From positions 1 through 64,000 of the forward strand of contig NZ_LAJG01000014.1 of NCBI RefSeq assembly GCF_000970455.1: a stretch of DNA of 64,000 nucleotides. The letters are read 5' to 3'. The stretch is from Devosia soli. Its GTDB lineage: Bacteria; Pseudomonadota; Alphaproteobacteria; Rhizobiales; Devosiaceae. Within the stretch, counting starts at the first letter, position 1. Every line of letters starts with the position of its first letter. Both the position numbers and the translations under genes were made by a program. Shown in pieces: positions 1 to 64,000 of the stretch. The notes under the pieces were generated by a model. It was not told the DNA's origin, ran no database searches, and worked only from the letters and a program-made list of their open reading frames with translations.

Positions 1-105
1 AGCCGGATCCACCTGAGCCATGCGCAACTGCTGGCACTGGTGGAGGGTATGGACTGGAAACGGGTGCACGCGGTGACTGAGAGCCGGCCGCAGTCGGCTG
101 GGTAA
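1..105 (+). CDS. tnpB: IS66-family accessory protein TnpB, C-terminal fragment (window edge)
   Basis: The first 34 codons are open from the window edge and end in TAA. The peptide (HLSHAQLLALVEGMDWKRV... ending QSAG) matches the typical C-terminal end of the IS66 TnpB (IS66 Orf2) accessory protein. TnpB is required with TnpC for transposition of IS66 elements, though its biochemical role is unclear. The gene runs off the left edge, so its start and the left inverted repeat cannot be seen. It lies 72 bases upstream of tnpC on the same strand, the usual tnpB-tnpC order. Confidence 0.8.
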   Translation, partial: SRIHLSHAQLLALVEGMDWKRVHAVTESRPQSAG

Positions 106-177
106 AAGCCTGCGGCAGACTGACTCACTGACGCAAAATCCCAGGCAATCCGGGGTGTTTTGTGCTACAATGCGGTT

Positions 178-1752
178 ATGGCTCCGACCGATCCGCAACA
201 GCTCCCAGATGACATTGACGCGCTCAAGGCGATGATCGCTGCTGCCCATGCCGAGATCGCCGAACTCAAGGTCATCAACGCCACGGCCGACGAGCGTATA
301 GCGCGACTGACCTCGATCGTCGCCATGCTGCAGCGCGCCCAATACGGCACACGCTCGGAACGGCTGCGGCACGACCCGCTCAACGATGAGCAGATGGCCT
401 TCGTGTTTGACGAGATCGAAACCGGCATTGAGGAGATCAAGGCTGGGCTGGAGGCACGCGACAGGAACAGTGCCGCTCCCCGTCCATCGCGGCCGCGAAA
501 AGGCTTTGCTCCACACCTGGAGCGCATCGAGCAGGTCATCGAGCCCGAGGTGCCGGCCGACTGCGTTGGTCTGGAGGCCGTCCGCATTGGCGAAGACGTC
601 TCCGAACGGCTCGATGTGACCCCGGCGACGTTCCGCGTTATCGTCACCCGTCGTCCCAAATATGCCTACCGCCTGGCTGACGGCGAAGATCGCATTGTAC
701 AGGCGCTGGCGCCCGACCACCTGATTGTCGGCGGCATCCCCACCGAGGCGCTGCTGGCCCAGGTGGCAGTCAGCAAATATGCCGATGGCTTGCCGCTTTA
801 CCGGCAAGAGGAAATTTACGCCCGCGATGGCGTGGAGCTGGACCGCTCGCTGATGGCCCAGTGGATGGGGCGGCTGGGCTTCGAACTCGAACCGCTGGCC
901 CAGTACGTCCTTCACACCATCAAACAGGGCGAACGGATCTTCGCCGACGAGACCCAGTTACCGACCCTGGCGCCGGGCTCGGGCAAGGTGAAGACCGCCT
1001 GGCTCTGGGCCTATGCCCGGGACGATCGACCCTTTGGCGGATCAGGACCACCTATGGTGGCCTACCGGTTCGAAGACTCTCGGTCCGGCGATTGCGTCGC
1101 CCGGCACCTGGATGGATATCGCGGTATCCTGCAGGTTGACGGCTATACTGCCTATAACCGGCTGGGCAAGCAGAGCGGCGCCAATGACGCGGTGACCCTT
1201 GCCGGGTGCTGGGCCCACGCGCGGCGCAAGTTCTTTGATCTGCATGCAAGCGATGCCTCGCCCTTTGCCAGCGCCGTAGTCAAGGCCATGGCTCCGCTCT
1301 GGACCATTGAGGAGGATATCCGCGGCCATCATGCTAAATTGCGTGCCAGCGTCCGGGCAGAGCGCTCCAGTCCCATCGTGGCCGAGCTGTTCAACATGCT
1401 GGACCGGGAGCTGCCACGCCTGTCAGGCAAATCCAAACTCGCCGAGGCCATCCGCTATACCCTCAGTCGCCGCGTCGCACTCGAACGCTTCCTTGTCGAT
1501 GGTCGTATCGAGATCGATTCCAACATTGTCGAGCGCGCCATCAGGCCCCAAACCATTACCCGCAAAAATGCTCTCTTCGCCGGATCGGATGGTGGTGGTC
1601 GGACCTGGGCCACGATCGCCACGCTGCTGACAACCGCCAAGATGAACGGCGTCGACCCCAATGCCTGGCTGGCACAAACCCTCAAGAGCATCGCCGCCGG
1701 TTGGCCAAACAGCCAGATCGCAGACCTCATGCCATGGAACTTCAAGCCGTAA
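178..1752 (+). CDS. tnpC: IS66-family transposase TnpC
   Basis: About 524 residues, full length for IS66 TnpC. The N-terminus is a predicted coiled-coil (IDALKAMIAAAHAEIAELK), followed by the IS66 zinc-binding region and then the DDE nuclease domain. The likely catalytic acidic residues are D in FADETQLP, D in LQVDGYTAYN, and E in SNIVERAIRP. The C-terminal IS66 tail (LLTTAKMNGVDPNAWL) is present. The ATG at 178 is preferred; the frame is open to a TTG at 160, but the added residues do not look like the family. No internal stop or frameshift is visible, so the transposase itself looks intact, although the element's left end is outside the window. Confidence 0.95.
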   Translation: MAPTDPQQLPDDIDALKAMIAAAHAEIAELKVINATADERIARLTSIVAMLQRAQYGTRSERLRHDPLNDEQMAFVFDEIETGIEEIKAGLEARDRNSAAPRPSRPRKGFAPHLERIEQVIEPEVPADCVGLEAVRIGEDVSERLDVTPATFRVIVTRRPKYAYRLADGEDRIVQALAPDHLIVGGIPTEALLAQVAVSKYADGLPLYRQEEIYARDGVELDRSLMAQWMGRLGFELEPLAQYVLHTIKQGERIFADETQLPTLAPGSGKVKTAWLWAYARDDRPFGGSGPPMVAYRFEDSRSGDCVARHLDGYRGILQVDGYTAYNRLGKQSGANDAVTLAGCWAHARRKFFDLHASDASPFASAVVKAMAPLWTIEEDIRGHHAKLRASVRAERSSPIVAELFNMLDRELPRLSGKSKLAEAIRYTLSRRVALERFLVDGRIEIDSNIVERAIRPQTITRKNALFAGSDGGGRTWATIATLLTTAKMNGVDPNAWLAQTLKSIAAGWPNSQIADLMPWNFKP

Positions 1753-1773
1753 CGGCCTCGGCTACGCGCTGAC
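1753..1773 (+). mobile_element. Probable right end of the IS66 element
   Basis: Directly after the tnpC stop comes a short sequence ending GCGCTGAC, whose reverse complement begins GTCAGCGCG. IS66 elements usually end in an inverted repeat starting GTAAGCG or a close variant. The minus-strand gene that follows takes its stop codon (1762-1764) from inside this stretch, as expected if the IS inserted into its 3' end. The boundary is inferred. The 8-bp target duplication cannot be checked because the left end is missing. Confidence 0.55.
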
Positions 1774-2223
1774 GTCCGGCGCCGGCGCGGCGGGCCAAAG
1801 CGCGATCTGATAGGTATCGATCGGTTCCGGACCTTCATTGGTATCGGCCTCGGTGGCCTTGTCCATGGCGCGGGCGGAAAAGCGCACGCGATATGGGCCC
1901 GCCATCACCGCGAGCGGGATGGGATCATCGCTCGCCCATTCAAGCAGCGCCACTTCGCGGCGAGAGGCCTGCAGCGAGATTTCTACGATTTCGTCCCAGC
2001 TATCGTCGATTGGCGGCTCGGAGACTTCGAGCAAAACGGTGACGCCGACGATACCGGTATGGAGGCCCGTTGTCGCAAACAGCAAACCAGGCACGCGGGC
2101 GCCCAACAGGCCATTGCTCTGCCCCTTGAAGCAGCGCGCCATTTCGCCATCGAACCGTGTTCCGGCTTCGAGGTAAAACTGGCCATATTGAACGTCAAGC
2201 AGGCCGGAGAAGAGCGTGGTCAA
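1762..2223 (-). CDS. Conserved hypothetical protein, 3' end replaced by IS66 sequence
   Basis: 153 residues; soluble, acidic, no membrane segment. Features include VQYGQFYLE near the N-terminus, a hydrophobic middle (LLFATTGLHTGIVGVTVLLEV), the acidic DDSWDEIVEISL, and a C-terminal PYRVRFSARAMD ... LWPAAPAPD. I recall similar hypothetical proteins with a tryptophan/proline-rich LWPA-APAPD tail in other bacteria, but I know no function. The last residues and the TAG stop come from the adjoining IS66 end, so the native C-terminus is probably lost by a few residues. It faces the transposase gene convergently and has no obvious operon partner. Confidence 0.7.
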   Translation of the reverse strand: MTTLFSGLLDVQYGQFYLEAGTRFDGEMARCFKGQSNGLLGARVPGLLFATTGLHTGIVGVTVLLEVSEPPIDDSWDEIVEISLQASRREVALLEWASDDPIPLAVMAGPYRVRFSARAMDKATEADTNEGPEPIDTYQIALWPAAPAPDVSA

Positions 2224-2391
2224 TGCGCTATCTTCGTCATCTGGATCGGACTATCTGGCCGAGCACGGTGGCCTGCCACTCGAAGCCGACAGGCGGAGAG
2301 TGGCGGAGGAAAAGGAACTGGCATCCAACGTTCTCCAGGCGGTTGCAGTGACCGTTGCCGAGCTATAATGGCCGGACTGCTTTAGCGCGGT

Positions 2392-2658
2392 CTATTGGTG
2401 CACGATCTTTAAGCTGCCTGGTGAAATCAACGATGCCCGTTTGCCTTTGGCACCCATCCACAAAGAGAAGCCCTCCTCAACAAGTGCAGCCGCTTCTTCA
2501 AGGGTCTTTGCATAGACCGCTTTGTCGGCATGATGCTTTTGCGAACCCCACTTCGGATCGCCAAGCTTGTAGCCACGTGGGGTAATTTCAGGCTCCTCGC
2601 GAACGCCAGCACGAGAGGACAACCGTTCGATCCTGAGCACCTTCCTTGTTGCTTGCAT
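2392..2658 (-). CDS. Small hypothetical protein (88 aa)
   Basis: 88 residues, basic. The clearest stretch is the C-terminal half: KTLEEAAALVEEGFSLWMG followed by GKRASLISPGSLKIV. An AGGAAG ribosome binding site lies just before the ATG, and only 5 bases separate it from the gene upstream (ends 2664), so the two are probably co-transcribed. I do not recognise a domain. Its place at the tail of the McrB/McrC operon suggests a defence-associated accessory protein, but that is inferred from position only. Confidence 0.6.
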   Translation of the reverse strand: MQATRKVLRIERLSSRAGVREEPEITPRGYKLGDPKWGSQKHHADKAVYAKTLEEAAALVEEGFSLWMGAKGKRASLISPGSLKIVHQ

Positions 2659-2663
2659 TCTTC

Positions 2664-3044
2664 CTACTTATTCTTCAGCCAATGCGCAGAGCCACTGATC
2701 AGCACGTCCATGACCGCCTGCCGATTCTTACTTGGCCACCCTTGAGGGTGTTTGGTTATTATCGCTCTAGGTCCGTCCATGTGCTGCCAGATAAGCGTCC
2801 AACCATCAGCCACTCTGTGATGGGAAGCTTCTGCATTTAGCGCTTGATCGAAGCTGGATCCCACTCGCGAGCCTAGAGGCCCCGCGCTCTTGCCGACATA
2901 CAGTACACTGCTATGACCTCCAACTTCATAGGCTGGGCCGACGCCAGGACCAAATACGCCTGGCTCTGCCCATCCGTTTGCGACGGCTCTTTCGTTAGCG
3001 GAGACCAAGGCGGACCAGACCTCGTCAGAGATGATGCTGGGCAT
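2664..3044 (-). CDS. GIY-YIG-like small protein next to mcrC
   Basis: 126 residues from the ATG at 3044 (MPSIISDEVWSALV). The frame is open farther upstream, but that would run into mcrC. The segment SSVLYVGKSAGPLGSRVG resembles the core of GIY-YIG nucleases: a strand ending in Y-V-G, then a basic residue and a downstream arginine. An N-terminal helical part (ISDEVWSALVSANERAVANGW) precedes it, and the C-terminus reads GWPSKNRQAVMDVLISGSAHWLKN. The distal catalytic glutamate of GIY-YIG enzymes cannot be assigned with confidence, so it could be a binding version of the fold. It follows mcrC by 43 bases on the same strand. Confidence 0.6.
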   Translation of the reverse strand: MPSIISDEVWSALVSANERAVANGWAEPGVFGPGVGPAYEVGGHSSVLYVGKSAGPLGSRVGSSFDQALNAEASHHRVADGWTLIWQHMDGPRAIITKHPQGWPSKNRQAVMDVLISGSAHWLKNK

Positions 3045-3087
3045 TGCAGGCTGCTCTATGTGTTTGTAATTGGCCGAAGTAGTGCCG

Positions 3088-4401
3088 TCAGTTAACCCGG
3101 CTTGCGGTGTCAGTGGATGGACGGACAATCTGCTGCAATCGTTCGATGATGCCTTCGGTAGTGCCAACATCAACACTGGCGGTCTGAAGAACCGTGTCGT
3201 GCCCCGTAACTTTGAACTGGGCCTGTATTCCTTCCCTATCTGCTAGCCCGTCGTGGTGAGGATAGAGCAGCGTCAGGATGGGGGACTTATACACGTGAGC
3301 GTAAGCCATCATCTGGTAAACGTCGGCCTGAGAAACCCCCTGTTTAGGGTCGTCAATCCGCGCCGAAATCCGTTTCCATTTTGTGTCGAGGACATGGACC
3401 ACCTCTCTTCCGTGCCAGATCAATATGTCGGGCTTAGTCTGGAAAACCGCCCGCTCTGAGTCCAGTGCAGTGAGGCAATACCGAAGGCCGCCTTGTAGGG
3501 TAACTCTGTAGTCAGTTCCGGCTAGTGCGCGAGCAATAAGTCGGCCCACATACTCTTCGAAAAGATCATTCATTTCGAACAGCAAAGCTGTGCCCTGCCC
3601 TGAACCGCCACTGGTATTTTGATACTTGTCTCGCAGGAACAGCTGCGCCATTGCGAATAGATCCTGCCACTGGCGGTTTGTTCTGTCGATGAGCACATCC
3701 GCCCATCGCAGTGCTGGCGTGGGAACATCCGCAATTTCGGCGTAGACGAACGCTAGCTCCCGAAGACGCTGCTGGTTGGCGGCAGTGCGGGACATCTTAG
3801 ATAAGTGGGTCACACACGCTTTCATGATGCGATTTAAGGAGATGTCGTCGGACAACTCGTCGAAACGGCACCCGAGGAGCGCGGGATTAGCAGCGTTTAC
3901 GGTGAATTGGCGCACTACGTTGAGCGTCCCGCGCAGCGCTGCCAGATCGTCCTCCCGACCGACATACTGCCGGGGGATCCCACCTCGGACAGCCTGGGTC
4001 AGCTTTTCGCAATATATTCGGATGAGGATCTCGAGAAGCGTTTCGCGTTGCCAGTCCAGTTCGGTGATGCGTCCCGTTTCGACTTTCAAGTTGAGAGCCA
4101 CGGCCAGCATGTGGACGAGCCGTTTGCGTATTGCCGCTGTTTGGGCGTCTGAGCTTGCATCATTGGCTACGTCGATCTTCGGCAGTATCTCTAATGTGCA
4201 TTCCGGGGCAGCGAGAACTCCGACCACTCCGCGCGCACGCAGATCCCGGCGTCGATCTTCCAACACCCCTGACCCGCCCCTTCCAGAAAGAGAAGAACCT
4301 TTAGCTATCTCGACGAGGCGCGTAGCATGCCGCTCAGGGATGCAGCCAGCGCCCTCACCGTGCGGCAGCGTCTCCCATTCTCTAACCAAGTAGGATGTCA
4401 T
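3088..4401 (-). CDS. mcrC: McrC-like nuclease subunit of a modification-dependent restriction system
   Basis: 437 residues. The ATG at 4401 overlaps the mcrB stop as ATGA (4398-4401), implying translational coupling. The protein has the McrC pattern: an N-terminal all-beta part including GVVGVLAAPECTLEILPKI, the central helical region (LDWQRETLLEILIRIYCEKL, RGTLNVVRQF) and a C-terminal PD-(D/E)xK nuclease core, TKPDILIWHG then VVHVLDTKWK, with D and DxK at roughly residues 327-340. In known systems McrC stimulates the McrB GTPase and cuts DNA near methylated sites. The nuclease residues are intact. Partners are the McrB-like protein and, by operon position, the helicase-nuclease upstream of it. 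Confidence 0.9.
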   Translation of the reverse strand: MTSYLVREWETLPHGEGAGCIPERHATRLVEIAKGSSLSGRGGSGVLEDRRRDLRARGVVGVLAAPECTLEILPKIDVANDASSDAQTAAIRKRLVHMLAVALNLKVETGRITELDWQRETLLEILIRIYCEKLTQAVRGGIPRQYVGREDDLAALRGTLNVVRQFTVNAANPALLGCRFDELSDDISLNRIMKACVTHLSKMSRTAANQQRLRELAFVYAEIADVPTPALRWADVLIDRTNRQWQDLFAMAQLFLRDKYQNTSGGSGQGTALLFEMNDLFEEYVGRLIARALAGTDYRVTLQGGLRYCLTALDSERAVFQTKPDILIWHGREVVHVLDTKWKRISARIDDPKQGVSQADVYQMMAYAHVYKSPILTLLYPHHDGLADREGIQAQFKVTGHDTVLQTASVDVGTTEGIIERLQQIVRPSTDTASRVN

Positions 4402-7202
4402 TGAGCATGGAATTCTGAAAAATCGAACTTGCTTTTCACAAGCCACCGCTGCTTCTCATCGCCTAGATCGTCCTGCGCTAACCCTGCAGGCGCCCTTAGC
4501 GGACGAGCCTCTATGAACCGAGAACCGCTCTGCCCTGTGTCACCAAGAACCGCAGCAACGCGAGACCAATCCTCATAGAAATATTCGGCTAGCAGCGGGA
4601 TGACCCTGTAGCGCACCGCGTCTTCGACATCAGCCCGCGTCTTGCAGCTAGTAAAATACGCGTGCCCGATCTGATGCTCTCGATCAAACAGATACTCCAC
4701 ACGCTCGTTGATAGTGGCAAGAAGCTTGCGGACGTTTATGCCACCTACATTCTCTGATAGCACTGATAGATCCGGCATCAGCTCTTCGAACGTAAAGCGG
4801 CGGCGTAAAGCGGTATCTAGAAGCGCAATCGAGCGGTCTGCAGTGTTCATCGTGCCTATTATGTGAAGGTTTGCAGGTACGGCGAACGGCTTTTTTGAAT
4901 AGGGCAGCGTTAGGCGTATCTCATTTGGCATGCCGAGCCGCTTATCTGGCTCAAGCAAGGTGATTAGCTCTCCGAGCACCTTAGAAATATTGGCTCGGTT
5001 GATTTCGTCAATGATTAGCACGTAGTTGAGCGTAGACTGGCTACCCTGAGGCACATCGCCGCCGAACACGATGTCGTCCAATGCCTCCCAATCCACGAGC
5101 GACTGATTCAGCTTGTAGATCGAGTGCCGCCTGAAGGTTTTTGGATAGAAACGGCTGCGCTCAGTTCCTTTGTCGTCGCGCCAAAGCCACTCCACCCTAC
5201 GTCTGTGGGGGTGGAATGCCGCCAATTCGTCATAGAAATACTCACCCGTGACCTTTCCAAATGCTTGAATGCGGTCGCGTCCGTCAGACACTACAACGTA
5301 GTCGCCTACCTGCATATCGGCCCGGAGCGAGTAAGTGATCACCACATTTCCATCGAGGCCGGTCGCCTGTGGATCTTTTCTTTTCCACTCGGAGAAGATT
5401 TCGCTGAACTCGTCGAAACGTTCATCAGACCAGTCGATGTTTCCGCCCCAGCCGACGTGAATTAAGCTGTTGTCCAGACCGAAGCGGATACGCTGTCTGT
5501 CCTCCTCGATCTGACGGTTCCCCAACGCAACCTTGAAAACTCTCGCTGAGCGATCAAGCCTCTTTGCTGAATTCGCTGCGCTGCGATTGATCCTTGCGTT
5601 CTCGCTGACGCGCTTGAATACGCCGTCGAAAGGTTCAAGGCGGAAACCCGCACTGGATGAATTCTGAGAAAGCCCTTCAGCATCCTCCTCCATAGGAACT
5701 GGTCGGAGGCCTTCGACAAACTCCTCATAGGACATGGACTGGTGAAAGGTGACGAACTCAATCCGATGATTGTCTACTAGCTTTCGATATCTCTCCATCA
5801 AGGCAGCACGCTTGTCGTCTCCCTTGAGTTGTTCTGCGACGTGCTCACCTTCGCAGAGCCGCACCGCCTCCCACGCAGTACGGTAGGTCTTCCCGGTCCC
5901 TGGCGGGCCGTAGAGGATCAGGTTGGTTGGCGAACGAGGTGGTGTCAAAGTCGATTGAGTCACAGTCGCTTGGTCCGCCTGAGAGGATAATTGATAGGTG
6001 AATACGGTGGAGCTACTAGGGTTCGGTTCAGTATAGGTCGGGGGCGACACCTGGGCTAAGTGCTGGAACTTCTCACCGCCCAGTGCTTGACAGATGTTTG
6101 GGGAAGCGTCGGATAGGCTCAGTGCCCATGCAATATCGCTTACGACTATCGAGACTTCTTTCGCGGCGTTTTCTCGTGCTGGGGCTATGAAATAGTTCAG
6201 CGCACAAAGCCGAATTCTGTCGGCGCCCTTTAGTACGTAATCTCTATCCGGCGGCTGAATGGGTAAGTCGTTGCTGTCGACTATAACGAAACCGCTGTTG
6301 TGAAGGCGCGAAACAGGACCAGTAGGCTGGTTCCAGCCCCCGTGGATGTCTTTAGTACTTAGTACATGCCCAACAATAGCTTTAGTAGGATACACGCGAT
6401 TCATACGGTGCCGCGTTGATCGTACCCAGTAGTCCCGCGGCTCGCCGAAATGATCGAACAGGTCACTCGCCTCTCCTTGGAAGCGATAACGGTCGAAAGC
6501 GTCCATGGCTGTCTCAACAGCAGCACGCGACAAGTCAACAGGCGTCGGGTCGGCATCAGGCCTAAGTAGCTCGTACCCGAGTTCCTCAAGCTTGCGAAAC
6601 GCTTGACTCTCTCCGAACCCTCCGAAGAACTCCTTGGCCGAAAGAGCCCGACCGTTCGGCAGATACCGCAACGCGGCCGCGACAGTGGCTTTAGCCGGAT
6701 GTTTCGGTTCCTCACCGGAGCTTTTGATCCAAACTTGCGGGCGTACAAAGCCACTGCGCGCAAGAAAGGCGTTCAGTCCTAGCTCGTCGCACTCCTGCAT
6801 TGCGGCGTCGATTTCTGCACGTGTGAGAAGATCGAGCAAATTCTGCTGCGATCCGGCACCGGCGACGACAGTGAGATTGTGTACAGCAGGTACGCTCAAC
6901 GCTGTAGCGATCTCGGGACCTATCTCGTAGCTCACCAGTTTCTCGGCGCCGAAGCGTAAGTAGTTCACCGGCCCGCCGCTTAAGGCCTTGCACCGAACAG
7001 CAAGGCCATCGACCAACATCGCACGAGCAACTTCTAGAATGTCGTCGGTCTGTATCGCCTCATCGGCTCGGTTGCTCGCTCCCGCTGGCTTAATCTTGAA
7101 AGCAGAGCGACCAGTAAGCCTATCTCCGTGTCGAACTGGCTGGTAGGCGACGCCGTCAGCATCATAGAAGACGACCCGGCGCTCTGCGGTCAGTCCACTC
7201 AT
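4398..7202 (-). CDS. mcrB: McrB-like AAA+ GTPase with tandem N-terminal modules and an inserted PUA/EVE-like domain
   Basis: 934 residues; the ATG at 7202 overlaps the upstream stop as ATGA. The C-terminal half is a McrB-type AAA+ motor: Walker A YGPPGTGKTYRTA near residue 429, FHQSMSYEEFVEGLRP, Walker B IDEINRANISKVLGEL near 729, and the McrB signature GTMNTADRSIALLDTALRRR near 786. Between Walker A and Walker B (about 554-657) is an extra domain with VGWGGNIDW ... GDYVVVSDGRDRIQAFGKV, which resembles PUA/EVE-like modified-base readers. The N-terminal half has two stretches (about 167-210 and 224-311) with an H/YPxKA ... GG ... LxxxGF/Y pattern resembling the head domain of ScoMcrA. The reader assignments are inferred; the motor is clear. 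Confidence 0.9.
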   Translation of the reverse strand: MSGLTAERRVVFYDADGVAYQPVRHGDRLTGRSAFKIKPAGASNRADEAIQTDDILEVARAMLVDGLAVRCKALSGGPVNYLRFGAEKLVSYEIGPEIATALSVPAVHNLTVVAGAGSQQNLLDLLTRAEIDAAMQECDELGLNAFLARSGFVRPQVWIKSSGEEPKHPAKATVAAALRYLPNGRALSAKEFFGGFGESQAFRKLEELGYELLRPDADPTPVDLSRAAVETAMDAFDRYRFQGEASDLFDHFGEPRDYWVRSTRHRMNRVYPTKAIVGHVLSTKDIHGGWNQPTGPVSRLHNSGFVIVDSNDLPIQPPDRDYVLKGADRIRLCALNYFIAPARENAAKEVSIVVSDIAWALSLSDASPNICQALGGEKFQHLAQVSPPTYTEPNPSSSTVFTYQLSSQADQATVTQSTLTPPRSPTNLILYGPPGTGKTYRTAWEAVRLCEGEHVAEQLKGDDKRAALMERYRKLVDNHRIEFVTFHQSMSYEEFVEGLRPVPMEEDAEGLSQNSSSAGFRLEPFDGVFKRVSENARINRSAANSAKRLDRSARVFKVALGNRQIEEDRQRIRFGLDNSLIHVGWGGNIDWSDERFDEFSEIFSEWKRKDPQATGLDGNVVITYSLRADMQVGDYVVVSDGRDRIQAFGKVTGEYFYDELAAFHPHRRRVEWLWRDDKGTERSRFYPKTFRRHSIYKLNQSLVDWEALDDIVFGGDVPQGSQSTLNYVLIIDEINRANISKVLGELITLLEPDKRLGMPNEIRLTLPYSKKPFAVPANLHIIGTMNTADRSIALLDTALRRRFTFEELMPDLSVLSENVGGINVRKLLATINERVEYLFDREHQIGHAYFTSCKTRADVEDAVRYRVIPLLAEYFYEDWSRVAAVLGDTGQSGSRFIEARPLRAPAGLAQDDLGDEKQRWLVKSKFDFSEFHAQ

Positions 7203-10200
7203 TGAACACTTTCCAAGGCACAGAGCGAGTTCACTAGTCGCATCTGCTCTATAGACGCGCATTTTGCCTGGCGCAGCCGAGGTGACCCGAAGACCAAAGC
7301 CAATCCTTTGGCCCGAGAAACCGCGACGTTGATGCGATTCAGCGAAAACAGGAACTCCATTCCGCGGGAGGTTTCGTCAGCCGACGAAGCAGCCATTGAG
7401 ACAATGCAAACCGGCGCTTCTTGACCCTGAAACTTATCTACCGTTCCAACCCGAAATCCGGCCGGCAAAGCTGCTCTCAATGCATTCACCTGTAGATTAT
7501 AGGGGGCTACGACAATGATGTCAGACTCTTGCATGGGACGTGTGGCCCCATTCTTATCAGTCCAGCGTCCAGCTAGCAGGCTCTCACTTGCAGCTCGAAT
7601 TGCTTCTACTTCTTCATAGGAGGTTTGAGCATTACCCTCGTGCTCGACGGGCACCCAGAACGCACCTGTGCCTGGGAATGCAGTCCCGCTGACACACTGA
7701 CTCTCAGTATCAGGATGGCTCTGAAGCCGGCCTTCATAAACCTGCTCTGAAATAAATCGGCAAACGTTTGGGTGCATCCGTCGCGTCGTGCCGAGAAAGA
7801 TGCCTTTGTCAGCAGGTACGGTTGCGTGGTCACCCAGCAGCCATTCCAGACAGGACATGTTGGCCGGCTCAGGATGCGACCCTTGGATCACCTGCGGCAG
7901 CTGGCGTGGATCACCGACAAGGACGATGTTGCGCGCTGCACGCCCCATCGCAGCCATGTTGGCCAGGCCAACCTGTCCAGCTTCGTCCACAAACAGCCAA
8001 TCAAATGCTTGGATGTTTTCGTCTCGCGCGAAGAAGAAGGCCGTACCGCCCACAACATTGCCGCCCGCTGCAGCATTCGCATTATCGGTAGTGCGACGCA
8101 CAGGAGAATTGTCAGGGTACCCGTCATCGTCACTCGAGACTTTATGAATAATATCTAGGGTGCGAGTGAGTTTGACATCCTTCAGTGCGTCCACGCATCC
8201 CATCAGCACGTTTCGGATCGCCTCGTGGCTGTTTGAAGCTACGCCCACCCGGTACCCTGCCTCGACGAGCGACAAGATGGTCCGGGCGGTCACATACGTC
8301 TTCCCACTTCCCGGAGGTCCTTGAACCGGAAGAACTGTGTTTTCCATCCTGTGCACAGCGGCGATTGTGCCAGCCACAAGATCGCTACCACTCAGGATAT
8401 CCCCTGCCCCGCTCGACAACCGCGGCGCTCTGGCCTCCAGGAGGTCGCCTAGAGCCTGGTAACGGCTTGGCCCACACTGGTCTTCGATTACATCCATGAG
8501 CGCCGCTGCAATGACTTTAGTGTCAAGCGGCGGATCAGGATGAAGCGTCAGGTTTTCGGCCAGTAGAGCTCGTCTAGCCGCCCCAACTTTCAGCGTTACT
8601 GTCCGCCTGTGTCGATCCATTGCCTCAATGTTGACCGAGGCAAAGCCCTCGCTGGTGGGGATGGTAGCAGTTCGCCCCTCCCGCAGTTTGGACTCTTGAG
8701 GTGGGAATTCGTACGTTCGGGCTACTGAGCGCTTGATCGGTTCAATGTCGCTGATGGCCGTTAGGCCAGCGAGTGCATCGAGATCATCGATCAGTTCGTC
8801 TTCTTCTCGACCAAGGCTGTCAAAGATCGCCCACCAGGCGGGCTTGGCTTCTCGCTTGTGAAACAGGCCCAGATTGAACAGGCGCTGCTGCAGGGCTTCA
8901 GGAACGCCAGAGCTGGCTAGGCGTGCTCGCAAGGCGGCGGCTTCTTCGTCTTCCAGTACCTGCTTGTCAGCTGCGTCTACGGCCCTTACCGGCCAGGGTC
9001 CTTCAGGGCGGATCCGCACAAGCCAATTGCGAAGCATCTCTGTGGAGACACAGTCCACGCGATTGTAAGCCTCGATCTCGTCAAGGATCTGTTGATCGCC
9101 GCTTTCTCGCCAACGTTCGTAGGCCACCACAGACCCGCCTGCTGTCTTGACCTCTCCGTCCCGCTGCAAACCATAGAATGCCTCAAGTGACTTGATAGAG
9201 TAGTTTGGCTCGGAAGCTATCAAGCCACCGCGCACTACGGCATATAGGTCTACAAAGCGGCGCTCTCGCAGGAGACGATCAAGGAATGCTTCCCCAATCC
9301 CATACTTCGCGGTGAGCCGCCGCAGGGCGGTGATCTCGTAGGGTGCATAGTGGTAGAGGTGGGCGGCCGGATAGCGGGCGAGACGGTCACGAAAGAAGTC
9401 CAACAGCTCTGCTAAGGAGCGGGCTTCAGCGGCATGGTCGTGGGCCCAGAAGGATCTGAACCCGCCATCAAACCAGACACCATGGAGGTACTCTAGCCCA
9501 CCTTCAAAATGTGGATCACCTTCAATGTCGTAAAACACATCGCCCGGCTGCGGGGCCGGTAAGAGATCGAACCCTTTGCCTGGCTGTGGTGGACGCAGCT
9601 GATGTTTCGGATCTCCGCTTTTGCGGGCCTGTTGCAGCCGAGCTTGTGAGCGTAACCTGTCCAAGGTGGCTTGTGCCATCCCGCGCACGCTGGCCTCGCT
9701 CGCAGCAAGTCCTTCCATTGTCACGATGCCGGCTGCTTCGAGCTTCTTCACCTGCCCCTTCGCAATATTGGCCACATTGAAGAGGCTATCTTCGGTCTTC
9801 CAGGTGCTGTTGCAGTGATCAGACCAGCGGCACAAACCACAAATGGCGGACGGCACCGCACGTGTAGAGGGTGGGTTGGCAACAAATGCTTCTAGCCGAC
9901 CACGAGCCATGCGCGCATATGCGGAATAGTCCTTCAGCCGCAGACTGGCTCGCATGCCGTTTCCGAGTTCAACGTGCGCATACTCCGGCGCGACGCCTTG
10001 AACCTCCGAGAGAAGATCCGAGTAGAGGGCAAGCTGCAGGACATGGGTCGGATGTGGGCGGCGCTTGAGCTTGGTGTCCGTGACCTCATAGCTGAAGTTC
10101 CCGAGTGCTGAGGGTTTGTCTACCCGGTGCAGGAAGTCTGACCATCCGCCCCACTGCCCCGAAAGGAAGGCGCCCTGGTAGATTACTTCCGCACCCGACC

Positions 10201-10471
10201 GAAGAGCATCGAGCGTCGCACGAGTGCTGGATGACAGGTCACTGCGCTTGATCTCCATCACGCGCTTGCCGCTTGCTTTTAAAGCTTCCAAATGAGCGGC
10301 CTCGTGAGCATCGCCTTGCTTCTGAAGAAGCTCTGCGTCTTCAGTCGCTGCCGTCGGCTGGGGTCCAGCACCGCGCATGTGCTGCAGATCCAGCACCGTC
10401 GAGTGACTGCAGCCCATGAACCGCATGAGGTCCGAGGCTGAAAAAAGCATGCTTCCGTCGATGTTCCTCAT
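7199..10471 (-). CDS. TM0106-type RecB-like nuclease fused to RNase H-like domain and UPF1/DNA2-type helicase
   Basis: About 1090 residues from the ATG at 10471, which has GGGAG upstream; a GTG at 10507 is a longer alternative. Order: an N-terminal RecB/Cas4-like PD-(D/E)xK nuclease (GWSDFL then YEVTDTKLKR), a cysteine cluster (AICGLCRWSDHC) of the kind holding an iron-sulphur cluster, an RNase H-like exonuclease fold (FYDIEGDP, HLYHYAPYE, NRVDCVSTEM), and a superfamily 1 helicase with Walker A VQGPPGSGKTYVTA near residue 720 and LFVDEAGQ near 827, ending with QGQEAPV and NVAVSRAK motifs. It heads the operon and its stop overlaps mcrB, so all three proteins probably act together on DNA or RNA ends. 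Confidence 0.88.
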   Translation of the reverse strand: MRNIDGSMLFSASDLMRFMGCSHSTVLDLQHMRGAGPQPTAATEDAELLQKQGDAHEAAHLEALKASGKRVMEIKRSDLSSSTRATLDALRSGAEVIYQGAFLSGQWGGWSDFLHRVDKPSALGNFSYEVTDTKLKRRPHPTHVLQLALYSDLLSEVQGVAPEYAHVELGNGMRASLRLKDYSAYARMARGRLEAFVANPPSTRAVPSAICGLCRWSDHCNSTWKTEDSLFNVANIAKGQVKKLEAAGIVTMEGLAASEASVRGMAQATLDRLRSQARLQQARKSGDPKHQLRPPQPGKGFDLLPAPQPGDVFYDIEGDPHFEGGLEYLHGVWFDGGFRSFWAHDHAAEARSLAELLDFFRDRLARYPAAHLYHYAPYEITALRRLTAKYGIGEAFLDRLLRERRFVDLYAVVRGGLIASEPNYSIKSLEAFYGLQRDGEVKTAGGSVVAYERWRESGDQQILDEIEAYNRVDCVSTEMLRNWLVRIRPEGPWPVRAVDAADKQVLEDEEAAALRARLASSGVPEALQQRLFNLGLFHKREAKPAWWAIFDSLGREEDELIDDLDALAGLTAISDIEPIKRSVARTYEFPPQESKLREGRTATIPTSEGFASVNIEAMDRHRRTVTLKVGAARRALLAENLTLHPDPPLDTKVIAAALMDVIEDQCGPSRYQALGDLLEARAPRLSSGAGDILSGSDLVAGTIAAVHRMENTVLPVQGPPGSGKTYVTARTILSLVEAGYRVGVASNSHEAIRNVLMGCVDALKDVKLTRTLDIIHKVSSDDDGYPDNSPVRRTTDNANAAAGGNVVGGTAFFFARDENIQAFDWLFVDEAGQVGLANMAAMGRAARNIVLVGDPRQLPQVIQGSHPEPANMSCLEWLLGDHATVPADKGIFLGTTRRMHPNVCRFISEQVYEGRLQSHPDTESQCVSGTAFPGTGAFWVPVEHEGNAQTSYEEVEAIRAASESLLAGRWTDKNGATRPMQESDIIVVAPYNLQVNALRAALPAGFRVGTVDKFQGQEAPVCIVSMAASSADETSRGMEFLFSLNRINVAVSRAKGLALVFGSPRLRQAKCASIEQMRLVNSLCALESVQ

Positions 10472-10583
10472 GCCCCGCTCCCAAGCTTTCGATACAGCAA
10501 CTTTCACCCGGCAGGCTACTAGCCTGTCGTATTGATTCCGTTACAGAGTGGGATTTGAGTAGTGCTACGGGGACTCGAACCAA

Positions 10584-11216
10584 ATGGCGCCATATGATGG
10601 CCAGAAACTGCTCGAAGATGAGATCGTTCGAGTGCTGACAGGACTGACTTCGTCCTTCGAACCCAATGAGCTGGCCTATTTGGCTCTAACATCCAAAGTG
10701 GAAGCGCCTGTCCGTGATCGCCTGGCATTTACTCTCCATCAATCCGTGGGCTCGGACTATTTGGTCGCTCGTGAGTGGGACCGCGTTGACCTTGCGATAC
10801 TCAGTCGGTCACAAGTGCCCGTTGCTCTGCTTGAGCTCAAGGCGATGTACTCATTTGATGATGCGATGCGCTATTGCCTTATCACTGCAGAGGACGAGGC
10901 AAAAACCCGCTCGTTTGCGCCTCAAGCTAGCGCCGTCTACTCTCTTTTGCTTGCCACCCACGTGAGTAGTCAAGTTCCACAGGGCCTAAGGCGAGTGGTC
11001 AAGTATGATGGGCACATAAACCGGGCTGCTCGAAAGGTCGGCGACCCTGAACTCGTGCGCACCGCGTTGTTAGCGCGGATGGATGAGGCGCTGAGGGAGC
11101 GTAACCTTGTGGCTTCGGGCAATCTAGCTGGCGGCATAGCTTTCGAACTGCCTGTGGATGTATTCTACTGGCTGGTGCGCGACCCCGGTCCTGTGCCGGT
11201 AGCTCTTGAGTTATGA
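10584..11216 (+). CDS. Hypothetical protein with a restriction-endonuclease-like core
   Basis: 210 residues, soluble. The central stretch WDRVDLAILSRSQVPVALLELKAMYSF has the layout of a PD-(D/E)xK nuclease: a D in one strand, then E-x-K in the next, with helical NELAYLALTSKVEAPVRDRLAFTLH before it. Catalysis is plausible but untested. It is divergent from the nuclease-helicase gene, so the 10472-10583 gap probably holds both promoters. The plus-strand helicase gene starts 52 bases after its stop. It may be an accessory nuclease of the McrBC-like cluster or part of a separate two-gene unit with the HelD-like protein. Confidence 0.7.
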   Translation: MAPYDGQKLLEDEIVRVLTGLTSSFEPNELAYLALTSKVEAPVRDRLAFTLHQSVGSDYLVAREWDRVDLAILSRSQVPVALLELKAMYSFDDAMRYCLITAEDEAKTRSFAPQASAVYSLLLATHVSSQVPQGLRRVVKYDGHINRAARKVGDPELVRTALLARMDEALRERNLVASGNLAGGIAFELPVDVFYWLVRDPGPVPVALEL

Positions 11217-11268
11217 AGCAAGTGTTTCGGGGCAATAGGGAGCGAGCCGCCACTGCGCATGCGGTCTG

Positions 11269-14241
11269 TTGGAAAGCCGAAAGCCAATCTTGACCCGTCT
11301 ACGGCAACGTCCACTGCTGAAGTTTCTAGCTGATCCCTTCGGCACGTCCGCCCGCACCATGGAGCTCGACGGGAACTACATACGATTGACGCGCCGCCGC
11401 CGGGTCGAGTCGCTGTCGCTGCAGTCGTTAGCGAGGGCGCCGGCCGTTACGAGGGGTATGCTTGGAACCACGCTGACCGTCTTTACTGATAAAATGGACG
11501 AGGTCGCGTTGAAAGGCGCCAGCCACCAAGATGCCCGTGACTTCTCGCAACGGATCAAAGAAGCGTGGACCCGCTTTAACCTCGCGGCCCTTGAGAAAGA
11601 AGCGGCTCACCTGAATAGTATCCTTGCTGAAGTGAAGTCGTTGGTGGCGCCGTCTCGATATCCTGCGGCCTATCAGATCGCGCCCCTGCTCGAAAAAGCC
11701 CGTGCTCTAGATGCTTCGCTTCTTTCGAAGCTGAATGCCGAAGCCGTCGGTCCCGAGATCGTAGCACACATTGCGCCTGTCCGGAATTTTGCAGACGAAC
11801 CGCGCACATTACGGGCAAACGGCATAGCGGCCTTCGTCGCCGCCGAACTGGATCGCTGGAAGGATTTCTTCGACACCATCGAGAGCAAGCCGCTGACGCC
11901 GGAACAACGCCTTTCGATCGTCGTCGATGAGGATGCGACGCTCGTTCTGGCCGGGGCGGGATCGGGAAAGACCAGCGTGATCACCGCCAAGGCCGCCTAT
12001 CTGGTCAAAGCGGGCATCCGGTCGCCGGAAGAAATCCTGCTTCTCGCCTTTGCGAAAAATGCGGCGGAAGAGATGTCAGAACGTGTCGAGGCCCGATCCG
12101 GCGTGCCCCTTGTCGCACGGACCTTCCACGCGATTGCCTACGACATCATCGGCATCGTCGAAGGGTCAAAGCCCGCGCTGGCCGACCACGCCACCAATGA
12201 CATGGCCTTCACCAATCTGATCAAACAGATCCTAAAAGACCTTGTCCTTCGGCGTTCTGATGTGTCGGAGGCGATCATCCGGTGGTTCGCTCATTTCCTG
12301 GTTGAGCCGAAGACCGAATGGGACTTTCAGACCAAGCACGACTTTTACTCCCACATGGAAGCGCAAGACCTGCGCACGCTGCAGGGCGAAAAGGTCAAAA
12401 GTTACGAAGAGCTGCAGATCGCCAACTGGCTGTATGAAAACGGCGTCGAATACGAATACGAGCCCGTGTACGAACACAAGATCCCCGAAACAGGCAGGCG
12501 CGATTACCTGCCGGATTTCCGCCTGACCGAAAGCGGCATCTACATCGAGCATTTTGGGGTGCGCCGTCAGAAGAAGGCCGATGGCAGCGAACAGCTGGTC
12601 ACGGCGCCCTTCATCGACCGTCACGAATATCTGGCTGGCATGGAGTGGAAGCGGCAGGTCCATGCCGAGCATGAAACCACCCTAATTGAAACCTATAGCT
12701 ATGAGCGGCAAGAGGGGCGCCTGCTGACCGGCCTTGCTGAAAAGCTGGCGCCGCATGTCACCCTGAAACCTCGCCCCGCCGACAAGATCTACGACCGGAT
12801 CGTTGAGTTGAAGCAGGTCGATGACTTTTCGAAGCTGCTTGGAACCTTCCTGCGCAAGTTCAAGAGCGGCAGCCACAGCCTGCAGGACTGCGAGACAAAG
12901 TCCAACCAGCTGAAGCTAGGCAAGCGCGCCCGGGCGTTCCTTGATGTGTTCGCGGCGGTTTTCGAGGAGTACCAGAAGCGCCTGGAAGGCCGGATTGACT
13001 TCGAGGACATGATCCTGCGTGCCGCGGGCTATACCGAGACGGGACGCTACGTCAGTCCGTTCCGCCACATCCTGATCGATGAATTCCAGGACATCTCGCA
13101 AAGCAGGGCTCGGCTGTTGAAGGCGCTGAAGGCGCAGCATCCGGATGTGCGCGTCTTTGCCGTTGGTGACGACTGGCAGTCGATCTTCCGCTTCGCCGGG
13201 TCCGACATCCATCTGATGCGTCATTTCGGGCGGGAGTTTGGCGGCAGCTTCGATGGCGAAGCTGGGGTGCACCGGACCGTCGATCTAGGCCGCACCTTCC
13301 GATCGGTTGACCAGATCGCCTTTGCGGCCAGAACCTTCGTCCTGCGAAACCCAGCCCAGATAGAGAAGCAGATCGTCCCGGCCGGGTTCGCGACCGAACC
13401 CGCCATCAGAGTCGTGACCGTGTCCAAGGGCGAGGATGAGGCGAAATTGTCCCAGGTTCTTGCCGCCAGGTCAGCCGCTGTGGCACCGGAGGCGAAGCCT
13501 GCGACGGTGCTGCTTCTCGGCCGTTACCGCTTCGTCGAGCCGAACATGCAGGATCTGCGGCAACGCTTTCCGCGGCTGAAGATCAGCTTCAACACCATCC
13601 ACGCTTCCAAGGGTCTGGAGGCCGACCACGTCATCCTACTGAACGCCGACAGCGGGCGCACGGGGTTCCCATCAGAGATCGTCGACGACCCCCTGCTGTC
13701 TCTAGTGTCGCCGGAGGAGGAGGCGTTCCAGAACGCCGAGGAACGGCGCGTCATGTATGTCGCGATGACCCGGGCCCGACACACACTGACGATCCTTGCC
13801 TCGAACGCCCGGCCATCGTCCTTTGTTACTGAACTGAAGAAGGATCCCGCTTACGGCATCGCCGCTCAACCTGGCGCGGAGCTGGAGGAGCATGACTGCG
13901 GCGAATGCGGTGGGCGGTTGTTGGGCGTCACTGGGAAGGATGGCCGAGTCTGGTATCGCTGCGAGCATGTGCAGCATTGCGGAAACCTCCTGCCCGTTTG
14001 CCAATCCTGCGGAACCGCTTTGCCTCGCTTCACCGATGGAACGGCCGACGTTCGATGCCAGTGCGGTGCCACCTATCCGACGTGCCCCGAATGCGAAGAT
14101 GGTTGGCTGGTTGAACGCAGCGGCAGCTATGGCAAGTTCCTTGGCTGCGTCCGATATCCGAACTGCGTCGGCAAGGCTAAATTATCTAGCGACGACGGAT
14201 CTGCGCTTAAGAAGCCGCGGCCCGGGAACCGGCCCAGATGA
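11269..14241 (+). CDS. HelD/UvrD-family superfamily 1 helicase with nuclease-like insertion and C-terminal zinc fingers
   Basis: 990 residues from a TTG at 11269; an ATG at 11359 would remove a stretch resembling the helicase IV N-terminus, so the longer form is favoured. Walker A LAGAGSGKTSVITAKAAYL lies near residue 225, Walker B LIDEFQDISQSRARL near 603, GDDWQSIFRFAGSD follows, and late motifs STIHASKGLEADHVILL-like and RRVMYVAMTRARHTL are present. An insertion at about 377-430 (EELQIANWLYENGVEYEYEP, DYLPDFRL, IYIEHFG) looks like a degenerate PD-(D/E)xK or VSR-like nuclease. The tail (about 876-970) holds several CxxC knuckles like topoisomerase-type zinc fingers. The codon style becomes more GC-rich after about 11,850. 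Confidence 0.88.
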   Translation: MESRKPILTRLRQRPLLKFLADPFGTSARTMELDGNYIRLTRRRRVESLSLQSLARAPAVTRGMLGTTLTVFTDKMDEVALKGASHQDARDFSQRIKEAWTRFNLAALEKEAAHLNSILAEVKSLVAPSRYPAAYQIAPLLEKARALDASLLSKLNAEAVGPEIVAHIAPVRNFADEPRTLRANGIAAFVAAELDRWKDFFDTIESKPLTPEQRLSIVVDEDATLVLAGAGSGKTSVITAKAAYLVKAGIRSPEEILLLAFAKNAAEEMSERVEARSGVPLVARTFHAIAYDIIGIVEGSKPALADHATNDMAFTNLIKQILKDLVLRRSDVSEAIIRWFAHFLVEPKTEWDFQTKHDFYSHMEAQDLRTLQGEKVKSYEELQIANWLYENGVEYEYEPVYEHKIPETGRRDYLPDFRLTESGIYIEHFGVRRQKKADGSEQLVTAPFIDRHEYLAGMEWKRQVHAEHETTLIETYSYERQEGRLLTGLAEKLAPHVTLKPRPADKIYDRIVELKQVDDFSKLLGTFLRKFKSGSHSLQDCETKSNQLKLGKRARAFLDVFAAVFEEYQKRLEGRIDFEDMILRAAGYTETGRYVSPFRHILIDEFQDISQSRARLLKALKAQHPDVRVFAVGDDWQSIFRFAGSDIHLMRHFGREFGGSFDGEAGVHRTVDLGRTFRSVDQIAFAARTFVLRNPAQIEKQIVPAGFATEPAIRVVTVSKGEDEAKLSQVLAARSAAVAPEAKPATVLLLGRYRFVEPNMQDLRQRFPRLKISFNTIHASKGLEADHVILLNADSGRTGFPSEIVDDPLLSLVSPEEEAFQNAEERRVMYVAMTRARHTLTILASNARPSSFVTELKKDPAYGIAAQPGAELEEHDCGECGGRLLGVTGKDGRVWYRCEHVQHCGNLLPVCQSCGTALPRFTDGTADVRCQCGATYPTCPECEDGWLVERSGSYGKFLGCVRYPNCVGKAKLSSDDGSALKKPRPGNRPR

Positions 14242-14600
14242 GTGTAGCACAGTGGTACCCATCGCCAGACCCGACAGGCTAATCGCCCCCGCGAGCAGCG
14301 CGGGCTAGCCGCTCAGCATTTCCGCAACGGCCGAAAAGGCCGATATCAAGGATCTATCGCGGCTCGAAATTGTGCCGGAAATCTTCCGGGCACGAACAAC
14401 GAACACTCGGCATTTCAAAGCCCGCCCACCCAGGAAACCGGCGGTAATGGGGTGGTTTACAGTCAGTCTGCTTCTGGAAAGTATCGTATCATATCGGACA
14501 TCACCGATCAGCTCTGGTAGACTGGTTTCTTGGTCATGACTGGGCAATGTATCCACTCGGCCTCCTCCAAGCTGTTGCTCACCTTTACAAAGGCCCAGCC
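14242..14600. other. Intergenic stretch between helicase and transporter genes
   Basis: 359 bases with no convincing gene. A GC-rich hairpin (CCCGCG, loop AGCAG, CGCGGG) lies at about 14287-14303 and could help terminate the helicase transcript, but no T-run follows. An 83-codon minus-strand frame here (14305-14556) has no recognisable features. The promoter for the transporter pair probably lies toward the right end. Confidence 0.4.
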
Positions 14601-15035
14601 ATGACCTCGATCTTCAATTCTTGGCAGTTCTGGGCTGCCTTCTCAGCCGTGTTCGCTGCGATGACAGCAATCTTTGCCAAAATCGGCATCGAGAACATCA
14701 GCTCCGACTATGCCACGCTCATCCGAACCATCGTCATCCTGATCGTGGCTGGCGCCATCGTTTTGGCTACCGGCCAGTGGCAAGATCCCGCCACAGTGTC
14801 GGCAAAAACCTGGACCTTTTTGGTTCTCTCTGGCCTAGCAACGGGGCTGTCATGGCTTTGCTATTTCAGGGCACTCAAGATCGGCAACGCGGGGCAAGTT
14901 GCGCCCATCGACAAGTTGAGCGTGGTGCTGGTGGCCATTATAGCGGCTGCGTTCCTTGGCGAACGCCTTTCGGCTGCTGCTTGGGCTGGCGTCGGATTGA
15001 TTGCTGGTGGAGCAATTCTAGTCGCTCTAAATTGA
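14601..15035 (+). CDS. Half-size EamA/DMT-type membrane transporter
   Basis: 144 residues from the ATG at 14601; the frame is open upstream, but the extra residues are not family-like. About five transmembrane helices are visible (FWAAFSAVFAAMTAIFAKIG, TIVILIVAGAIVLATG, TWTFLVLSGLATGLSWLCYF, KLSVVLVAIIAAAFLGERL, AAWAGVGLIAGGAILVAL). The motif CYFRALKIGNAGQVAPIDKLS is typical of the EamA repeat. Full-size DMT exporters carry two such repeats; this protein has one and would act as a dimer. The substrate cannot be deduced. The yeiH-like gene follows 86 bases later on the same strand. Confidence 0.85.
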   Translation: MTSIFNSWQFWAAFSAVFAAMTAIFAKIGIENISSDYATLIRTIVILIVAGAIVLATGQWQDPATVSAKTWTFLVLSGLATGLSWLCYFRALKIGNAGQVAPIDKLSVVLVAIIAAAFLGERLSAAAWAGVGLIAGGAILVALN

Positions 15036-15121
15036 CAAGACATAACGATCGGTCTTCGCTAACCGGGGTCTTCGTCCCCGCCAGTAGCGCTCCCAACTTC
15101 AATTTTCGGCCTGGAATTTGT

Positions 15122-16156
15122 ATGAACGCCGTTAGTAAGTCCCTCCCAGGTATTCTCCTGTGCGTTGCTGTCACCCTGGTAGCCATCGCGCTGCAAGCCT
15201 TGGAAGTGTTGTTTGTTGGTCAGCCGTATCTTGAAGCTCTGGTGCTGGCGATCATAATTGGCGTCGTCATCAGGACGTTGTGGACGCCCGGGCCGCTGTT
15301 CGAGCCGGGTATTCAATTCAGCGCAAAACTGCTGCTGGAATTCGCGGTGGTTCTGCTCGGTGCCTCGATCAGCGCCAGCATGGTTGCTGAGTTAGGACTG
15401 GTGCTCGTCGTTGGCATCGCAGCCGTCGTTGTAATCTCTCTGGTAGTCAGTTTCGTCATCTGCCGCTCGCTTGGACTGCCGCAGCGGACCGCAATTTTGA
15501 TTGCCTGCGGCAACTCCATCTGTGGCAATTCCGCGATCGCAGCTGTGGCTCCTGTCATTGGGGCTGACAGCGAGGACGTTGCATCTTCCATCGCCTTTAC
15601 CGCCGTCTTAGGCGTCATTACCGTGCTGCTTCTGCCTTTGCTTGTGCCTGTTCTGGCGCTTAGTCTGACGCAGTACGGTGTTTTGGCAGGCTTGACCGTT
15701 TATGCCGTGCCTCAAGTTCTAGCCGCTACATTACCGATCGGCGCCCTGAGCAATCAGATCGGTACAGTCGTGAAGCTTGTCCGCGTGCTGATGCTCGGAC
15801 CTGTGGTCTTACTGCTGTCATTGTTTGCACGACGCCTGACTAACGCTACAGCACCAACGGATACCCGCCCTGCATCCGGCGATCGATTGGGACTATTTGA
15901 ACTGGTTCCTTGGTTCATTATCGGGTTTTTGCTGGTGGCGACGCTGCGCTCGCTTGGGCTCGTTTCACTTGTACTGATCGCCCCGCTGGCGTCGATCGCA
16001 AGTGTGCTGACCACGATTTCCATGGCGGCTCTAGGCCTTGGCGTGGATGTGCGGGTTGTCGCAAAAGCCGGGCTGCCCGTCACTGCGTCTGTCACCTTGT
16101 CCTTGATCGTGCTTGGCGTCATTAGCTATGGCCTGATTGTGGCCTCTGGGGTGTGA
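15122..16156 (+). CDS. YeiH-family putative sulfate exporter
   Basis: 344 residues from the ATG at 15122. It is a polytopic membrane protein with about ten helices. Family hallmarks are IQFSAKLLLEFAVVLLGA, RTAILIACGNSICGNSAIAA, YAVPQVLAATLPIG and VKLVRVLMLGPVVLLLS, as in the UPF0324/YeiH (Cons_hypoth698) family, annotated as putative sulfate exporters. No LysR-type regulator of the YeiE kind lies next to it. Together with the half EamA transporter it forms a short plus-strand unit between the helicase cluster and the integrative element. It may be cargo or a remnant of the pre-insertion chromosome. Confidence 0.87.
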   Translation: MNAVSKSLPGILLCVAVTLVAIALQALEVLFVGQPYLEALVLAIIIGVVIRTLWTPGPLFEPGIQFSAKLLLEFAVVLLGASISASMVAELGLVLVVGIAAVVVISLVVSFVICRSLGLPQRTAILIACGNSICGNSAIAAVAPVIGADSEDVASSIAFTAVLGVITVLLLPLLVPVLALSLTQYGVLAGLTVYAVPQVLAATLPIGALSNQIGTVVKLVRVLMLGPVVLLLSLFARRLTNATAPTDTRPASGDRLGLFELVPWFIIGFLLVATLRSLGLVSLVLIAPLASIASVLTTISMAALGLGVDVRVVAKAGLPVTASVTLSLIVLGVISYGLIVASGV

Positions 16157-16340
16157 GGCCTTGCTGCCCACCGTCATCATTCAAGCGATAAGGACTCAAT
16201 GGAGCTGATCTCAGCCGCTCGGATGGCATGGCCATTCATTGGCATCGCCTTCATATTTCGCCATTGGCTGCTTTTGGAGTAACGCATCTGCAGTTCGAAC
16301 GTCTGAAAGGGGGTCGGAAGCGGCCGTCGGCTAACCCAGT

Positions 16341-16766
16341 CTAGTTCAGGCCTTCCTCACTCTGCCGACGATACAGAGGCGGCGGTCGTTGCGGAGCAAA
16401 CTTGGACGATCCAGTCATTGCACGATGTGCAGCTTCCAACATCGCTTCCTTCTTTCCCGGTGCCTCCTCCCGCGGTGGTGGCGGTTGCTCCACCCAGCCA
16501 AAGCGCGTCTTCAGCGCAAAGATGGTTGCAATTAGCGACTGCCGATCATGACCTTGCGCGATGCGCAGTAGATTCTGTGCTAGTTGCGCCTCAAGCTTGG
16601 CATGGCCAACCTCCAGCTCCTGCGCAAAGTGCTTACGCAAGGTTTTGGGATCAACACCGATCACCTTGGCAATGCGTTCTTCTGCCATGGCCCACCCGGC
16701 CATCATCTCGACAACCCTTCGATCCTTGTCCGTCGGCTGATAAGAAGGACGGCCGCGCCGGGTCAT
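16341..16766 (-). CDS. Prophage-type HTH protein
   Basis: 141 residues. The N-terminal part has a resolvase- or sigma-like helix-turn-helix pattern (RRVVEMMAGWAMAEERIAKVIGVDPKTLRKHF). A helical segment with LEAQLAQNLLRIAQGHDRQSLIATIFALKTRFGW follows, then a proline-rich tail. I recall such proteins in alphaproteobacterial prophages near terminase and methylase genes, where they may act as small-terminase-like DNA-binding proteins; that is family knowledge, not proof. Its ATG overlaps the end of the methyltransferase reading frame (16763-16766). It is the last gene on the left side of the integrative element. Confidence 0.75.
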   Translation of the reverse strand: MTRRGRPSYQPTDKDRRVVEMMAGWAMAEERIAKVIGVDPKTLRKHFAQELEVGHAKLEAQLAQNLLRIAQGHDRQSLIATIFALKTRFGWVEQPPPPREEAPGKKEAMLEAAHRAMTGSSKFAPQRPPPLYRRQSEEGLN

Positions 16767-18028
16767 GCCGCTACGTCCGCGGCTTTACGTTCAGCAGCTT
16801 CTGAAAAGGTCTGTCCACTCTGCTCCAGAAGCGCCTGCTTTCCAGTGAAAGCCTGCCAGCGCAGCACAGCCACATCGATGTAAGCCATTGAGAGCTCCAC
16901 GGCGTAACAGCGCCGCTTCTCGAGCTCGGCAGCGATGATGGTGGTGCCGGATCCGCAGAACGGTTCGTAAATTGCATCGCCAGGCTTGCTGTTGTTGCGG
17001 ATCGCTCGAGCCATGCACTCCACCGGCTTTTGCGTCGAGTGGGGAGTGTCCTGATCCTCGTTCTTTCCGTCTATGGCCCAGATGGTGGTCTGATCCCGAA
17101 ACCCCTGCCAATGCCCCTGCCCGCCTTCGCGTACCGCGTACCAGCAAGGCTCGTGCTACCAGTGATAGTGGCCACGGCTCAGTACCAGGCGTGGCTTAGC
17201 CCAGATGATCTGCGAGCGCAGACTAAAGCCCGATGCAAAGAGGCTCTCGGCAACGGTCGTGGCATAGATGCCCGCATGCCAGACATAGGCGACGTCACCG
17301 GGGAACAACGCCCAAGCTTCCCGCCAATCGGCTCGATGGTCGTTCTCAACCTTGCCGGTGCGATCGGTCGAGGACACTCCTGCCCTCGTTCGCCACTCCG
17401 GGTCGTACTCCACCCCATAGGGCGGATCGGTCACCATCAAATGCGGTTTGGCTCCGTCAAGGAGCCGAGTAACGGTATCTGGATCAGTGCTGTCGCCGCA
17501 GATGAGCCGGTGCTCTCCCAAAACCCAGACGTCACCGGGCCTGCTCACGGGTTCTACCGGTACGTCAGGGACATGCGCTGCGCCACCCTCGACGACGCTG
17601 GGCATCAGCTTCCCAAGCTCGGCTGGCGAGAACCCGGTCAGCGGCAAATCAAAGCCCAGCTCGCCCAGATCGGCCAGTTCGGTGCGGAGCAGGTCCTCAT
17701 CCCAGCCGGCGTCGAGCGCAAGCCGGTTGTCTGCCAGAACGTATGCTCGCCGCTGTGCCTCACTCCAGCCCGAGGCAACCATCACAGGCACCTCTTCGAT
17801 GCCAAGCTTCTGCGCTGCCAGCACCCGTCCATGGCCCGCAATGATCCCACCCGCATCATCCACCAGCACCGGATTGGTCCAGCCCCATTCCCCAATGGAA
17901 GCAGCAATCTTGTCTACCTGCGACGCTGAGTGGGTCCGTGAATTTCGGGCATAGGGCACCAGCGCCGCGACAGGGCGGCGTTCGACGTGGTCGGCTGGCC
18001 AGAGTTTTTGGGGTTCGATCAGGTTCAT
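16763..18028 (-). pseudogene. Phage-type DNA methyltransferase (ParB-like + N6/N4 MTase) interrupted by an amber stop
   Basis: The frame from 18028 encodes a ParB-like nuclease-fold domain (PVAALVPYARNSRTHSASQV, IIAGHGRVLAAQKLG) and the first part of an adenine/cytosine-N methyltransferase with catalytic VTDPPYGVEYD. A TAG at 17156-17158 stops it after 290 codons (LSRGHYHW-stop). Reading on in the same frame gives HEPCWYAVREGG, TIWAIDGKNEDQDTPHSTQK and then the SAM-binding motif YEPFCGSGTTII, ending at 16763. So the full gene would be about 421 residues, and one CAG-to-TAG change (expected HYHWQHEPCWY) separates DPPY from FxGxG. A shortened 290-residue product could still be made but should be inactive as an enzyme. 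Confidence 0.9.
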
Positions 18029-18134
18029 GCAGCAAATCTACCACCGCCGCTAAACGCGGGTAAGATCGACATTTCTTCGCTCTAGCACGCTGCAATTCGC
18101 AGAATGCGAAGTCAGAGACAAAGCTGAGCTGCTC

Positions 18135-18225
18135 AAACGACCAGTTCAGTTTCCTCCCTCGCGCGCGCGTTTTTTATAGGCGGGAAAAAATCTCTGCGTG
18201 AGGGGGACGCGGGTCCGTGCCTCTC
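18135..18225. promoter_or_regulatory. CG-repeat/T-run segment between terS and methylase genes
   Basis: This gap contains alternating CGCGCGCGCG directly followed by a T-run and then GGCGGGAAAAAATC and GTGAGGGGGACGCGGG. The alternating CG tract next to T6 stands out from the surrounding DNA. Comparable compact GC-rich/A-rich motifs occur at packaging (cos/pac) regions beside small terminase genes, but I cannot identify one here. It could also act as a terminator for the small-terminase transcript. Confidence 0.3.
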
Positions 18226-18300
18226 CAGCCTTCGACACTTATACCTCCCCCGCCCCAATCGGCAGCATTGAGGTGGGGAGTTGAGGCCGTCGGCATCAGC

Positions 18301-18780
18301 CTAGTTGAAGAACTCATCATCCTCTTCCACGAGCCTTGGGAGCTCCCATGGTTTCGGACCCAGAGGGGGCGTGGCGCTTACCCTGCTGCGGGAGGATGGT
18401 GACAGGCCCAGCTCGGCCATGAACTTGTGCATCAGCTCCAGGTTCTTGTTGGCAATGGCGAGCCATGGATTGGGCTGCACATAGCCGGCTGGTGTCCGCA
18501 GCAGCGCGGGGGTGGTCTTGAGGTTCTTTTCCGCCTCGGTCCAGCGGCCATAGGCTTGGCAGTAGGCAGCAAGCGCGCTGCGATCCAGAGCTGTCAGGAT
18601 GCCAAGTCCATGCAGTTGATGGGCCAGGCGCTTCCACTCTGCCTTAGCCGTTGGCGACAGATGTGCCGGGCAGGAAGGGATGCACAAGTGTGGTTTCGGC
18701 TCTCGGTGGTTGAGCGGCCGATGACCCGCATTGCCCTCGATCAGTTTCAGTGCCGTCGCTTTTGGTTTGCGTCCCCGCAT
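18301..18780 (-). CDS. Phage terminase small subunit, P27 family
   Basis: 159 residues with the P27-family opening RGRKPKATALKLIEGNAGHRPLNHREP, then CPAHLSPTAKAEWKRLAHQLHGLGILTALDRSALAAYCQAYGRWTEAE and the helical WLAIANKNLELMHKFMAELGLSPSSRSRV, a full-length layout. Small terminases recognise phage DNA and hand it to the large terminase for packaging. No large terminase, portal or capsid gene follows anywhere in the window; the next gene downstream is the methyltransferase. A stand-alone small terminase in a small integrative element is typical of phage satellites that redirect helper-phage packaging, but it is also compatible with a deleted prophage. Confidence 0.9.
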   Translation of the reverse strand: MRGRKPKATALKLIEGNAGHRPLNHREPKPHLCIPSCPAHLSPTAKAEWKRLAHQLHGLGILTALDRSALAAYCQAYGRWTEAEKNLKTTPALLRTPAGYVQPNPWLAIANKNLELMHKFMAELGLSPSSRSRVSATPPLGPKPWELPRLVEEDDEFFN

Positions 18781-19291
18781 GGGCCATCACTCCGGAGTTG
18801 GTCGACTGCCTGAGGCCTGCACCAGCGGCCTCGCCTGCGCACAAGGCTTTGGACTATTTGAGCTCTGCTGCCTTGGTCACGGCTGGGACCCCCATGCCAA
18901 TTTCGCGGTTGTGAAAGATGGACGGCGCCACCGGTCACCGGATGCGAGGGTGGACAGGTTTGATGTCCCCCCGCCCCCAATGAGATGAGCTATCATACTC
19001 CAACAGCTATGCTGCTGTGAATCCTGACATTTCTTCGAAGTTGTGCGCAAAACTACGCTGCTCGGGGCGTCACGGATGTTGTGACCGGCCCGGTAAGCCC
19101 TCGCTAACTATCTGGGCGCACGATTCTCACGGAACCGAGAACCACACCATGATTGCACAGCAGAACCGTCCTGCCCCGAGCCGAAAGTAGACGCAATGTG
19201 GTCGGCGGATGAGGATGAACGGCGTCTGGCCATCATCAGTCGAGCAGCAGCTGGTGCCCGCAAGGCACTCCGCGAGCGCAGTTGAGGCCCG
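18781..19291. other. Intergenic stretch upstream of terS
   Basis: 511 bases without a convincing gene. Minus-strand frames here are short and lack recognisable motifs. A 29-codon plus-strand frame (19196-19285, MWSADEDERRLAIISRAAAG...) is open but too short to support. In comparable prophages an HNH endonuclease gene often sits in front of a P27 terminase; none is visible, which fits loss of sequence in this element. Confidence 0.4.
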
Positions 19292-19936
19292 TCACATTCC
19301 TTGGACCGCAGCACGTCCGAGCTCGCTAAGGCCGTACACGCCTCTGCTCTCACGAACGAACCAGCCGTAGACGTTGCGCCTGAGAATGGCCGGCGCTCTG
19401 CCGACAAGGGTCTTTAGCTGCTTGGGGCTCTGCGGCTGCTCCAGCATCGCCTTGGCGCAGGTGATGCAGTCCTGCCGATAAGCGGTCATGATCGGCTGCC
19501 GACTGCCGCCGCCTCTGTTGGGATCCCCAACTCGGCGCCGATGCTCCTCCAGCAGCCTTGATCGGCGCCGGGTGTCTCGTCGTGGTGTGGCAGCAAACGG
19601 GGCCACAATCACCTCGACTGATCCCGATGCACTGACGCCCAAGAGACCGAAGCCAAGGCGGCGGCAGAGGTTGCGGTAGCGAGCGTCGCGTTCCCTGCCC
19701 TTGCCGCTCCTCGACAGCGCCGCAGCCAACCACACCTCGTCACAGGCCGCGGCTCTGTCGACACCCTGCAAAACCAGCTCGAGGTTAAAGCTCAGCTTCA
19801 TCTCGCAGATGACGAGCACCGGCGGCTCACCTTCCCGCACACCTAACAGGTCACACCCGTTGACCTCGCCCTTCACTGCGAACCCGCGTTCTTCGAGGAA
19901 GCGCTTGAGGGGGAGGTAGAGGTCGGTCTCGGGCAA
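19292..19936 (-). CDS. DUF2161-type protein with PD-(D/E)xK nuclease fold
   Basis: 214 residues. The N-terminus MPETDLYLPLKRFLEERGFAV is followed by NGCDLLGVREGEPPVLVICEMKLSFNLELVLQ. Here D in CDLLG and E-x-K in CEMK form the PD-(D/E)xK active-site pattern of the DUF2161 (putative phosphodiesterase) family. A C-terminal helical part (CITCAKAMLEQPQSPKQLKTLVG) and RNVYGWFVRESRGVYGLSELG resemble a small winged helix. It lies between the small terminase and the ATPase/repeat region on the same strand. Such genes recur in alphaproteobacterial mobile elements; the substrate is unknown. Confidence 0.8.
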   Translation of the reverse strand: MPETDLYLPLKRFLEERGFAVKGEVNGCDLLGVREGEPPVLVICEMKLSFNLELVLQGVDRAAACDEVWLAAALSRSGKGRERDARYRNLCRRLGFGLLGVSASGSVEVIVAPFAATPRRDTRRRSRLLEEHRRRVGDPNRGGGSRQPIMTAYRQDCITCAKAMLEQPQSPKQLKTLVGRAPAILRRNVYGWFVRESRGVYGLSELGRAAVQGM

Positions 19937-20076
19937 GGTAGGAAGGCTTCTGCGCAGTGGTATCCCGGTCTAGCCTTACCTGAGTCACCCAGCCCCAGCA
20001 TCCTTTCTCGACGCATGCGCCCACCCTGAAGGGGCGCAACGCGTACAGGGGTATGGGGGGATGTGTGAGCACACCG

Positions 20077-20169
20077 TTGGCAGGCGTTGGTACCGGGGTT
20101 GGAAGGGGTTTTCGGATCGTTGGAACGGCGTTGGAAATCGGGTTGGAAGGGCGTTGGAAGAGGCGTTGG
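20077..20169 (+). repeat. Iteron-like array of GTTGGAA-type repeats with helical phasing
   Basis: Eight copies of a short core (consensus roughly SGTTGGAA) occur in 93 bases. TTGG begins at 20077, 20087, 20099, 20120, 20131, 20143, 20154 and 20166, so steps are 10, 12, 21, 11, 12, 11 and 12 bases. The 21-base gap spans about two turns and contains a degenerate copy. The spacing near one helical turn puts the cores on one face of DNA, as in iterons bound by replication initiators. The array lies immediately 3' of the RepA-like ATPase gene and is non-coding on the strand of neighbouring genes. Confidence 0.7.
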
Positions 20170-20173
20170 AAGG

Positions 20174-21319
20174 CTATTGAGCGTCGCGAACCTGGATGTA
20201 GCTTCGGCGTCTTGACTGCGGCCCCTCCTCTTGGACTTCGATCTGCCGCGTGGCGAACAGCCGGTTCATCGCCTCGGTCAGCACCCTCTTCGAGAGCCCG
20301 CCTGCCCTTGCGTCCTTCGCGAATACTACCGGAGCGTAGTTCGCGCTCGGCGTTGCGCTGACATGTCGTCCTTCGACAGCAAACTTGGACAGGAGACTGA
20401 GGAAGGTTCGTTCCGCCTCCTGCTCGGCAAGTGCATTGCGGAAGTCGGCACCAAGCTCCGACACCTCCGGCACGAGAACACCGTTGGACCAGCGCAGCGG
20501 TATCTCACCTCCCACACGGCCGTAGTTTGCCTTCACCGTCCGGAGCACTCGAGCGTCGGGATCCGGCTCGACCGCCCTGCCCGCTTCACCCACCGTCACC
20601 CGCTCGAGGTAGAGCCGGCTGCGAACGCTGTTGTTCCATGCGGTATTGCCGCTGGAGCCGGTGCCACTAGCCATCCCGCTGAGCGAGGGGTGTGCCAGCA
20701 GGATCACCGACATGTGGTACTTGATGGCCCAGCCACGCAGCAGACCGATGAACTGCCGCGCCTGAGCCCGCTGGTTTTCGTCGCCGCCGAACAGGTCCGC
20801 CAACGTATCGAGGATCATCAAGACGGGCTGTAGACGGGCGATCTCTTGCTCAACGGCACTAAAGAGCGAGGTCGCGACCAGGACGTTGCTCCCTGGCGTC
20901 GGCGCTGCCAGCAACGCGTCCTCACCGGCTAGAGGGGCAATGTGGAAGTCGTCGAGACCGGACAGCGGCACACCTGTCCGTTCCGCGATGGTGGCGATGC
21001 GCCGGTGCAGTTCGTCGAGATCGTCCTCGGCGCTAAGGTACAAGCAGGGGCCCTGCGCCACCTCTCGCCCGATCCACCTCGTGTTGCTCACGGTGGCCAG
21101 CGCCAGTTGAGCGACCAGGAGCGACTTGCCGGTACCGCCATCGCCGTTGACGATGGTGACGGTGCCGCCAGGGATCAGATCCGACACGTGCCATTCCCGC
21201 GCAGGCACCTCCAGGCCGTCGAAAACACTGGCCCGCACGACATCGATGTAGCGCTTGCCTTTAGCGTTCTCTCCTCCGGGGGACCGCCAGTCGGCGGAGG
21301 TCAAGGGCGCGCTAGTCAT
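20174..21319 (-). CDS. RepA-like AAA/RecA-fold ATPase of the integrative element
   Basis: 381 residues. Walker A is IVNGDGGTGKSLLVAQLALA near residue 57, a Walker B-like stretch is VLMILDTLADLFGGDEN, and VILLAHPSLSGMASGTGSSG is the sensor region. This is the pattern of the AAA_25/RepA-like hexameric helicases of mobile elements. A C-terminal winged-helix-like part (GGLSKRVLTEAMNRLFATRQIEV) ends the protein. Its ATG overlaps the stop of the preceding gene (ATGA). Next to the phased repeat array this suggests a small replication module in which the ATPase is loaded at the repeats. No primase gene was recognised. Confidence 0.85.
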   Translation of the reverse strand: MTSAPLTSADWRSPGGENAKGKRYIDVVRASVFDGLEVPAREWHVSDLIPGGTVTIVNGDGGTGKSLLVAQLALATVSNTRWIGREVAQGPCLYLSAEDDLDELHRRIATIAERTGVPLSGLDDFHIAPLAGEDALLAAPTPGSNVLVATSLFSAVEQEIARLQPVLMILDTLADLFGGDENQRAQARQFIGLLRGWAIKYHMSVILLAHPSLSGMASGTGSSGNTAWNNSVRSRLYLERVTVGEAGRAVEPDPDARVLRTVKANYGRVGGEIPLRWSNGVLVPEVSELGADFRNALAEQEAERTFLSLLSKFAVEGRHVSATPSANYAPVVFAKDARAGGLSKRVLTEAMNRLFATRQIEVQEEGPQSRRRSYIQVRDAQ

Positions 21320-21900
21320 GCCGCGCTCGCCTCCGGCGCGCAGACGATCTTGCGGTCGTCAACAACGCTGCGGAGCAGGTCGACAAGCTGCCGGCGATGT
21401 CGCTCATCCTTGCCAGCGATTGCACCGTCGAGTTCGAACAAGAGCCGCGCAGCCGCGGATGGCCGAACCACGGCGGCACCCCGGCAGCCCGCCTGCAGCC
21501 ACTCGAGCGGGGTGCGGTGCATCTGCAGCGGCTTGCCACCGAAGTATGTTGCCGGGTTCATCGCCTCCCAAAGACCCAGCAACGGCGCGCGACCGAACAT
21601 GGTCAGCACGGTCGTCGGACGGTCCAGCGGCCACGCCACCAGGTCGATGACGGTTTCGCCGTCTTCGGCCAGCGCTTCGCAGATGAAGCCTGCACTCAGT
21701 TCACCGGGCGCTTCGAAGTCGAACCGGGCGCTTCCGCAATCCACAATCGGCAGGATACCCGTGGCGCCGGCGAAGCCGCTGATGCGGCCGAGCTCAAGCC
21801 CATGTCGCCGCACGTAGTACAGGAAGTCGGCGGTGGCATACGAGCGTTCATAGAAGCTCTGGCGAGCAACGATGAGGGCATGGTGCATGTCCATCATCAT
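21316..21900 (-). CDS. Hypothetical protein of the replication operon
   Basis: 194 residues, soluble. Recognisable stretches are LIVARQSFYERSYATADFLYYVRRHGLELGRI, DLVAWPLDRPTTVLTMFGRAPLLG and NPATYFGGKPLQMHRTPLEWLQAG. I recall comparable proteins preceding ATPase genes in alphaproteobacterial integrative elements, with no assigned role. It starts with three ATG codons in a row (21900, 21897, 21894) and overlaps both neighbours by 4 bases or so, so its expression is coupled to the HTH gene and the ATPase. It may be a primase-like or loader accessory, but no catalytic motif is visible. Confidence 0.75.
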   Translation of the reverse strand: MMMDMHHALIVARQSFYERSYATADFLYYVRRHGLELGRISGFAGATGILPIVDCGSARFDFEAPGELSAGFICEALAEDGETVIDLVAWPLDRPTTVLTMFGRAPLLGLWEAMNPATYFGGKPLQMHRTPLEWLQAGCRGAAVVRPSAAARLLFELDGAIAGKDERHRRQLVDLLRSVVDDRKIVCAPEASAA

Positions 21901-22181
21901 TGCTCCACCGGCTCAACCGGGACATCAGAAGCGCCGTCGATGAGGCTCTTCTCGAAGCCCGCACGGGCGAAGGCCAGACATTGTATCTGTATCCAGGGCT
22001 CGCTTATCCGGTGCTTATGGAACAGGCTTTTCAAGGTAACCAGCAGCCGTTCGTTGGCAGCGCGAGCCTGAGACTGCAGGGGCGTTGATTGGTCCTTTGC
22101 TGCGGCAGCCAATGTGGCTCCGACAGCAGCGCCGGCTTTCCCGAAGTCCTGTACGACCGGGAGTGGGATGAACCTCTTCAT
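21897..22181 (-). CDS. Small hypothetical protein in the alpA-like operon
   Basis: 94 residues, alanine-rich and helical in the middle (FGKAGAAVGATLAAAAKD, SQARAANERLLVTLKSLFHKH), ending in an acidic PVEPVEQ. No domain recognised. Its start overlaps the HTH gene stop and its stop overlaps the next start (both 4 bases), so it belongs to one tightly coupled four-gene transcript running 22396 to 20174. Confidence 0.65.
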   Translation of the reverse strand: MKRFIPLPVVQDFGKAGAAVGATLAAAAKDQSTPLQSQARAANERLLVTLKSLFHKHRISEPWIQIQCLAFARAGFEKSLIDGASDVPVEPVEQ

Positions 22182-22396
22182 GAGCCCACCCGCTCGTCCG
22201 AGACGCGTCGCTGCGTCGAGACGTCATGGTATTGTGCAGCTTCGTAAGCTTCGATGTCCTCGAGGCGGTAGCAGACGCGACCGCCAATCTTGACGTAATT
22301 GTGCCCTGCGTTCTGCCAACGCCACCGCTCAAGAGTACGGGGGCTGATGTTCCAACGGCGGGCAAGGTGCCGCTGATCGAAGTGTTGTGTAGTCAT
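22178..22396 (-). CDS. AlpA/excisionase-like HTH protein
   Basis: 72 residues with a MerR/AlpA-type winged helix-turn-helix: RHLARRWNISPRTLERWRWQ, then YVKIGGRVCYRLEDIEAYEAAQ. In phage satellites and small integrative elements, proteins of this kind either activate the replication operon or act as excisionase. It is the first gene of the operon leading to the ATPase, and an inverted repeat sits 12 bases before its start. Little of the protein lies outside the HTH. Confidence 0.85.
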   Translation of the reverse strand: MTTQHFDQRHLARRWNISPRTLERWRWQNAGHNYVKIGGRVCYRLEDIEAYEAAQYHDVSTQRRVSDERVGS

Positions 22397-22408
22397 GGTG
22401 CGTTTCCT

Positions 22409-22428
22409 CAGGTTCGGGATTGAACCTG
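22409..22428. promoter_or_regulatory. Inverted repeat upstream of the alpA-like gene
   Basis: CAGGTTC and GAACCTG form a perfect 7-bp inverted repeat around GGGATT, 12 bases upstream of the HTH start codon. The place and symmetry fit an operator, perhaps autoregulatory, or a leader hairpin covering the ribosome binding site. A second smaller inverted repeat (AGAGGA, GA, TCCTCT) occurs nearer 22510. Confidence 0.5.
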
Positions 22429-22532
22429 GGGAAAAGCGTGCGTGCTTCGTACGTTAGAGCGCCAGCCAGAGGAGACGGTAGAGCGTGTCAGTGACTTGTA
22501 AGAGCAGCAGAGGAGATCCTCTGAGGCGACTC

Positions 22533-23252
22533 TTACGCATCTCTGACGTCCTCATCTGAAACCGTCTCCAGAGGAACGGCCAGCAGCTGGCATATGCCGT
22601 CACCCCGTTTGATGTAGTGTTGCAGAGTTGGCCAATTCGGGCTGCGGTTGAATGGCTTGGCGATGGTGTCCACGTTCGAACCGGCCTGATCCAGGACCTT
22701 GGTAGTCTTCAGCTCGTTGGGAAAGGCCTCGACTAGCTGCCTGATTATCTCCTGCTGGATCTCGCCCTTCAGCCGCCAGCTTTTCTCGCCGATCGTCAGC
22801 TTGCTTAGGTCCTCACTCAGCGTAATCTGGGCGGACTCGTCTGCTTCAGTCACATCCTCCTCCAGATCGCCTTCAACTGCAGCAACGTGCTGAAGTCCGA
22901 AGATGCGGGTGACCCACGCGTTCTCCTGCAGTTCGATGTCGGTTAGCGAGAGATTAAGGTACGAACCCGTGCCATGGTCGACATCAAGCTCCAGCACCTT
23001 CCAGATGTCGGCAGAAATCCTGCTCCGGGTAGCGCTACAGGAAATTGGCTTCTGCAGCGCTGTAGCTATAAGCGCCTCTTTCCTCAGATCTGGCAGCAAA
23101 GATCGTTGCAGCTCGCGGCCTATCTCACGTCGTTGGCTAGCGGCATCCGGACCGCTCACCGCTTCCAGCAAAGCAACGAGCTGAGGATCTCCGTAGCGCT
23201 TGAGGGCTTCCAACAAGGGAAACGACTGGGATCGGGGAAAAATCTCGAACAT
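22533..23252 (-). CDS. Hypothetical protein, possible regulator of the element
   Basis: 239 residues, acidic and mostly helical; starts MFEIFPRSQSFPLLEALKRYG. A central acidic stretch (EGDLEEDVTEADESAQITLSEDLSKL) precedes KSWRLKGEIQQEIIRQLVEAFPNELKTTKVLDQAGSNVDTIAKPF. The last part (EIIRQLVEAF ... VLDQAGSNVDTIAKPFNRSP) could be a winged-helix DNA-binding segment. No family recognised. It is divergent from the small gene of the recombinase operon and upstream of the AlpA-like gene, a position often held by a regulator. Confidence 0.6.
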   Translation of the reverse strand: MFEIFPRSQSFPLLEALKRYGDPQLVALLEAVSGPDAASQRREIGRELQRSLLPDLRKEALIATALQKPISCSATRSRISADIWKVLELDVDHGTGSYLNLSLTDIELQENAWVTRIFGLQHVAAVEGDLEEDVTEADESAQITLSEDLSKLTIGEKSWRLKGEIQQEIIRQLVEAFPNELKTTKVLDQAGSNVDTIAKPFNRSPNWPTLQHYIKRGDGICQLLAVPLETVSDEDVRDA

Positions 23253-23433
23253 GCTCCACGCCTCCTTGCGTTAGAACATATCGCGAACAACCACTCAGGT
23301 GGAGTCACATCTTCTCATGTCTACGCTCCAGCTTTCAGCCTTGCTTTTGTAGCCGCGAACCTTCGCTAAGTACCTGATTTGGTTTGAGTCCCCTGCGTCG
23401 AATCCACATCATGCTTCCAACTGGAGGCACCAG

Positions 23434-23631
23434 ATGAACCCGCTGCACCCTAACAAGATGACCTTAGATGAGCGCTTGGCAGAGATCGTGGAGATCCTAG
23501 CCGACGGCGTCATTCGCCTCCGGTCGCGACAGTCAACCGGACTCTCTCCGCAGTCCGCAGATCATCGGCTGGATAGCGGCCTGACACCACGCATGCATGT
23601 GCCCACCGATCACTCAGGAGCCCTTGCATGA
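23434..23631 (+). CDS. Small conserved protein preceding DUF2924 and the recombinase
   Basis: 65 residues, MNPLHPNKMTLDERLAEIVEILADGVIRLR followed by a serine/glutamine-rich region. Small proteins with this opening commonly precede DUF2924 and large serine recombinase genes in alphaproteobacterial elements. Its TGA overlaps the next ATG (23628-23631), so it is part of the recombinase operon. Function unknown. Confidence 0.75.
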   Translation: MNPLHPNKMTLDERLAEIVEILADGVIRLRSRQSTGLSPQSADHRLDSGLTPRMHVPTDHSGALA

Positions 23632-24104
23632 CCGCTGTAGTCAAGAAGACGAACCACGACCAAGACCAGAGCGTCCTCGCTCAGATCGCCGACCTGAAGT
23701 CCCTGTCGATTGCCGACCTCAAGGCGAAGTGGCAGGTGCTGTTCGGCACCCCTGCCCCGCTCTACAACCGCCGCTTCATCGAGAGCCGCCTCACCTACCG
23801 CATACAGGAGCTAGCCTATGGCGGTCTGAAGCCGGAGACCATCAAGCGCTTAGAGGAACTAGGCGAGGAACTCGATGGCGGACGGATCGAGGTCAGGAAG
23901 CGCTCGGCGAACCTCCTGCCGATTACCGGGACGCGTCTGCTGCGGGAGTGGCAGGGCGTTGAGCACACGGTCACCGTTACCGACAGCGGCTTCGACTACA
24001 TGGGGCAGCCGTACCAGTCACTTTCCGCGATAGCTCGGCGGATCACCGGCACCCGCTGGAACGGCTGGACCTTCTTCGGTCTCAAGAACGGGAGGAGCCG
24101 CTGA
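23628..24104 (+). CDS. DUF2924 protein of the recombinase operon
   Basis: 158 residues matching the DUF2924 pattern: the LKAKWQVLFGTPAPLYNRRFIESRLTYRIQEL segment, GGLKPETIKRLEEL, then GTRLLREWQGVEHTVTV, and the C-terminal SLSAIARRITGTRWNGWTFFGL, which is a DNA-binding-like module. DUF2924 genes almost always travel with a large serine recombinase, as here, where the stop and the recombinase start overlap in TGATG. It probably assists integration or recombination directionality, but its mechanism is not established. Confidence 0.9.
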   Translation: MTAVVKKTNHDQDQSVLAQIADLKSLSIADLKAKWQVLFGTPAPLYNRRFIESRLTYRIQELAYGGLKPETIKRLEELGEELDGGRIEVRKRSANLLPITGTRLLREWQGVEHTVTVTDSGFDYMGQPYQSLSAIARRITGTRWNGWTFFGLKNGRSR

Positions 24105-25419
24105 TGGAACGCCCACCCGTTCGAAAGCTCCGCTGCGCTGTCTACACCAGGAAGAGCACCGAGGAAGGCCTGGACATGGCCTTCAACTCGCTCGACGCGC
24201 AGCGGGAAGCCTGCCACGCCTACATCACCAGCCAGCGCCAGGAAGGCTGGATTCCCGTTCGCGACGACTATGACGATGGCGGCTTCTCCGGCGGCAATCT
24301 GGACCGTCCTGCCCTTAAGCGGCTGATGAAGGACATCGAGGATGGCCTTGTGGATGTTGTGGTTGTCTACAAGATCGATCGCCTCTCCCGCTCACTCATG
24401 GACTTCTCCAAGCTGGTGGACGTGTTCGACCGGCACGGCGTCACCTTCGTGTCTGTGACCCAGTCGTTCAACACCACCACCTCCATGGGGAGGCTCACGC
24501 TCAACATCCTGCTGTCCTTTGCCCAGTTCGAGCGGGAGGTCATTGGGGAGCGCGTCCGGGACAAGGTTGCTGCCTCTCGCAAGAAGGGCATGTGGATGGG
24601 TGGCCTGGTGCCGTTCGGCTACCGCGTCGAAAACCGCAAGCTGGTCTTGCGGGAGGATGAAGCAGCCGTGGTGCGGCAGATCTTTGAGCGCTTCCTCAAG
24701 CTTGGCTCGGCCACCCGACTGGCTCAAGAGCTGCAGGAGCAGGACCTACGCACCCGCTCCGGCAAGCCGATCGACAAGGGGTACATCTACAAGCTGCTCA
24801 GCAATCGCACCTATGTTGGCCTCGCCGTGCACAAGGGTACTGCCTACCCCGGCGAGCATGAGCCAATCATCAGCCAGGAGCTCTGGGACAAGGTCCACTC
24901 GATCATGGCCGTGAGCCCACGCTCCCGTGCCTGCAAGACCAAGGCGCAGACGCCGGCTTTGCTCAAGGGCCTGCTGTTCTGTTCGCGCCCAACGGCACGG
25001 CTATGACGCCAACACACACCAGACGCCGCGGAAAGCTCTACCGCTACTACGTCACCACCTCGGTGCTGAAACTCTCGCCAGATACCTGCCCGATCCGTCG
25101 CATCGGCGCAGGCGAGATCGAAGGAGCGGTAATCAACCAGTTGCGGGTGATACTCAGGTCGCCGGAGATCGCGGCGCGAACTGTCGCTGCGACACAAACT
25201 CAGGACAACACAGTCAGCGAGGTGGAGGTGCGCACCGCCCTGCAGCAGTTCGACGGCCTCTGGGATCAGCTCTTCCCTGCCGAGCAGGCGCGCGTCATCC
25301 AATTGCTCGTCGAGCGAGTGGACCTCGGCGTCGACGGGGCCACCATCCAGATCAGGAGCGAAGGGCTGAGCGGCCTGGCCGCTGAGCTGCCCATGATGAG
25401 CAGAAAGGAAGCGGTATGA
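24104..25419 (+). pseudogene. Large serine recombinase split by a one-base frameshift
   Basis: The first frame (24104-25006, 300 aa) has the serine recombinase catalytic domain with nucleophile in VYTRKS (Ser18), YDDGGFSGGNLDRP, DRLSRSLMDF and SFAQFEREVIGERVRDK, then the recombinase domain (GMWMGGLVPFGYRV, SNRTYVGLAVHKG). It ends in an aberrant SRPTARL. The second frame (25003-25419, 138 aa) supplies the missing C-terminal part. Between TTC TGT TCG and AAC GGC ACG, at about 24984-24990, one base is short; restoring a G would read FCSAPNGTAMTPTHTRR. The second frame has its own ATG overlapping the first stop (ATGA), so two separate polypeptides remain possible. Integration activity is doubtful. 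Confidence 0.88.
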
Positions 25420-25811
25420 GCACGGAGCAACGCGAGCGAGCATCCTCCACCTTCACCGTGTCGGTGCCCTTGACGATCCGCACACGTGGCGGTCGGAAGC
25501 TCGTGCTGTCGCCTGCGGGGGGTGCGATCACCGCCCCCGCCCGGCCCCGGATCGACAATACGTTGGTCAAAGCGCTCGCACGCGCCTTCCGCTGGCGAAA
25601 AATCCTCGAGAGCGGCAGGTTCGCCACCGTTGCCGAGATGGCCGCCGCCGAGAACATGGACAGATCCTATGTCAGCCGTGTCATGCGCATGACGCTGCTG
25701 GCTCCTGAGATCGTTGAAAGCATCCTCGAGGGGCGCCATTCACCGGATCTGCTGTTGCCAAAACTGTTGGAGCCAAGATCAGAAATCTGGTCAGAGCAAA
25801 GGCTTAGCTAA
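25416..25811 (+). CDS. HTH protein downstream of the recombinase
   Basis: 131 residues. The central part DNTLVKALARAFRWRKILESGRFATVAEMAAAENMDRSYVSRVMRMTLLAPEIVESIL contains a ParB/KorB-like helix-turn-helix. Proteins of this kind regularly follow DUF2924-associated recombinases. Its ATG overlaps the preceding stop (ATGA). It probably binds DNA at or near the attachment site or controls the operon. It marks the right limit of recognisable genes of the integrative element. Confidence 0.8.
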   Translation: MSTEQRERASSTFTVSVPLTIRTRGGRKLVLSPAGGAITAPARPRIDNTLVKALARAFRWRKILESGRFATVAEMAAAENMDRSYVSRVMRMTLLAPEIVESILEGRHSPDLLLPKLLEPRSEIWSEQRLS

Positions 25812-25868
25812 ATCAGGTCGCTGCTGAAGCATCCGCCCCCAAACAATCAACAGATCCATTTCAGAACG

Positions 25869-26675
25869 TCATAATCTAGAGTTTGGCCAGCCGAAGCGGA
25901 ACTTCGCGACATAAAAGTGTGTGTGCAGGTACGCCAAGTCGCTTTCCCAATCGCGAATAGCATCTGCTAAGTTACCCCGATCCCTGCGTTTTGCATTTCT
26001 GCAAAAAGACGCAAGTGACTCGGCAAGCTTCTGAAGTCTTGGTGCTGATGCCTTTGCTCCCCACTGTTGCAGATACTCCGCCGGAAAGACTGGTGGGAGT
26101 TCCCCCTCAAACACACGGCGAAGGATCATCTGCCGAATAGCAGGAGCCTCCCCTCTAGTCTGACCTACACGATAATCTAAATAGCTCAGAACCCCCGCTG
26201 CCGGGGCATCGCCTAGGTCAAAACCCCCAGCTCCCCCAGGCGCACCTGTGCTCGGCCAGCGGAAGTAATCTCGTGAGCTTAGCGCGCTTAACCCGCGCCG
26301 CTTCCACTCCTGCTCGATCTTGGAAAGTGCCAACTCGCCTCGTTGTCGCCGCCGCGCATCGAGGCTAACACTCAAACGAATGGCGTTCTTCCAGATTCCC
26401 AAGATCTTCGGCAAATCCAAGCCTGTCAGTTCGGGCATTTCGAGTAAGCTGCTACTCTCACGCCGCTTCGGCTCGGGGGCCTCTATAGCATCGACGAAAC
26501 TGGCCCGAATATCCATTAGCTTCTGCCGCTCTTCAGCTCGAGCATATCGCCCTACTTCAGCCGTTACTGGCCTTGCACTGGGGCTCCAGCCGCCTCCCTT
26601 CTTGGAGGCGCCCTTTCGTTTGCTTTTCACGTTAGCTCTCAGCGGGAACGTTTTAGCCATATGCTTCGAACTCAT
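25869..26675 (-). CDS. Hypothetical protein between the integrative element and the BREX operon
   Basis: 268 residues. The N-terminus is strongly basic (AKTFPLRANVKSKRKGASKKGGGW), followed by a helical region (ARAEERQKLMDIRASFVDAIEAPEP), PKILGIWKNAIRLSV, and a C-terminal DAIRDWESDLAYLHTHFYVAKFRFGWP. No domain recognised. It is convergent with the HTH gene (57-base gap) and divergent from brxE, so the gap 26676-27001 may carry promoters for both. It could be a BREX-linked accessory or regulator, but it lacks the WYL or HTH look of BrxR. Confidence 0.6.
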   Translation of the reverse strand: MSSKHMAKTFPLRANVKSKRKGASKKGGGWSPSARPVTAEVGRYARAEERQKLMDIRASFVDAIEAPEPKRRESSSLLEMPELTGLDLPKILGIWKNAIRLSVSLDARRRQRGELALSKIEQEWKRRGLSALSSRDYFRWPSTGAPGGAGGFDLGDAPAAGVLSYLDYRVGQTRGEAPAIRQMILRRVFEGELPPVFPAEYLQQWGAKASAPRLQKLAESLASFCRNAKRRDRGNLADAIRDWESDLAYLHTHFYVAKFRFGWPNSRL

Positions 26676-27001
26676 TGGTGCAGCCGAATACTTGCATCGG
26701 TAGTATCCGGCTGCAAGCTTCTAGATGTTGATAATCGTTTGGCGCCTCACCTTGTCGACACCGTTGTAGAAGGAAGAATCCCTGGCTATTGGTCCTGAGG
26801 GAGTTCTCGAGAAACGCCTTGCCGTTGCGCCGACCTAATGTTGGTTCAAACCGCTCATAGCCCTGCTACTTAACACCTCCTACCCACGCTTGCCAGCGGG
26901 CCTGAAACATGGTGCTAAAGGCCTGGCGAGACATAACAGATGTCGGGGACACTCTTCCCGACTACGCCGCAGCTTGGCAGCCTTACGGACAGGGTTTTTC
27001 A
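26676..27001. other. Leader/promoter region of the BREX operon
   Basis: 326 bases without a gene, between a divergent hypothetical gene and brxE. It is less GC-rich than its surroundings. GGACAGGG just upstream of 27002 can serve as ribosome binding site for brxE. No clear operator palindrome was found. The reading frame is open from an ATG at 26909, but the added residues do not resemble BrxE. Confidence 0.45.
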
Positions 27002-27505
27002 ATGGCGAGTAGTTCAGCGGATCAACTTAAGCCAGTTTGGGAAACCAGATTGCTCGTAGGTTTTCTTGGCGAACGCGCGCAGTTTGGATGGTGGCCGACA
27101 GGCTTCTATGAGTCGTCGGGCCGCCTTTTTCTCGAGCCGGTCTTTTCCAGGACACCGCAAGTCGCGCAGTATCATGGGGTCATCGAAGCTGCCCGCCGCC
27201 TCCACGACGAACACCTGAGCGTCGGCACTTTTCACCTATTTCGTCTGCCAGAGGAGATAGAGCAGGATCTCCACGTGCTTGTGCAGACTGCGGCGGAAGA
27301 ATGGGCCCCTGCGGCACTCTATCGAGACAAGCAGACGGCGCTCACCGCGCTTGCCCGTATGGCTGGCGCTTCAAAGAAAGGTGGCGTCGGCCCCATATCA
27401 ATCGGACATGTGAGAGATATTACCGACCACCTGACAGAAATCGCCTCAGTTTACTTGTCGGCATTTTCGTCCAACGCCCAATCTTTCCCATACCTGGTGA
27501 GCTAA
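27002..27505 (+). CDS. brxE: BREX protein BrxE
   Basis: 167 residues from the ATG at 27002, chosen for the GGACAGGG before it and for the family-like opening; an ATG at 26909 would add 31 residues. The BrxE pattern is clear: LKPVWETRLLVGFLGERAQFGWW, FYESSGRLFLEPVFSRT, EAARRLHDEHLSVGTFHLFRLPEEIEQDL. BrxE is known from type 6 BREX loci as the first gene, before brxA. Its biochemical role is unknown. Here it heads an otherwise type-1-like operon, 3 bases before brxA. Confidence 0.85.
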   Translation: MASSSADQLKPVWETRLLVGFLGERAQFGWWPTGFYESSGRLFLEPVFSRTPQVAQYHGVIEAARRLHDEHLSVGTFHLFRLPEEIEQDLHVLVQTAAEEWAPAALYRDKQTALTALARMAGASKKGGVGPISIGHVRDITDHLTEIASVYLSAFSSNAQSFPYLVS

Positions 27506-27508
27506 GCT

Positions 27509-28297
27509 ATGGCGAAGGGCGATCTCTACACGACGCAGTTGCAAGCAGGATTGGGGCTCGTGAGCGAGACCAAGGCACTGTTAGAACTGTGGTCGCCGGG
27601 CATGTCCGTGTCGCAGCTTTGTCAGGTGGCGCTTGATTCGGGCAGGTTTCCGAACGTTACTGCTCGTCGCCTTCGCAATATTGTCGTCGAGTGCTTCGCA
27701 CCTCGTTACCTCGTTTCAAACGGTGCGCCAGCTCAACATCTAAAGCAGGTCGTGGGTACCGTACCCGGTTCAGATCTTGCCCAGCTCATGCTGGTATTCA
27801 CGAGTCGAGCCAACCCGATTTTGAGCGATTTCATTGGGAGCGTCTATTGGCAGCGATATGCCGGGGGCTACACCGAAGTTTCCAATGAGGATGCGCGCGT
27901 TTTCATCGAGCGCGCGATCGACGATGGTAAGACGGCAAAGCGCTGGTCGGAGTCAACGGTCAGGCGGGTTTCCGCTTATTTGACCGGATGTTGTGCGGAT
28001 TATGGATTGCTTGAGCGAGGGCTGCGATCAAGCCGCCGAATACTGCCCTTCAGGATATCGTATCCCGCTGCCGCGTATCTGGCTTTCGATCTTCATTTCG
28101 CGGGCATCGGAGACAATGCCCTGCTGACCCATCCCGATTGGCAACTCTTCGGGTTGGCCCGCGAAGATGTGTTGGATGAGCTCAAGAAGCTCTCGCTCAA
28201 GGGACATCTCATCATCCAGGCCGCGGGCGATGTCGTTCGGATCAGCTGGAAACAACCGAGCATGGAGGCGCTTTGCGATGCCCTCTCTCAGAGATGA
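27509..28297 (+). CDS. brxA: BREX protein BrxA (DUF1819)
   Basis: 262 residues of the BrxA/DUF1819 family: DLYTTQLQAGLGLVSETKALLELW, TARRLRNIVVECFAPRYL, AQLMLVFTSRANPILSDFI and VYWQRYAGGYTEVSNEDARVFIERA. BrxA folds as a small DNA-binding protein similar to NusB-like/RdgC-like helical domains and is a core BREX component. It starts 3 bases after brxE stops and its last 20 bases overlap brxB. No defects visible. Confidence 0.92.
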   Translation: MAKGDLYTTQLQAGLGLVSETKALLELWSPGMSVSQLCQVALDSGRFPNVTARRLRNIVVECFAPRYLVSNGAPAQHLKQVVGTVPGSDLAQLMLVFTSRANPILSDFIGSVYWQRYAGGYTEVSNEDARVFIERAIDDGKTAKRWSESTVRRVSAYLTGCCADYGLLERGLRSSRRILPFRISYPAAAYLAFDLHFAGIGDNALLTHPDWQLFGLAREDVLDELKKLSLKGHLIIQAAGDVVRISWKQPSMEALCDALSQR

Positions 28298-28853
28298 CTT
28301 CGACGAGTTGCGCGAGCGCATCCGACATGGGCGCGAGCTGAGCCATGCCAGCTTCGAGCCCATTTACTATCTGATATTTGCGCCAGACCAGATCCTGGAG
28401 GTGAAGCGCCAGACACCTGCATGGATGGCAAAGCTTCATCAAGAGGGCTGGGACGTTCACCCGTTCTCGATCGCGGAGAACCTATGGGGCATCCTTCAGA
28501 ACGATCCATTTTGGTCCCTTTGTCTGGCGGAAGACAAAGCCTCACCCCAAGACTGGGTGCGCACCAATAAGGCGCTGGCCGATATTGTTACATCCGGAGG
28601 CGGTCTGCTTCGGCGTCTCGAGGAAGCGCTTAGGCCGCTCGAAGCCAAGCCGAACGCACTGCTCCTCGTGACGGATCTCGAGGCGCTGCACCCGTTCCTG
28701 CGCATCGGTGCGATAGAAAGCCAGTTGCAAGGGCAATTCCATGTTCCAACCGTGTTCCTCTATCCCGGCATTCGAACCGGAAAAACCCGTCTGAAGTTTC
28801 TGGGCTTTTACCCGGAAGATGGGAACTATCGGTCCGTCCATGTCGGCGGTTAG
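28278..28853 (+). CDS. brxB: BREX protein BrxB (DUF1788)
   Basis: 191 residues from the ATG at 28278 (MPSLRDDFDELRERI); this start overlaps the end of brxA. DUF1788 hallmarks include YYLIFAPDQILEVKRQTPAWMAKLHQEGWDV, a central NALLLVTDLEALHPFLRIGAIESQLQGQF and the terminal VPTVFLYPGIRTGKTRLKFLGFYPEDGNYRS. BrxB is a core BREX protein that associates with the large subunits. The gene is complete; brxC follows after 29 bases. Confidence 0.92.
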   Translation: MPSLRDDFDELRERIRHGRELSHASFEPIYYLIFAPDQILEVKRQTPAWMAKLHQEGWDVHPFSIAENLWGILQNDPFWSLCLAEDKASPQDWVRTNKALADIVTSGGGLLRRLEEALRPLEAKPNALLLVTDLEALHPFLRIGAIESQLQGQFHVPTVFLYPGIRTGKTRLKFLGFYPEDGNYRSVHVGG

Positions 28854-28882
28854 AAGATAATCAAAGGCTGGGGGGCTGTGCC

Positions 28883-31800
28883 GTGAACATCCGCAATCTA
28901 TTCGATCCGTCCAAGGATATCTATCGGACGATAGAGAAGGTCATCACTTATGGTGCCGCGCAGGAAGCGCGCCTGAAGGCTGAGATCTCCGAATATGTCG
29001 TGACCGAGAGCATCGAGGAGCAGTTCCGAAAACTCCTTGATCGTATGCAGCTCGCCATGGAGGCGGGGGGACAGAACGAGGTTGGGGTTTGGGTTTCGGG
29101 CTTCTATGGGTCAGGCAAAAGCTCTTTCACTAAGTATCTCGGCCTTGCCTTCGACGACCAGCGCACGATTGACGGAACCCCGTTCATGAAGCACCTGCAG
29201 GATCGCCTGCATAAACCCCAGACCAAAGCGTTACTCAGCGCGGTCGTGCAGCGTTTCCCGGCTGCTGTAGTCTTGCTCGATCTGGCCAGCGAGATGCTGG
29301 CTGGCGCAACCATGGAAGAGGTTTCCACGGTTCTCTATTTCAAGGTCCTCCAGTGGGCCGGTTATTCGCGGAATCTGAAAGTAGCCGCTTTCGAGCGAAT
29401 GATCGAAAGGGACAATCGCACCGAGGAGTTGCACCGCCGCGTTGTTGAGGCCTTGCCTGGAGCGACCTGGGACCGCGTTCAGAACAATCCGCTCGCGATC
29501 GACGGGCTTATCCCGAAGATCGCGCATGAGATGTATCCGGGATTGTTCCCCGAGGCAAAGTCGTTCTCTTCAAGCACTGAGGGCTTCTTCCAGTTTGAGG
29601 ATCAACGTGTCCAGGAGATGATCGACATCGTCCGCGAAAAGAGCGGCAAGGAAAACATCATCTTCATCATCGATGAAGTCGGTCAGTATGTCGCGTCACG
29701 CGATAACCTGATCCTCAATCTCGACGGACTAGCAAAAAACCTCAAGCGTCTTGGCGACGGCAAGGTCTGGATCATATCCACGGCGCAGCAAACACTGACC
29801 GAGGACGATCCACGGGCAGCCTTGAATTCCGACAAGCTCTACAAGCTCAAAGATCGCTTCCCGATCCAGATCGACCTAGAATCCAGCGACATTAAGGAGA
29901 TCTGCTATCGCCGATTGCTTGGGAAGTCGCCGGCGGGCGAGAAGCAACTTGGAGAGCTGTTCGATTCCCACGGCCAGGCACTTCGACATAACACCAAGCT
30001 GCAAGACGCCAAATACTACGAAGCGGACTTCAGCCGTGAGACGTTCATAAACCTCTATCCGTTCCTGCCTGCTCATTTTGACATTCTGCTGCACCTCTTG
30101 GGCGCTTTGGCGAAGTCCACCGGCGGCATCGGTCTGCGGTCCGCGATCAAGGTGGTACAGGACGTGCTCAAGGGAGAGGGTGGGACCACGGCGATGGCCG
30201 ATCAGCCGGTCGGCTGGCTCGCAACGACCGTCACGCTCTACGACGAACTCGAGAAGGACATTCGGCGCGCATTCCCGTCGATCCATCAGGCGGTCGGGAA
30301 GGCTCTCATTCGGTTTCCGGACTCGCAACGGCATCAGGACATCGCAAAATCCGTTGCTGTCTTGCAGATCCTCGGCAACTTACCGGTGACGGTGCAAAAC
30401 GTCGCTAGCCTGATGCAGCCGTCGATCACCGCCCCGTCGCAACTCGAGGCGGTGCAAAAGGCGGTCGAGGAAATGCTCGGCGATGTTCACGTTCCGCTAG
30501 GAGAGAAAGACGGCAGTCTCGTTTTCTTGAGCGAGAAGCTCCGGGACATCGAACAAGAGCGTGGCGCATTGGCGCTGCGTTCCGTGGACGTCAAGCGCGT
30601 CTTCAATGACGCCTTGCGCGAGGTGTTCGATCCGCTTCCGCGGGTCAATCTGCATGGCACCCTGGCCGTTGCATCCGGCCTCAAGGTGCAGACGGGTAGT
30701 GCAGTGACCAGCCTTGCCGGCGATCAGAATGCTATCCAGACAATCGTCGAGTTGGTCCCGGCTGCGGACCATGACGCCGGGCGCGCCCGCATGCTCGACG
30801 ACTCGCGCAGCCGTACCGGCCGGAACGTCATCGGCCTTTTGGCGCGGACAAACCCCGACTTGGACGACCTTGCCAACGAGATCTACCGCAGCCAGCGAAT
30901 CGCTGAGCTCCATCGAAACGAGCCCGACCAAGAGGTCCGAGACTACTGCGCCGGGCAACTCGATCGGGCGGCGAAACTTGCCGTTCAATTGCAGAGCAAG
31001 ACTAAGCAGACTCTGCAGGGTGGATCGTTCGTATTCCGGGGCCAAGCCACAGCAGTTTCAGCGCTCAACGTGGACCTGCTGGAGGCCGCCAAGAAGCTCC
31101 TTGCGGACGTCGCCGACCAGGTGTTCGACCGCTACGCCGAGGCGCCGGTCCGCGTCGCCACGGATACTGCTGAGAAATTCCTTAAGGTTGCCAACCCTTC
31201 GGCGATCAACAGCAGCCTGGATCCGCTCGGTTTGGTGCAGACGGTTGCCGGCCGTTCGACGTTCCGCTCCGACCATAAGTCGATGATCAGCATTCGCGAC
31301 TACGTCGACAAGCGGGGCACCGTCGATGGAAAGCGGTTGCTCGATGACTTCAGTAGCGATCCCTTCGGATGGTCGCCCGACACCACGCGCTACATCCTCG
31401 CCGCCATGCTGATGGCGGGGGAGATCAAGCTCAAGGTTTCTGGTCGAGAAGTCACCGCAGCGGGCCAACAGGCGATTGACGCGCTCAAGACCAACAACTC
31501 ATTCAAACCGATCGGCGTGGCGCTGCGGGACGAGCGCCCATCGAACGAGACGCTGGCGCGGGCCGCCGAGCGGTTGACGGATTTGGTCGGCGACACGGTC
31601 ATTCCCCTCGAGCAGGAAATCAGCAAGGCGACCGCCAAGCATTTCCCGCGGTTCCAATACGACTACGGCTCGCTGGCGGAGAAGCTGAGCGGTCTCGGCC
31701 TTGCTGGGAGCGATCGCGTCCAGGCAATGAATCAAGATTTGGCCGACGTGCTCTTTACTGACGCTTCAGACGCGCCGCAGCGCCTGGGCGCGGAGGCTTC

Positions 31801-32509
31801 GGCCCTATACGACAACCTGAAGTGGGCGTTCGAGGTAAAGCGCTCGCTGGACAATGGCCTTGATGGGACCTTGCGGGAGTTGCAGTCGCACCGTTTGGAC
31901 GTCGAAGCGCTTCCCGATACGGGCATCCCCGGCGAATTGCGCAACGAGCTTCGGGAAGACCTCTCGACGCTGTCCGATCGCTTGAAGACGGACGACTTCT
32001 ATAAGCATGTCGCGGATTTCAACTCTCTGCTCACCCACGTTAAAGGGCGTGTCCGCGAGTCCGTGATCGCACTGGGTGATCAGCAGAAGCTTCGGATCAA
32101 AGAGGGTGTCGAGGACCTCCAGCGCCTGTTTGAATGGCCGGAGCTTACCCAGGAGGAACGCGGGAATGCCGTAGATCGACTCGAGGCTCTCGCTCTTGCC
32201 GTTCCGCACGACATGGCCGGTCTGAAGAAGCTCCTGGCCCGCGACTACGACATCAGCAGCACCATCGAGGACATCAAGCGGTCGATCAACCGGCAGCGGC
32301 AAGAGCGCATCCGCCAGGAGCTCGACGAGGAGGCTGCAAAGTACAAGGCGCAAGGCGGCGGCAAGCTCGCACGCTCGATCGCTGTACCGTCCAAACTTTC
32401 CTCCGCCAGCGATCTCGACGCGCTGATCCTTGAGCTCAACGAGATCAAGACCCAGCTCGCGCTTTTCGACGAGATCGAGGTTTCCTTCGTAGTGGGCGGA
32501 GACGAGTGA
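28883..32509 (+). CDS. brxC: BREX protein BrxC, large P-loop ATPase
   Basis: 1208 residues with a GTG start. BrxC (PglY-like) opens with DPSKDIYRTIEKVITYGAAQE, and the ATPase Walker A is VSGFYGSGKSSFTKYL near residue 77. A Walker B-like stretch is NIIFIIDEVGQYVASRDN near 260. The remainder is helical and matches the expected length for BrxC. BREX needs this ATPase for phage exclusion and host methylation. Its stop (32507-32509) lies 2 bases before the pglX ATG, so translation is probably coupled. Confidence 0.93.
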   Translation: MNIRNLFDPSKDIYRTIEKVITYGAAQEARLKAEISEYVVTESIEEQFRKLLDRMQLAMEAGGQNEVGVWVSGFYGSGKSSFTKYLGLAFDDQRTIDGTPFMKHLQDRLHKPQTKALLSAVVQRFPAAVVLLDLASEMLAGATMEEVSTVLYFKVLQWAGYSRNLKVAAFERMIERDNRTEELHRRVVEALPGATWDRVQNNPLAIDGLIPKIAHEMYPGLFPEAKSFSSSTEGFFQFEDQRVQEMIDIVREKSGKENIIFIIDEVGQYVASRDNLILNLDGLAKNLKRLGDGKVWIISTAQQTLTEDDPRAALNSDKLYKLKDRFPIQIDLESSDIKEICYRRLLGKSPAGEKQLGELFDSHGQALRHNTKLQDAKYYEADFSRETFINLYPFLPAHFDILLHLLGALAKSTGGIGLRSAIKVVQDVLKGEGGTTAMADQPVGWLATTVTLYDELEKDIRRAFPSIHQAVGKALIRFPDSQRHQDIAKSVAVLQILGNLPVTVQNVASLMQPSITAPSQLEAVQKAVEEMLGDVHVPLGEKDGSLVFLSEKLRDIEQERGALALRSVDVKRVFNDALREVFDPLPRVNLHGTLAVASGLKVQTGSAVTSLAGDQNAIQTIVELVPAADHDAGRARMLDDSRSRTGRNVIGLLARTNPDLDDLANEIYRSQRIAELHRNEPDQEVRDYCAGQLDRAAKLAVQLQSKTKQTLQGGSFVFRGQATAVSALNVDLLEAAKKLLADVADQVFDRYAEAPVRVATDTAEKFLKVANPSAINSSLDPLGLVQTVAGRSTFRSDHKSMISIRDYVDKRGTVDGKRLLDDFSSDPFGWSPDTTRYILAAMLMAGEIKLKVSGREVTAAGQQAIDALKTNNSFKPIGVALRDERPSNETLARAAERLTDLVGDTVIPLEQEISKATAKHFPRFQYDYGSLAEKLSGLGLAGSDRVQAMNQDLADVLFTDASDAPQRLGAEASALYDNLKWAFEVKRSLDNGLDGTLRELQSHRLDVEALPDTGIPGELRNELREDLSTLSDRLKTDDFYKHVADFNSLLTHVKGRVRESVIALGDQQKLRIKEGVEDLQRLFEWPELTQEERGNAVDRLEALALAVPHDMAGLKKLLARDYDISSTIEDIKRSINRQRQERIRQELDEEAAKYKAQGGGKLARSIAVPSKLSSASDLDALILELNEIKTQLALFDEIEVSFVVGGDE

Positions 32510-32511
32510 CG

Positions 32512-34398
32512 ATGGCCTTCGATCAGCCTACCCGAAACCGCCTCCAACGCTTCGTCACTGAGGCCCGAGGCGCTCTGGAAGAAGAGTTTACGCGTCAGCT
32601 GCAGAATGACTACGGGATGGATCCGGCCTCAGGCACGGTCGCCCCGCTGGAGAGCCTTCGCCACATCGACGACCAGCAGCGCGAGACGGCGCGGATTCTG
32701 CGCGATACACTGGCTCACTATTGCGCCGGCGCCGACACCGACACGAAGGCAGGTCTCGACCGCATCGTGCGCGAACAGGCGTTCACGGTGCTTAACCGCT
32801 TGGCCGCGCTGCGCATGGCCGAGGCGCGAGGGCTGCTGATCGAGTCCGTCGGCAATGGCTACCAGGCCAAGGGCTTCCAGCTCTATGCCCGCCTGGCTGG
32901 TACCGGCCTGGGTGAAACCGGCGACGCCTACCGCGTCTACCTGCAAAGCGTCTTCGATGAGTTCGCGCAGGACCTGCCTGGCCTCTTTGACCGCTACTCG
33001 CCGCAGGGGCGCCTCTTCCCCCGTGAGGCCGCACTGCTTCAGGTCCTGGCACTCATCAACCACGGCGAGATCGAACCGCTCTGGGCCGAGGACGAGACCA
33101 TCGGCTGGGTCTACCAGTACTTCAACTCGAAGGAAGAGCGCAAAGCGATGCGCGACGCGTCCCAGGCGCCGCGCAACAGTCGGGAGCTCGCCGTTCGCAA
33201 CCAGTTCTTCACACCGCGCTATGTGGTGGAGTTCCTGGTCGACAACACGCTCGGGCGGCTCTGGTTCAACTGGACGGGCGGGCAAACCTCGCTGCGCGAC
33301 CGTTGCCAGTATCTGTTGGTGAAACCAGACGAGCAGCCCGAACCTGCCGCGCGCCTGCGCGATCCCCGCACCGTCAAGCTGCTCGACCCCGCCTGCGGCT
33401 CGATGCATTTCGGGCTCTATGCCTTCGACCTGTTCCAGGCAATCTATCGCGAGGCATGGGATTGGGAGCAGGCGAATGGCCCGAACGCGCTGGATCGGGC
33501 AACCGGTGGCAGCCCCGATCTGAAGCCGCTGTCAGAAACCTATGCCGACCAGGACGCCTTCCTGCGCGACGTGCCGCGGCTGATCATCGAGCACAACATC
33601 TATGGCGTCGATATCGACCCGCGCGCGGCGCAGATCGCGTCGCTGGCGCTGTGGCTCCGGGCGCAGCGCACCTGGCATGAGGCGGGCGTGAAAGCCAAGG
33701 ATCGACCGCAGGTGGGCCAGGGCCATGTGGTGGCAGCGGTGGCGCCCCCGGCCGAGGTGGAGCTGCGCAAGCGGTTCATGGAGGAACTCGATCCTCTGGA
33801 TGCCGAGCTGTTCGAACAGACGCTGTTCTTGCTCAAGGGCCTGCCCGAGCTTGGCGTGCTGCTGCAGGTTGAGAAGGAGCTGCCCGCGCTGATCCGCAAG
33901 GTCTTTGGCGAGCATGGGCAAATGTTCGCGAAGGAGGACATGGCGCAGTGGCAGAAAGCCGAGGCGCGGCTCCACGAGGCGCTGACGGACTATGCCCGTG
34001 CGGCGCGGTCCACCTATCAGGGGCGATTGTTTGCCGAGGACGCGCTGCAGGGCCTGCGGATGATTGACCACTGCCGTGAGATCTTCGATGTGGTCGTAAT
34101 GAATCCGCCCTTCGGCGAACTAGCAATAAATTCAAAGGCCGCCTTAGCAAAGGCGTTTCCGCGAAGTAGTAATGATCTTCTGGCTGTATTCGTCGAGCGC
34201 GGACTTGAGCTCATGCGAAAGGGTGCGCAGATTGGAGCGATTACCTCGCGCACCTGCTTCTTTCTTTCGAGCTTTCAGAAGTGGCGTGAAGAAGTTGTAT
34301 TAGGTGTCGCGCACCCTGCGGTTGTTGCTGATTTGGGCTTAGGCGTCATGGATGACGCCATGGTTGAAGCCGCCGCCTATGCCCTGGAGAAGCAATAA
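32512..34398 (+). CDS. pglX: PglX N-terminal half: BREX adenine methyltransferase module
   Basis: 628 residues from the ATG at 32512 (GGAG about ten bases upstream); a GTG at 32506 is possible. It carries the helical PglX start (RNRLQRFVTEARGALEEEFTRQL), the QFFTPRYVVEFLVDNTLGRLW segment, SAM motif I DPACGSMHFGLYAFDLF near residue 292, YGVDIDPRAAQIASLALWLRAQ, and catalytic motif IV MNPPFGEL near 527. It ends in the beta-strand/helix ADLGLGVMDDAMVEAAAYALEKQ that closes the methyltransferase fold, then TAA. Normal PglX is one chain of about 1200 residues; here the target-recognition part is a separate gene beginning at the overlapping TAATG. The methylase motifs are intact. Confidence 0.92.
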   Translation: MAFDQPTRNRLQRFVTEARGALEEEFTRQLQNDYGMDPASGTVAPLESLRHIDDQQRETARILRDTLAHYCAGADTDTKAGLDRIVREQAFTVLNRLAALRMAEARGLLIESVGNGYQAKGFQLYARLAGTGLGETGDAYRVYLQSVFDEFAQDLPGLFDRYSPQGRLFPREAALLQVLALINHGEIEPLWAEDETIGWVYQYFNSKEERKAMRDASQAPRNSRELAVRNQFFTPRYVVEFLVDNTLGRLWFNWTGGQTSLRDRCQYLLVKPDEQPEPAARLRDPRTVKLLDPACGSMHFGLYAFDLFQAIYREAWDWEQANGPNALDRATGGSPDLKPLSETYADQDAFLRDVPRLIIEHNIYGVDIDPRAAQIASLALWLRAQRTWHEAGVKAKDRPQVGQGHVVAAVAPPAEVELRKRFMEELDPLDAELFEQTLFLLKGLPELGVLLQVEKELPALIRKVFGEHGQMFAKEDMAQWQKAEARLHEALTDYARAARSTYQGRLFAEDALQGLRMIDHCREIFDVVVMNPPFGELAINSKAALAKAFPRSSNDLLAVFVERGLELMRKGAQIGAITSRTCFFLSSFQKWREEVVLGVAHPAVVADLGLGVMDDAMVEAAAYALEKQ

Positions 34399-36296
34399 TG
34401 ACTGAATTTCTGCGCCTTTTGGCCGAGGAAGAGAAGTCAAGCGCTCTTCTTGCAGTTTGCGTTTCGCTAAGGTCCGGGGCTCCCGATATTCGGGTGTTCA
34501 ATATGGACACTGCCTCATTTGGTGTGGTTCCGGGAACGCCGTTTGCATACTGGGTTAGCGATCAAGTTCGCAATACTTTTAAGAAATTTGAGCCTTTTGA
34601 GGGCAACGGCCGCGTTGTGAGGCAGGGTCTTGCAACTGCAGATGATTTCCGCTTCGTCAGAGCTTGGTGGGAAGTATCAGCAAATTCCGACAAGTGGCCA
34701 GGTTTTGCAAAGGGGGGGAAGTTTTCGCCTTTCTATGCGGATGTCTATCTTGTCGTGAATTGGGGTGCGGATGGAGCCGAGATCAAGAATAATCTGAATG
34801 AAAGGGGTGGTGTGAGGTCAAACGTATGGATGCTTTCTGACACCGCAGCTAAATACTTCAGAAAGCCCGGCCTTACTTGGCCGTCGCGCGCCAGAAAATT
34901 CGCTCCGCAGGCGCTTGCCAGCAATTGCCTTTTCTCGCAGCGGGGTTACCTCGCATACTTCCCTGATGGGGACCAAATCGTCTCCCTCGCGCTGTTTAAC
35001 AGCGCCGCATTTGATTACATATTCAAGATAACCTTGGGTCGATTTGGCTATCCAGAGTTCTTGGTGGGCATCTTGAAGAAGATGCCCCTGGCTGTGCCCG
35101 ACCCTTCTGCCGCTCAGCGGCTGGAGCACCTTGCACGCACCGGGTGGTCCAACAAGCGCGCGCTCGACACCATTGAGGAAACATCGCACGCCTTTTACTT
35201 GCCTTCTGCCTTGCGGGCGCGACTTGGAGATTACGATCCTTCAGTTATCGAGGCCAAACTTGACGAGATTCAGACTGAGATCGACGAGATTGCATTCGAC
35301 CTTTACGGTTTCAATAACAAGGATCGGGTTGCCGCAATTGGTTCGGCGGATGAAGTTTCCGATGTCGCAGCTGAGGACACAGACGATGGCGAGGACGAGG
35401 ATGCGGCTGAGGCGATCAATCAGACCGACGGTCTGGCCAGTTGGGGCGTAGGCGTTGCCTTCGGTCGCTTCGACTGGCGTCTCGCAACCGGCGAGCGGGA
35501 AGTCCCATCCGAACCTGACCCCTTCGACCCGCTGCCCGCCAAAAGCCCCGGCATGCTGCCCGACAGCGCCGCGCCGTTCCATGTTCACAGTGGCATCTTG
35601 GTGGACGACCAGGGCCACCCTCATGACCTGCCGCGGCTGATCGAAGAAGTCCTCGCCCGCGTCCAGGCGGATGTGCCTGGTGACGCGCGCCGCTGGCTGC
35701 AGCGCGACTTCTTCCCCCTGCACCTGAAGCAATACAGCAAGAGCCGCCGCAAGGCTCCGATCTACTGGCCGCTCTCGACCACCTCGGGCAGCTACACGCT
35801 GTGGCTCTACTACCCGAGGCTGACCAGCCAGACGCTCTATTCCGCCGTCAACGACTTCGTGGAGCCAAAGCTGAGGCAGGTCAGCCGCGATGCCGCCACA
35901 CTGCGCGAGAAGGGCGCCGTCCGCTCGCGCGATGACGAGAAGGCGTTCGAGGCGCTCCAAGCCCTTGAGCTGGAGCTGATCGAGCTGCGCGATACCCTAC
36001 TGCAGATCGCGCCCACCTATCGCCCGAACCATGACGACGGCGTCCAGATCACCGCCGCGCCGCTCTGGCAACTCTTCCGCCACAAGCCCTGGCAGAAGAT
36101 CCTGAAGGACACATGGGCCAAGCTCGAAAAGGGCGACTACGACTGGGCGCATGTGGCCATGGCCTATTGGCCCGACCGCGTGCGCGAGAAGTGCGAGACC
36201 GACAAGTCGCTAGCGATCGCCCACGGCCTCGAGAACCTCTACGTCGAGCCGGAGGCCCAGCCGAAGAAGGCCCGCAAAAAGCGGGGTGACGCGTGA
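34398..36296 (+). CDS. pglX: PglX C-terminal half: BREX target-recognition/specificity module
   Basis: 632 residues starting at the ATG that overlaps the first half's stop (TAATG). Its opening MTEFLRLLAEEEKSSALLAV and VPGTPFAYWVSDQVRNTFKKFEPFEG, RQGLATADDFRFVRAWWEV continue the normal PglX sequence, then the target-recognition region and the C-terminal HLKQYSKSRRKAPIYWPLST, NDFVEPKLRQV and GDYDWAHVAMAYWPDRVREKC. With the first half the sum is about the length of one PglX. No homopolymer is present at the junction; the two frames differ by one base, so a one-base indel could separate or fuse them. The first third is visibly lower in GC than its flanks. Confidence 0.9.
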   Translation: MTEFLRLLAEEEKSSALLAVCVSLRSGAPDIRVFNMDTASFGVVPGTPFAYWVSDQVRNTFKKFEPFEGNGRVVRQGLATADDFRFVRAWWEVSANSDKWPGFAKGGKFSPFYADVYLVVNWGADGAEIKNNLNERGGVRSNVWMLSDTAAKYFRKPGLTWPSRARKFAPQALASNCLFSQRGYLAYFPDGDQIVSLALFNSAAFDYIFKITLGRFGYPEFLVGILKKMPLAVPDPSAAQRLEHLARTGWSNKRALDTIEETSHAFYLPSALRARLGDYDPSVIEAKLDEIQTEIDEIAFDLYGFNNKDRVAAIGSADEVSDVAAEDTDDGEDEDAAEAINQTDGLASWGVGVAFGRFDWRLATGEREVPSEPDPFDPLPAKSPGMLPDSAAPFHVHSGILVDDQGHPHDLPRLIEEVLARVQADVPGDARRWLQRDFFPLHLKQYSKSRRKAPIYWPLSTTSGSYTLWLYYPRLTSQTLYSAVNDFVEPKLRQVSRDAATLREKGAVRSRDDEKAFEALQALELELIELRDTLLQIAPTYRPNHDDGVQITAAPLWQLFRHKPWQKILKDTWAKLEKGDYDWAHVAMAYWPDRVREKCETDKSLAIAHGLENLYVEPEAQPKKARKKRGDA

Positions 36297-38821
36297 GCAT
36301 CGCCGCCTTCATCCGCGACACCATCCTGCGCCCCCGCTTGCTCGAGGCGGGCTGCATGGTCGTCTACGACCCGGATCGACGTTATCAAGCGATTTGCGCC
36401 GGCCTCGAGGACGACCGTATCCGCGTGGTGGATGCATCGGAGAGCAGCATCGAAAGCAGGCTGGCGGCGATCGAAGCGCTGCGCGAGGTCGGTCGGCCAA
36501 AGAGCGACCTAGATGCGGTTCTGATCTACGTGCCCAAGCGGCGGTCGGAGACGGAGGAGGAACAACAGGTCGATCCATTCTCGATCTATGCCGCCAGCGG
36601 CGCCAGGTTTCCGCGGGACGACGGCGACGATTATCTGAGCCTCTGCCTGCGCGCGAAGCCCGACCATTCGACCGAGGTTCGCCGCGTTTTCGCCGGCTCG
36701 CCGTCAGGCCCGGCTTTTTCGGTCATCGATGCGATTGGCGGCGGCGTCAGCTGGCCGCAGTTGCGCGCCGCCCTGAAGGTCGAGTCCGGACGGGAAATCC
36801 TCGTCGCTCTGCTCGAGCCCAGTGTGGCGCAGGTCGACGCGCTCAAGGCTCAGGAGGGATGGGGCGACGAAGCCCGTGAGTTTCTGAGGGCGACCCTGGA
36901 CATGAGCGTCAAGACTAGGGGCAAGACGTGGAATGCCCTCGCCGACGAACTTTGGCGCTATGTGCTTTTCAGCGAATTCGTGTTCGACCTGCCAGTCGCG
37001 TTGCCGGCGTCGCTGAAAGACGTGCCACATGCACCGACCCAGGCAAAGCCGATCGTCGAGGATGTCTGCGATCGGCTGCGCAACAACCCAAATACACGCA
37101 ACACCTACATAGAACGAGCCGAGGCGATTGAAGCCGAATTGGATCTGCCGGATCGGTGCAGTTCGATTGAAGACCTGGGTGAGCGGGACACGTTCCCGTT
37201 CGAGGAGCGAACCTTTCTTAAGGCTGCGATCAAGGGAATCGCGGCCAACGACATGGACGCCGCCCGTCGCGTGTTGGCCCGCCACAAGAACTCCGTGTGG
37301 CTTGGAAAGGGCGAAAGCCAGGCCCAATGGGAGCTGCTTCGCGCCGGTCTCAGCCTCATCGAGGCCTGCGACGATTATGAGCGGCAACTGCCGGAAAATG
37401 CGCGTTCTCAGGCCGATCTGCTGGAATTCTATCTGGGGAGCCTCCGGGAAGCCGATCGCCTTCAGCGCGAATTCGAGCAGGCGGTCGGAGACTTCTTGGA
37501 TCCTCATGGCCTGATGCAAGAGGTGATCGATGAGGCGCGAGCCCGCTATCGTCGTCTCGCCGAGCGAGTCCAAGCCGTTTTCGTCAAACACCTTGAGACG
37601 ACCGGCTGGACGCCACCAGGACGGCTCGCCAATGCCGACGTCTTCGATCGCTTGGTAGCGGATCGCCTGAAGGAGAGCGGACGACGGATCGCTTACCTGA
37701 TGATTGATGCGCTGCGCTACGAACTCGGCGTGGCGTTGGAAAAGATGCTGTCCGAAGACGGACCGGTTGAACTGCAGGCGGCCTACGCCCAGCTTCCGAC
37801 GATCACGCCGGTGGGAATGGCCAGCCTGTTGCCCGGCGCCCGGACGGAACTGACGCTCAGCCTGGAGGGGGACTCGCTGGTCCCGAAACTGGGCGGAGCG
37901 CGTGTCGCCAACGTCAGCCAACGCATGGACGTTCTGAGGAAACGGCTCGGCGACCGGTTCCAGGAGATGACGCTCAACGATTTCGTTCGCGGCAAGCCAA
38001 AAATCTCCGAGACGGTCGACCTTCTCATTCTGAGGTCCACCGAGATCGACAGCCAGCTGGAGAGCAACCCCGAGACTACCCTCGGCCTGATCCCAGGGAC
38101 GCTGAAGCTCATCCGCGTGGCGCTGCATAAGCTTCGCGGGATGGGCTTCAGGGACGCAGTCATTGTGACCGACCACGGCTTCTTCCTGAATGCCCAGGCG
38201 GAAGCAGGCGACGTGTGCATCAAACCCCAGGGCAACTGGCCAATCACCGCACATGATCGGATGATGTTGGGTGATGGCAATGCCGACGTGCACAGCACGG
38301 TCATCGGTGCGGAGAAACTAGGCGTTCGAGGTGATTTCGCGCAGGTCGCCCTGCCTCGGAGCATGGCGCCCTATCGGGCGGGACACCTATATTTTCACGG
38401 CGGGGCCTCTCTCGCAGAAGCTGTTGTACCGGTGCTGGTGGCGCGGCTGGACACCGATGAGCCGGCTGCGGTTGGTCGGGTGACGGTCGTGCTTTCCTAC
38501 AAGAACGGCGCCAAGCGCATTACAACGCGCGTGCCAGTGATCGATATCCGGGTGCAGTCCGACGACATGTTCTCGCTGGATGTGAGCGTCGAGGTGCTGA
38601 TCGAGGCCCAGGACGCCAAGGGCAATGTCGTGGGCGAGCCTCGCCCAGGCGGCGATGTGAATCCCGCCACGCGCACGCTCACACTCATGCCGGGTCAGAG
38701 CAAGCAGATCGCCTTGCGCATGGATCCGGACTTCGAAGGAAAGTTCACGGTCAAAGCGCTCAATCCAACGACACTGGCGAGCTTCAGCACCCTCGCTCTC
38801 GAAACGGATTACACAGTATGA
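36293..38821 (+). CDS. pglZ: BREX protein PglZ, alkaline-phosphatase-superfamily
   Basis: 842 residues with a GTG start overlapping the previous stop (GTGA). The phosphatase-like domain shows RIAYLMIDALRYELGVALEKML near residue 469, TPVGMASLLPGARTELTL, and DAVIVTDHGFFLN near 622, consistent with metal-binding D/H residues of the alkaline phosphatase superfamily. The N-terminal third is helical and less conserved; a beta-rich C-terminus (PVIDIRVQSDDMFSLDVSVEVL) follows. PglZ is one of the two signature BREX proteins and works with PglX. The stop overlaps the brxL ATG (ATGA). No damage seen. Confidence 0.93.
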   Translation: MSIAAFIRDTILRPRLLEAGCMVVYDPDRRYQAICAGLEDDRIRVVDASESSIESRLAAIEALREVGRPKSDLDAVLIYVPKRRSETEEEQQVDPFSIYAASGARFPRDDGDDYLSLCLRAKPDHSTEVRRVFAGSPSGPAFSVIDAIGGGVSWPQLRAALKVESGREILVALLEPSVAQVDALKAQEGWGDEAREFLRATLDMSVKTRGKTWNALADELWRYVLFSEFVFDLPVALPASLKDVPHAPTQAKPIVEDVCDRLRNNPNTRNTYIERAEAIEAELDLPDRCSSIEDLGERDTFPFEERTFLKAAIKGIAANDMDAARRVLARHKNSVWLGKGESQAQWELLRAGLSLIEACDDYERQLPENARSQADLLEFYLGSLREADRLQREFEQAVGDFLDPHGLMQEVIDEARARYRRLAERVQAVFVKHLETTGWTPPGRLANADVFDRLVADRLKESGRRIAYLMIDALRYELGVALEKMLSEDGPVELQAAYAQLPTITPVGMASLLPGARTELTLSLEGDSLVPKLGGARVANVSQRMDVLRKRLGDRFQEMTLNDFVRGKPKISETVDLLILRSTEIDSQLESNPETTLGLIPGTLKLIRVALHKLRGMGFRDAVIVTDHGFFLNAQAEAGDVCIKPQGNWPITAHDRMMLGDGNADVHSTVIGAEKLGVRGDFAQVALPRSMAPYRAGHLYFHGGASLAEAVVPVLVARLDTDEPAAVGRVTVVLSYKNGAKRITTRVPVIDIRVQSDDMFSLDVSVEVLIEAQDAKGNVVGEPRPGGDVNPATRTLTLMPGQSKQIALRMDPDFEGKFTVKALNPTTLASFSTLALETDYTV

Positions 38822-40914
38822 GCGAATTGGATGCACTCGATCGGCAGCTGACGTCGGCGTTCGACGGCAAGGTCGTCCGCAAGGATCTGCTGCATCGGAT
38901 TAAGAAGGGGACGAACGTACCGACATTCGTGCTGGAGTTCCTCCTCGCGCGCTTTTGCGCCAGCGACGACCCGGCCGAGATTGACGCGGGGATGGAGGCC
39001 GTTCTCGCGACTCTACAGGACAATTATGTCCGCCCCGACGAGGCCAATGCAGCCCAATCGAAGGTCGCGACCAAAGGAAAGCACCGATTCATCGACAAGG
39101 TGCATGTGCGATTTGTCGAGAAGGAGAAACGCCACTGGGCGTCGCTGGAGAACTTCAACTCGCAGCGCATCGCCGTCGGTGAGAAATTCTACCGCGACAA
39201 CGATCGCCTGCTCGAGGGGGGGATATGGGCGGAGGTGACGCTAGCGCACAACGCGATCGAAGAAGACGATTACGCTTTCTACATCGAGGACCTGCGCCCA
39301 ATTCAACTCTCGCGCTTTGACTTCGAGCAGTACGCGGAAGGCCGAAAGGCGTTTTCACGGGACGAGTGGCTCGACGCGATCATGCGGTCGGTGGGCCTGG
39401 AGCCGGCCAAGCTCTCCAAGCGGGTGAAGCTACATTTCATCGCGCGACTGGCGCCTCTGGTTGAGCCGAATTACAACTACATCGAGCTCGGCCCTCGCGG
39501 CACAGGTAAGTCCTATTTCTTCAGCGAATTTTCGCCTTACGCCACTCTAATCTCGGGCGGTCAGGCGACCAAGGCGACACTCTTCTATAACAACGCCCGG
39601 CGAAAGGTCGGCCTCGTAGGCTATTGGGACACCGTGGCCTTCGACGAAGTGGGAGGGATCAAAGTGCGCGATCCCGACACCATCCAGATCATGAAAGATT
39701 TCATGGCCAATGGCCGCTTCTCGCGCGGCGCGGAGGTGATCGCCGACGCGAGCTTGAGCTTCGTCGGAAATATCGATCTTTCAGTCGAACAGGTCGTCAA
39801 CTCGACCGAGTACGACCTTTTCCAGCCGCTACCGCCCGAGTTGGACTTGGCGGTGATGGACCGGTTCGCCGCGTATATCCCAGGCTGGGAGATGCCCAAG
39901 AACAGCAGCGAGTTTCTGACGAACCGGTATGGTTTTATTACTGACTATCTGGCCGAGGCTTTCCATTACCAGTTTAAGCACACGAACCGGTATGAAGAGG
40001 TCAGTCGCCGCATCCGACTCGGTAAGGCCATTGAGGGGCGGGACGAGAAGGGCATTAAGAAGACGGTCGCGGCCTTCTTGAAAATCCTACACCCGGACAG
40101 CGGCGCCACCGACGAGGAGTTTGAGGAGTACGTCGCATATGCGACCGAATGCCGGCGTCGGGTGAAGGAGCAAATGAACAAGCGCAAACCCGATGACGAG
40201 TTTGCGCGCATCAACCTGTCGTACTTCGGGGCGAGCGGAGAAGAAATAGTCGTCTTTTGCCCTGAGTCCAGAGACGCGCTCGCCACACAGCAGCCAGAGC
40301 GCCGGCGTCTCAACCAGGATGAGACGGAAGAAACGACCAAGCCACGTGCGGCGCGGCCCGATCCGGTTAAAGCCGAACCATCCGCCGCGCCTGTCCAGCC
40401 GTCTGTCGATGAAGCTCGGGTTGAGGCCGCTGCCGCAGAGCCGCAGGAGCAGCATTTCACAATTCTGTATGGCGACACCGGGCACAGCTACGAGTCGATC
40501 ATGGGACCGTATATCCGCGGAGCCAAGGCGGTCACGATTGAGGACCCTTATATTCGCCTGCCTCATCAGATTCAGAATTTTGTCCGCTTCTGCGAGACCT
40601 GCCTCAAATCGGGTACGGTCAAGTCGATCGACCTGATCACTGGCTACGACGACAAAACTCAACTCGCATACATCTCTGAGAAGATTGAGGATCTGAAGCA
40701 AAGCCTCCTAGAAATGGACGTCGTGCTTAGTGTGAAGCTGAACCCAAACATGCACGACCGGGAAATTCGACTGGACAATGGCTGGGTCATAAAGATTGGG
40801 AGGGGGTTAGATTTTTATCAAAGGCCTGGAAGCTGGTTTGAAATCGGCACGAACGATCTCAGCCTTCGAAAGTGCCTCGAGACAAAGGTCGATATCTTCA
40901 AGACGGCGAACTGA
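38818..40914 (+). CDS. brxL: BrxL-type AAA+ protein with MIT_C (PLD-like) C-terminus instead of a Lon domain
   Basis: 698 residues. The N-terminal DNA-binding part (FDGKVVRKDLLHRIKKGTNVPTFVLEFLLARF, NYVRPDEAN) and AAA+ core are typical BrxL: Walker A ELGPRGTGKSYFFSEFSP near residue 226, SGGQATKATLFYNNARRKVGLVGYWD, VAFDEVGGI, FVGNIDLS, YIPGWEMPKNSSEFLTNRYG. After a proline/alanine-rich acidic linker (about 495-545) comes a different ending from the E. coli protein: FTILYGDTGHSYESIMGPYI, VTIEDPYIRLPHQIQNFVRFCE, DREIRLDNGWVIKIGRGLDF. This is the MIT_C fold of MITD1, a phospholipase-D-like domain. No Lon catalytic Ser/Lys region is present. Confidence 0.92.
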   Translation: MSELDALDRQLTSAFDGKVVRKDLLHRIKKGTNVPTFVLEFLLARFCASDDPAEIDAGMEAVLATLQDNYVRPDEANAAQSKVATKGKHRFIDKVHVRFVEKEKRHWASLENFNSQRIAVGEKFYRDNDRLLEGGIWAEVTLAHNAIEEDDYAFYIEDLRPIQLSRFDFEQYAEGRKAFSRDEWLDAIMRSVGLEPAKLSKRVKLHFIARLAPLVEPNYNYIELGPRGTGKSYFFSEFSPYATLISGGQATKATLFYNNARRKVGLVGYWDTVAFDEVGGIKVRDPDTIQIMKDFMANGRFSRGAEVIADASLSFVGNIDLSVEQVVNSTEYDLFQPLPPELDLAVMDRFAAYIPGWEMPKNSSEFLTNRYGFITDYLAEAFHYQFKHTNRYEEVSRRIRLGKAIEGRDEKGIKKTVAAFLKILHPDSGATDEEFEEYVAYATECRRRVKEQMNKRKPDDEFARINLSYFGASGEEIVVFCPESRDALATQQPERRRLNQDETEETTKPRAARPDPVKAEPSAAPVQPSVDEARVEAAAAEPQEQHFTILYGDTGHSYESIMGPYIRGAKAVTIEDPYIRLPHQIQNFVRFCETCLKSGTVKSIDLITGYDDKTQLAYISEKIEDLKQSLLEMDVVLSVKLNPNMHDREIRLDNGWVIKIGRGLDFYQRPGSWFEIGTNDLSLRKCLETKVDIFKTAN

Positions 40915-41312
40915 AAAGGCACAGGAAGCCGTCCGCAGACCTAAGAACCGGGGGCCGGATGCGCTTTTGGACGCGCCTAGCCGCTTCCGTCGAGAGGTAA
41001 GCACCGAGACCGTCATGCACTAACTTGAGCAGTTGGCAACGTTTAGGAGTTCGACGCCAGACTCTCTTGAGGATCCGGAACACCGCTTGCGACTGTAGGC
41101 CCCAGGGCGAGCTAACCCGCTGCCCCACCCCAACAAAAAGCTATGTACCAAAAGGCCGAAGTCACCAGCATTGGAGAACACTGGGCCTGGAGAGAGCATT
41201 TCAGCCCCCTGCCCCCACAATGACAGTCATCAGGTGCAGCCGCGAAGGCCCGCAGTACCTAGGGTTCTCACCTCTGCACTATCCGCTGGGAGAATGTTCG
41301 TTGCTGAAGGAG
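40915..41312. other. Intergenic stretch between brxL and tRNA-Ser
   Basis: 398 bases with no supported gene. This is the zone on the 3' side of the tRNA-Ser gene, where attachment-site remnants of integrative elements usually lie. I did not see a second copy of the tRNA 3' end here or elsewhere in the window. Short open frames lack any recognisable motif. Confidence 0.4.
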
Positions 41313-41402
41313 TGGCGGGTAGGGAGGGATTCGAACCCCCGGAAGGCTTGCACCTTCGCCGGTTTTCAAGACCGGAGCAATCAACCGCTCTGCCACCTAC
41401 CC
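41313..41402 (-). tRNA. tRNA-Ser(TGA)
   Basis: A 90-nt class II tRNA on the minus strand. The acceptor GGGTAGG pairs with CCTACCC, followed by G and an encoded CCA. The anticodon stem-loop CCGGTCTTGAAAACCGG has anticodon TGA. A long variable arm (GAAGGTGCAAGCCTTC) and T arm GGGGGTTCGAATCCC are present. Its 3' end points toward the accessory region on the left, the usual geometry for island integration into a tRNA gene. Confidence 0.95.
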
Positions 41403-41461
41403 GTTGCGTGCCCGTTTAGCCGCGCCGCGCCGCTCTGTCCAGAGGGCGCGACGCGCGATTA

Positions 41462-42433
41462 TCAGGGGGTGAGGATTACTGAGCCGGTCGTCTGTCGCCC
41501 TTCAAGCGCTTGATGCGCTTGCCTAGCATCGGCAAGCGGAAAGCGCGCCGAGATATCGACCTTGATGTCTCCCGATAGGATCGCACCGAATAGAGCTTCG
41601 GCACCGTCGAGGAGCACCGCTCGGTCGCCAAGATAAGTAGCCGTTGTCGGACGGGTCACGTAAAGAGAGCCCTTGCGCGCGAGAATGCCCAGGTCCGGGA
41701 CGGAGACGACGCCCGAGGCATTGCCGAAGCTGACCATGAGCCCCCTGGGCCGCAGGCAATTGAGCGAGGCATCAAAAGTCGCCTTGCCGACCCCGTCATA
41801 GACCACATCGACACCCCTGCCTCCGGTAATCTCTTTTACCCGCTCAGCAAAATCTTCGGTCCGATAGTCAATGACGTGATCGCAGCCATTTCTTTTCGCG
41901 AGCGCAACCTTTTCGGGCCCGCCAGCCGTGCCGATCACTTTAGCGCCCAGCGCCTTGGCCCATTGCGTGGCGATCTGGCCCGTGCCGCCTGCGGCAGCAT
42001 GCCAAAGGATCGTCTGTCCGGCTTCGACCTTCCACGTCATGAACAAAAGATAGTACGCGGTCAGCCCTTTGAGCAGAACAGCCGCCGCAGTCTCGTCGCT
42101 GATGCCATTGGGAATAGGTACCAGCCGATCTGCCGCGATCAGGCGCTCCTGCGCGTAAGCGCCGATCTGTCCTTGATAGCAGACACGATCCCCGACTTTG
42201 ACCGTGTGGACGTCAGGCCCGATGGCCTTGACCACCCCTGCCCCTTCATTGCCCCCCACGAAGGGCAGCGACACCGGATAGAGCCCGGAGCGCTGGTAGG
42301 TGTCGATGAAATTAAGGCCAATAGCTGTTTGTTCGATCAAAGCCTGACCGGGTCCCGGTTGAGCAACCGGCCAATCTTCAAGCGTCATGACGTCAGGTCC
42401 GCCCGTCTGGCGGATCACGATGGCCTTCGTCAT
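41462..42433 (-). CDS. NAD(P)H:quinone oxidoreductase, zinc-independent MDR family
   Basis: 323 residues, the size of QorA-type reductases. N-terminus MTKAIVIRQTGGPDVMTLEDWPV, family signature GNEGAGVVKAIGPDV, and the nucleotide-binding fold AAAGGTGQIATQWAKALGAKVIGTAGG. It lacks the cysteine-rich structural zinc loop of alcohol dehydrogenases. It would reduce quinones or enones with NADPH in the cytoplasm. The start overlaps the terC stop (42430-42433), so the two genes are coupled. Confidence 0.92.
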   Translation of the reverse strand: MTKAIVIRQTGGPDVMTLEDWPVAQPGPGQALIEQTAIGLNFIDTYQRSGLYPVSLPFVGGNEGAGVVKAIGPDVHTVKVGDRVCYQGQIGAYAQERLIAADRLVPIPNGISDETAAAVLLKGLTAYYLLFMTWKVEAGQTILWHAAAGGTGQIATQWAKALGAKVIGTAGGPEKVALAKRNGCDHVIDYRTEDFAERVKEITGGRGVDVVYDGVGKATFDASLNCLRPRGLMVSFGNASGVVSVPDLGILARKGSLYVTRPTTATYLGDRAVLLDGAEALFGAILSGDIKVDISARFPLADARQAHQALEGRQTTGSVILTP

Positions 42434-43311
42434 CGCGGAGTCTTCGGTTTGCGCGGCGCAGATTTGGGGCGCGATTGCGCTTGGCGCACATTGGCGGAAA
42501 CCGGACGTCTGTTGACGGCAGCAACGCCTGCTTCGGACGAGACCGAGCCGGTGTCGCCGGTGAATGGCGTTACTGGATGCTTCCCACCGCCCTTTGCCTT
42601 GCGGCTCTTGGCAAAAATGTTGATCGCCTCGACAAGCACCGAGAAAGCCATGGCCGAATAGATATAGCCCTTCGGAATGTGGAAGCCCAAGCCATCGGCC
42701 ACCAGGGTAACGCCGATCAGCAACAGGAAAGCCAGCGCCAGCATCTTGGTCGTCGGGTGATCGGCCACGAATTTGGCGATCGGGCCGGAGGCGACGAACA
42801 TCACGCCCACGGCAACGAGAACGGCTGCGACCATGACGGCGACCTGATCGGCCGGCACCATGCCTACGGCGGTGATGATCGAGTCGATCGAAAACACCAT
42901 GTCTATGACGACGATCTGGAGAAGGATAGCCTGGAGGCTAGCGGTCGCCGCTTCCTTCAGCCCGACTTCGTGCGGCTCTTCAATGGCCGCATGCATTTCA
43001 TGGGTCGCTTTATAAATAAGGAACGCGCCACCAGCGACGAGAATGATGTCCTTCCAGGAAAACGCATGCCCGAACGCGGTGAAGACCGGGTCCTGCAGCT
43101 GAACGATCCAGCTGATCAGGAACAGCAGGATGATGCGGAAGACCAGCGCCAGGCCGATGCCGAGCTTGCGGGCAAATTCGGCCTGCTCGCGTGGCAACCG
43201 CGAAACGAGCACCGAAATGAAGACGATGTTGTCGATCCCGAGGACGATCTCCATGACCGTCAGGGTTAGAAAAGCGACCCAGACATTAGGATCGTAGAGA
43301 AGCTCAAGCAT
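42430..43311 (-). CDS. TerC-family integral membrane protein
   Basis: 293 residues. TerC-family opening LLYDPNVWVAFLTLTVMEIVLGIDNIVFISVLVSRLP and the repeated acidic-in-membrane motif VVIDMVFSIDSIITAVGM are clear. About seven to eight transmembrane helices are followed by a cytoplasmic basic tail (RKAKGGGKHPVTPFTGDTG ... RPKSAPRKPKTPR). Related proteins are implicated in manganese or calcium export and metalation of secreted proteins. I looked for a yybP-ykoY-like manganese riboswitch in the 5' region (43312-43540) and saw none I could support. Confidence 0.92.
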   Translation of the reverse strand: MLELLYDPNVWVAFLTLTVMEIVLGIDNIVFISVLVSRLPREQAEFARKLGIGLALVFRIILLFLISWIVQLQDPVFTAFGHAFSWKDIILVAGGAFLIYKATHEMHAAIEEPHEVGLKEAATASLQAILLQIVVIDMVFSIDSIITAVGMVPADQVAVMVAAVLVAVGVMFVASGPIAKFVADHPTTKMLALAFLLLIGVTLVADGLGFHIPKGYIYSAMAFSVLVEAINIFAKSRKAKGGGKHPVTPFTGDTGSVSSEAGVAAVNRRPVSANVRQAQSRPKSAPRKPKTPR

Positions 43312-43540
43312 CGTGGGCTCCGAAAAGAGGATTCGTCATCACTGTAATGGGTTCTGGGCGTTTGTGGAGAGTAGTTTGCATGCACCATAACGCCGCGCGG
43401 CACTTCCGTTTCCGCTCTCAATGTCCGCGCAGTGGTTTTTTCTCTCCGGCCCCATCTGGAGAACTCCAATGCCACCTGCGCGCTGGCGGCGCCATCTCTG
43501 GTGGTGTTAGGGTTCGTCACCCACATGTCGGAACCTGATC

Positions 43541-43993
43541 ATGGAATCTTTTACGCCTCTGACGGCCGCGATTGGCGGCGCTTTGATCGGCCTCGCCTCG
43601 GCAATTCTCTGGCTCGGCAACGGCCGAATCGCTGGAATTTCCGGGATTTTCGGTCAATTGCTGCCCCCGGCGCAAAGCGTCCTCTGGCGTGCGGTGTTCA
43701 TCGTTGCGCTCGTCGCGGGCGCATGGGCGGCCGCGCGCTTTTTCCCCGAGCTTGGTGCTGGCGGCGTTGAGCCGGCGCGCCTCGTCGCGCCACCCACAGG
43801 GTGGAACATTCCCATGCCAATATGGCTCGTCGCCTCCGGCCTTCTCATTGGCTTCGGCACGCGCATCGGGAACGGCTGCACCTCAGGCCATGGTGTCTGC
43901 GGGTTGGCCCGCCTGTCGTTCCGGTCGCTCATCGCCGTCTGCGTCTTTTTTGGCGTAGCTGTCCTGACCGTTGCAGTGACGGGGATCGTCTGA
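43541..43993 (+). CDS. YeeE/YedE-family half transporter, N-terminal unit
   Basis: 150 residues with four to five membrane segments. Signature: LIGFGTRIGNGCTSGHGVCGLARLS, which has the conserved cysteine of YeeE/YedE sulphur-compound (thiosulfate) transporters. The start codon region has no strong Shine-Dalgarno. Its stop overlaps the next start in TGATG (43991-43995), so both halves are made together, probably as one membrane complex. Confidence 0.9.
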   Translation: MESFTPLTAAIGGALIGLASAILWLGNGRIAGISGIFGQLLPPAQSVLWRAVFIVALVAGAWAAARFFPELGAGGVEPARLVAPPTGWNIPMPIWLVASGLLIGFGTRIGNGCTSGHGVCGLARLSFRSLIAVCVFFGVAVLTVAVTGIV

Positions 43994-44457
43994 TGACCCG
44001 CCTGCCCTATCTTGCTACTGCCGCCCTTTCAGGCCTGCTCTTTGGTGTGGGTCTTTACGTTTCCCAGATGGTCGATCCTCTCAAAGTCCTCCGCTTTCTT
44101 GATTTCACAGCCATACCGTCCAGCGGTTGGGATCCGAGTCTGGCGTTCGTCATCGTGCCGGCAATTCTGGTCATGTTCGTCGCCGTGCGGATCAGCCGCA
44201 GGCGTACGGCGCCGCTCTTTGATGCACGCTTTAATGAACCCGAATATAAAGGCATTGATAGTCGGCTGGTCGGTGGTGCGGCCTTGTTCGGGATCGGCTG
44301 GGGTATGTCCGGCATCTGCCCGGGCCCGGCAATCTCGCTGATCGCCTTTCCGCCTGATGGTCTATGGATTTTTCTCGCCGCACTGGCGACGGGATCCCTT
44401 GCTGGCAGCTTGTTGCGGCCGCGCCAGCCCGCCCTGAAGACTGCGGAGGCAACATGA
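43993..44457 (+). CDS. YeeE/YedE-like half transporter (DUF6691), C-terminal unit
   Basis: 154 residues from the ATG at 43993. Contains ALSGLLFGVGLYVSQMVDPLKVLRFLDF and FGIGWGMSGICPGPAISLI, the second signature of the YeeE pair with its conserved cysteine. About four helices. It pairs with the gene before it and ends in an ATGA overlap with the UbiH-like gene, so the three genes form one operon. The likely substrate is a sulphur compound; the sequence does not decide which. Confidence 0.88.
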   Translation: MTRLPYLATAALSGLLFGVGLYVSQMVDPLKVLRFLDFTAIPSSGWDPSLAFVIVPAILVMFVAVRISRRRTAPLFDARFNEPEYKGIDSRLVGGAALFGIGWGMSGICPGPAISLIAFPPDGLWIFLAALATGSLAGSLLRPRQPALKTAEAT

Positions 44458-45620
44458 CTGAAAAAGACGCCGATATCATTGTCGTCGGTGGCGGACTGGC
44501 TGGCCTCGCTGCCGCGGTCAGCACAGCGCGTGCCGGCTACTCGGTCATCCACCTTGCCCCAAACGCCCCATCGGATCGACGCACTTCGGCACTAATGATG
44601 CCGAGTGTCAATTTCCTCGTCTCCTCCGGCCTTATCGAGGAGCCGGCCGAGCATGGCCATCCATTGACGGCCATTCGCATCATTGACGCCACGAACCGCC
44701 TCATTCGCGCTCCCGAAACGCTTTTCGATGCGCGTGAGGCTGGCTTGCCTGCGTTCGGCTGGAACTTTGCAAATGCTAGGCTGCTGGAGCGCTTCCAGGC
44801 CGCTGCACCCTCGAATGGTCTCATCACACGCTACGAGAGCGTTACTGCTTATTGTCGTGAGGATGGCATCGGCGTTGTCACACTGTCCGATGGCTCGACA
44901 GTGGGTGCCCCACTGGTCGTCGGCGCGGATGGAAAGAAGTCGCTCATTCGTGCGCAAGCCAGGATCGCGGCCCGCGAGCATAACTTCGAGGAAGCTGCGT
45001 TGGTTTGCGATCTCGAGCTCAGCCGCTCCATCGGCAGCACCTCGATCGAGTTGCATTATCCTCACGGGCCCTTCACGCTCGTTCCGGCTGGCGGCAAGCG
45101 TGCCAATCTGGTCTGGATCGATGAAGGAAAGGTTTTGCGCGACGCCCAGGCATCCGGCCCCGAAGCGCTGCTTTCGACGTTTCAGCAGAAATCGCAAAAC
45201 CTTTTTGGCGCGTTGAAACTTGCTTCGCCCAGCGTCGTCTTTCCGCTCAGCGTCTTGAGCGTCGCTCAGGCAGGATCAGGCGGTACTGTCCTCGTCGGAG
45301 AGTCTGCCCACGCGTTCCCACCCATCGGCGCCCAGGGCCTCAACCTTGGCCTGCGCGATGTCGCCGATCTCGTCGCCAGTCTGGCTGCCGCCGACAAGAC
45401 TGCGCTTGATTGGCCGGACCAGGTCAGCGCCGACTATTCCGATCGTCGCGCGGGTGATCTTGCACGCACCGGCACCGTTGTCGATGCGCTGTTCCGGTCG
45501 CTGCTCGCCGAAATGCTGCCGACACAAATGATGCGCGCGGGAGGTCTCTGGGCCCTCAAATTGCTCCCGCCATTGCGACGTCAGGCTTTTTCGCTCGGCA
45601 TGGGTAAGCGCTCAGCCTGA
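44454..45620 (+). CDS. UbiH/Coq6-family FAD-dependent monooxygenase
   Basis: 388 residues from the ATG at 44454. FAD-binding DIIVVGGGLAGLAAAVSTARAG at the N-terminus, the LVVGADGKKSLIR motif in the middle and VLVGESAHAFPPIGAQGLNLGLRDVADL near residue 280 are the family hallmarks of ubiquinone-biosynthesis hydroxylases (UbiH/UbiF/VisC/COQ6). It probably hydroxylates the quinone ring. Coupling to sulphur transporters by ATGA is unusual for a ubi gene. The gene ends just before the terminator at 45628-45661. Confidence 0.88.
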   Translation: MTEKDADIIVVGGGLAGLAAAVSTARAGYSVIHLAPNAPSDRRTSALMMPSVNFLVSSGLIEEPAEHGHPLTAIRIIDATNRLIRAPETLFDAREAGLPAFGWNFANARLLERFQAAAPSNGLITRYESVTAYCREDGIGVVTLSDGSTVGAPLVVGADGKKSLIRAQARIAAREHNFEEAALVCDLELSRSIGSTSIELHYPHGPFTLVPAGGKRANLVWIDEGKVLRDAQASGPEALLSTFQQKSQNLFGALKLASPSVVFPLSVLSVAQAGSGGTVLVGESAHAFPPIGAQGLNLGLRDVADLVASLAAADKTALDWPDQVSADYSDRRAGDLARTGTVVDALFRSLLAEMLPTQMMRAGGLWALKLLPPLRRQAFSLGMGKRSA

Positions 45621-45627
45621 CATAAAG

Positions 45628-45661
45628 GAAGAAGGGCGCAGCTTTCGCTGCGCCCTTCTTC
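45628..45661. terminator. Bidirectional rho-independent-type hairpin
   Basis: A perfect 15-bp stem (GAAGAAGGGCGCAGC with its complement) closes a TTTC loop, between the convergent UbiH-like and IalB genes. The A-rich and T-rich flanks of the stem let it act from both directions. Confidence 0.85.
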
Positions 45662-45680
45662 ATCATGATGATGAGTCGAC

Positions 45681-46421
45681 TTATTGAGCCGGCGGGGTCG
45701 CCGGTGCTTCGGTTCCGGCCGCCGGTGCGTCAGCACCCGGAGCGCCAGTCTGGTTAGTCAGTTCCTGGCGGAGCTGTTCGGCCCGATCCTGCAGAACTTG
45801 CTCGAGCGCATTTTCGCCCGACGTTTCCTGCTGGAACTGCTCAAAAGTCATGGCAGTGTCGCTGTCATAGGCCGCGGTGAAACCAGACAGGTTGATCTCG
45901 ATGGTGAGGTCCTGGTTCTGCCGGTTCTTGGCTGTAAGAGTGAGCTTGTTGCCGCCCTTGAGCGAATTCACATACTGCTCGTTGATCACGAGCTGCGTGG
46001 CGCACGAGGTCGGGTCGCAGATCATGTAGGGTACGCGGACGGGCTTCGCCCCGTCGATCTGCCAGGTGAGGCCGAACGGCAAGAGGACCCCGAGCGGCAC
46101 GGCTGCGACGGCGAGAAGACGCGATTCCTGGCCTGGATCGTCACGCAGGAGGAACGAGCCAAGGAACTGCCCATTGGCGAGCACCACTTGGCGCATGATG
46201 CAGGCCTTCTGCCCATCTGGCAGCGGATCGCAAACCTTGAGCCAGTTCTGCGCCGGGCTGGCAGCGGCAGCGTTTGCATCGGCAGCTGGGGGAGTGGCCG
46301 GAGCCTCGGCAGCGGGAGCGTCCGGCGCGGGTGTGGTGGTCTCCTGAGCGAAAGCCGACAGCGGCGAGAGCAGCAAGGCAGCCGCAGTCAAACCGGCAAC
46401 GAGGGGTTTCCTGAATTCCAT
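45681..46421 (-). CDS. Invasion-associated locus B (IalB) family secreted protein
   Basis: 246 residues from the ATG at 46421 (MEFRKPLVAG); the frame extends upstream, but a cleavable signal peptide starts there: LTAAALLLSPLSAFAQ. After an alanine/proline-rich stretch comes the IalB domain: NWLKVCDPLPDGQKACIMRQ, GVLLPFGLTWQIDGAKPVRVPYMICDPTSCATQLVI, with four cysteines in two likely disulphide pairs. Probably periplasmic. The IalB name comes from Bartonella; in free-living relatives its role is not established. Confidence 0.9.
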   Translation of the reverse strand: MEFRKPLVAGLTAAALLLSPLSAFAQETTTPAPDAPAAEAPATPPAADANAAAASPAQNWLKVCDPLPDGQKACIMRQVVLANGQFLGSFLLRDDPGQESRLLAVAAVPLGVLLPFGLTWQIDGAKPVRVPYMICDPTSCATQLVINEQYVNSLKGGNKLTLTAKNRQNQDLTIEINLSGFTAAYDSDTAMTFEQFQQETSGENALEQVLQDRAEQLRQELTNQTGAPGADAPAAGTEAPATPPAQ

Positions 46422-46564
46422 AGAGTGTCCTTGCCTTCCTTGGCGGTCTTGGCGGCACTCCGCCACCTAGAAACTTACCTGCCCTTCAAGGGCTCAAATC
46501 GGGCAATAACATGACCGGAACCCCTTGCCAAAATATTATGACCCGCGAAAGTCTTCCCTGGCCC

Positions 46565-49500
46565 TCAAACCCCTGCTTCGGCCAGTTTCGCGAGCTTTGA
46601 GAGGATCGCAGCGGTGCCCTTGAGACGCTGTTCCGGGCTTGGCCAGTTGCGCGAGAACACGAGTTTCTGATCGGGCTTGATGCGAACCTGGTTTGCAGGA
46701 TCGCTAACAAGTTTCACCAGGCCAGCCGGGTTGGGGAATTCCCGGTTCCGCAGCGTCAGCACTGCACCCTTGGGACCAGCATCAACCTTCTCGACATTGG
46801 CCTGCCGGCAGAGCGACTTGACGAGGATGACCTTGAGCAGCGCCTCGACTTCCTCCGGCAGCGATCCGAATCGGTCGATAAGCTCGGCACCAGCCGCATC
46901 GATATCGCGAATGTCGCTAAGATCGCCCAATTTGCGATAAAGCTGCATGCGCAGCGTAAGGTCGGGCACATAGTGCTCGGGGATCATCACCGGCATGCCG
47001 AGCGAAATAGCCGGACTCCACTCGTTACGATCCTCGTATTCCTCTTCGCCATTCTTGAGCGAGGCGACTGCCTCTTCGAGCATCGATTGGTAGAGCTCAT
47101 ATCCAACCTCACGGATATGTCCGGATTGCTCGTCCCCGAGAAGATTACCCGCACCACGAATATCGAGATCGTGACTCGCAAGCTGGAAGCCGGCCCCAAG
47201 GCTTTCGAGCGATTGCAACACGCCGAGGCGCCGCTCGGCGGTATCGGTCAGCTTCTTGTCTGGCGGCACGGTAAAAAGCGCATACGCGCGCTGCTTGCCG
47301 CGGCCGACGCGCCCACGGATCTGATAAAGCTGCGCCAAGCCAAAATTGTCGGCGCGATGCACGATCAGCGTATTGGCATTCGGAATATCGAGCCCGGATT
47401 CGACGATAGTCGTGGCAAGCAAAACGTCGAACTTGCCATCGTAAAAGGCATTCATGATGTCGTCGAGTTCGCCCGGCGCCATCTGGCCATTGGCGGCGAC
47501 GAATGAAACTTCCGGCACCTGCTGGCGCAGGAACTCGGCGATATCAGGCTGGTCCTTGATCCGCGGAACGACGTAAAAGCTTTGCCCGCCGCGATATTTT
47601 TCGCGCAACAGCGCCTCGCGGATCGAGAGCGGGTCAAAGGGTGAAATGAACGTTCGGATCGTCAGGCGATCGACCGGCGGCGTCGCAAGCAGGCTGAGAT
47701 CACGCACGCCGGTGAGCGCCAGTTGCAGCGTACGCGGAATCGGGGTGGCCGTCAGCGTCAGCACGTGAACATTGGCCTTGAGTTCCTTGAGGCGCTCCTT
47801 GTGCGACACGCCAAAATGCTGCTCTTCGTCGATGATCAGAAGTCCCAGGTCCTTGAACTTAATTGTCTTGGACAAGAGCGCATGAGTGCCGACGACGATA
47901 TCGACCTGCCCGTCGGCAAGGCCTTCCTTGGTCGCTTTGAGTTCGTTGGCGCTGACCATGCGCGAGGCGTGGCGCACGCGCACCGGTAGGCCTTGGAAGC
48001 GTTCCGAGAATGTCTTGAAATGCTGGCGGGCCAGCAGCGTCGTCGGCACGACGACCGCCACCTGCTTGCCTGACAGCGCCACGGCAAAGGCCGCGCGCAA
48101 TGCCACCTCGGTCTTGCCGAAACCCACATCGCCGCAGACGAGGCGGTCCATGACCTTGCCCGAGGTGATGTCATCGAACACAGCCTCGATCGCCGTAAGC
48201 TGGTCCTCGGTTTCCTCATATGGGAAGCGCGCAGCGAATTCGTCATATGCTCCAGCATTGATGTCGATGATATCGGCCTTGGTGAGCAGGCGCTGCGCGG
48301 CGAGCTTGATAAGCTGCTCCGCCATTTCGCGGATGCGCTTCTTGAGCTTGCCCTTCTTTGCCTGCCAGGCAACGCCACCGAGCTTGTCGAGCGTGACGCT
48401 GGCATCGTCCGACCCGTAGCGGGTCAGCAACTCGATGTTTTCGACCGGCAGATAAAGCTTCGTCTCTCCGGCATATTGCAGCTCAACGCATTCATGCGGC
48501 GCCCCGCCCGCTTCGATGACCTTGAGCCCGAGAAAGCGCCCAATGCCGTGATCGACATGGACAACGAGATCGCCTGCGGAAAGCGATGCGGCTTCGGTCA
48601 GCGCATCCGACGCCTTCTTCTTGCGCTGCGGCCGCAAAATGCGCTCGCCCAGAATATCCTGCTCGGAAAGAACGAGGAGATCATCGGTCTCGAAACCGGT
48701 TTCGAGCGGCAGCACAACAAGCGAAGTCGTCGCCGCGCTGGTCGTCTCGGCATCGCGCCAGTTTTCCGCCATGCGCGGATTGGTCAGCCCGTGATCCTTG
48801 AGCACCTGCGCCATGCGATCGCGCGTACCCGCGCTCCAGCATGCGACGACGGCGCGGCGGCCGGCACGGCGTTCGGCCAAAAGCCTCTTCACCACTGCTT
48901 CAAAAAGATTGACGTCTGAAGCGGCGCGCTCTGCCGCGAAACTCGGCGCGATATGTCCGCCAGCGTCGTCGCCCTTCTTCGTATTGGGCGAAAGGAACGG
49001 CGAAAACTGGACCACGGTGGCGCCCGCAAGAGCCTGCGGCGCAAGATCGAGATCATAAAGCAGATCGGGCTTGATCGGCTTATAGGGAGCCCCCGCTCCG
49101 GCAATCGGAGGCGCCAGGCGTGCAGCCTCACGCGCATCATAGTAATCGCGGATCTGCGTCGCGCGCTCGGCATAAGCCTCGCCCACTTGATCATCGAAAA
49201 CGAATGGCGCGTCGCCGACATAGTCTGCCAAGCGATCCATATGTTCATAGAAAAACGGCAGCCAGTGCTCGGTGCCCGAATAGCGGGAGCCGCCGCTGAC
49301 CGAGGCATAGAGCGTATCGTCGACCGTATTCCCGCCAAACGCCGCCGTGTAATTTTGCCGGAAGCGCTTGATGGTTTCCTCATTAAGAATGACTTCGCTC
49401 ATCGGCGTCAGGTCAACACGCTCCAGCGTCCCGGTGGTTCGCTGGCTGTCGGGATCGAAGGTGCGGATCGATTCGAGCTGGCTGCCAAAAAAATCGAACC

Positions 49501-50050
49501 GCAGTGGCGCAGCGGCACTCGCTGGATAGAGATCGACAAGACCACCCCGGACGGCGAACTCACCGCTCTCGCGCACGGTCGGCACCCGCAGATAGCCATT
49601 GTTCGACGCCCAGGCGATCAGCCTCTCGCTGTCGACGACACGTCCGACTGCCGCCGAAAACGACATGCTTTCGACCACGTCGCGTGGCGGCAATTTCTGG
49701 ATCAGCGCGTTGACGGCGGTGAGCACCACGGCGCCCTTGCCGCCGCTCGTCAGTGTCGCCAGCGTGCTCATGCGTGCAGCGATGGTAACGTTATTGGGCG
49801 ATACACGGTCATAGGGCAGACAGTCCCATGCCGGCAACGTTAGAATGGTGTGGCCGGGCAACATGGCGCCGAGCACTTCGGCCATCCGCTGCAAGCGCCG
49901 CCCGTCCCGCGCGACAAAGACTATGCTCGCGGCATCATCGGGCGCGGCCTTGAGCCGATCCTCCACCAGCCTGGCGAGCACCACTGGCTGCATGCCATCG
50001 GGCACATTGGAGATCGTCCGGACGGAGGGAAGACCGCTCATCTCATTCAT
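46565..50050 (-). CDS. mfd: Transcription-repair coupling factor Mfd
   Basis: 1161 residues from the ATG at 50050, which overlaps the sdhE stop (ATGA); an in-frame extension upstream lies inside sdhE and is ignored. Order: UvrB-like N-terminal domains (FVARDGRRLQRMAE, ESGEFAVRGGLVDLYP), the RNA polymerase interaction domain VVHVDHGIGRFLGL near residue 495, translocase motor with Walker A VCGDVGFGKTEVALRAA near 637, DEEQHFG near 740 and RGRVGRGKQRAYALF, and the C-terminal TRCF domain. It releases stalled RNA polymerase and recruits UvrA. Complete and normal length. Confidence 0.96.
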   Translation of the reverse strand: MNEMSGLPSVRTISNVPDGMQPVVLARLVEDRLKAAPDDAASIVFVARDGRRLQRMAEVLGAMLPGHTILTLPAWDCLPYDRVSPNNVTIAARMSTLATLTSGGKGAVVLTAVNALIQKLPPRDVVESMSFSAAVGRVVDSERLIAWASNNGYLRVPTVRESGEFAVRGGLVDLYPASAAAPLRFDFFGSQLESIRTFDPDSQRTTGTLERVDLTPMSEVILNEETIKRFRQNYTAAFGGNTVDDTLYASVSGGSRYSGTEHWLPFFYEHMDRLADYVGDAPFVFDDQVGEAYAERATQIRDYYDAREAARLAPPIAGAGAPYKPIKPDLLYDLDLAPQALAGATVVQFSPFLSPNTKKGDDAGGHIAPSFAAERAASDVNLFEAVVKRLLAERRAGRRAVVACWSAGTRDRMAQVLKDHGLTNPRMAENWRDAETTSAATTSLVVLPLETGFETDDLLVLSEQDILGERILRPQRKKKASDALTEAASLSAGDLVVHVDHGIGRFLGLKVIEAGGAPHECVELQYAGETKLYLPVENIELLTRYGSDDASVTLDKLGGVAWQAKKGKLKKRIREMAEQLIKLAAQRLLTKADIIDINAGAYDEFAARFPYEETEDQLTAIEAVFDDITSGKVMDRLVCGDVGFGKTEVALRAAFAVALSGKQVAVVVPTTLLARQHFKTFSERFQGLPVRVRHASRMVSANELKATKEGLADGQVDIVVGTHALLSKTIKFKDLGLLIIDEEQHFGVSHKERLKELKANVHVLTLTATPIPRTLQLALTGVRDLSLLATPPVDRLTIRTFISPFDPLSIREALLREKYRGGQSFYVVPRIKDQPDIAEFLRQQVPEVSFVAANGQMAPGELDDIMNAFYDGKFDVLLATTIVESGLDIPNANTLIVHRADNFGLAQLYQIRGRVGRGKQRAYALFTVPPDKKLTDTAERRLGVLQSLESLGAGFQLASHDLDIRGAGNLLGDEQSGHIREVGYELYQSMLEEAVASLKNGEEEYEDRNEWSPAISLGMPVMIPEHYVPDLTLRMQLYRKLGDLSDIRDIDAAGAELIDRFGSLPEEVEALLKVILVKSLCRQANVEKVDAGPKGAVLTLRNREFPNPAGLVKLVSDPANQVRIKPDQKLVFSRNWPSPEQRLKGTAAILSKLAKLAEAGV

Positions 50051-50325
50051 TGCTCGATCCGTGCCTGATGGTCGGAGACAACCCGATCGAGAAAATCGCG
50101 ATCGACATGCGCTGGCGGCTCCTCCTGCCGCATGACCCATTTGAGCAGCGGCGGGTCTTCCTCGTCCATAAGTGCTTCCAGCCGATCGAGCGTCGCACTG
50201 TCGAATTCCTCGATATTGGCGTCGCAGAACGGGCCGAGGACGAGGTCCATCTCCTTCGTTCCGCGGTGCCACGCACGATAGCGCAAGCGCTTGCGGCGAA
50301 TAGCAATATCCTCACCGGCTGTCAT
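50047..50325 (-). CDS. sdhE: Succinate dehydrogenase flavinylation factor SdhE
   Basis: 92 residues: RRKRLRYRAWHRGTKEMDLVLGPF contains the invariant RG motif (R-G-x-x-E-x-D) of SdhE/SDH5, followed by the four-helix EFDSATLDRLEALMDEEDPPLLKWVM. It helps attach FAD to SdhA. It lies upstream of mfd with a 4-base overlap. Confidence 0.95.
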   Translation of the reverse strand: MTAGEDIAIRRKRLRYRAWHRGTKEMDLVLGPFCDANIEEFDSATLDRLEALMDEEDPPLLKWVMRQEEPPAHVDRDFLDRVVSDHQARIEQ

Positions 50326-50442
50326 TTTACGACACCATGATCAAAGTTTGTTCTCGATTTGGACAGGTCTTTACGCGCAAACGCAACGCTTGTCACGGCA
50401 GCTAATGCTGCCGGGCGTGAATGGTTTCCGCATTAACCGGCT

Positions 50443-50598
50443 TCAGCTTACAGCGAGCCAGTAAAGATAGAGCGCACCGAAAAACAGCACCCAGGCAACG
50501 CCGGCAAGCGCAACCGCGCTGATCATCCTGATGCGGCGCGGCCCGTCATCGAGCGCACTGAATTGCCTCGTGCCATAAAGATCGTGAACCTTGGGCAT
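50443..50598 (-). CDS. 51-residue single-span membrane protein
   Basis: A short frame with GGGAGGGG just before the ATG at 50598. The peptide begins MPKVHDLYGTRQFSALDDGPRR and ends in one hydrophobic helix, ISAVALAGVAWVLFFGALYLYWLAV. The strong ribosome binding site, the clean N-terminal soluble/C-terminal membrane layout and the position upstream of sdhE-mfd support a real gene. Function unknown. A GGAAC-TTTT-GTTCC palindrome lies 14 bases upstream. Confidence 0.7.
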   Translation of the reverse strand: MPKVHDLYGTRQFSALDDGPRRIRMISAVALAGVAWVLFFGALYLYWLAVS

Positions 50599-50743
50599 CG
50601 CCCCTCCCGCTGGAACTTTTGTTCCTTGTTAGGGACTAGCTTGTTCCGTTAACCACCGCTTTGCAAGTCGTAATACTCAGGTGCCTTTCTGAAGCTGGTG
50701 CACGCGCCGCCCCGAGCCGCTAAACTTGGGAAGGAGAAGAATC

Positions 50744-52852
50744 GTGTCGCGTCCAGAATCTCTTCAGCCGCTCTTTCGCTCGCTTCACACCATCAAGGGT
50801 GTGGGTGACAAGCTCGCCGCCCTGCTCACCCGGTTCTTCGGCGCGCCCGACGGGCAGGAAGCGATCGTCCTCGACATCCTGATGCATATGCCATCCGGCG
50901 TCGTCGATCGGCGGCGGCAAGTTGGCATTGCCGAGGCCTATCTCAACCAGATCGTCACGCTAAAACTCCACATCGACCGCCATCAGCCGCCTCCGCGGGG
51001 GCGCGAACACATCCCTCATCGGGTTTTTGCCCATGATGAAAGCGGCGACATCAGCCTCGTCTTCTTCCGCGCCCAGGGCGGATGGGTGGAAAAGGCGCTG
51101 CCGGTGGGTGAAGAGCGCTACGTTTCGGGCCAGATCGGATTCTTCAATGGCGAGAAGCAGATCACTCACCCCGACTACATCGTCGAGCCGGACAAATTCG
51201 CCACGCTGCCGCTTGTCGAACCGGTCTATCCGCTCACCAATGGCTTGAGCTCAAAGGCTCTCGCAAAACTTGTGCGCCAGGCCGTTGAAGCCGTTCCGGC
51301 TCTGCCGGAATGGATCGACGTCGAAACCATCAGGCAACGCAAATGGCCAACCTTCGCGGAAGCCATGCGGATGGTGCATCTGCCGGACAATCCCGGCGAG
51401 GCCGAGCTCTGGGCCCCTGCCCGTCAGCGCCTCGCCTATGACGAATACCTCGCCGGCCAAATCACCCTCCAGCTGCTCCGATCGTCCATGGTGTCAGATG
51501 CAGGCGTAGCGCGGCAATTCACTGGGCAGATCACCGCAAAGGTTACCCGTGCGTTACCCTTCAGCTTAACCGAGGGGCAGAACCGGGCACTTGAAGAAAT
51601 CCGTGCCGACCTCGCGGCGCCCGAACGCATGTCGCGCCTCCTCCAGGGCGATGTGGGCTCGGGCAAAACCGTGGTCGCACTGATGGCCATGGCTGCCATG
51701 GCCGAATCCGGCGCTCAATCTGCCCTGATGGCGCCGACGGAACTGTTAGCCTCGCAGCATTTCAAAACCATCAAGCCGATCTGCGACGCGGCTGGGCTCG
51801 GCTGTGCGCTTCTGACCGGCAAGATGCCTGCTGCTGAGCGCCGCGCCATTCTGGCCGGTATCGCTAACGGCACGACCACCATCGCCGTCGGCACGCACGC
51901 CCTCTTTCAGTCCGGCATCGAATTTCAAAATCTTGGCCTGACGGTCGTTGACGAACAACACCGTTTCGGCGTCCACCAGCGTCTGGCGCTTTCTGAAAAG
52001 GGCCGGCACACCGACCTTCTCGTCATGACCGCCACGCCAATCCCGCGCACGCTCGTCCTTACCCATTTCGGCGACATGGCCGTCAGCGTGCTTCGCGAAA
52101 AGCCGCGCGGACGCCAGCCGATCGATACGGCAGTACTCTCCATCGGGGATTATGCCCGTGTCATCTCACGACTCCAGGCGCGGCTCACCGAAGGCGCGCA
52201 GGCCTATTGGGTCTGCCCCCTGGTCGAGGAAAGCGAAACGCTGGAGGTAGTATCGGCTGAAGACCGCTTTGCCGAACTCCAGAAGATTTTCGGCTCCGAC
52301 GTCGCGCTCGTCCACGGCCGCATGTCGGCCGCCGCCAAGCAGGACGTGATGGCGCGCTTCAAGGCCAGCGAAATCAAACTGCTGGTCGCCACCACCGTCA
52401 TCGAGGTCGGCGTGGACGTACCCAACGCCACCATCATGATCATCGAACACGCTGAGCGCTTCGGCCTTGCCCAGCTCCACCAACTGCGCGGACGCGTCGG
52501 GCGCGGCACACAGCGCTCGGCCTGTCTCTTGCTCTATAAGGACCCATTGAGCGAGACGGCGCAGGCGCGCCTCGAAACCATTAAGTCCACCGAAGACGGT
52601 TTCGAAATCGCCGAGCGCGATCTCGAGCTGCGCGGTCAGGGCGACATTTTGGGCACCCGCCAATCCGGGATGCCCGGCTATCGCCTCGCCGTCCCTGACG
52701 TCCACCGCCACCTCCTCGAATTCGCCCACGACGACGCCAAGGCGCTTATGCAGCGGAACCCGGCGCTAACCGGCGACGAAGGCGAAGCCGCGCGGACGCT
52801 CTTGTATTTGTTCCGGAAAGACCTGGCGATCCCCCTGATCAGAGCAGGCTAA
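50744..52852 (+). CDS. recG: ATP-dependent DNA helicase RecG
   Basis: 702 residues from the GTG at 50744, preceded by AAGGAGAAG. The N-terminal wedge/OB domain (VTLKLHIDRHQPPPRGREHIPHRV) is followed by the helicase: Walker A LLQGDVGSGKTVVALMAM near residue 300, VVDEQHRFGVHQR near 403, ATTVIEVGVDVPNATIM and LRGRVGRGTQRSACLLLY. RecG remodels stalled forks and Holliday junctions. It is divergent from the small membrane protein/sdhE/mfd genes and convergent with glmS. Confidence 0.96.
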   Translation: MSRPESLQPLFRSLHTIKGVGDKLAALLTRFFGAPDGQEAIVLDILMHMPSGVVDRRRQVGIAEAYLNQIVTLKLHIDRHQPPPRGREHIPHRVFAHDESGDISLVFFRAQGGWVEKALPVGEERYVSGQIGFFNGEKQITHPDYIVEPDKFATLPLVEPVYPLTNGLSSKALAKLVRQAVEAVPALPEWIDVETIRQRKWPTFAEAMRMVHLPDNPGEAELWAPARQRLAYDEYLAGQITLQLLRSSMVSDAGVARQFTGQITAKVTRALPFSLTEGQNRALEEIRADLAAPERMSRLLQGDVGSGKTVVALMAMAAMAESGAQSALMAPTELLASQHFKTIKPICDAAGLGCALLTGKMPAAERRAILAGIANGTTTIAVGTHALFQSGIEFQNLGLTVVDEQHRFGVHQRLALSEKGRHTDLLVMTATPIPRTLVLTHFGDMAVSVLREKPRGRQPIDTAVLSIGDYARVISRLQARLTEGAQAYWVCPLVEESETLEVVSAEDRFAELQKIFGSDVALVHGRMSAAAKQDVMARFKASEIKLLVATTVIEVGVDVPNATIMIIEHAERFGLAQLHQLRGRVGRGTQRSACLLLYKDPLSETAQARLETIKSTEDGFEIAERDLELRGQGDILGTRQSGMPGYRLAVPDVHRHLLEFAHDDAKALMQRNPALTGDEGEAARTLLYLFRKDLAIPLIRAG

Positions 52853-52879
52853 ATCGCCCCACCCGCCGCTCCATCGTCA

Positions 52880-52900
52880 CCACCGGACTTTTCCCGGTGG
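52880..52900. terminator. Hairpin between convergent recG and glmS
   Basis: CCACCGG and CCGGTGG form a 7-bp stem with loop ACTTTTC, 27 bases after the recG stop. No long T-run follows, so its efficiency is uncertain. Confidence 0.5.
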
Positions 52901-52922
52901 CCCACGCCTCCCCGCGATGGAT

Positions 52923-52941
52923 TGCCGGGACAAGCCCGGCA
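52923..52941. repeat. REP-like palindrome
   Basis: TGCCGGG-ACAAG-CCCGGCA within ATTGCCGGGACAAGCCCGGC, a form common as an intergenic palindromic repeat in this group of bacteria. It lies between recG and glmS, 22 bases after the other hairpin. Confidence 0.55.
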
Positions 52942-52970
52942 CTGACGCAGACTTGGAGAATGCGGGCTCG

Positions 52971-54797
52971 TCACTCCACCGTCACCGACTTCGCCAGATT
53001 GCGCGGCTGATCTACGTCCGTGCCCATGAACACCGCCGTATGATAGGCCAGCAACTGGACCGGGATCGTTGCCAATATAGGGGCAACAAACGGATGCACG
53101 TGCGGGATTTCGATGATGTCGGCGACGCCGTGGCCGACGGTCCTGGCGCCTTCGGCATCGGTGATCAGAATGATCTTGCCGCCGCGCGCCGCCACTTCCT
53201 GCATGTTGCTGAGCGTCTTGTCGACGAGCTCGTCCGAGGGGGCGACGACGATCACCGGCATGGCTTCGTCCACCAAGGCGATCGGCCCATGCTTCAATTC
53301 ACCGGCGGCATAGCCCTCGGCATGGATATAGCTGATTTCCTTGAGCTTCAGCGCACCTTCCATGGCGATCGGGAACATCGGGCCGCGGCCGAGATAGAGC
53401 ACGTCCTTGGCCTTCGAGAGGCGCTTGGAAATCTCGATGATCTGGCCTTCGGAGCGGAGCGCGGTCGATACCGCAGATGGCAAGGCTGTCAGGGCCCGCA
53501 CGAGTTCCGTTTCCAGCTCCGCGCTCACCACGCCCCGCGCGCGCCCCGCGGCTACGGCCAGGCTTGCCAAGGAGGTTAGCTGCGCCGTCAAAGCCTTGGT
53601 CGAGGCGACACCAATTTCCGGCCCGCAGAGGATCGGGAAGACGACGCCGGATTCGCGCGCGATGGTCGATTCCAGCGTGTTGACGAGGCTTGCCACATGC
53701 TGGCCCTGGCTGGCGCAATAGCGCAGCGCCGCCAGAGTGTCCGCGGTCTCGCCCGATTGCGAGATGAAGAGCGACAGACCGTTCTTGTCGAGCGGCGGCT
53801 CGCGATAGCGAAATTCGCTCGCCACATCGATATCGACTGGCAAACGCGCATAGCGCTCGAACCAGTACTTTGCGACCGCGCCGGCGTAATAAGCCGTGCC
53901 GCAGGCACTCATGGTTAGGCGCGAAAGATCGGCAAAATCGAATGGCAGGTTTTCGCGGATCGCAACTTTCTCTGCGCCCATGTCAACATAGTGGCTGAGG
54001 GTATGCGAGATGGTTTCCGGCTGCTCGTAGATTTCCTTGGCCATGAAGTGGCGATGGTTGCCCTTATCGACCAGAAGCGCCGAGGCCTGCGAGAGCATCT
54101 GCTCGCGCTGCACGATGGCGTCCTTGCCATCGCGGATGGTGACGCCCGAGGGGGTAATCACTGCCCAGTCGCCATCCTCGAGATAGGTGAGGCGCGAGGT
54201 GAACGGCGCGAGCGCCATGGCGTCTGAACCGAGGTACATTTCCGTTGCACCATAGCCGACAGCGAGCGGCGCGCCATGGCGGGCAGCAATCAGCAGATTG
54301 GTCTCGCCCCGGAACATGAAAGCCAGCGCAAAAGCGCCTTTCAGCTTTTTCAGCGTGCGCGCAACGGCCAGTTCGGGATCGGCTCCATTGGCCAGCTCGC
54401 GGCTGACCCAAAGCGCCACGGATTCCGTGTCCGTCTGTGTTTGCGGCAGGTAGCCATCCTGCGCCAGATCGGCGAGTAGCTCGCGAAAATTCTCGATGAT
54501 GCCATTGTGGACTACCGCGACGCGGTCGGTGGCATGCGGATGGGCGTTGGTTTCGGTCGGCGCGCCATGCGTCGCCCAGCGTGTGTGGCCGATGCCGATA
54601 TGACCCGAGAGCGGCTCCATACCAAGCTTGGTCGCAAGATTGCCGAGCTTGCCTTCAGCCCGTCGCCGCGCGATGGAGCCACCTTCGAGCGTTGCCACAC
54701 CCGCACTGTCATAACCGCGATATTCGAGGCGCTTCAGCGCGTCGACGAGGCGACCAGCAACCGGTTCGACGCCAACGATACCAACAATGCCGCACAT
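52971..54797 (-). CDS. glmS: Glutamine-fructose-6-phosphate aminotransferase GlmS
   Basis: 608 residues from the ATG at 54797 (MCGIVGIVG), so that Cys2 is the nucleophile of the N-terminal glutaminase domain. The RLEYRGYDSAG and HTRWATHG motifs follow. The C-terminal half holds two SIS isomerase domains (SACGTAYYAGAVAKYWFE, ISQSGETADTLAALR, YIHAEGYAAGELKHGPIAL). It makes glucosamine-6-phosphate for cell wall and lipopolysaccharide. It starts 1 base after the glmU stop, so translation is coupled. No ribozyme-like leader was seen. Confidence 0.96.
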   Translation of the reverse strand: MCGIVGIVGVEPVAGRLVDALKRLEYRGYDSAGVATLEGGSIARRRAEGKLGNLATKLGMEPLSGHIGIGHTRWATHGAPTETNAHPHATDRVAVVHNGIIENFRELLADLAQDGYLPQTQTDTESVALWVSRELANGADPELAVARTLKKLKGAFALAFMFRGETNLLIAARHGAPLAVGYGATEMYLGSDAMALAPFTSRLTYLEDGDWAVITPSGVTIRDGKDAIVQREQMLSQASALLVDKGNHRHFMAKEIYEQPETISHTLSHYVDMGAEKVAIRENLPFDFADLSRLTMSACGTAYYAGAVAKYWFERYARLPVDIDVASEFRYREPPLDKNGLSLFISQSGETADTLAALRYCASQGQHVASLVNTLESTIARESGVVFPILCGPEIGVASTKALTAQLTSLASLAVAAGRARGVVSAELETELVRALTALPSAVSTALRSEGQIIEISKRLSKAKDVLYLGRGPMFPIAMEGALKLKEISYIHAEGYAAGELKHGPIALVDEAMPVIVVAPSDELVDKTLSNMQEVAARGGKIILITDAEGARTVGHGVADIIEIPHVHPFVAPILATIPVQLLAYHTAVFMGTDVDQPRNLAKSVTVE

Positions 54798-54798
54798 T

Positions 54799-56160
54799 TT
54801 ACTTTCCCTTCGCCGCTTGCTGGGCTGCCTTTTTGGCGAGCGCCTTTTCGCGCAGTTTGGGCGCATAGCCCGGCTTGTTTTCCTGCCTTGCCCGGCCAAA
54901 GGCGAGCGCATCATCCGGCACATCCTCGGTGATGACGCTGCCTGAAGCGGTATAGGCACCGTTACCGATCCGCACGGGCGCCACCAGCGAGGCGTGCGAG
55001 CCGATAAAGGCATTGTCGCCGATAATGGTCTTGTCTTTGTTTACGCCATCATAATTACAGGTGATCGTGCCCGCGCCGATATTGGTCTTTGAGCCGATTT
55101 CGGCATCGCCAAGGTAGCTCAGGTGACCCGCCTTGGTCCCTGCGCCAATCTTCGATTTTTTGACTTCGACGAAATTGCCTAGATGCACGTCCGGGCCAAG
55201 CTCTGCGCCGCCACGAATCCGTGCAAAAGGACCGATGGTTGCCCCCTCCCCGATCACCGCGTCCTCGATGTCGCAGAAGGCCCGGATTTCGACGTTGTCA
55301 GCGATTTTCACGCCGGGCCCGAAGACGACATTCGGAAAAATCGTCACGTCGCGCCCGATCTCGGTATCCCAGGAAAAGAAAACGCTCTTTGGGTCCCTCA
55401 GCGTCGCCCCGTTTTCCATGGCTTCATTACGCTTGAACTCCTGGAACGTCGCCTCGGCTTCGGCAAGCTTGATCCTGTTATCGACACCAACCAGTTCACC
55501 AGCGTCGGCTTCGATGAAATCGACCTTCCGGGAGTCCCCGGCAGCGATTTCGACCGCATCGGTCAGATAGTATTCGCCCTTGGCGTTCTTGTTGCCGATA
55601 CGGTCGATTACCGAACGCAGCACGTCACCGCGAAACCCCATAATGCCAGAGTTGCAGAGCCCGATCTGCCGTTCTTCCTCGGTCGCGTCCTTGTGCTCGC
55701 GGATAGCGAAAATCTGCCCGTCCCTGGTCAGCAGCCGCCCATAGCCCGTCGGGTTTTGCGGACGGAAACCGACAACCACCATATCGGCGCCACTATCGAG
55801 CTTCTCGACAATTCTTGCAATCGTTTCGCTGGTGATGAGTGGATTGTCGGCATAAAGCACCAGAACATGGCCCTTTGCCGCCTCAAAAGCCGCCCGTGCC
55901 TGCTGCACAGCATGAGCCGTTCCGAGCCGGTCCAGCTGCTTGGAAATATGCGCGCCCGCCTCGAACCGCGTGACGGCAGCCTCCACGGCCTCATGGTTCG
56001 GTCCCACCACAACGGCGATCGTCGCGCCCGCAGCCTTGGCCGTCCGCAGCACGTGGCTCACAACTGGCAAGCCCCCCACGGGGTGCAAAACCTTGGGCAC
56101 GGCCGATTTCATGCGCGTGCCTTCGCCCGCGGCGAGAATGATGGACAGCAGTTCAGTCAT
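54799..56160 (-). CDS. glmU: Bifunctional GlcNAc-1-P uridyltransferase/acetyltransferase GlmU
   Basis: 453 residues from the ATG at 56160. The pyrophosphorylase motif LSIILAAGEGTRMKSAVPKV is at the N-terminus, ADNPLITSETI and NSGIMGFRGDVL follow, and the C-terminal left-handed beta helix of hexapeptide repeats (IGPFARIRGGAELG, IGSKTNIGAGTITCNYDGVNK) carries the acetyltransferase. It catalyses the last steps to UDP-GlcNAc. It precedes glmS as a two-gene operon. Confidence 0.96.
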   Translation of the reverse strand: MTELLSIILAAGEGTRMKSAVPKVLHPVGGLPVVSHVLRTAKAAGATIAVVVGPNHEAVEAAVTRFEAGAHISKQLDRLGTAHAVQQARAAFEAAKGHVLVLYADNPLITSETIARIVEKLDSGADMVVVGFRPQNPTGYGRLLTRDGQIFAIREHKDATEEERQIGLCNSGIMGFRGDVLRSVIDRIGNKNAKGEYYLTDAVEIAAGDSRKVDFIEADAGELVGVDNRIKLAEAEATFQEFKRNEAMENGATLRDPKSVFFSWDTEIGRDVTIFPNVVFGPGVKIADNVEIRAFCDIEDAVIGEGATIGPFARIRGGAELGPDVHLGNFVEVKKSKIGAGTKAGHLSYLGDAEIGSKTNIGAGTITCNYDGVNKDKTIIGDNAFIGSHASLVAPVRIGNGAYTASGSVITEDVPDDALAFGRARQENKPGYAPKLREKALAKKAAQQAAKGK

Positions 56161-56301
56161 TGGGCCACTCCACTCGCTGCGTTCATCCCAGCGCTTTGCC
56201 ACAAATATATGGCGGCCGTCATTGGTGAATAGATAACCAATGCCACAGTTTAATAGCGGCGTGTAATGCCCTTGATTCGAAGGGTTGTCGAGGATCGGTA
56301 A

Positions 56302-57063
56302 GTGGCGCCAAAAGAAGAAGAGTTCCGGCAAACGGACGTGACCGCCTGGGGCATCGCCGCGCTCGTCTGCGCCGGCGTGGCTGTCGTGGCGGCCAATGTT
56401 TCCAGTCTTATTCCATCCAGCGTCCTCACGGCGCTGCATGTGCCCAGGAACGATACGGTGTCGATGGCTCAGCTCCGCCAGCAGGTCATGGAACTGCGCA
56501 CCGAAACCGCCCAGCTTCGCCGCCAGAATGAAATTCTCACCACCCGCTTTTCGCTTCAGGAGCAGACGGGCAACGAGGTGATCCGCCGCGTCCGCGCGCT
56601 CGAAGTCTCGATGCCGAACGTTCAGGAATTGCGGCCCACTGCGGCGAACATCGATCGGTCGGTCACCACAGCCTCGATCGGCCAGAAATTTGACGCCGAC
56701 GGCGGAACGGTCGTCGTGCGCCATTCGCCAATGCCCGAAAACATCACCCAGCCCCTCCCCGCGGCCATTGAGCCGACCGTGGTTTCCGCGTCCGGCGCCG
56801 AGGTGGGCTATGGCGTGGCAATCGGCCCGGGTTTCGGCGCCGGCAAGGGTAAGGCGCAATGGCGGGACCTCGAAGTGCGCCTCGGTTCAATGCTCATGGA
56901 CATGGATCCGCTTCTTGCCGACGACGCCAATGCCGGCAACCAGCGGCTCGTGCTAGGGCCGCTCCAGCAAATGGCGGAAGCCAGAGACTTCTGCCAACGG
57001 CTTGAGCAGATGGAGATCGCCTGCACGCCGACCGTCTATTCGGGAACCCCGCTGACGCCTTGA
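56302..57063 (+). CDS. Membrane-anchored coiled-coil protein, function unknown
   Basis: 253 residues with a GTG start. One N-terminal transmembrane helix (WGIAALVCAGVAVVAANVSSLI), then a coiled coil (QLRQQVMELRTETAQLRRQNEIL), a low-complexity proline/alanine part and a C-terminal region (NQRLVLGPLQQMAEARDFCQRLEQMEIACTPTVYSG) resembling a SPOR-like fold with two cysteines. If so it would sit in the periplasm and may bind peptidoglycan. It is divergent from glmU and ends before tRNA-Lys. Confidence 0.7.
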   Translation: MAPKEEEFRQTDVTAWGIAALVCAGVAVVAANVSSLIPSSVLTALHVPRNDTVSMAQLRQQVMELRTETAQLRRQNEILTTRFSLQEQTGNEVIRRVRALEVSMPNVQELRPTAANIDRSVTTASIGQKFDADGGTVVVRHSPMPENITQPLPAAIEPTVVSASGAEVGYGVAIGPGFGAGKGKAQWRDLEVRLGSMLMDMDPLLADDANAGNQRLVLGPLQQMAEARDFCQRLEQMEIACTPTVYSGTPLTP

Positions 57064-57169
57064 GCGTCTCTCCACTGCTGCGCTGGCATGCCGGCGCATT
57101 ATCGGTTGACTCCGAGACGTTCCTGACTATTTTCCGCGCCAACGCCGCAGGGCGTTCCGCAAGATCGAT

Positions 57170-57244
57170 GCGCCGGTAGCTCAGTGGTAGAGCATTCGAC
57201 TTTTAATCGAATGGTCGAGGGTTCGAACCCCTCCCGGCGTACCA
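57170..57244 (+). tRNA. tRNA-Lys(TTT)
   Basis: 75 nt. The acceptor GCGCCGG pairs with CCGGCGT (one G-U), D arm GCTCAGTGGTAGAGC, anticodon loop CTTTTAA (anticodon TTT) on a TTCGA/TCGAA stem, T arm GAGGGTTCGAACCCCTC, and encoded ACCA. Confidence 0.95.
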
Positions 57245-57257
57245 CTCTCCCAAATGA

Positions 57258-58982
57258 TCAGCCGACGAGCCCCAGCTGCTGGGCCGAGTGAAGCTGCGCA
57301 TAAACGCCGCTCTTGGCCAAGAGCATCTCGTGCGGCCCCTGCTCGACAATTCCATTCTCGGTCAGGACGACGATGCGATGGGCATGCCGCACGGTGGCGA
57401 GGCGATGCGCGATGATCAGTGTCGTACGGCCGGAAGACAGTTCGTTCAGAGCCTGCTGGATAGCCGCTTCCGTTGCCGTATCGAGCGCCGAAGTCGCTTC
57501 ATCCAGAATGAGGATCGGCGGGTTCTTGAGGAAAATCCGGGCAATCGCCACGCGCTGCTTCTGCCCGCCTGAAAGCTTGACGCCCCGCTCGCCGACGACG
57601 GTGTCGAGCCCAGCGGGCAATCCCGCGATCATTTCTTGGAGCCGCGCCCGGTGCGCCGCTTCAAGGATAGCCTCGTCGGTAGCCCCGAGATCGCCATAAG
57701 CAATGTTCTCGCGCAATGTTCCGCCAAAAAGGAACACGTCCTGCTGAACCACCCCGATCTGCCGTCGCAGGGACGCCTGTGTCATATCCGCAATGTCGAT
57801 CCCATCGATGGTGATCCGGCCGTCGGTTGGATCGTAAAACCGCGGCAGCAACGAACAGAGCGTTGTCTTGCCTGCGCCCGATGGCCCCACGATCGCTATC
57901 GTTTCCCCGGGCGCCACGTCGAGATTGACGTCGCGCAGAATGCTCCGGCCGGCATCGTAAGAAAAGGAAACGTCCTCATAGCGGATGTGCCCGTTGAGCC
58001 GCTGAACCTCGATGGCATCCGGCTTGTCTGCGATATCGGGCTCGGTATCGATCAGCGTCGTAAAGCGCCGGAAACCGGCGATCCCCTTGGGATAGCTTTC
58101 GAGCACCCCGGTAATCTTGTCGATCGGGCGAAGGAACACGTCGACCAGCAGCAGGAAGCTGACAAAACCGCCATAGGTCAGTTCCCCGATCACGACCAGC
58201 CAGGCGCCCGCCAGCATGATCACGAGCTGCACGAGGCGCGTCGACATGAAGGTGATGAGCAGGCTTGCCGTCATGATCCCGTAGGCCTGAAGCTTGGTCT
58301 GTCGATAGGCGAGGTTGTTGCGGTGAAACAGCCCCGACTCGTGGCTCTCATTGGCAAATGCCTTGACCACTCGAATGCCGCCGATCGCGTCTTCCACCCG
58401 CACATTGAAATCCCCGACCCGCCGGAACAGCTCCTGCCAATTTTGTGTCATGCGTGAGCCATAGCGACCGACGAGCCAGCTGATGACCGGCACCAGCGCG
58501 ATGGCGATCATTGCGAGCTTCCAGTTGGTCGCAAACATCAGCGCAAAAGCGCCGATAAAGGTCATGATGGCGATGAAGACGTCTTCCGGCCCGTGATGCG
58601 CCACCTCGCCTACGTCTTCGAGATCCTTGGTGACGTGGGTAATGAGATGCCCCGTCTTGTGGTTATCGAAGAAGCGGAAGCTCAGCTTCTGCATGTGGTC
58701 GAAAGCCTGCCGCCGCATGTCGGTTTCCATCGACACCCCGAGAACATGGCCGAAATAGTTGACCACGGCCTTCAGCCCCGCGCTGACGAGATAAACCGCC
58801 AGGAGGCCGGCACAAGCGGCAAGGATCAGCGAATAATTGGACTGCGGCAGGAGCTTGTCGATGACATAGGCGACGGCCAGCGGGAAGACGAGCTCGAGCA
58901 GCCCCGCGATCACGGCGCAGCCGAAATCGAGGACGAACAGCCCGGTATAGGGGCGATAGTAGGAGTAAAAGCGCTTGAGCAT
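57258..58982 (-). CDS. ABC exporter, fused permease-ATPase (MsbA-like)
   Basis: 574 residues from the ATG at 58982; the frame is open seven codons farther to a TTG. The N-terminal six-helix permease domain starts LKRFYSYYRPYTGLFVLDFG, followed by a nucleotide-binding domain with Walker A VGPSGAGKTTLCSLLPRF, signature VKLSGGQKQRVAIARIFL, Walker B ILILDEATSALD, and H-loop IAHRLATVRHAH. A homodimeric exporter of lipids or drugs is likely; the substrate cannot be read from the sequence. It is convergent with tRNA-Lys. Confidence 0.93.
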   Translation of the reverse strand: MLKRFYSYYRPYTGLFVLDFGCAVIAGLLELVFPLAVAYVIDKLLPQSNYSLILAACAGLLAVYLVSAGLKAVVNYFGHVLGVSMETDMRRQAFDHMQKLSFRFFDNHKTGHLITHVTKDLEDVGEVAHHGPEDVFIAIMTFIGAFALMFATNWKLAMIAIALVPVISWLVGRYGSRMTQNWQELFRRVGDFNVRVEDAIGGIRVVKAFANESHESGLFHRNNLAYRQTKLQAYGIMTASLLITFMSTRLVQLVIMLAGAWLVVIGELTYGGFVSFLLLVDVFLRPIDKITGVLESYPKGIAGFRRFTTLIDTEPDIADKPDAIEVQRLNGHIRYEDVSFSYDAGRSILRDVNLDVAPGETIAIVGPSGAGKTTLCSLLPRFYDPTDGRITIDGIDIADMTQASLRRQIGVVQQDVFLFGGTLRENIAYGDLGATDEAILEAAHRARLQEMIAGLPAGLDTVVGERGVKLSGGQKQRVAIARIFLKNPPILILDEATSALDTATEAAIQQALNELSSGRTTLIIAHRLATVRHAHRIVVLTENGIVEQGPHEMLLAKSGVYAQLHSAQQLGLVG

Positions 58983-59147
58983 GGCAGGTCCATCAAAGGG
59001 CAAATACTGCCGCGATGGTAGGCCGGCAGGAAGCGCCCTAGGGCTTAGTCAGCTTTGGGCGCCGTGGCAACTTGCCCCCATGCACCGTCTTGACCTTGTC
59101 GCATGACTTGGGCATGACCCCGGCACAGTTTTTTTCCTTAGAAGTCC

Positions 59148-59303
59148 ATGCCCACCGGTTGCACCGACATCGATCCTTATGCCGAGCTCGAAAGCCGGGC
59201 GGACGCAGCCGAACTGTCGGACGGGTATCGCCCGCCGGTGGCTGTGCACCGGCGCGCGCCGCGCAGCCGCAAGGGCGATTTTCCCACCGGGCGGCATCGC
59301 TGA
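59148..59303 (+). CDS. Possible small protein (51 aa)
   Basis: An open frame MPTGCTDIDPYAELESRADAAELS ... RRAPRSRKGDFPTGRHR with acidic start and basic end. There is no clear ribosome binding site and no recognised family. Listed because it fills an otherwise empty gap between the ABC exporter and the membrane protein. Confidence 0.3.
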   Translation: MPTGCTDIDPYAELESRADAAELSDGYRPPVAVHRRAPRSRKGDFPTGRHR

Positions 59304-59363
59304 CGGCTGCCAGAATCGCGCTGTCGCCTTAAAGTGCCGGCGAAACCCATTTCAGGAGGCGGC

Positions 59364-59891
59364 GTGTCTCAAGATACAATGGATCTTCTCAAGGTCCTTG
59401 CAGCTGTGCTCCTCGTGTTTGCCGCTTCGACGCTGGCGATGCTCTATGTCATTTATCTGATGGCGCAATATGGCGCGAACCTGCCCATGGTCGGCGCCGT
59501 GCCGCTGACTGCGCCGCCCGAACTCATCCCGCTCCTTGCGCAGAACCAGGTCTTTGCCACTCTGGCCGCCGTCCACGTCACGGCCACCGGCATCGCCCTG
59601 GCGCTGGCCAGCAATACGCTCGATACGGCGCTCCTCATCACCGCCAAGGCGGTGACGGTCGTCATCACTTCGCTGATCGGCTTTGCCGGCGGCCACATGA
59701 TCTACTTGCAACTCAACGAAAACACGCCACTCTCGGCCAGCGGCATTGCTCCGGCGCTGATCGCGTTGGCTGGCTACTTCGCGCTGTCGACGGCGTTGAG
59801 CGTGCCGTCGCTGCGGCAGCTGGGAAATCTGCGGTTTGCAGTCGCCATCGGCCTCGTGCTTCTCGGGCCGCTGCTGCTGGTCTGGCTGTAA
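59364..59891 (+). CDS. Small integral membrane protein, function unknown
   Basis: 175 residues from the GTG at 59364, with AGGAGG a few bases upstream deciding the start. About five transmembrane helices (VLAAVLLVFAASTLAMLYVIYLM, LLITAKAVTVVITSLIGFAGG, IAPALIALAGYFALSTAL, LRFAVAIGLVLLGPLLLVWL) and few charged residues. No motif that points to a transporter or enzyme class. Confidence 0.75.
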   Translation: MSQDTMDLLKVLAAVLLVFAASTLAMLYVIYLMAQYGANLPMVGAVPLTAPPELIPLLAQNQVFATLAAVHVTATGIALALASNTLDTALLITAKAVTVVITSLIGFAGGHMIYLQLNENTPLSASGIAPALIALAGYFALSTALSVPSLRQLGNLRFAVAIGLVLLGPLLLVWL

Positions 59892-59924
59892 CGTCCTAGG
59901 GAGAGCCCCCCAGATCCACCGCCT

Positions 59925-59950
59925 GTCACCCCGGTGAGGGCCGGGATGAC
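59925..59950. repeat. REP-like imperfect palindrome
   Basis: GTCACCCCGG and CCGGGATGAC pair at nine of ten positions around TGAGGG, between two convergent genes. This is the other common palindromic form seen in this window's core half. Confidence 0.55.
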
Positions 59951-60006
59951 ATCGCGTTTGTTATAGCTTCAGTCGGCAACCGAGCTGCCGAATACCCCAA
60001 CTTAAA

Positions 60007-60762
60007 TCAAGCTGCCAGCGTCACCACCAAGGCTCCGCGCGGCGTCGCGACGATCGTGTGTTCATATTGCACGCAAGGCGCCATCGGCTCGGCAATCAAG
60101 GTCCACTCGTCGTCGTCGCTCTTTTGCGCCGCCATCTGCCCACCCATCGAGAGAAACGGCTCAATGGTGAAAACGAGGCCGTTCGAGATCCGCCGGCGCT
60201 CCGAGCGGTCGGGCCACGTCGGGATTTCGCCCGGCTCGTCGTGGAGACTGTCGCCGACGCCATGGCTCGCGAGGTTGCGGATCAACGTATAGCGGCCCTT
60301 TTTCGCCACCTTGCCGATGGCATGTCCGATATCGGCAAAACCCGCGCCGGCCTTGACCGCATTGATCCCGGCCCACATCGCCTTCTTGCCATCGCGGCAC
60401 AGAACGTCGAGCCGAGGGTCGCCCTTGCCCAAGACGTACGACGCGCCGCAATCGGCAAAGACGCCATCAAGCTCTGCCGAAACGTCGATGTTGACGAGAT
60501 CGCCCTCATGCAGGACCCGGTCGCCCGGAATGCCGTGCGCGATTTCCTCGTTCACCGAAATGCAGGTCGTGCCCGGAAAATCATAGGTGAGGATCGGGGC
60601 TGAAACTGCCCCGTGCTCGGCCAGGATTTTGGCGCCGATCTCGTCGAGCTCCAGCGTCGTCATCCCCGGTCGCATCGCCGCCGCCATCGCCTCGCGGGCC
60701 ACGGCACAGATCCGGCCAATGGCCTTGAGCTTTTCGAGCTGCTCGTCAGTGGTAATGGTCAA
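60007..60762 (-). CDS. map: Methionine aminopeptidase type I
   Basis: 251 residues with a TTG start only 3 bases after the pgi stop, so translation is probably coupled. All five metal ligands are in place: D in VNIDVSAELDG and FADCGASY, H in SHGVGDSLHDEPGEIP, E in FTIEPFLSMGG, and E in VQYEHTIVAT. It removes the initiator methionine from nascent proteins. Confidence 0.94.
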   Translation of the reverse strand: MTITTDEQLEKLKAIGRICAVAREAMAAAMRPGMTTLELDEIGAKILAEHGAVSAPILTYDFPGTTCISVNEEIAHGIPGDRVLHEGDLVNIDVSAELDGVFADCGASYVLGKGDPRLDVLCRDGKKAMWAGINAVKAGAGFADIGHAIGKVAKKGRYTLIRNLASHGVGDSLHDEPGEIPTWPDRSERRRISNGLVFTIEPFLSMGGQMAAQKSDDDEWTLIAEPMAPCVQYEHTIVATPRGALVVTLAA

Positions 60763-60765
60763 TGG

Positions 60766-62397
60766 TCAGGCCTTGTTGGCGAGGTAGTATTTGAGAAGGC
60801 CCTGGGTCGAGCTGTCGTGCCCTTCCCCGCTTGCTTCACCCTGCACCTTCGGGAGCAGCGCCTTGGCAAGTTGCTTGCCCAGCTCCACGCCCCACTGGTC
60901 ATAGGAATTGACGTTCCAGATCACACCCTGCACGAACACCTTGTGCTCATAAAGGGCAACGAGCGAACCCAGCATTTCCGGCGTCAGCTGCTTGTAAAAG
61001 AGTGTATTGGACGGACGATTGCCCGGAAAAACCTTATGGGGCGCGAGCTCCTTGATCTTGTCCTTGTCGAGCCCCTGCGCCTTGAGTTCGGCGACAACCT
61101 CTTCCTTGGTCTTGCCCAGCATCAGCGCTTCGGACTGCGCCAGGACGTTGGCGACCAGCTTGTCGTGATGCGGCGGCAGCGATTCATGCGGCTGCGCCGC
61201 GATGAGGAAATCGGCCGGGATCACGTCGGTGCCCTGGTGAATGAGCTGGTAGAAGGCGTGCTGGCCATTGGTCCCCGGCTCGCCCCAGACGATCGGCCCC
61301 GTCGACCAGCCGACCTTCTTGCCCGACAGCGTCACCGACTTGCCGTTCGATTCCATATCCTGCTGCTGCAGGTAAGCTGGGAAACGGCTCAGCCGCTGGT
61401 CGTAGGGCAACACGGCATGGGTCGAAAAACCCCAGGCATTGCGATACCAGACGCCGATCAACGCCATAATGACGGGAAGGTTCTGCTCGAGCGGCGTTTC
61501 AAGGAAATGCCGGTCCATGGCATCGGCGCCGGCGAGGAACTTTGCGAAATTGTCGTAGCCAACGGCCAGCGCCACCGGCAGGCCGATCGCCGACCACACC
61601 GAATAGCGGCCCCCGACCCAGTCCCAGAACCCAAAAATCCGGTCCTCGCGAATGCCGAACTTGGCGCATGCCTCGATATTGGTCGAAACGGCAGCAAAGT
61701 GGTTGGGTACCGCTTCTTCACCCAGCGCACCCGCCAGCCACTTCCGGGCCGAATGGGCATTGGTCATCGTCTCGTCTGTCGTAAACGTCTTCGAGGCGAT
61801 GATGAACAGCGTCTTGGCCGGATCGAGGCTCTTGAGAATGTCGTGGATATGGGCGCCATCGACATTGGACACGTAATGGGCGCGCAGGTCAGGCCGCGTA
61901 TAGGGCGCCAGCGCCAGCGTCACCATCACCGGACCAAGATCGGACCCGCCAATGCCGATATTGACGACATCGGTGATCTGCTCGCCGCCGTGGCCGCGAA
62001 TGTCGCCATTGCGCACCGCATTGGTGTAATTCTCGATGGCTTTGAGCACGGCGCGAACGTCGGGCATCACGTCCTTGCCATCAACCATCACCGGCTTGTC
62101 GCCCTGATAGCGCAGCGCCATGTGCATGACAGCACGGTCTTCGGTGATGTTGATATGCTCGCCTTCGCACATCTGGGTGCGGCGCTCTTCAACGCCAGCC
62201 GCCCGAGCCAGATCGACAAGCGCGGCCATGACGTCTTCGTCGATTCTGTTTTTCGAATAGTCGAGCAGGATGCCGGCGCCGGAAGCCGAAAAGCGCTGGA
62301 AACGGTTCGGATCGAGCGCGAACATTTCGCGCATGGTCGTCTCGGCAAGCCGCTTGCGGTGCTTGTTGAGCGAATTGAATCCAGCGTCCTTGGCCAT
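60766..62397 (-). CDS. pgi: Glucose-6-phosphate isomerase
   Basis: 543 residues, full length. Signatures [53 protein letters not shown], and [20 protein letters not shown] with the catalytic Glu and His, plus [16 protein letters not shown] at the end. It interconverts glucose-6-phosphate and fructose-6-phosphate. It lies 9 bases downstream of tgt and directly upstream of map. Confidence 0.96.
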
Positions 62398-62406
62398 GTT
62401 TTCCTC

Positions 62407-63546
62407 TTACAGAACCGGCAAATCGCCAGCGGCCCAGGCCGCCCGCGTTTCCGCCGCAAAATCAGTCATGCGCTGGGCCTTGATTGCGGCCCGCGCGCCT
62501 GCGGTCAGCTCTTGATAATAGGCAAGGTTGATCTGCGAAAGCACCATCGCGCCCAAAATCTCCTCAGTCCTTACCAGATGGTGGAGATAGGCGCGGCTCC
62601 AGCGCCGGCAGTTTGGGTTTGGCGAAGCCTCGTCGAGCGGCCGGTGATCGTCCTTATGCCGCGCGTTCTTGAGGTTGATGACGCCGAAGCGCGTATAGGC
62701 ATGGCCATGCCGCCCTGCGCGCGTCGGATGCACGCAGTCGAACATGTCGACGCCGCGCTCGATGGCGCCCAGAATATCGTCAGGCTTGCCGACGCCCATA
62801 AGGTAGCGCGGCCGGTCCCAAGGCAGATCCGGCGTAATGTCAGAGAGCACGCGGAACATGACGTCCTGCGGCTCACCAACGGCCAATCCGCCAATCGAAT
62901 AGCCGTCAAAGCCGATCGACTTCAGACCCGCCGCCGACTTCGCCCTCAGCTCGGCATCATCGCCGCCTTGCACGATGCCGAACAGCATCCTGTTCTGCTG
63001 ATTGTTGAACGCTGTCTTCGAGCGATCTGCCCAACGCAGCGACAATTCCATCGCGCGCTCGATTTCCTTGCGCTCAGCCGGCAGGGCGATGCATTCGTCG
63101 AGCTGCATGATGATGTCGCTATCGAGCAGCGTCTGGATTTCGATCGATCGCTCCGGGGTCAGCTCATAAGCCGAACCGTCGATATGGGACTTGAAGGTCA
63201 CGCCCTTCTCGGTGAGCTTCCTGAGCTTGGCGAGCGACATGACCTGGAAGCCGCCGCTATCGGTCAGAATCGGTCGCTGCCAATCCATGAAATCATGCAG
63301 GCCGCCGAGCGAGGCGACGCGTTCCGCACCAGGGCGCAGCATCAGGTGATAGGTATTGCCGAGAAGAATATCCGCGCCAGTCTCGCGCACCTGCTCGGGA
63401 TACATGGCCTTGACCGTGCCGGCCGTGCCCACCGGCATGAATGCAGGCGTACTGATCTCGCCGCGTGGCGTATCGATCCGGCCGCATCGGGCCATGCCGT
63501 CGCTCGCCGTCAGGGAGAAGGTAACAAGTTTGCTCGTCGTGCTCAT
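62407..63546 (-). CDS. tgt: Queuine tRNA-ribosyltransferase Tgt
   Basis: 379 residues. Catalytic motifs [15 protein letters not shown] and [16 protein letters not shown] are present, with FGIVQGG. It exchanges guanine 34 of GUN-anticodon tRNAs for the queuine precursor. The usual zinc site near the C-terminus (C-x-C-x2-C before YSRAYLHHL) reads [18 protein letters not shown], leaving one of the three cysteines. It precedes pgi in the same direction. Confidence 0.95.
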
Positions 63547-63613
63547 GGGGCGGGTTCTAGCGGGTTGGCCCGCCGGAAGAAAGGCCCTGCCCCATTTGCA
63601 GCCAGTTCAAAAC

Positions 63614-64000
63614 TCAGGCAGTTGCCGGAGCGAAATTGTTGTTCTCTTCGAGCGTATTCTTGATCCGCTCCTGGATGATGGAACGGGCATCCCACCAATC
63701 GCGGCTGCGAACCGGCACGCGGGCAGCCAGCGTCATGGTGGTATCGGCCAGGGTATCAAGCCAGATTTCGGGTTTCATGCCCGTATCCGAAAACTCTGTT
63801 GCGAGCGCACTGCCGATGGCGGCTCGGACCGCACCGAGATTGGCCGAACGCGGCACATTGAATTTGACCTCGACCACCCGAGATTTTTCGCGGCTATAAT
63901 TGATAATCTTGGCATTGGAGAGCTTCGAATTCGGCGCGAAGAGATATAGCCCATCGATGGTTCGCAACTGCGTTGCAAACAGCCCAACCTCGACAACCGT
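63614..64000 (-). CDS. MscS-family mechanosensitive channel, C-terminal part (window edge)
   Basis: 128 codons open from the right edge to a stop at 63614. The first residues in the window, TVVEVGLFATQLRTIDGLYLFAPNSKLSNAKIINYSR, are the MscS beta domain; the C-terminal alpha/beta domain follows (SRVVEVKFNVPRSANLGAVRAAIGSAL). The membrane part lies outside the window. It is 67 bases upstream of tgt on the same strand. Confidence 0.88.
   Translation of the reverse strand, partial: TVVEVGLFATQLRTIDGLYLFAPNSKLSNAKIINYSREKSRVVEVKFNVPRSANLGAVRAAIGSALATEFSDTGMKPEIWLDTLADTTMTLAARVPVRSRDWWDARSIIQERIKNTLEENNNFAPATA

Follow-up and report, generated by a model that had tools for sequence, protein, structure and literature searches.

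PglX encoded as two overlapping genes, M and S, in a BREX type 1 operon of Devosia soli

Within a stretch of 64,000 nucleotides from Devosia soli (the window), positions 32512 to 36296 encode the phage-defense enzyme PglX in two genes, which raises the question of whether these form a genuine pair of subunits or are one normal gene that has been interrupted. The available parts of a 2026 BREX survey (PMC12839542) and of two structural papers (PMC11341690, PMC11842806) assign methylation and recognition to a single PglX chain, and the word "split," in the available parts of PMC11341690, PMC11842806, and PMC12707154, refers to other things than PglX genes. An M/S split of PglX was absent from the literature found, which comprised titles and the starts of abstracts, outside preprints and most subscription journals. 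We consider it highly probable that the locus holds two overlapping genes, M and S, the latter carrying the predicted target recognition domain (TRD), which are likely cotranslated and whose products likely join up again to form one BREX methyltransferase.

The two halves lie on the forward strand in an operon with the order brxE-A-B-C-M-S-pglZ-brxL. A brxE-like gene (26909..27505; NCBIfam NF033447 BrxE_fam, 161.3 bits against a cut-off of 40; PADLOC BrxE, E 3e-4) is followed by brxA (27509..28297; PADLOC PDLC02445, 408.9 bits; PF08849 over its cut-off), brxB (28278..28853; PADLOC PDLC02465, 352.5 bits, the match starting at residue 38 when the ORF is taken from 28167; PF08747 over its cut-off), and brxC (28883..32509; NF033441, 826.7 bits against a cut-off of 400; PADLOC PDLC02483, 2074 bits). 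Next come M (ORF1, 32512..34398, 628 aa from its ATG; PF07669 Eco57I, 68.6 bits) and S (ORF2, 34398..36296, 632 aa; PADLOC PDLC02532, 906.6 bits, from residue 1), then pglZ (36293..38821; PADLOC PDLC02561, 1347 bits), which overlaps S in GTGA, and a brxL with a C-terminal PLD-like domain (38818..40914; TIGR02688, 486.4 bits against a cut-off of 329.3; PF13337, PF20442, and PF16565), which overlaps pglZ by 4 nt. The same order is found in 19/22 split and 21/23 fused long loci.

The BREX type 1 gene set brxA, brxB, brxC, pglX, pglZ, and brxL is thus contiguous over 27509–40914 (PADLOC, Pfam, and NCBIfam), and the split PglX represents a variant form within BREX type 1 and no type I system. The pglZ product has the Pfam PglZ domain (PF08665) over its cut-off and misses the NCBIfam cut-offs for PglZ type A/B (TIGR02687, 79.6 of 270.35; NF033450, 64 of 400). 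BREX type 6, which has brxD and brxHI, shares brxE with this operon through the NF033447 match; the type 6 BrxE model NF033448 stays below its cut-off (31.1 of 80), and the ORFs in 26909–40914 are taken by the genes above, none of them noted as brxD or brxHI on the gene list. As regards HsdR, the translocase-nuclease of type I systems, those operon genes covered by the PADLOC, Pfam, and NCBIfam scans have matches in BREX families. In Pfam, M matches methyltransferase models only (Eco57I, and MmeI_Mtase below its cut-off), and S, considered as a possible Methylase_S member, has no match at E 0.001.

That the halves add up to one PglX, as the earlier note had proposed, is borne out by the PADLOC model PDLC02527 (1332 positions), which ORF1 matches over positions 1–658 and ORF2 over 668–1305; neither half alone passes the NCBIfam PglX model NF033452 (cut-off 500 bits; M 460.8, S 237.3). 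M comprises the N-terminal domain together with the greater part of the methyltransferase domain, with an NPPF motif read from the sequence at residues 531–534 (34102..34113, forward strand), the catalytic motif IV of the available text of PMC11341690. S contains the last ~34 residues of the methyltransferase domain, followed by the predicted TRD, a spacer, and the C-terminal part. The break maps to about residues 611–617 of E. coli BrxX, whose methyltransferase domain is given as 211–650 in the part of PMC11842806 available. It therefore lies inside that domain, ~34 residues before its end, and the statement of the earlier note that the first gene stops right after the methyltransferase fold has to be corrected. 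In the profile alignment, S corresponds to PglX/BrxX from about residue 639–645 onward, the best structural matches of S are BrxX/PglX, and its start is predicted as strand, helix, strand in a model that is weak overall (pLDDT 63.6). As the break is ~34 residues short of the domain end, S likely supplies the last strand and helix.

M and S meet in a TAATG stop/start overlap (34396..34400, forward strand), in which TAA (34396–34398) and ATG (34398–34400) have one base in common. This is the overlapping ATG seen from the outset, and the sequence likewise agrees that there is no homopolymer at the junction and that a single base would fuse both frames. Relative to ORF1, ORF2 is read in the -1 frame, and the stop-free stretch that contains it starts 10 codons ahead of its ATG. 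A GGAG (34386..34389, forward strand) is a possible ribosome-binding site of S; an SD-like site is found at -12 or -11 in 29/32 junctions, but the GGAG falls in conserved LEK codons and is thus not independent proof of such a site. Across all 32 scored junctions, the window included, the overlap is 4 nt in 26 and 1 nt in 6; the ATGA junctions of L099 and L100, read by eye, stand outside this set.

The split is real and conserved. Among the matches listed, query included, 119/120 M proteins are 628 or 629 aa and 118/120 S proteins are 600–660 aa long, and the half-length form occurs in more than 100 relatives of each gene. We classed 79 loci (78 plus L004) as 33 split, 35 fused, and 11 unresolved, the last all without a matched M. 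In the genomes of L044 and L077, a search for M found none. Two split loci differ, L053 being broken inside M and L080 having its S genes far from M, which leaves 31 of the 78 loci from named genomes, isolates included, with the break at the same place. Overlapping genes are found in 27 of these 31, and a gap holding other DNA in four (L042, L045, L059, and L067); in L067, a stretch of 1189 nt that holds other genes separates a complete M from a complete S. Single-chain PglX is about as common as the split form among related loci, a sample that leans towards this S because S served as the query for finding loci. Counted by genome, the S query matched 4/385 genomes of the class at 1e-10, the window's own included (2 split and 2 fused), and the M query only the window's own among 398 genomes of the phylum at 1e-60. 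S relatives were found in 2/72,556 plasmid records at E 1e-30 and in 1/50,697 phage records at E 1e-10, with 20.8% identity. A second S gene was not found in the window's own genome, nor was any exact repeat of at least 14 bases from the tRNA-Ser region found elsewhere in the window.

A sequencing or assembly error interrupting one normal pglX could be suspected, given that one base joins the frames and that the host genome is available as a draft in 48 contigs; the 31 loci split at the same place, and overlaps of solely 4 or 1 nt at the scored junctions, make it extremely improbable. Two genes might also yield a full-length chain by a programmed -1 frameshift, that chain being the working enzyme, and S does lie in the -1 frame at overlapping junctions. 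However, 0/32 junctions have a -1 slippery heptamer, the one signal type scanned for, within the 45 nt that close M, and in L067 and L080 the genes are separated by 1189 nt and by kilobases, respectively, so that we regard frameshifting as very improbable.

The measurable parts of M and S are under purifying selection, with dN/dS of 0.05–0.21 for M and for the C-terminal part of S over five split pairs; the values cover part of M, since its start is set up to ~145 codons late in some relatives, and synonymous sites of the TRD are saturated in 4/5 pairs. This bears on the proposal that the split marks a dead or switched-off pglX, as in other broken pglX genes. Two truncated pglX genes, together a full-length gene, are reported for Ca. 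Regnicoccus frigidus, in the available text on these cyanobacterial MAGs (PMC9716671), and some relatives are damaged (L012, with a transposase within M, L042, L045, and L059). Against this stand the dN/dS values, the stable half-lengths, and the presence of the rest of the operon in long split loci, and a dead gene seems very improbable. The earlier view that a genuine M/S split is plausible is supported by the many half-length relatives, the purifying selection, and the 4/31 gapped loci, and the search it called for, for other genomes with an equal split, was positive in 31/78 loci.

In sequence comparisons, the one- or two-gene state follows a cassette of ~1.4 kb, running from near NPPF over the junction to the TRD, and not the methyltransferase lineage. 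In the window the exchanged cassette (approximately 34100..35400, forward strand; end of M, junction, and TRD) is marked by a GC dip, 0.49–0.59 against 0.61–0.73 upstream and 0.63–0.68 downstream, and by a fall in identity between relatives from M ~520 to S ~330. The operons of Roseivivax lentus (split) and Marivita lacus (single-chain; L018/L036) have flanks that are 90% and 84% identical, between which an unmatched 1.4-kb stretch contains the junction; the window's GC dip has the same limits. In one set of 69 rows (without L012, L030, L042, L045, L053, L059, L003, and L005), M 1–500 gives 17 state changes, the segment from M 540 through S 300 gives 5, and S 345–620 gives 10. The nearest neighbor is in the same state in 38 of 68 rows for M 1–500, 64 for M 540–628, 62 for the TRD (6/68 in the other state), and 47 for the C-terminal part, this test also omitting L022, a near-copy of L009. 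In separate comparisons of the C-terminal part and the TRD, which count L053 and L080 as split, the C-terminal part partly tracks the state too, and deep branches of the TRD tree are long and unsure. L027, one chain with a split-type TRD, is an exception to the rule, as is L046. A single origin of the split with plain inheritance was rejected: the M tree (64 rows, L053 dropped) has 13 state changes, at least 9 of them forced by well-supported branches, and we adopted the cassette reading because of this contradiction. The earlier note had set the split against the case of close homologues all being single-chain; close relatives occur in both states, and it is the TRD cassette, rather than the lineage, with which the state goes.

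In the Gemmatimonadota MAG contig L080, one M, which spans PADLOC PDLC02526 positions 1–640, is accompanied by two S genes that share 88% identity in the final 348 residues of the comparison and 24% ahead of these; a search of viral contigs for relatives of these S genes gave no match. Their distance from M could suggest that S acts alone, perhaps as a decoy or as a regulator that binds DNA, M methylating alone or with another partner. However, S opens with the closing residues of the methyltransferase domain, M 1–500 and the S C-terminal part have a common history (Spearman 0.82), and the two are one protein in single-chain relatives, which makes a stand-alone S highly improbable; we infer instead that M assembles with S.

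Among known systems, the halves resemble single-chain type 1 PglX/BrxX (E. coli BrxX, 9EWZ; Salmonella PglX, 8C45) in sequence, domain order, and operon partners, and differ from it in being two genes with the break inside the methyltransferase domain. Type IIB systems such as BsaXI and BcgI have a methyltransferase protein, with the nuclease within it, and a separate S. The BsaXI RM protein is matched weakly in sequence and in fold, whereas M matches methyltransferase models only in Pfam, where a lack of match is no proof that a nuclease is absent. HsdM/HsdS of type I systems likewise comprise separate methylating and specificity proteins, L080 adding one M with two S, and the PglX C-terminal domain structurally resembles HsdS according to the accessible part of PMC11341690; by this analogy M and S would work like HsdM and HsdS. 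Unlike HsdS, S lacks a Pfam match and carries the methyltransferase domain end, and the operon partners scanned match BREX families, where type I systems have HsdR. PADLOC-DB already holds half-length PglX models, PDLC02532 (682 positions), which S matches from residue 1, and PDLC02526 (640); both are labeled PglX only, and no description of a split was seen with them. The Ca. Regnicoccus frigidus pair, read as truncation in the part of PMC9716671 available, is similar by description.

We propose that ribosomes ending M would restart on S, giving matched amounts. M would lack one strand of the full methyltransferase domain, S would add the missing strand and helix and then the TRD, and the place where the two chains lock may be the catalytic sheet and not the hinge. 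Once joined, the pair would act like single-chain PglX with BrxB, BrxC, and PglZ. As the gene boundary lies inside the cassette, recombination that changes specificity can also convert PglX from one chain to two, or back. More tentatively, and at somewhat less than even odds in our judgment, split BREX enzymes may be true two-subunit systems with S as an exchangeable specificity protein, in which TRD cassettes, each bringing a gene boundary along, travel between BREX operons and switch PglX between the one-chain and two-chain forms, some loci mark two sequences with one M and two S, and the new boundary lets toxin–antitoxin and other defense genes settle where there would otherwise be a single enzyme.

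The recurrent two-chain PglX reveals a natural cut site. The C-terminal domain of Salmonella PglX could not be expressed alone (available text of PMC11341690), and natural S proteins start ~40 residues before the hinge described there, which may be a workable expression boundary. The two-S locus of L080 makes "one M, several S" testable, and near-identical operons in both states are a natural experiment on the evolution of BREX specificity. For the bacteria, the split would allow recognition by the defense system to be altered without replacing the enzyme.

The BREX operon of the window (26909–40914) encodes BrxE-like, BrxA, BrxB and BrxC proteins, a split PglX, PglZ and BrxL. The earlier note had placed a TAATG junction between two halves of pglX, and this was borne out: the ORF for M, the half with the Eco57I methyltransferase domain (32512–34398), and that for S, the half with the predicted target-recognition domain (TRD; 34398–36296), overlap there in the window sequence. 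S gave no match in the Pfam scan and is matched by the PADLOC profile PDLC02532, starting at S residue 1. The S/pglZ (GTGA) and pglZ/brxL (4 nt) boundaries are of the same overlapping type as M/S. Before the operon lie a DUF2924 gene and one for a serine recombinase (23628–25006), and a tRNA-Ser gene (41313–41402) closely follows it, an arrangement resembling an integrated island. Elsewhere in the 64-kb window, the tRNA-Ser region has no exact repeat of 14 or more bases. The minus strand carries phage-like genes at 17156–18780, one with a type II methyltransferase match and one for a terminase small subunit.

A search for the same split in other genomes showed that 31 of 78 loci from named genomes are cut at this place, 27 with overlapping genes and 4 with gaps. 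Single-chain (35) and split PglX (33) are similarly frequent among the 79 related loci (designated by L-numbers), and among loci longer than 17 kb the same operon order is found in 19/22 split and 21/23 fused ones. When relatives of S were sought, 7996 candidates were scored (4086 at E 1e-10) and only proteins of 348–1106 aa were admitted, which is why normal-length single-chain PglX is absent from the results; among the 120 matches listed, S itself counted, identity is at least 62% and 118 are of 600–660 aa, the remaining two being 513 and 541 aa long. For M (7997 scored, 4840 at 1e-50), the 120 matches listed, again including the query, comprise 24 proteins of 628 aa, 95 of 629 aa and one of 762 aa; 628 aa fits the 1-nt overlap (TAATG) and 629 aa the 4-nt overlap (ATGA). 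Public records name some S relatives "type II restriction endonuclease subunit M" though they have no Eco57I domain, and this label conceals the split.

Junctions were compared in a set of 32, including the window, L003 and L095–L097, of which 31 are distinct because L009 and L022 are near-copies. M and S overlap by 4 nt in 26 and by 1 nt in six; an SD-like site at −12 or −11 is present in 29, and a −1 slippery heptamer in none of the 32. The deep relatives L099 and L100 also have an ATGA junction, as read by eye. The almost identical split pglX of L009 and L022 comes from a Stenotrophomonas isolate and a MAG named Caldilineaceae, so that either the gene was transferred recently or a contig was mis-binned. 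In five split pairs, dN/dS was 0.05–0.17 in M 1–500, 0.06–0.11 in the remaining M and 0.10–0.21 in the C-terminal part of S, with M covered in part for some pairs and synonymous sites near saturation in some. In L012 (8744–10004), M is cut near residue 602 by a DDE transposase gene (8874–9854, minus strand), downstream of which the final M codons and the ATGA junction are intact.

Split and fused states interleave in the tree of M (64 rows; 13 changes, at least nine forced); the C-terminal tree has 10 state changes (at least four forced) and the TRD tree six (at least five forced), each with 67 rows. On a common 69-row set, analyzed with a quicker method than these separate trees, M 1–500 required 17 changes, M 540 to S 300 five and S 345–620 ten (15, 4 and 8 without three deep rows). 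The nearest neighbor was in the same state for 38 of 68 rows in M 1–500, 64 in M 540–628, 62 in the TRD and 47 in the C-terminal part. Pairwise identities in M 1–500 correlate with those in the C-terminal part at 0.82 and with those in the TRD at 0.17, and M 540–628 correlates with the TRD at 0.69. The junction therefore moves as a unit with the TRD on one side and the end of M on the other. Exceptions to the association of state with TRD are L027, whose single chain has a long linker and a TRD of the split type, as well as L046 and three Verrucomicrobia rows in the TRD tree. The Verrucomicrobia single-chain PglX of L047 and L050 carry a long insertion precisely at the gene boundary of the others.

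Exchange of this cassette can be seen in DNA when the split locus of Roseivivax lentus (L018) is compared with the single-chain locus of Marivita lacus (L036): the two are 89.9% identical over 7972 nt before, and 83.8% over 10.1 kb beyond, an unmatched 1.4 kb of L018 (9596–11017), inside which lies the L018 junction, at 10001. The TRDs of L034 (Polaromonas), L035 (Roseovarius) and L071 (Pseudomonas) are 63–68% identical to one another, and their C-terminal parts are closest to split rows. Split cassettes undergo exchange as well, as in L026 versus L031, where synonymous changes per site are 0.13–0.28 in M and the C-terminal part versus 1.75 in the TRD. The GC content of the window cassette (34100–35400) is 0.49–0.59, with 0.61–0.73 upstream and 0.63–0.68 downstream.

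Other genes can also sit between the halves. In L067, complete M and S lie 1189 nt apart, and the gap (8822–10004) holds small ORFs and a PIN-domain gene, slightly above the Pfam cut-off, which overlaps S by 4 nt (ATGA). PIN genes also precede S in L042 and L045, but there M is damaged; L037 likewise has one ahead of S. In a Lyngbya MAG, M is followed by a PIN gene where its contig ends, and S, on a different contig, is preceded by a PIN match. At the expected position of M, directly before S, L048 has a Schlafen AlbA_2-type gene (269–1519), M lying on a different contig of the genome, and L044 an OLD-like TOPRIM gene (47–646), with no M found in its genome. S of L045 (1992–4383) is itself cut in two between the TRD and the C-terminal part by a break holding a HicB-like antitoxin ORF (3209–3487). 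The M frame of L094, which belongs to the Lyngbya MAG, stays open across an insertion of about 0.5 kb (4349–4861), which holds, in another frame, an ORF for a 23S rRNA intervening-sequence protein (4413–4775; PF05635).

One BREX locus, on a Gemmatimonadota MAG contig (L080), carries one M and two S genes, in the order BrxB, BrxC, S1 (8410–10611), a PLD-type gene, S2 (12161–14218), an AAA gene and others, and M (17772–19742). The two S proteins share 88% identity across the last 348 aligned residues and 24% across the 321 preceding, and a search of the genome for S gave these two places, on the same contig. The stretch 8410–19742 also holds one or more HEC-01B-like genes.

BREX and PglX are already known, and half-length PglX profiles are present in PADLOC. 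A 2026 BREX survey (PMC12839542) presents BrxX as one chain, and the terms "split," "fission" and "separate gene" are absent from its main text. Judged by titles and the beginnings of abstracts, neither the M/S reading nor the cassette rule nor the two-S locus was found described in the literature searched. Split PglX was not found to belong to the type I systems; we class it under BREX type 1 as a new variant in which, by analogy, M and S would work in a manner like HsdM and HsdS.
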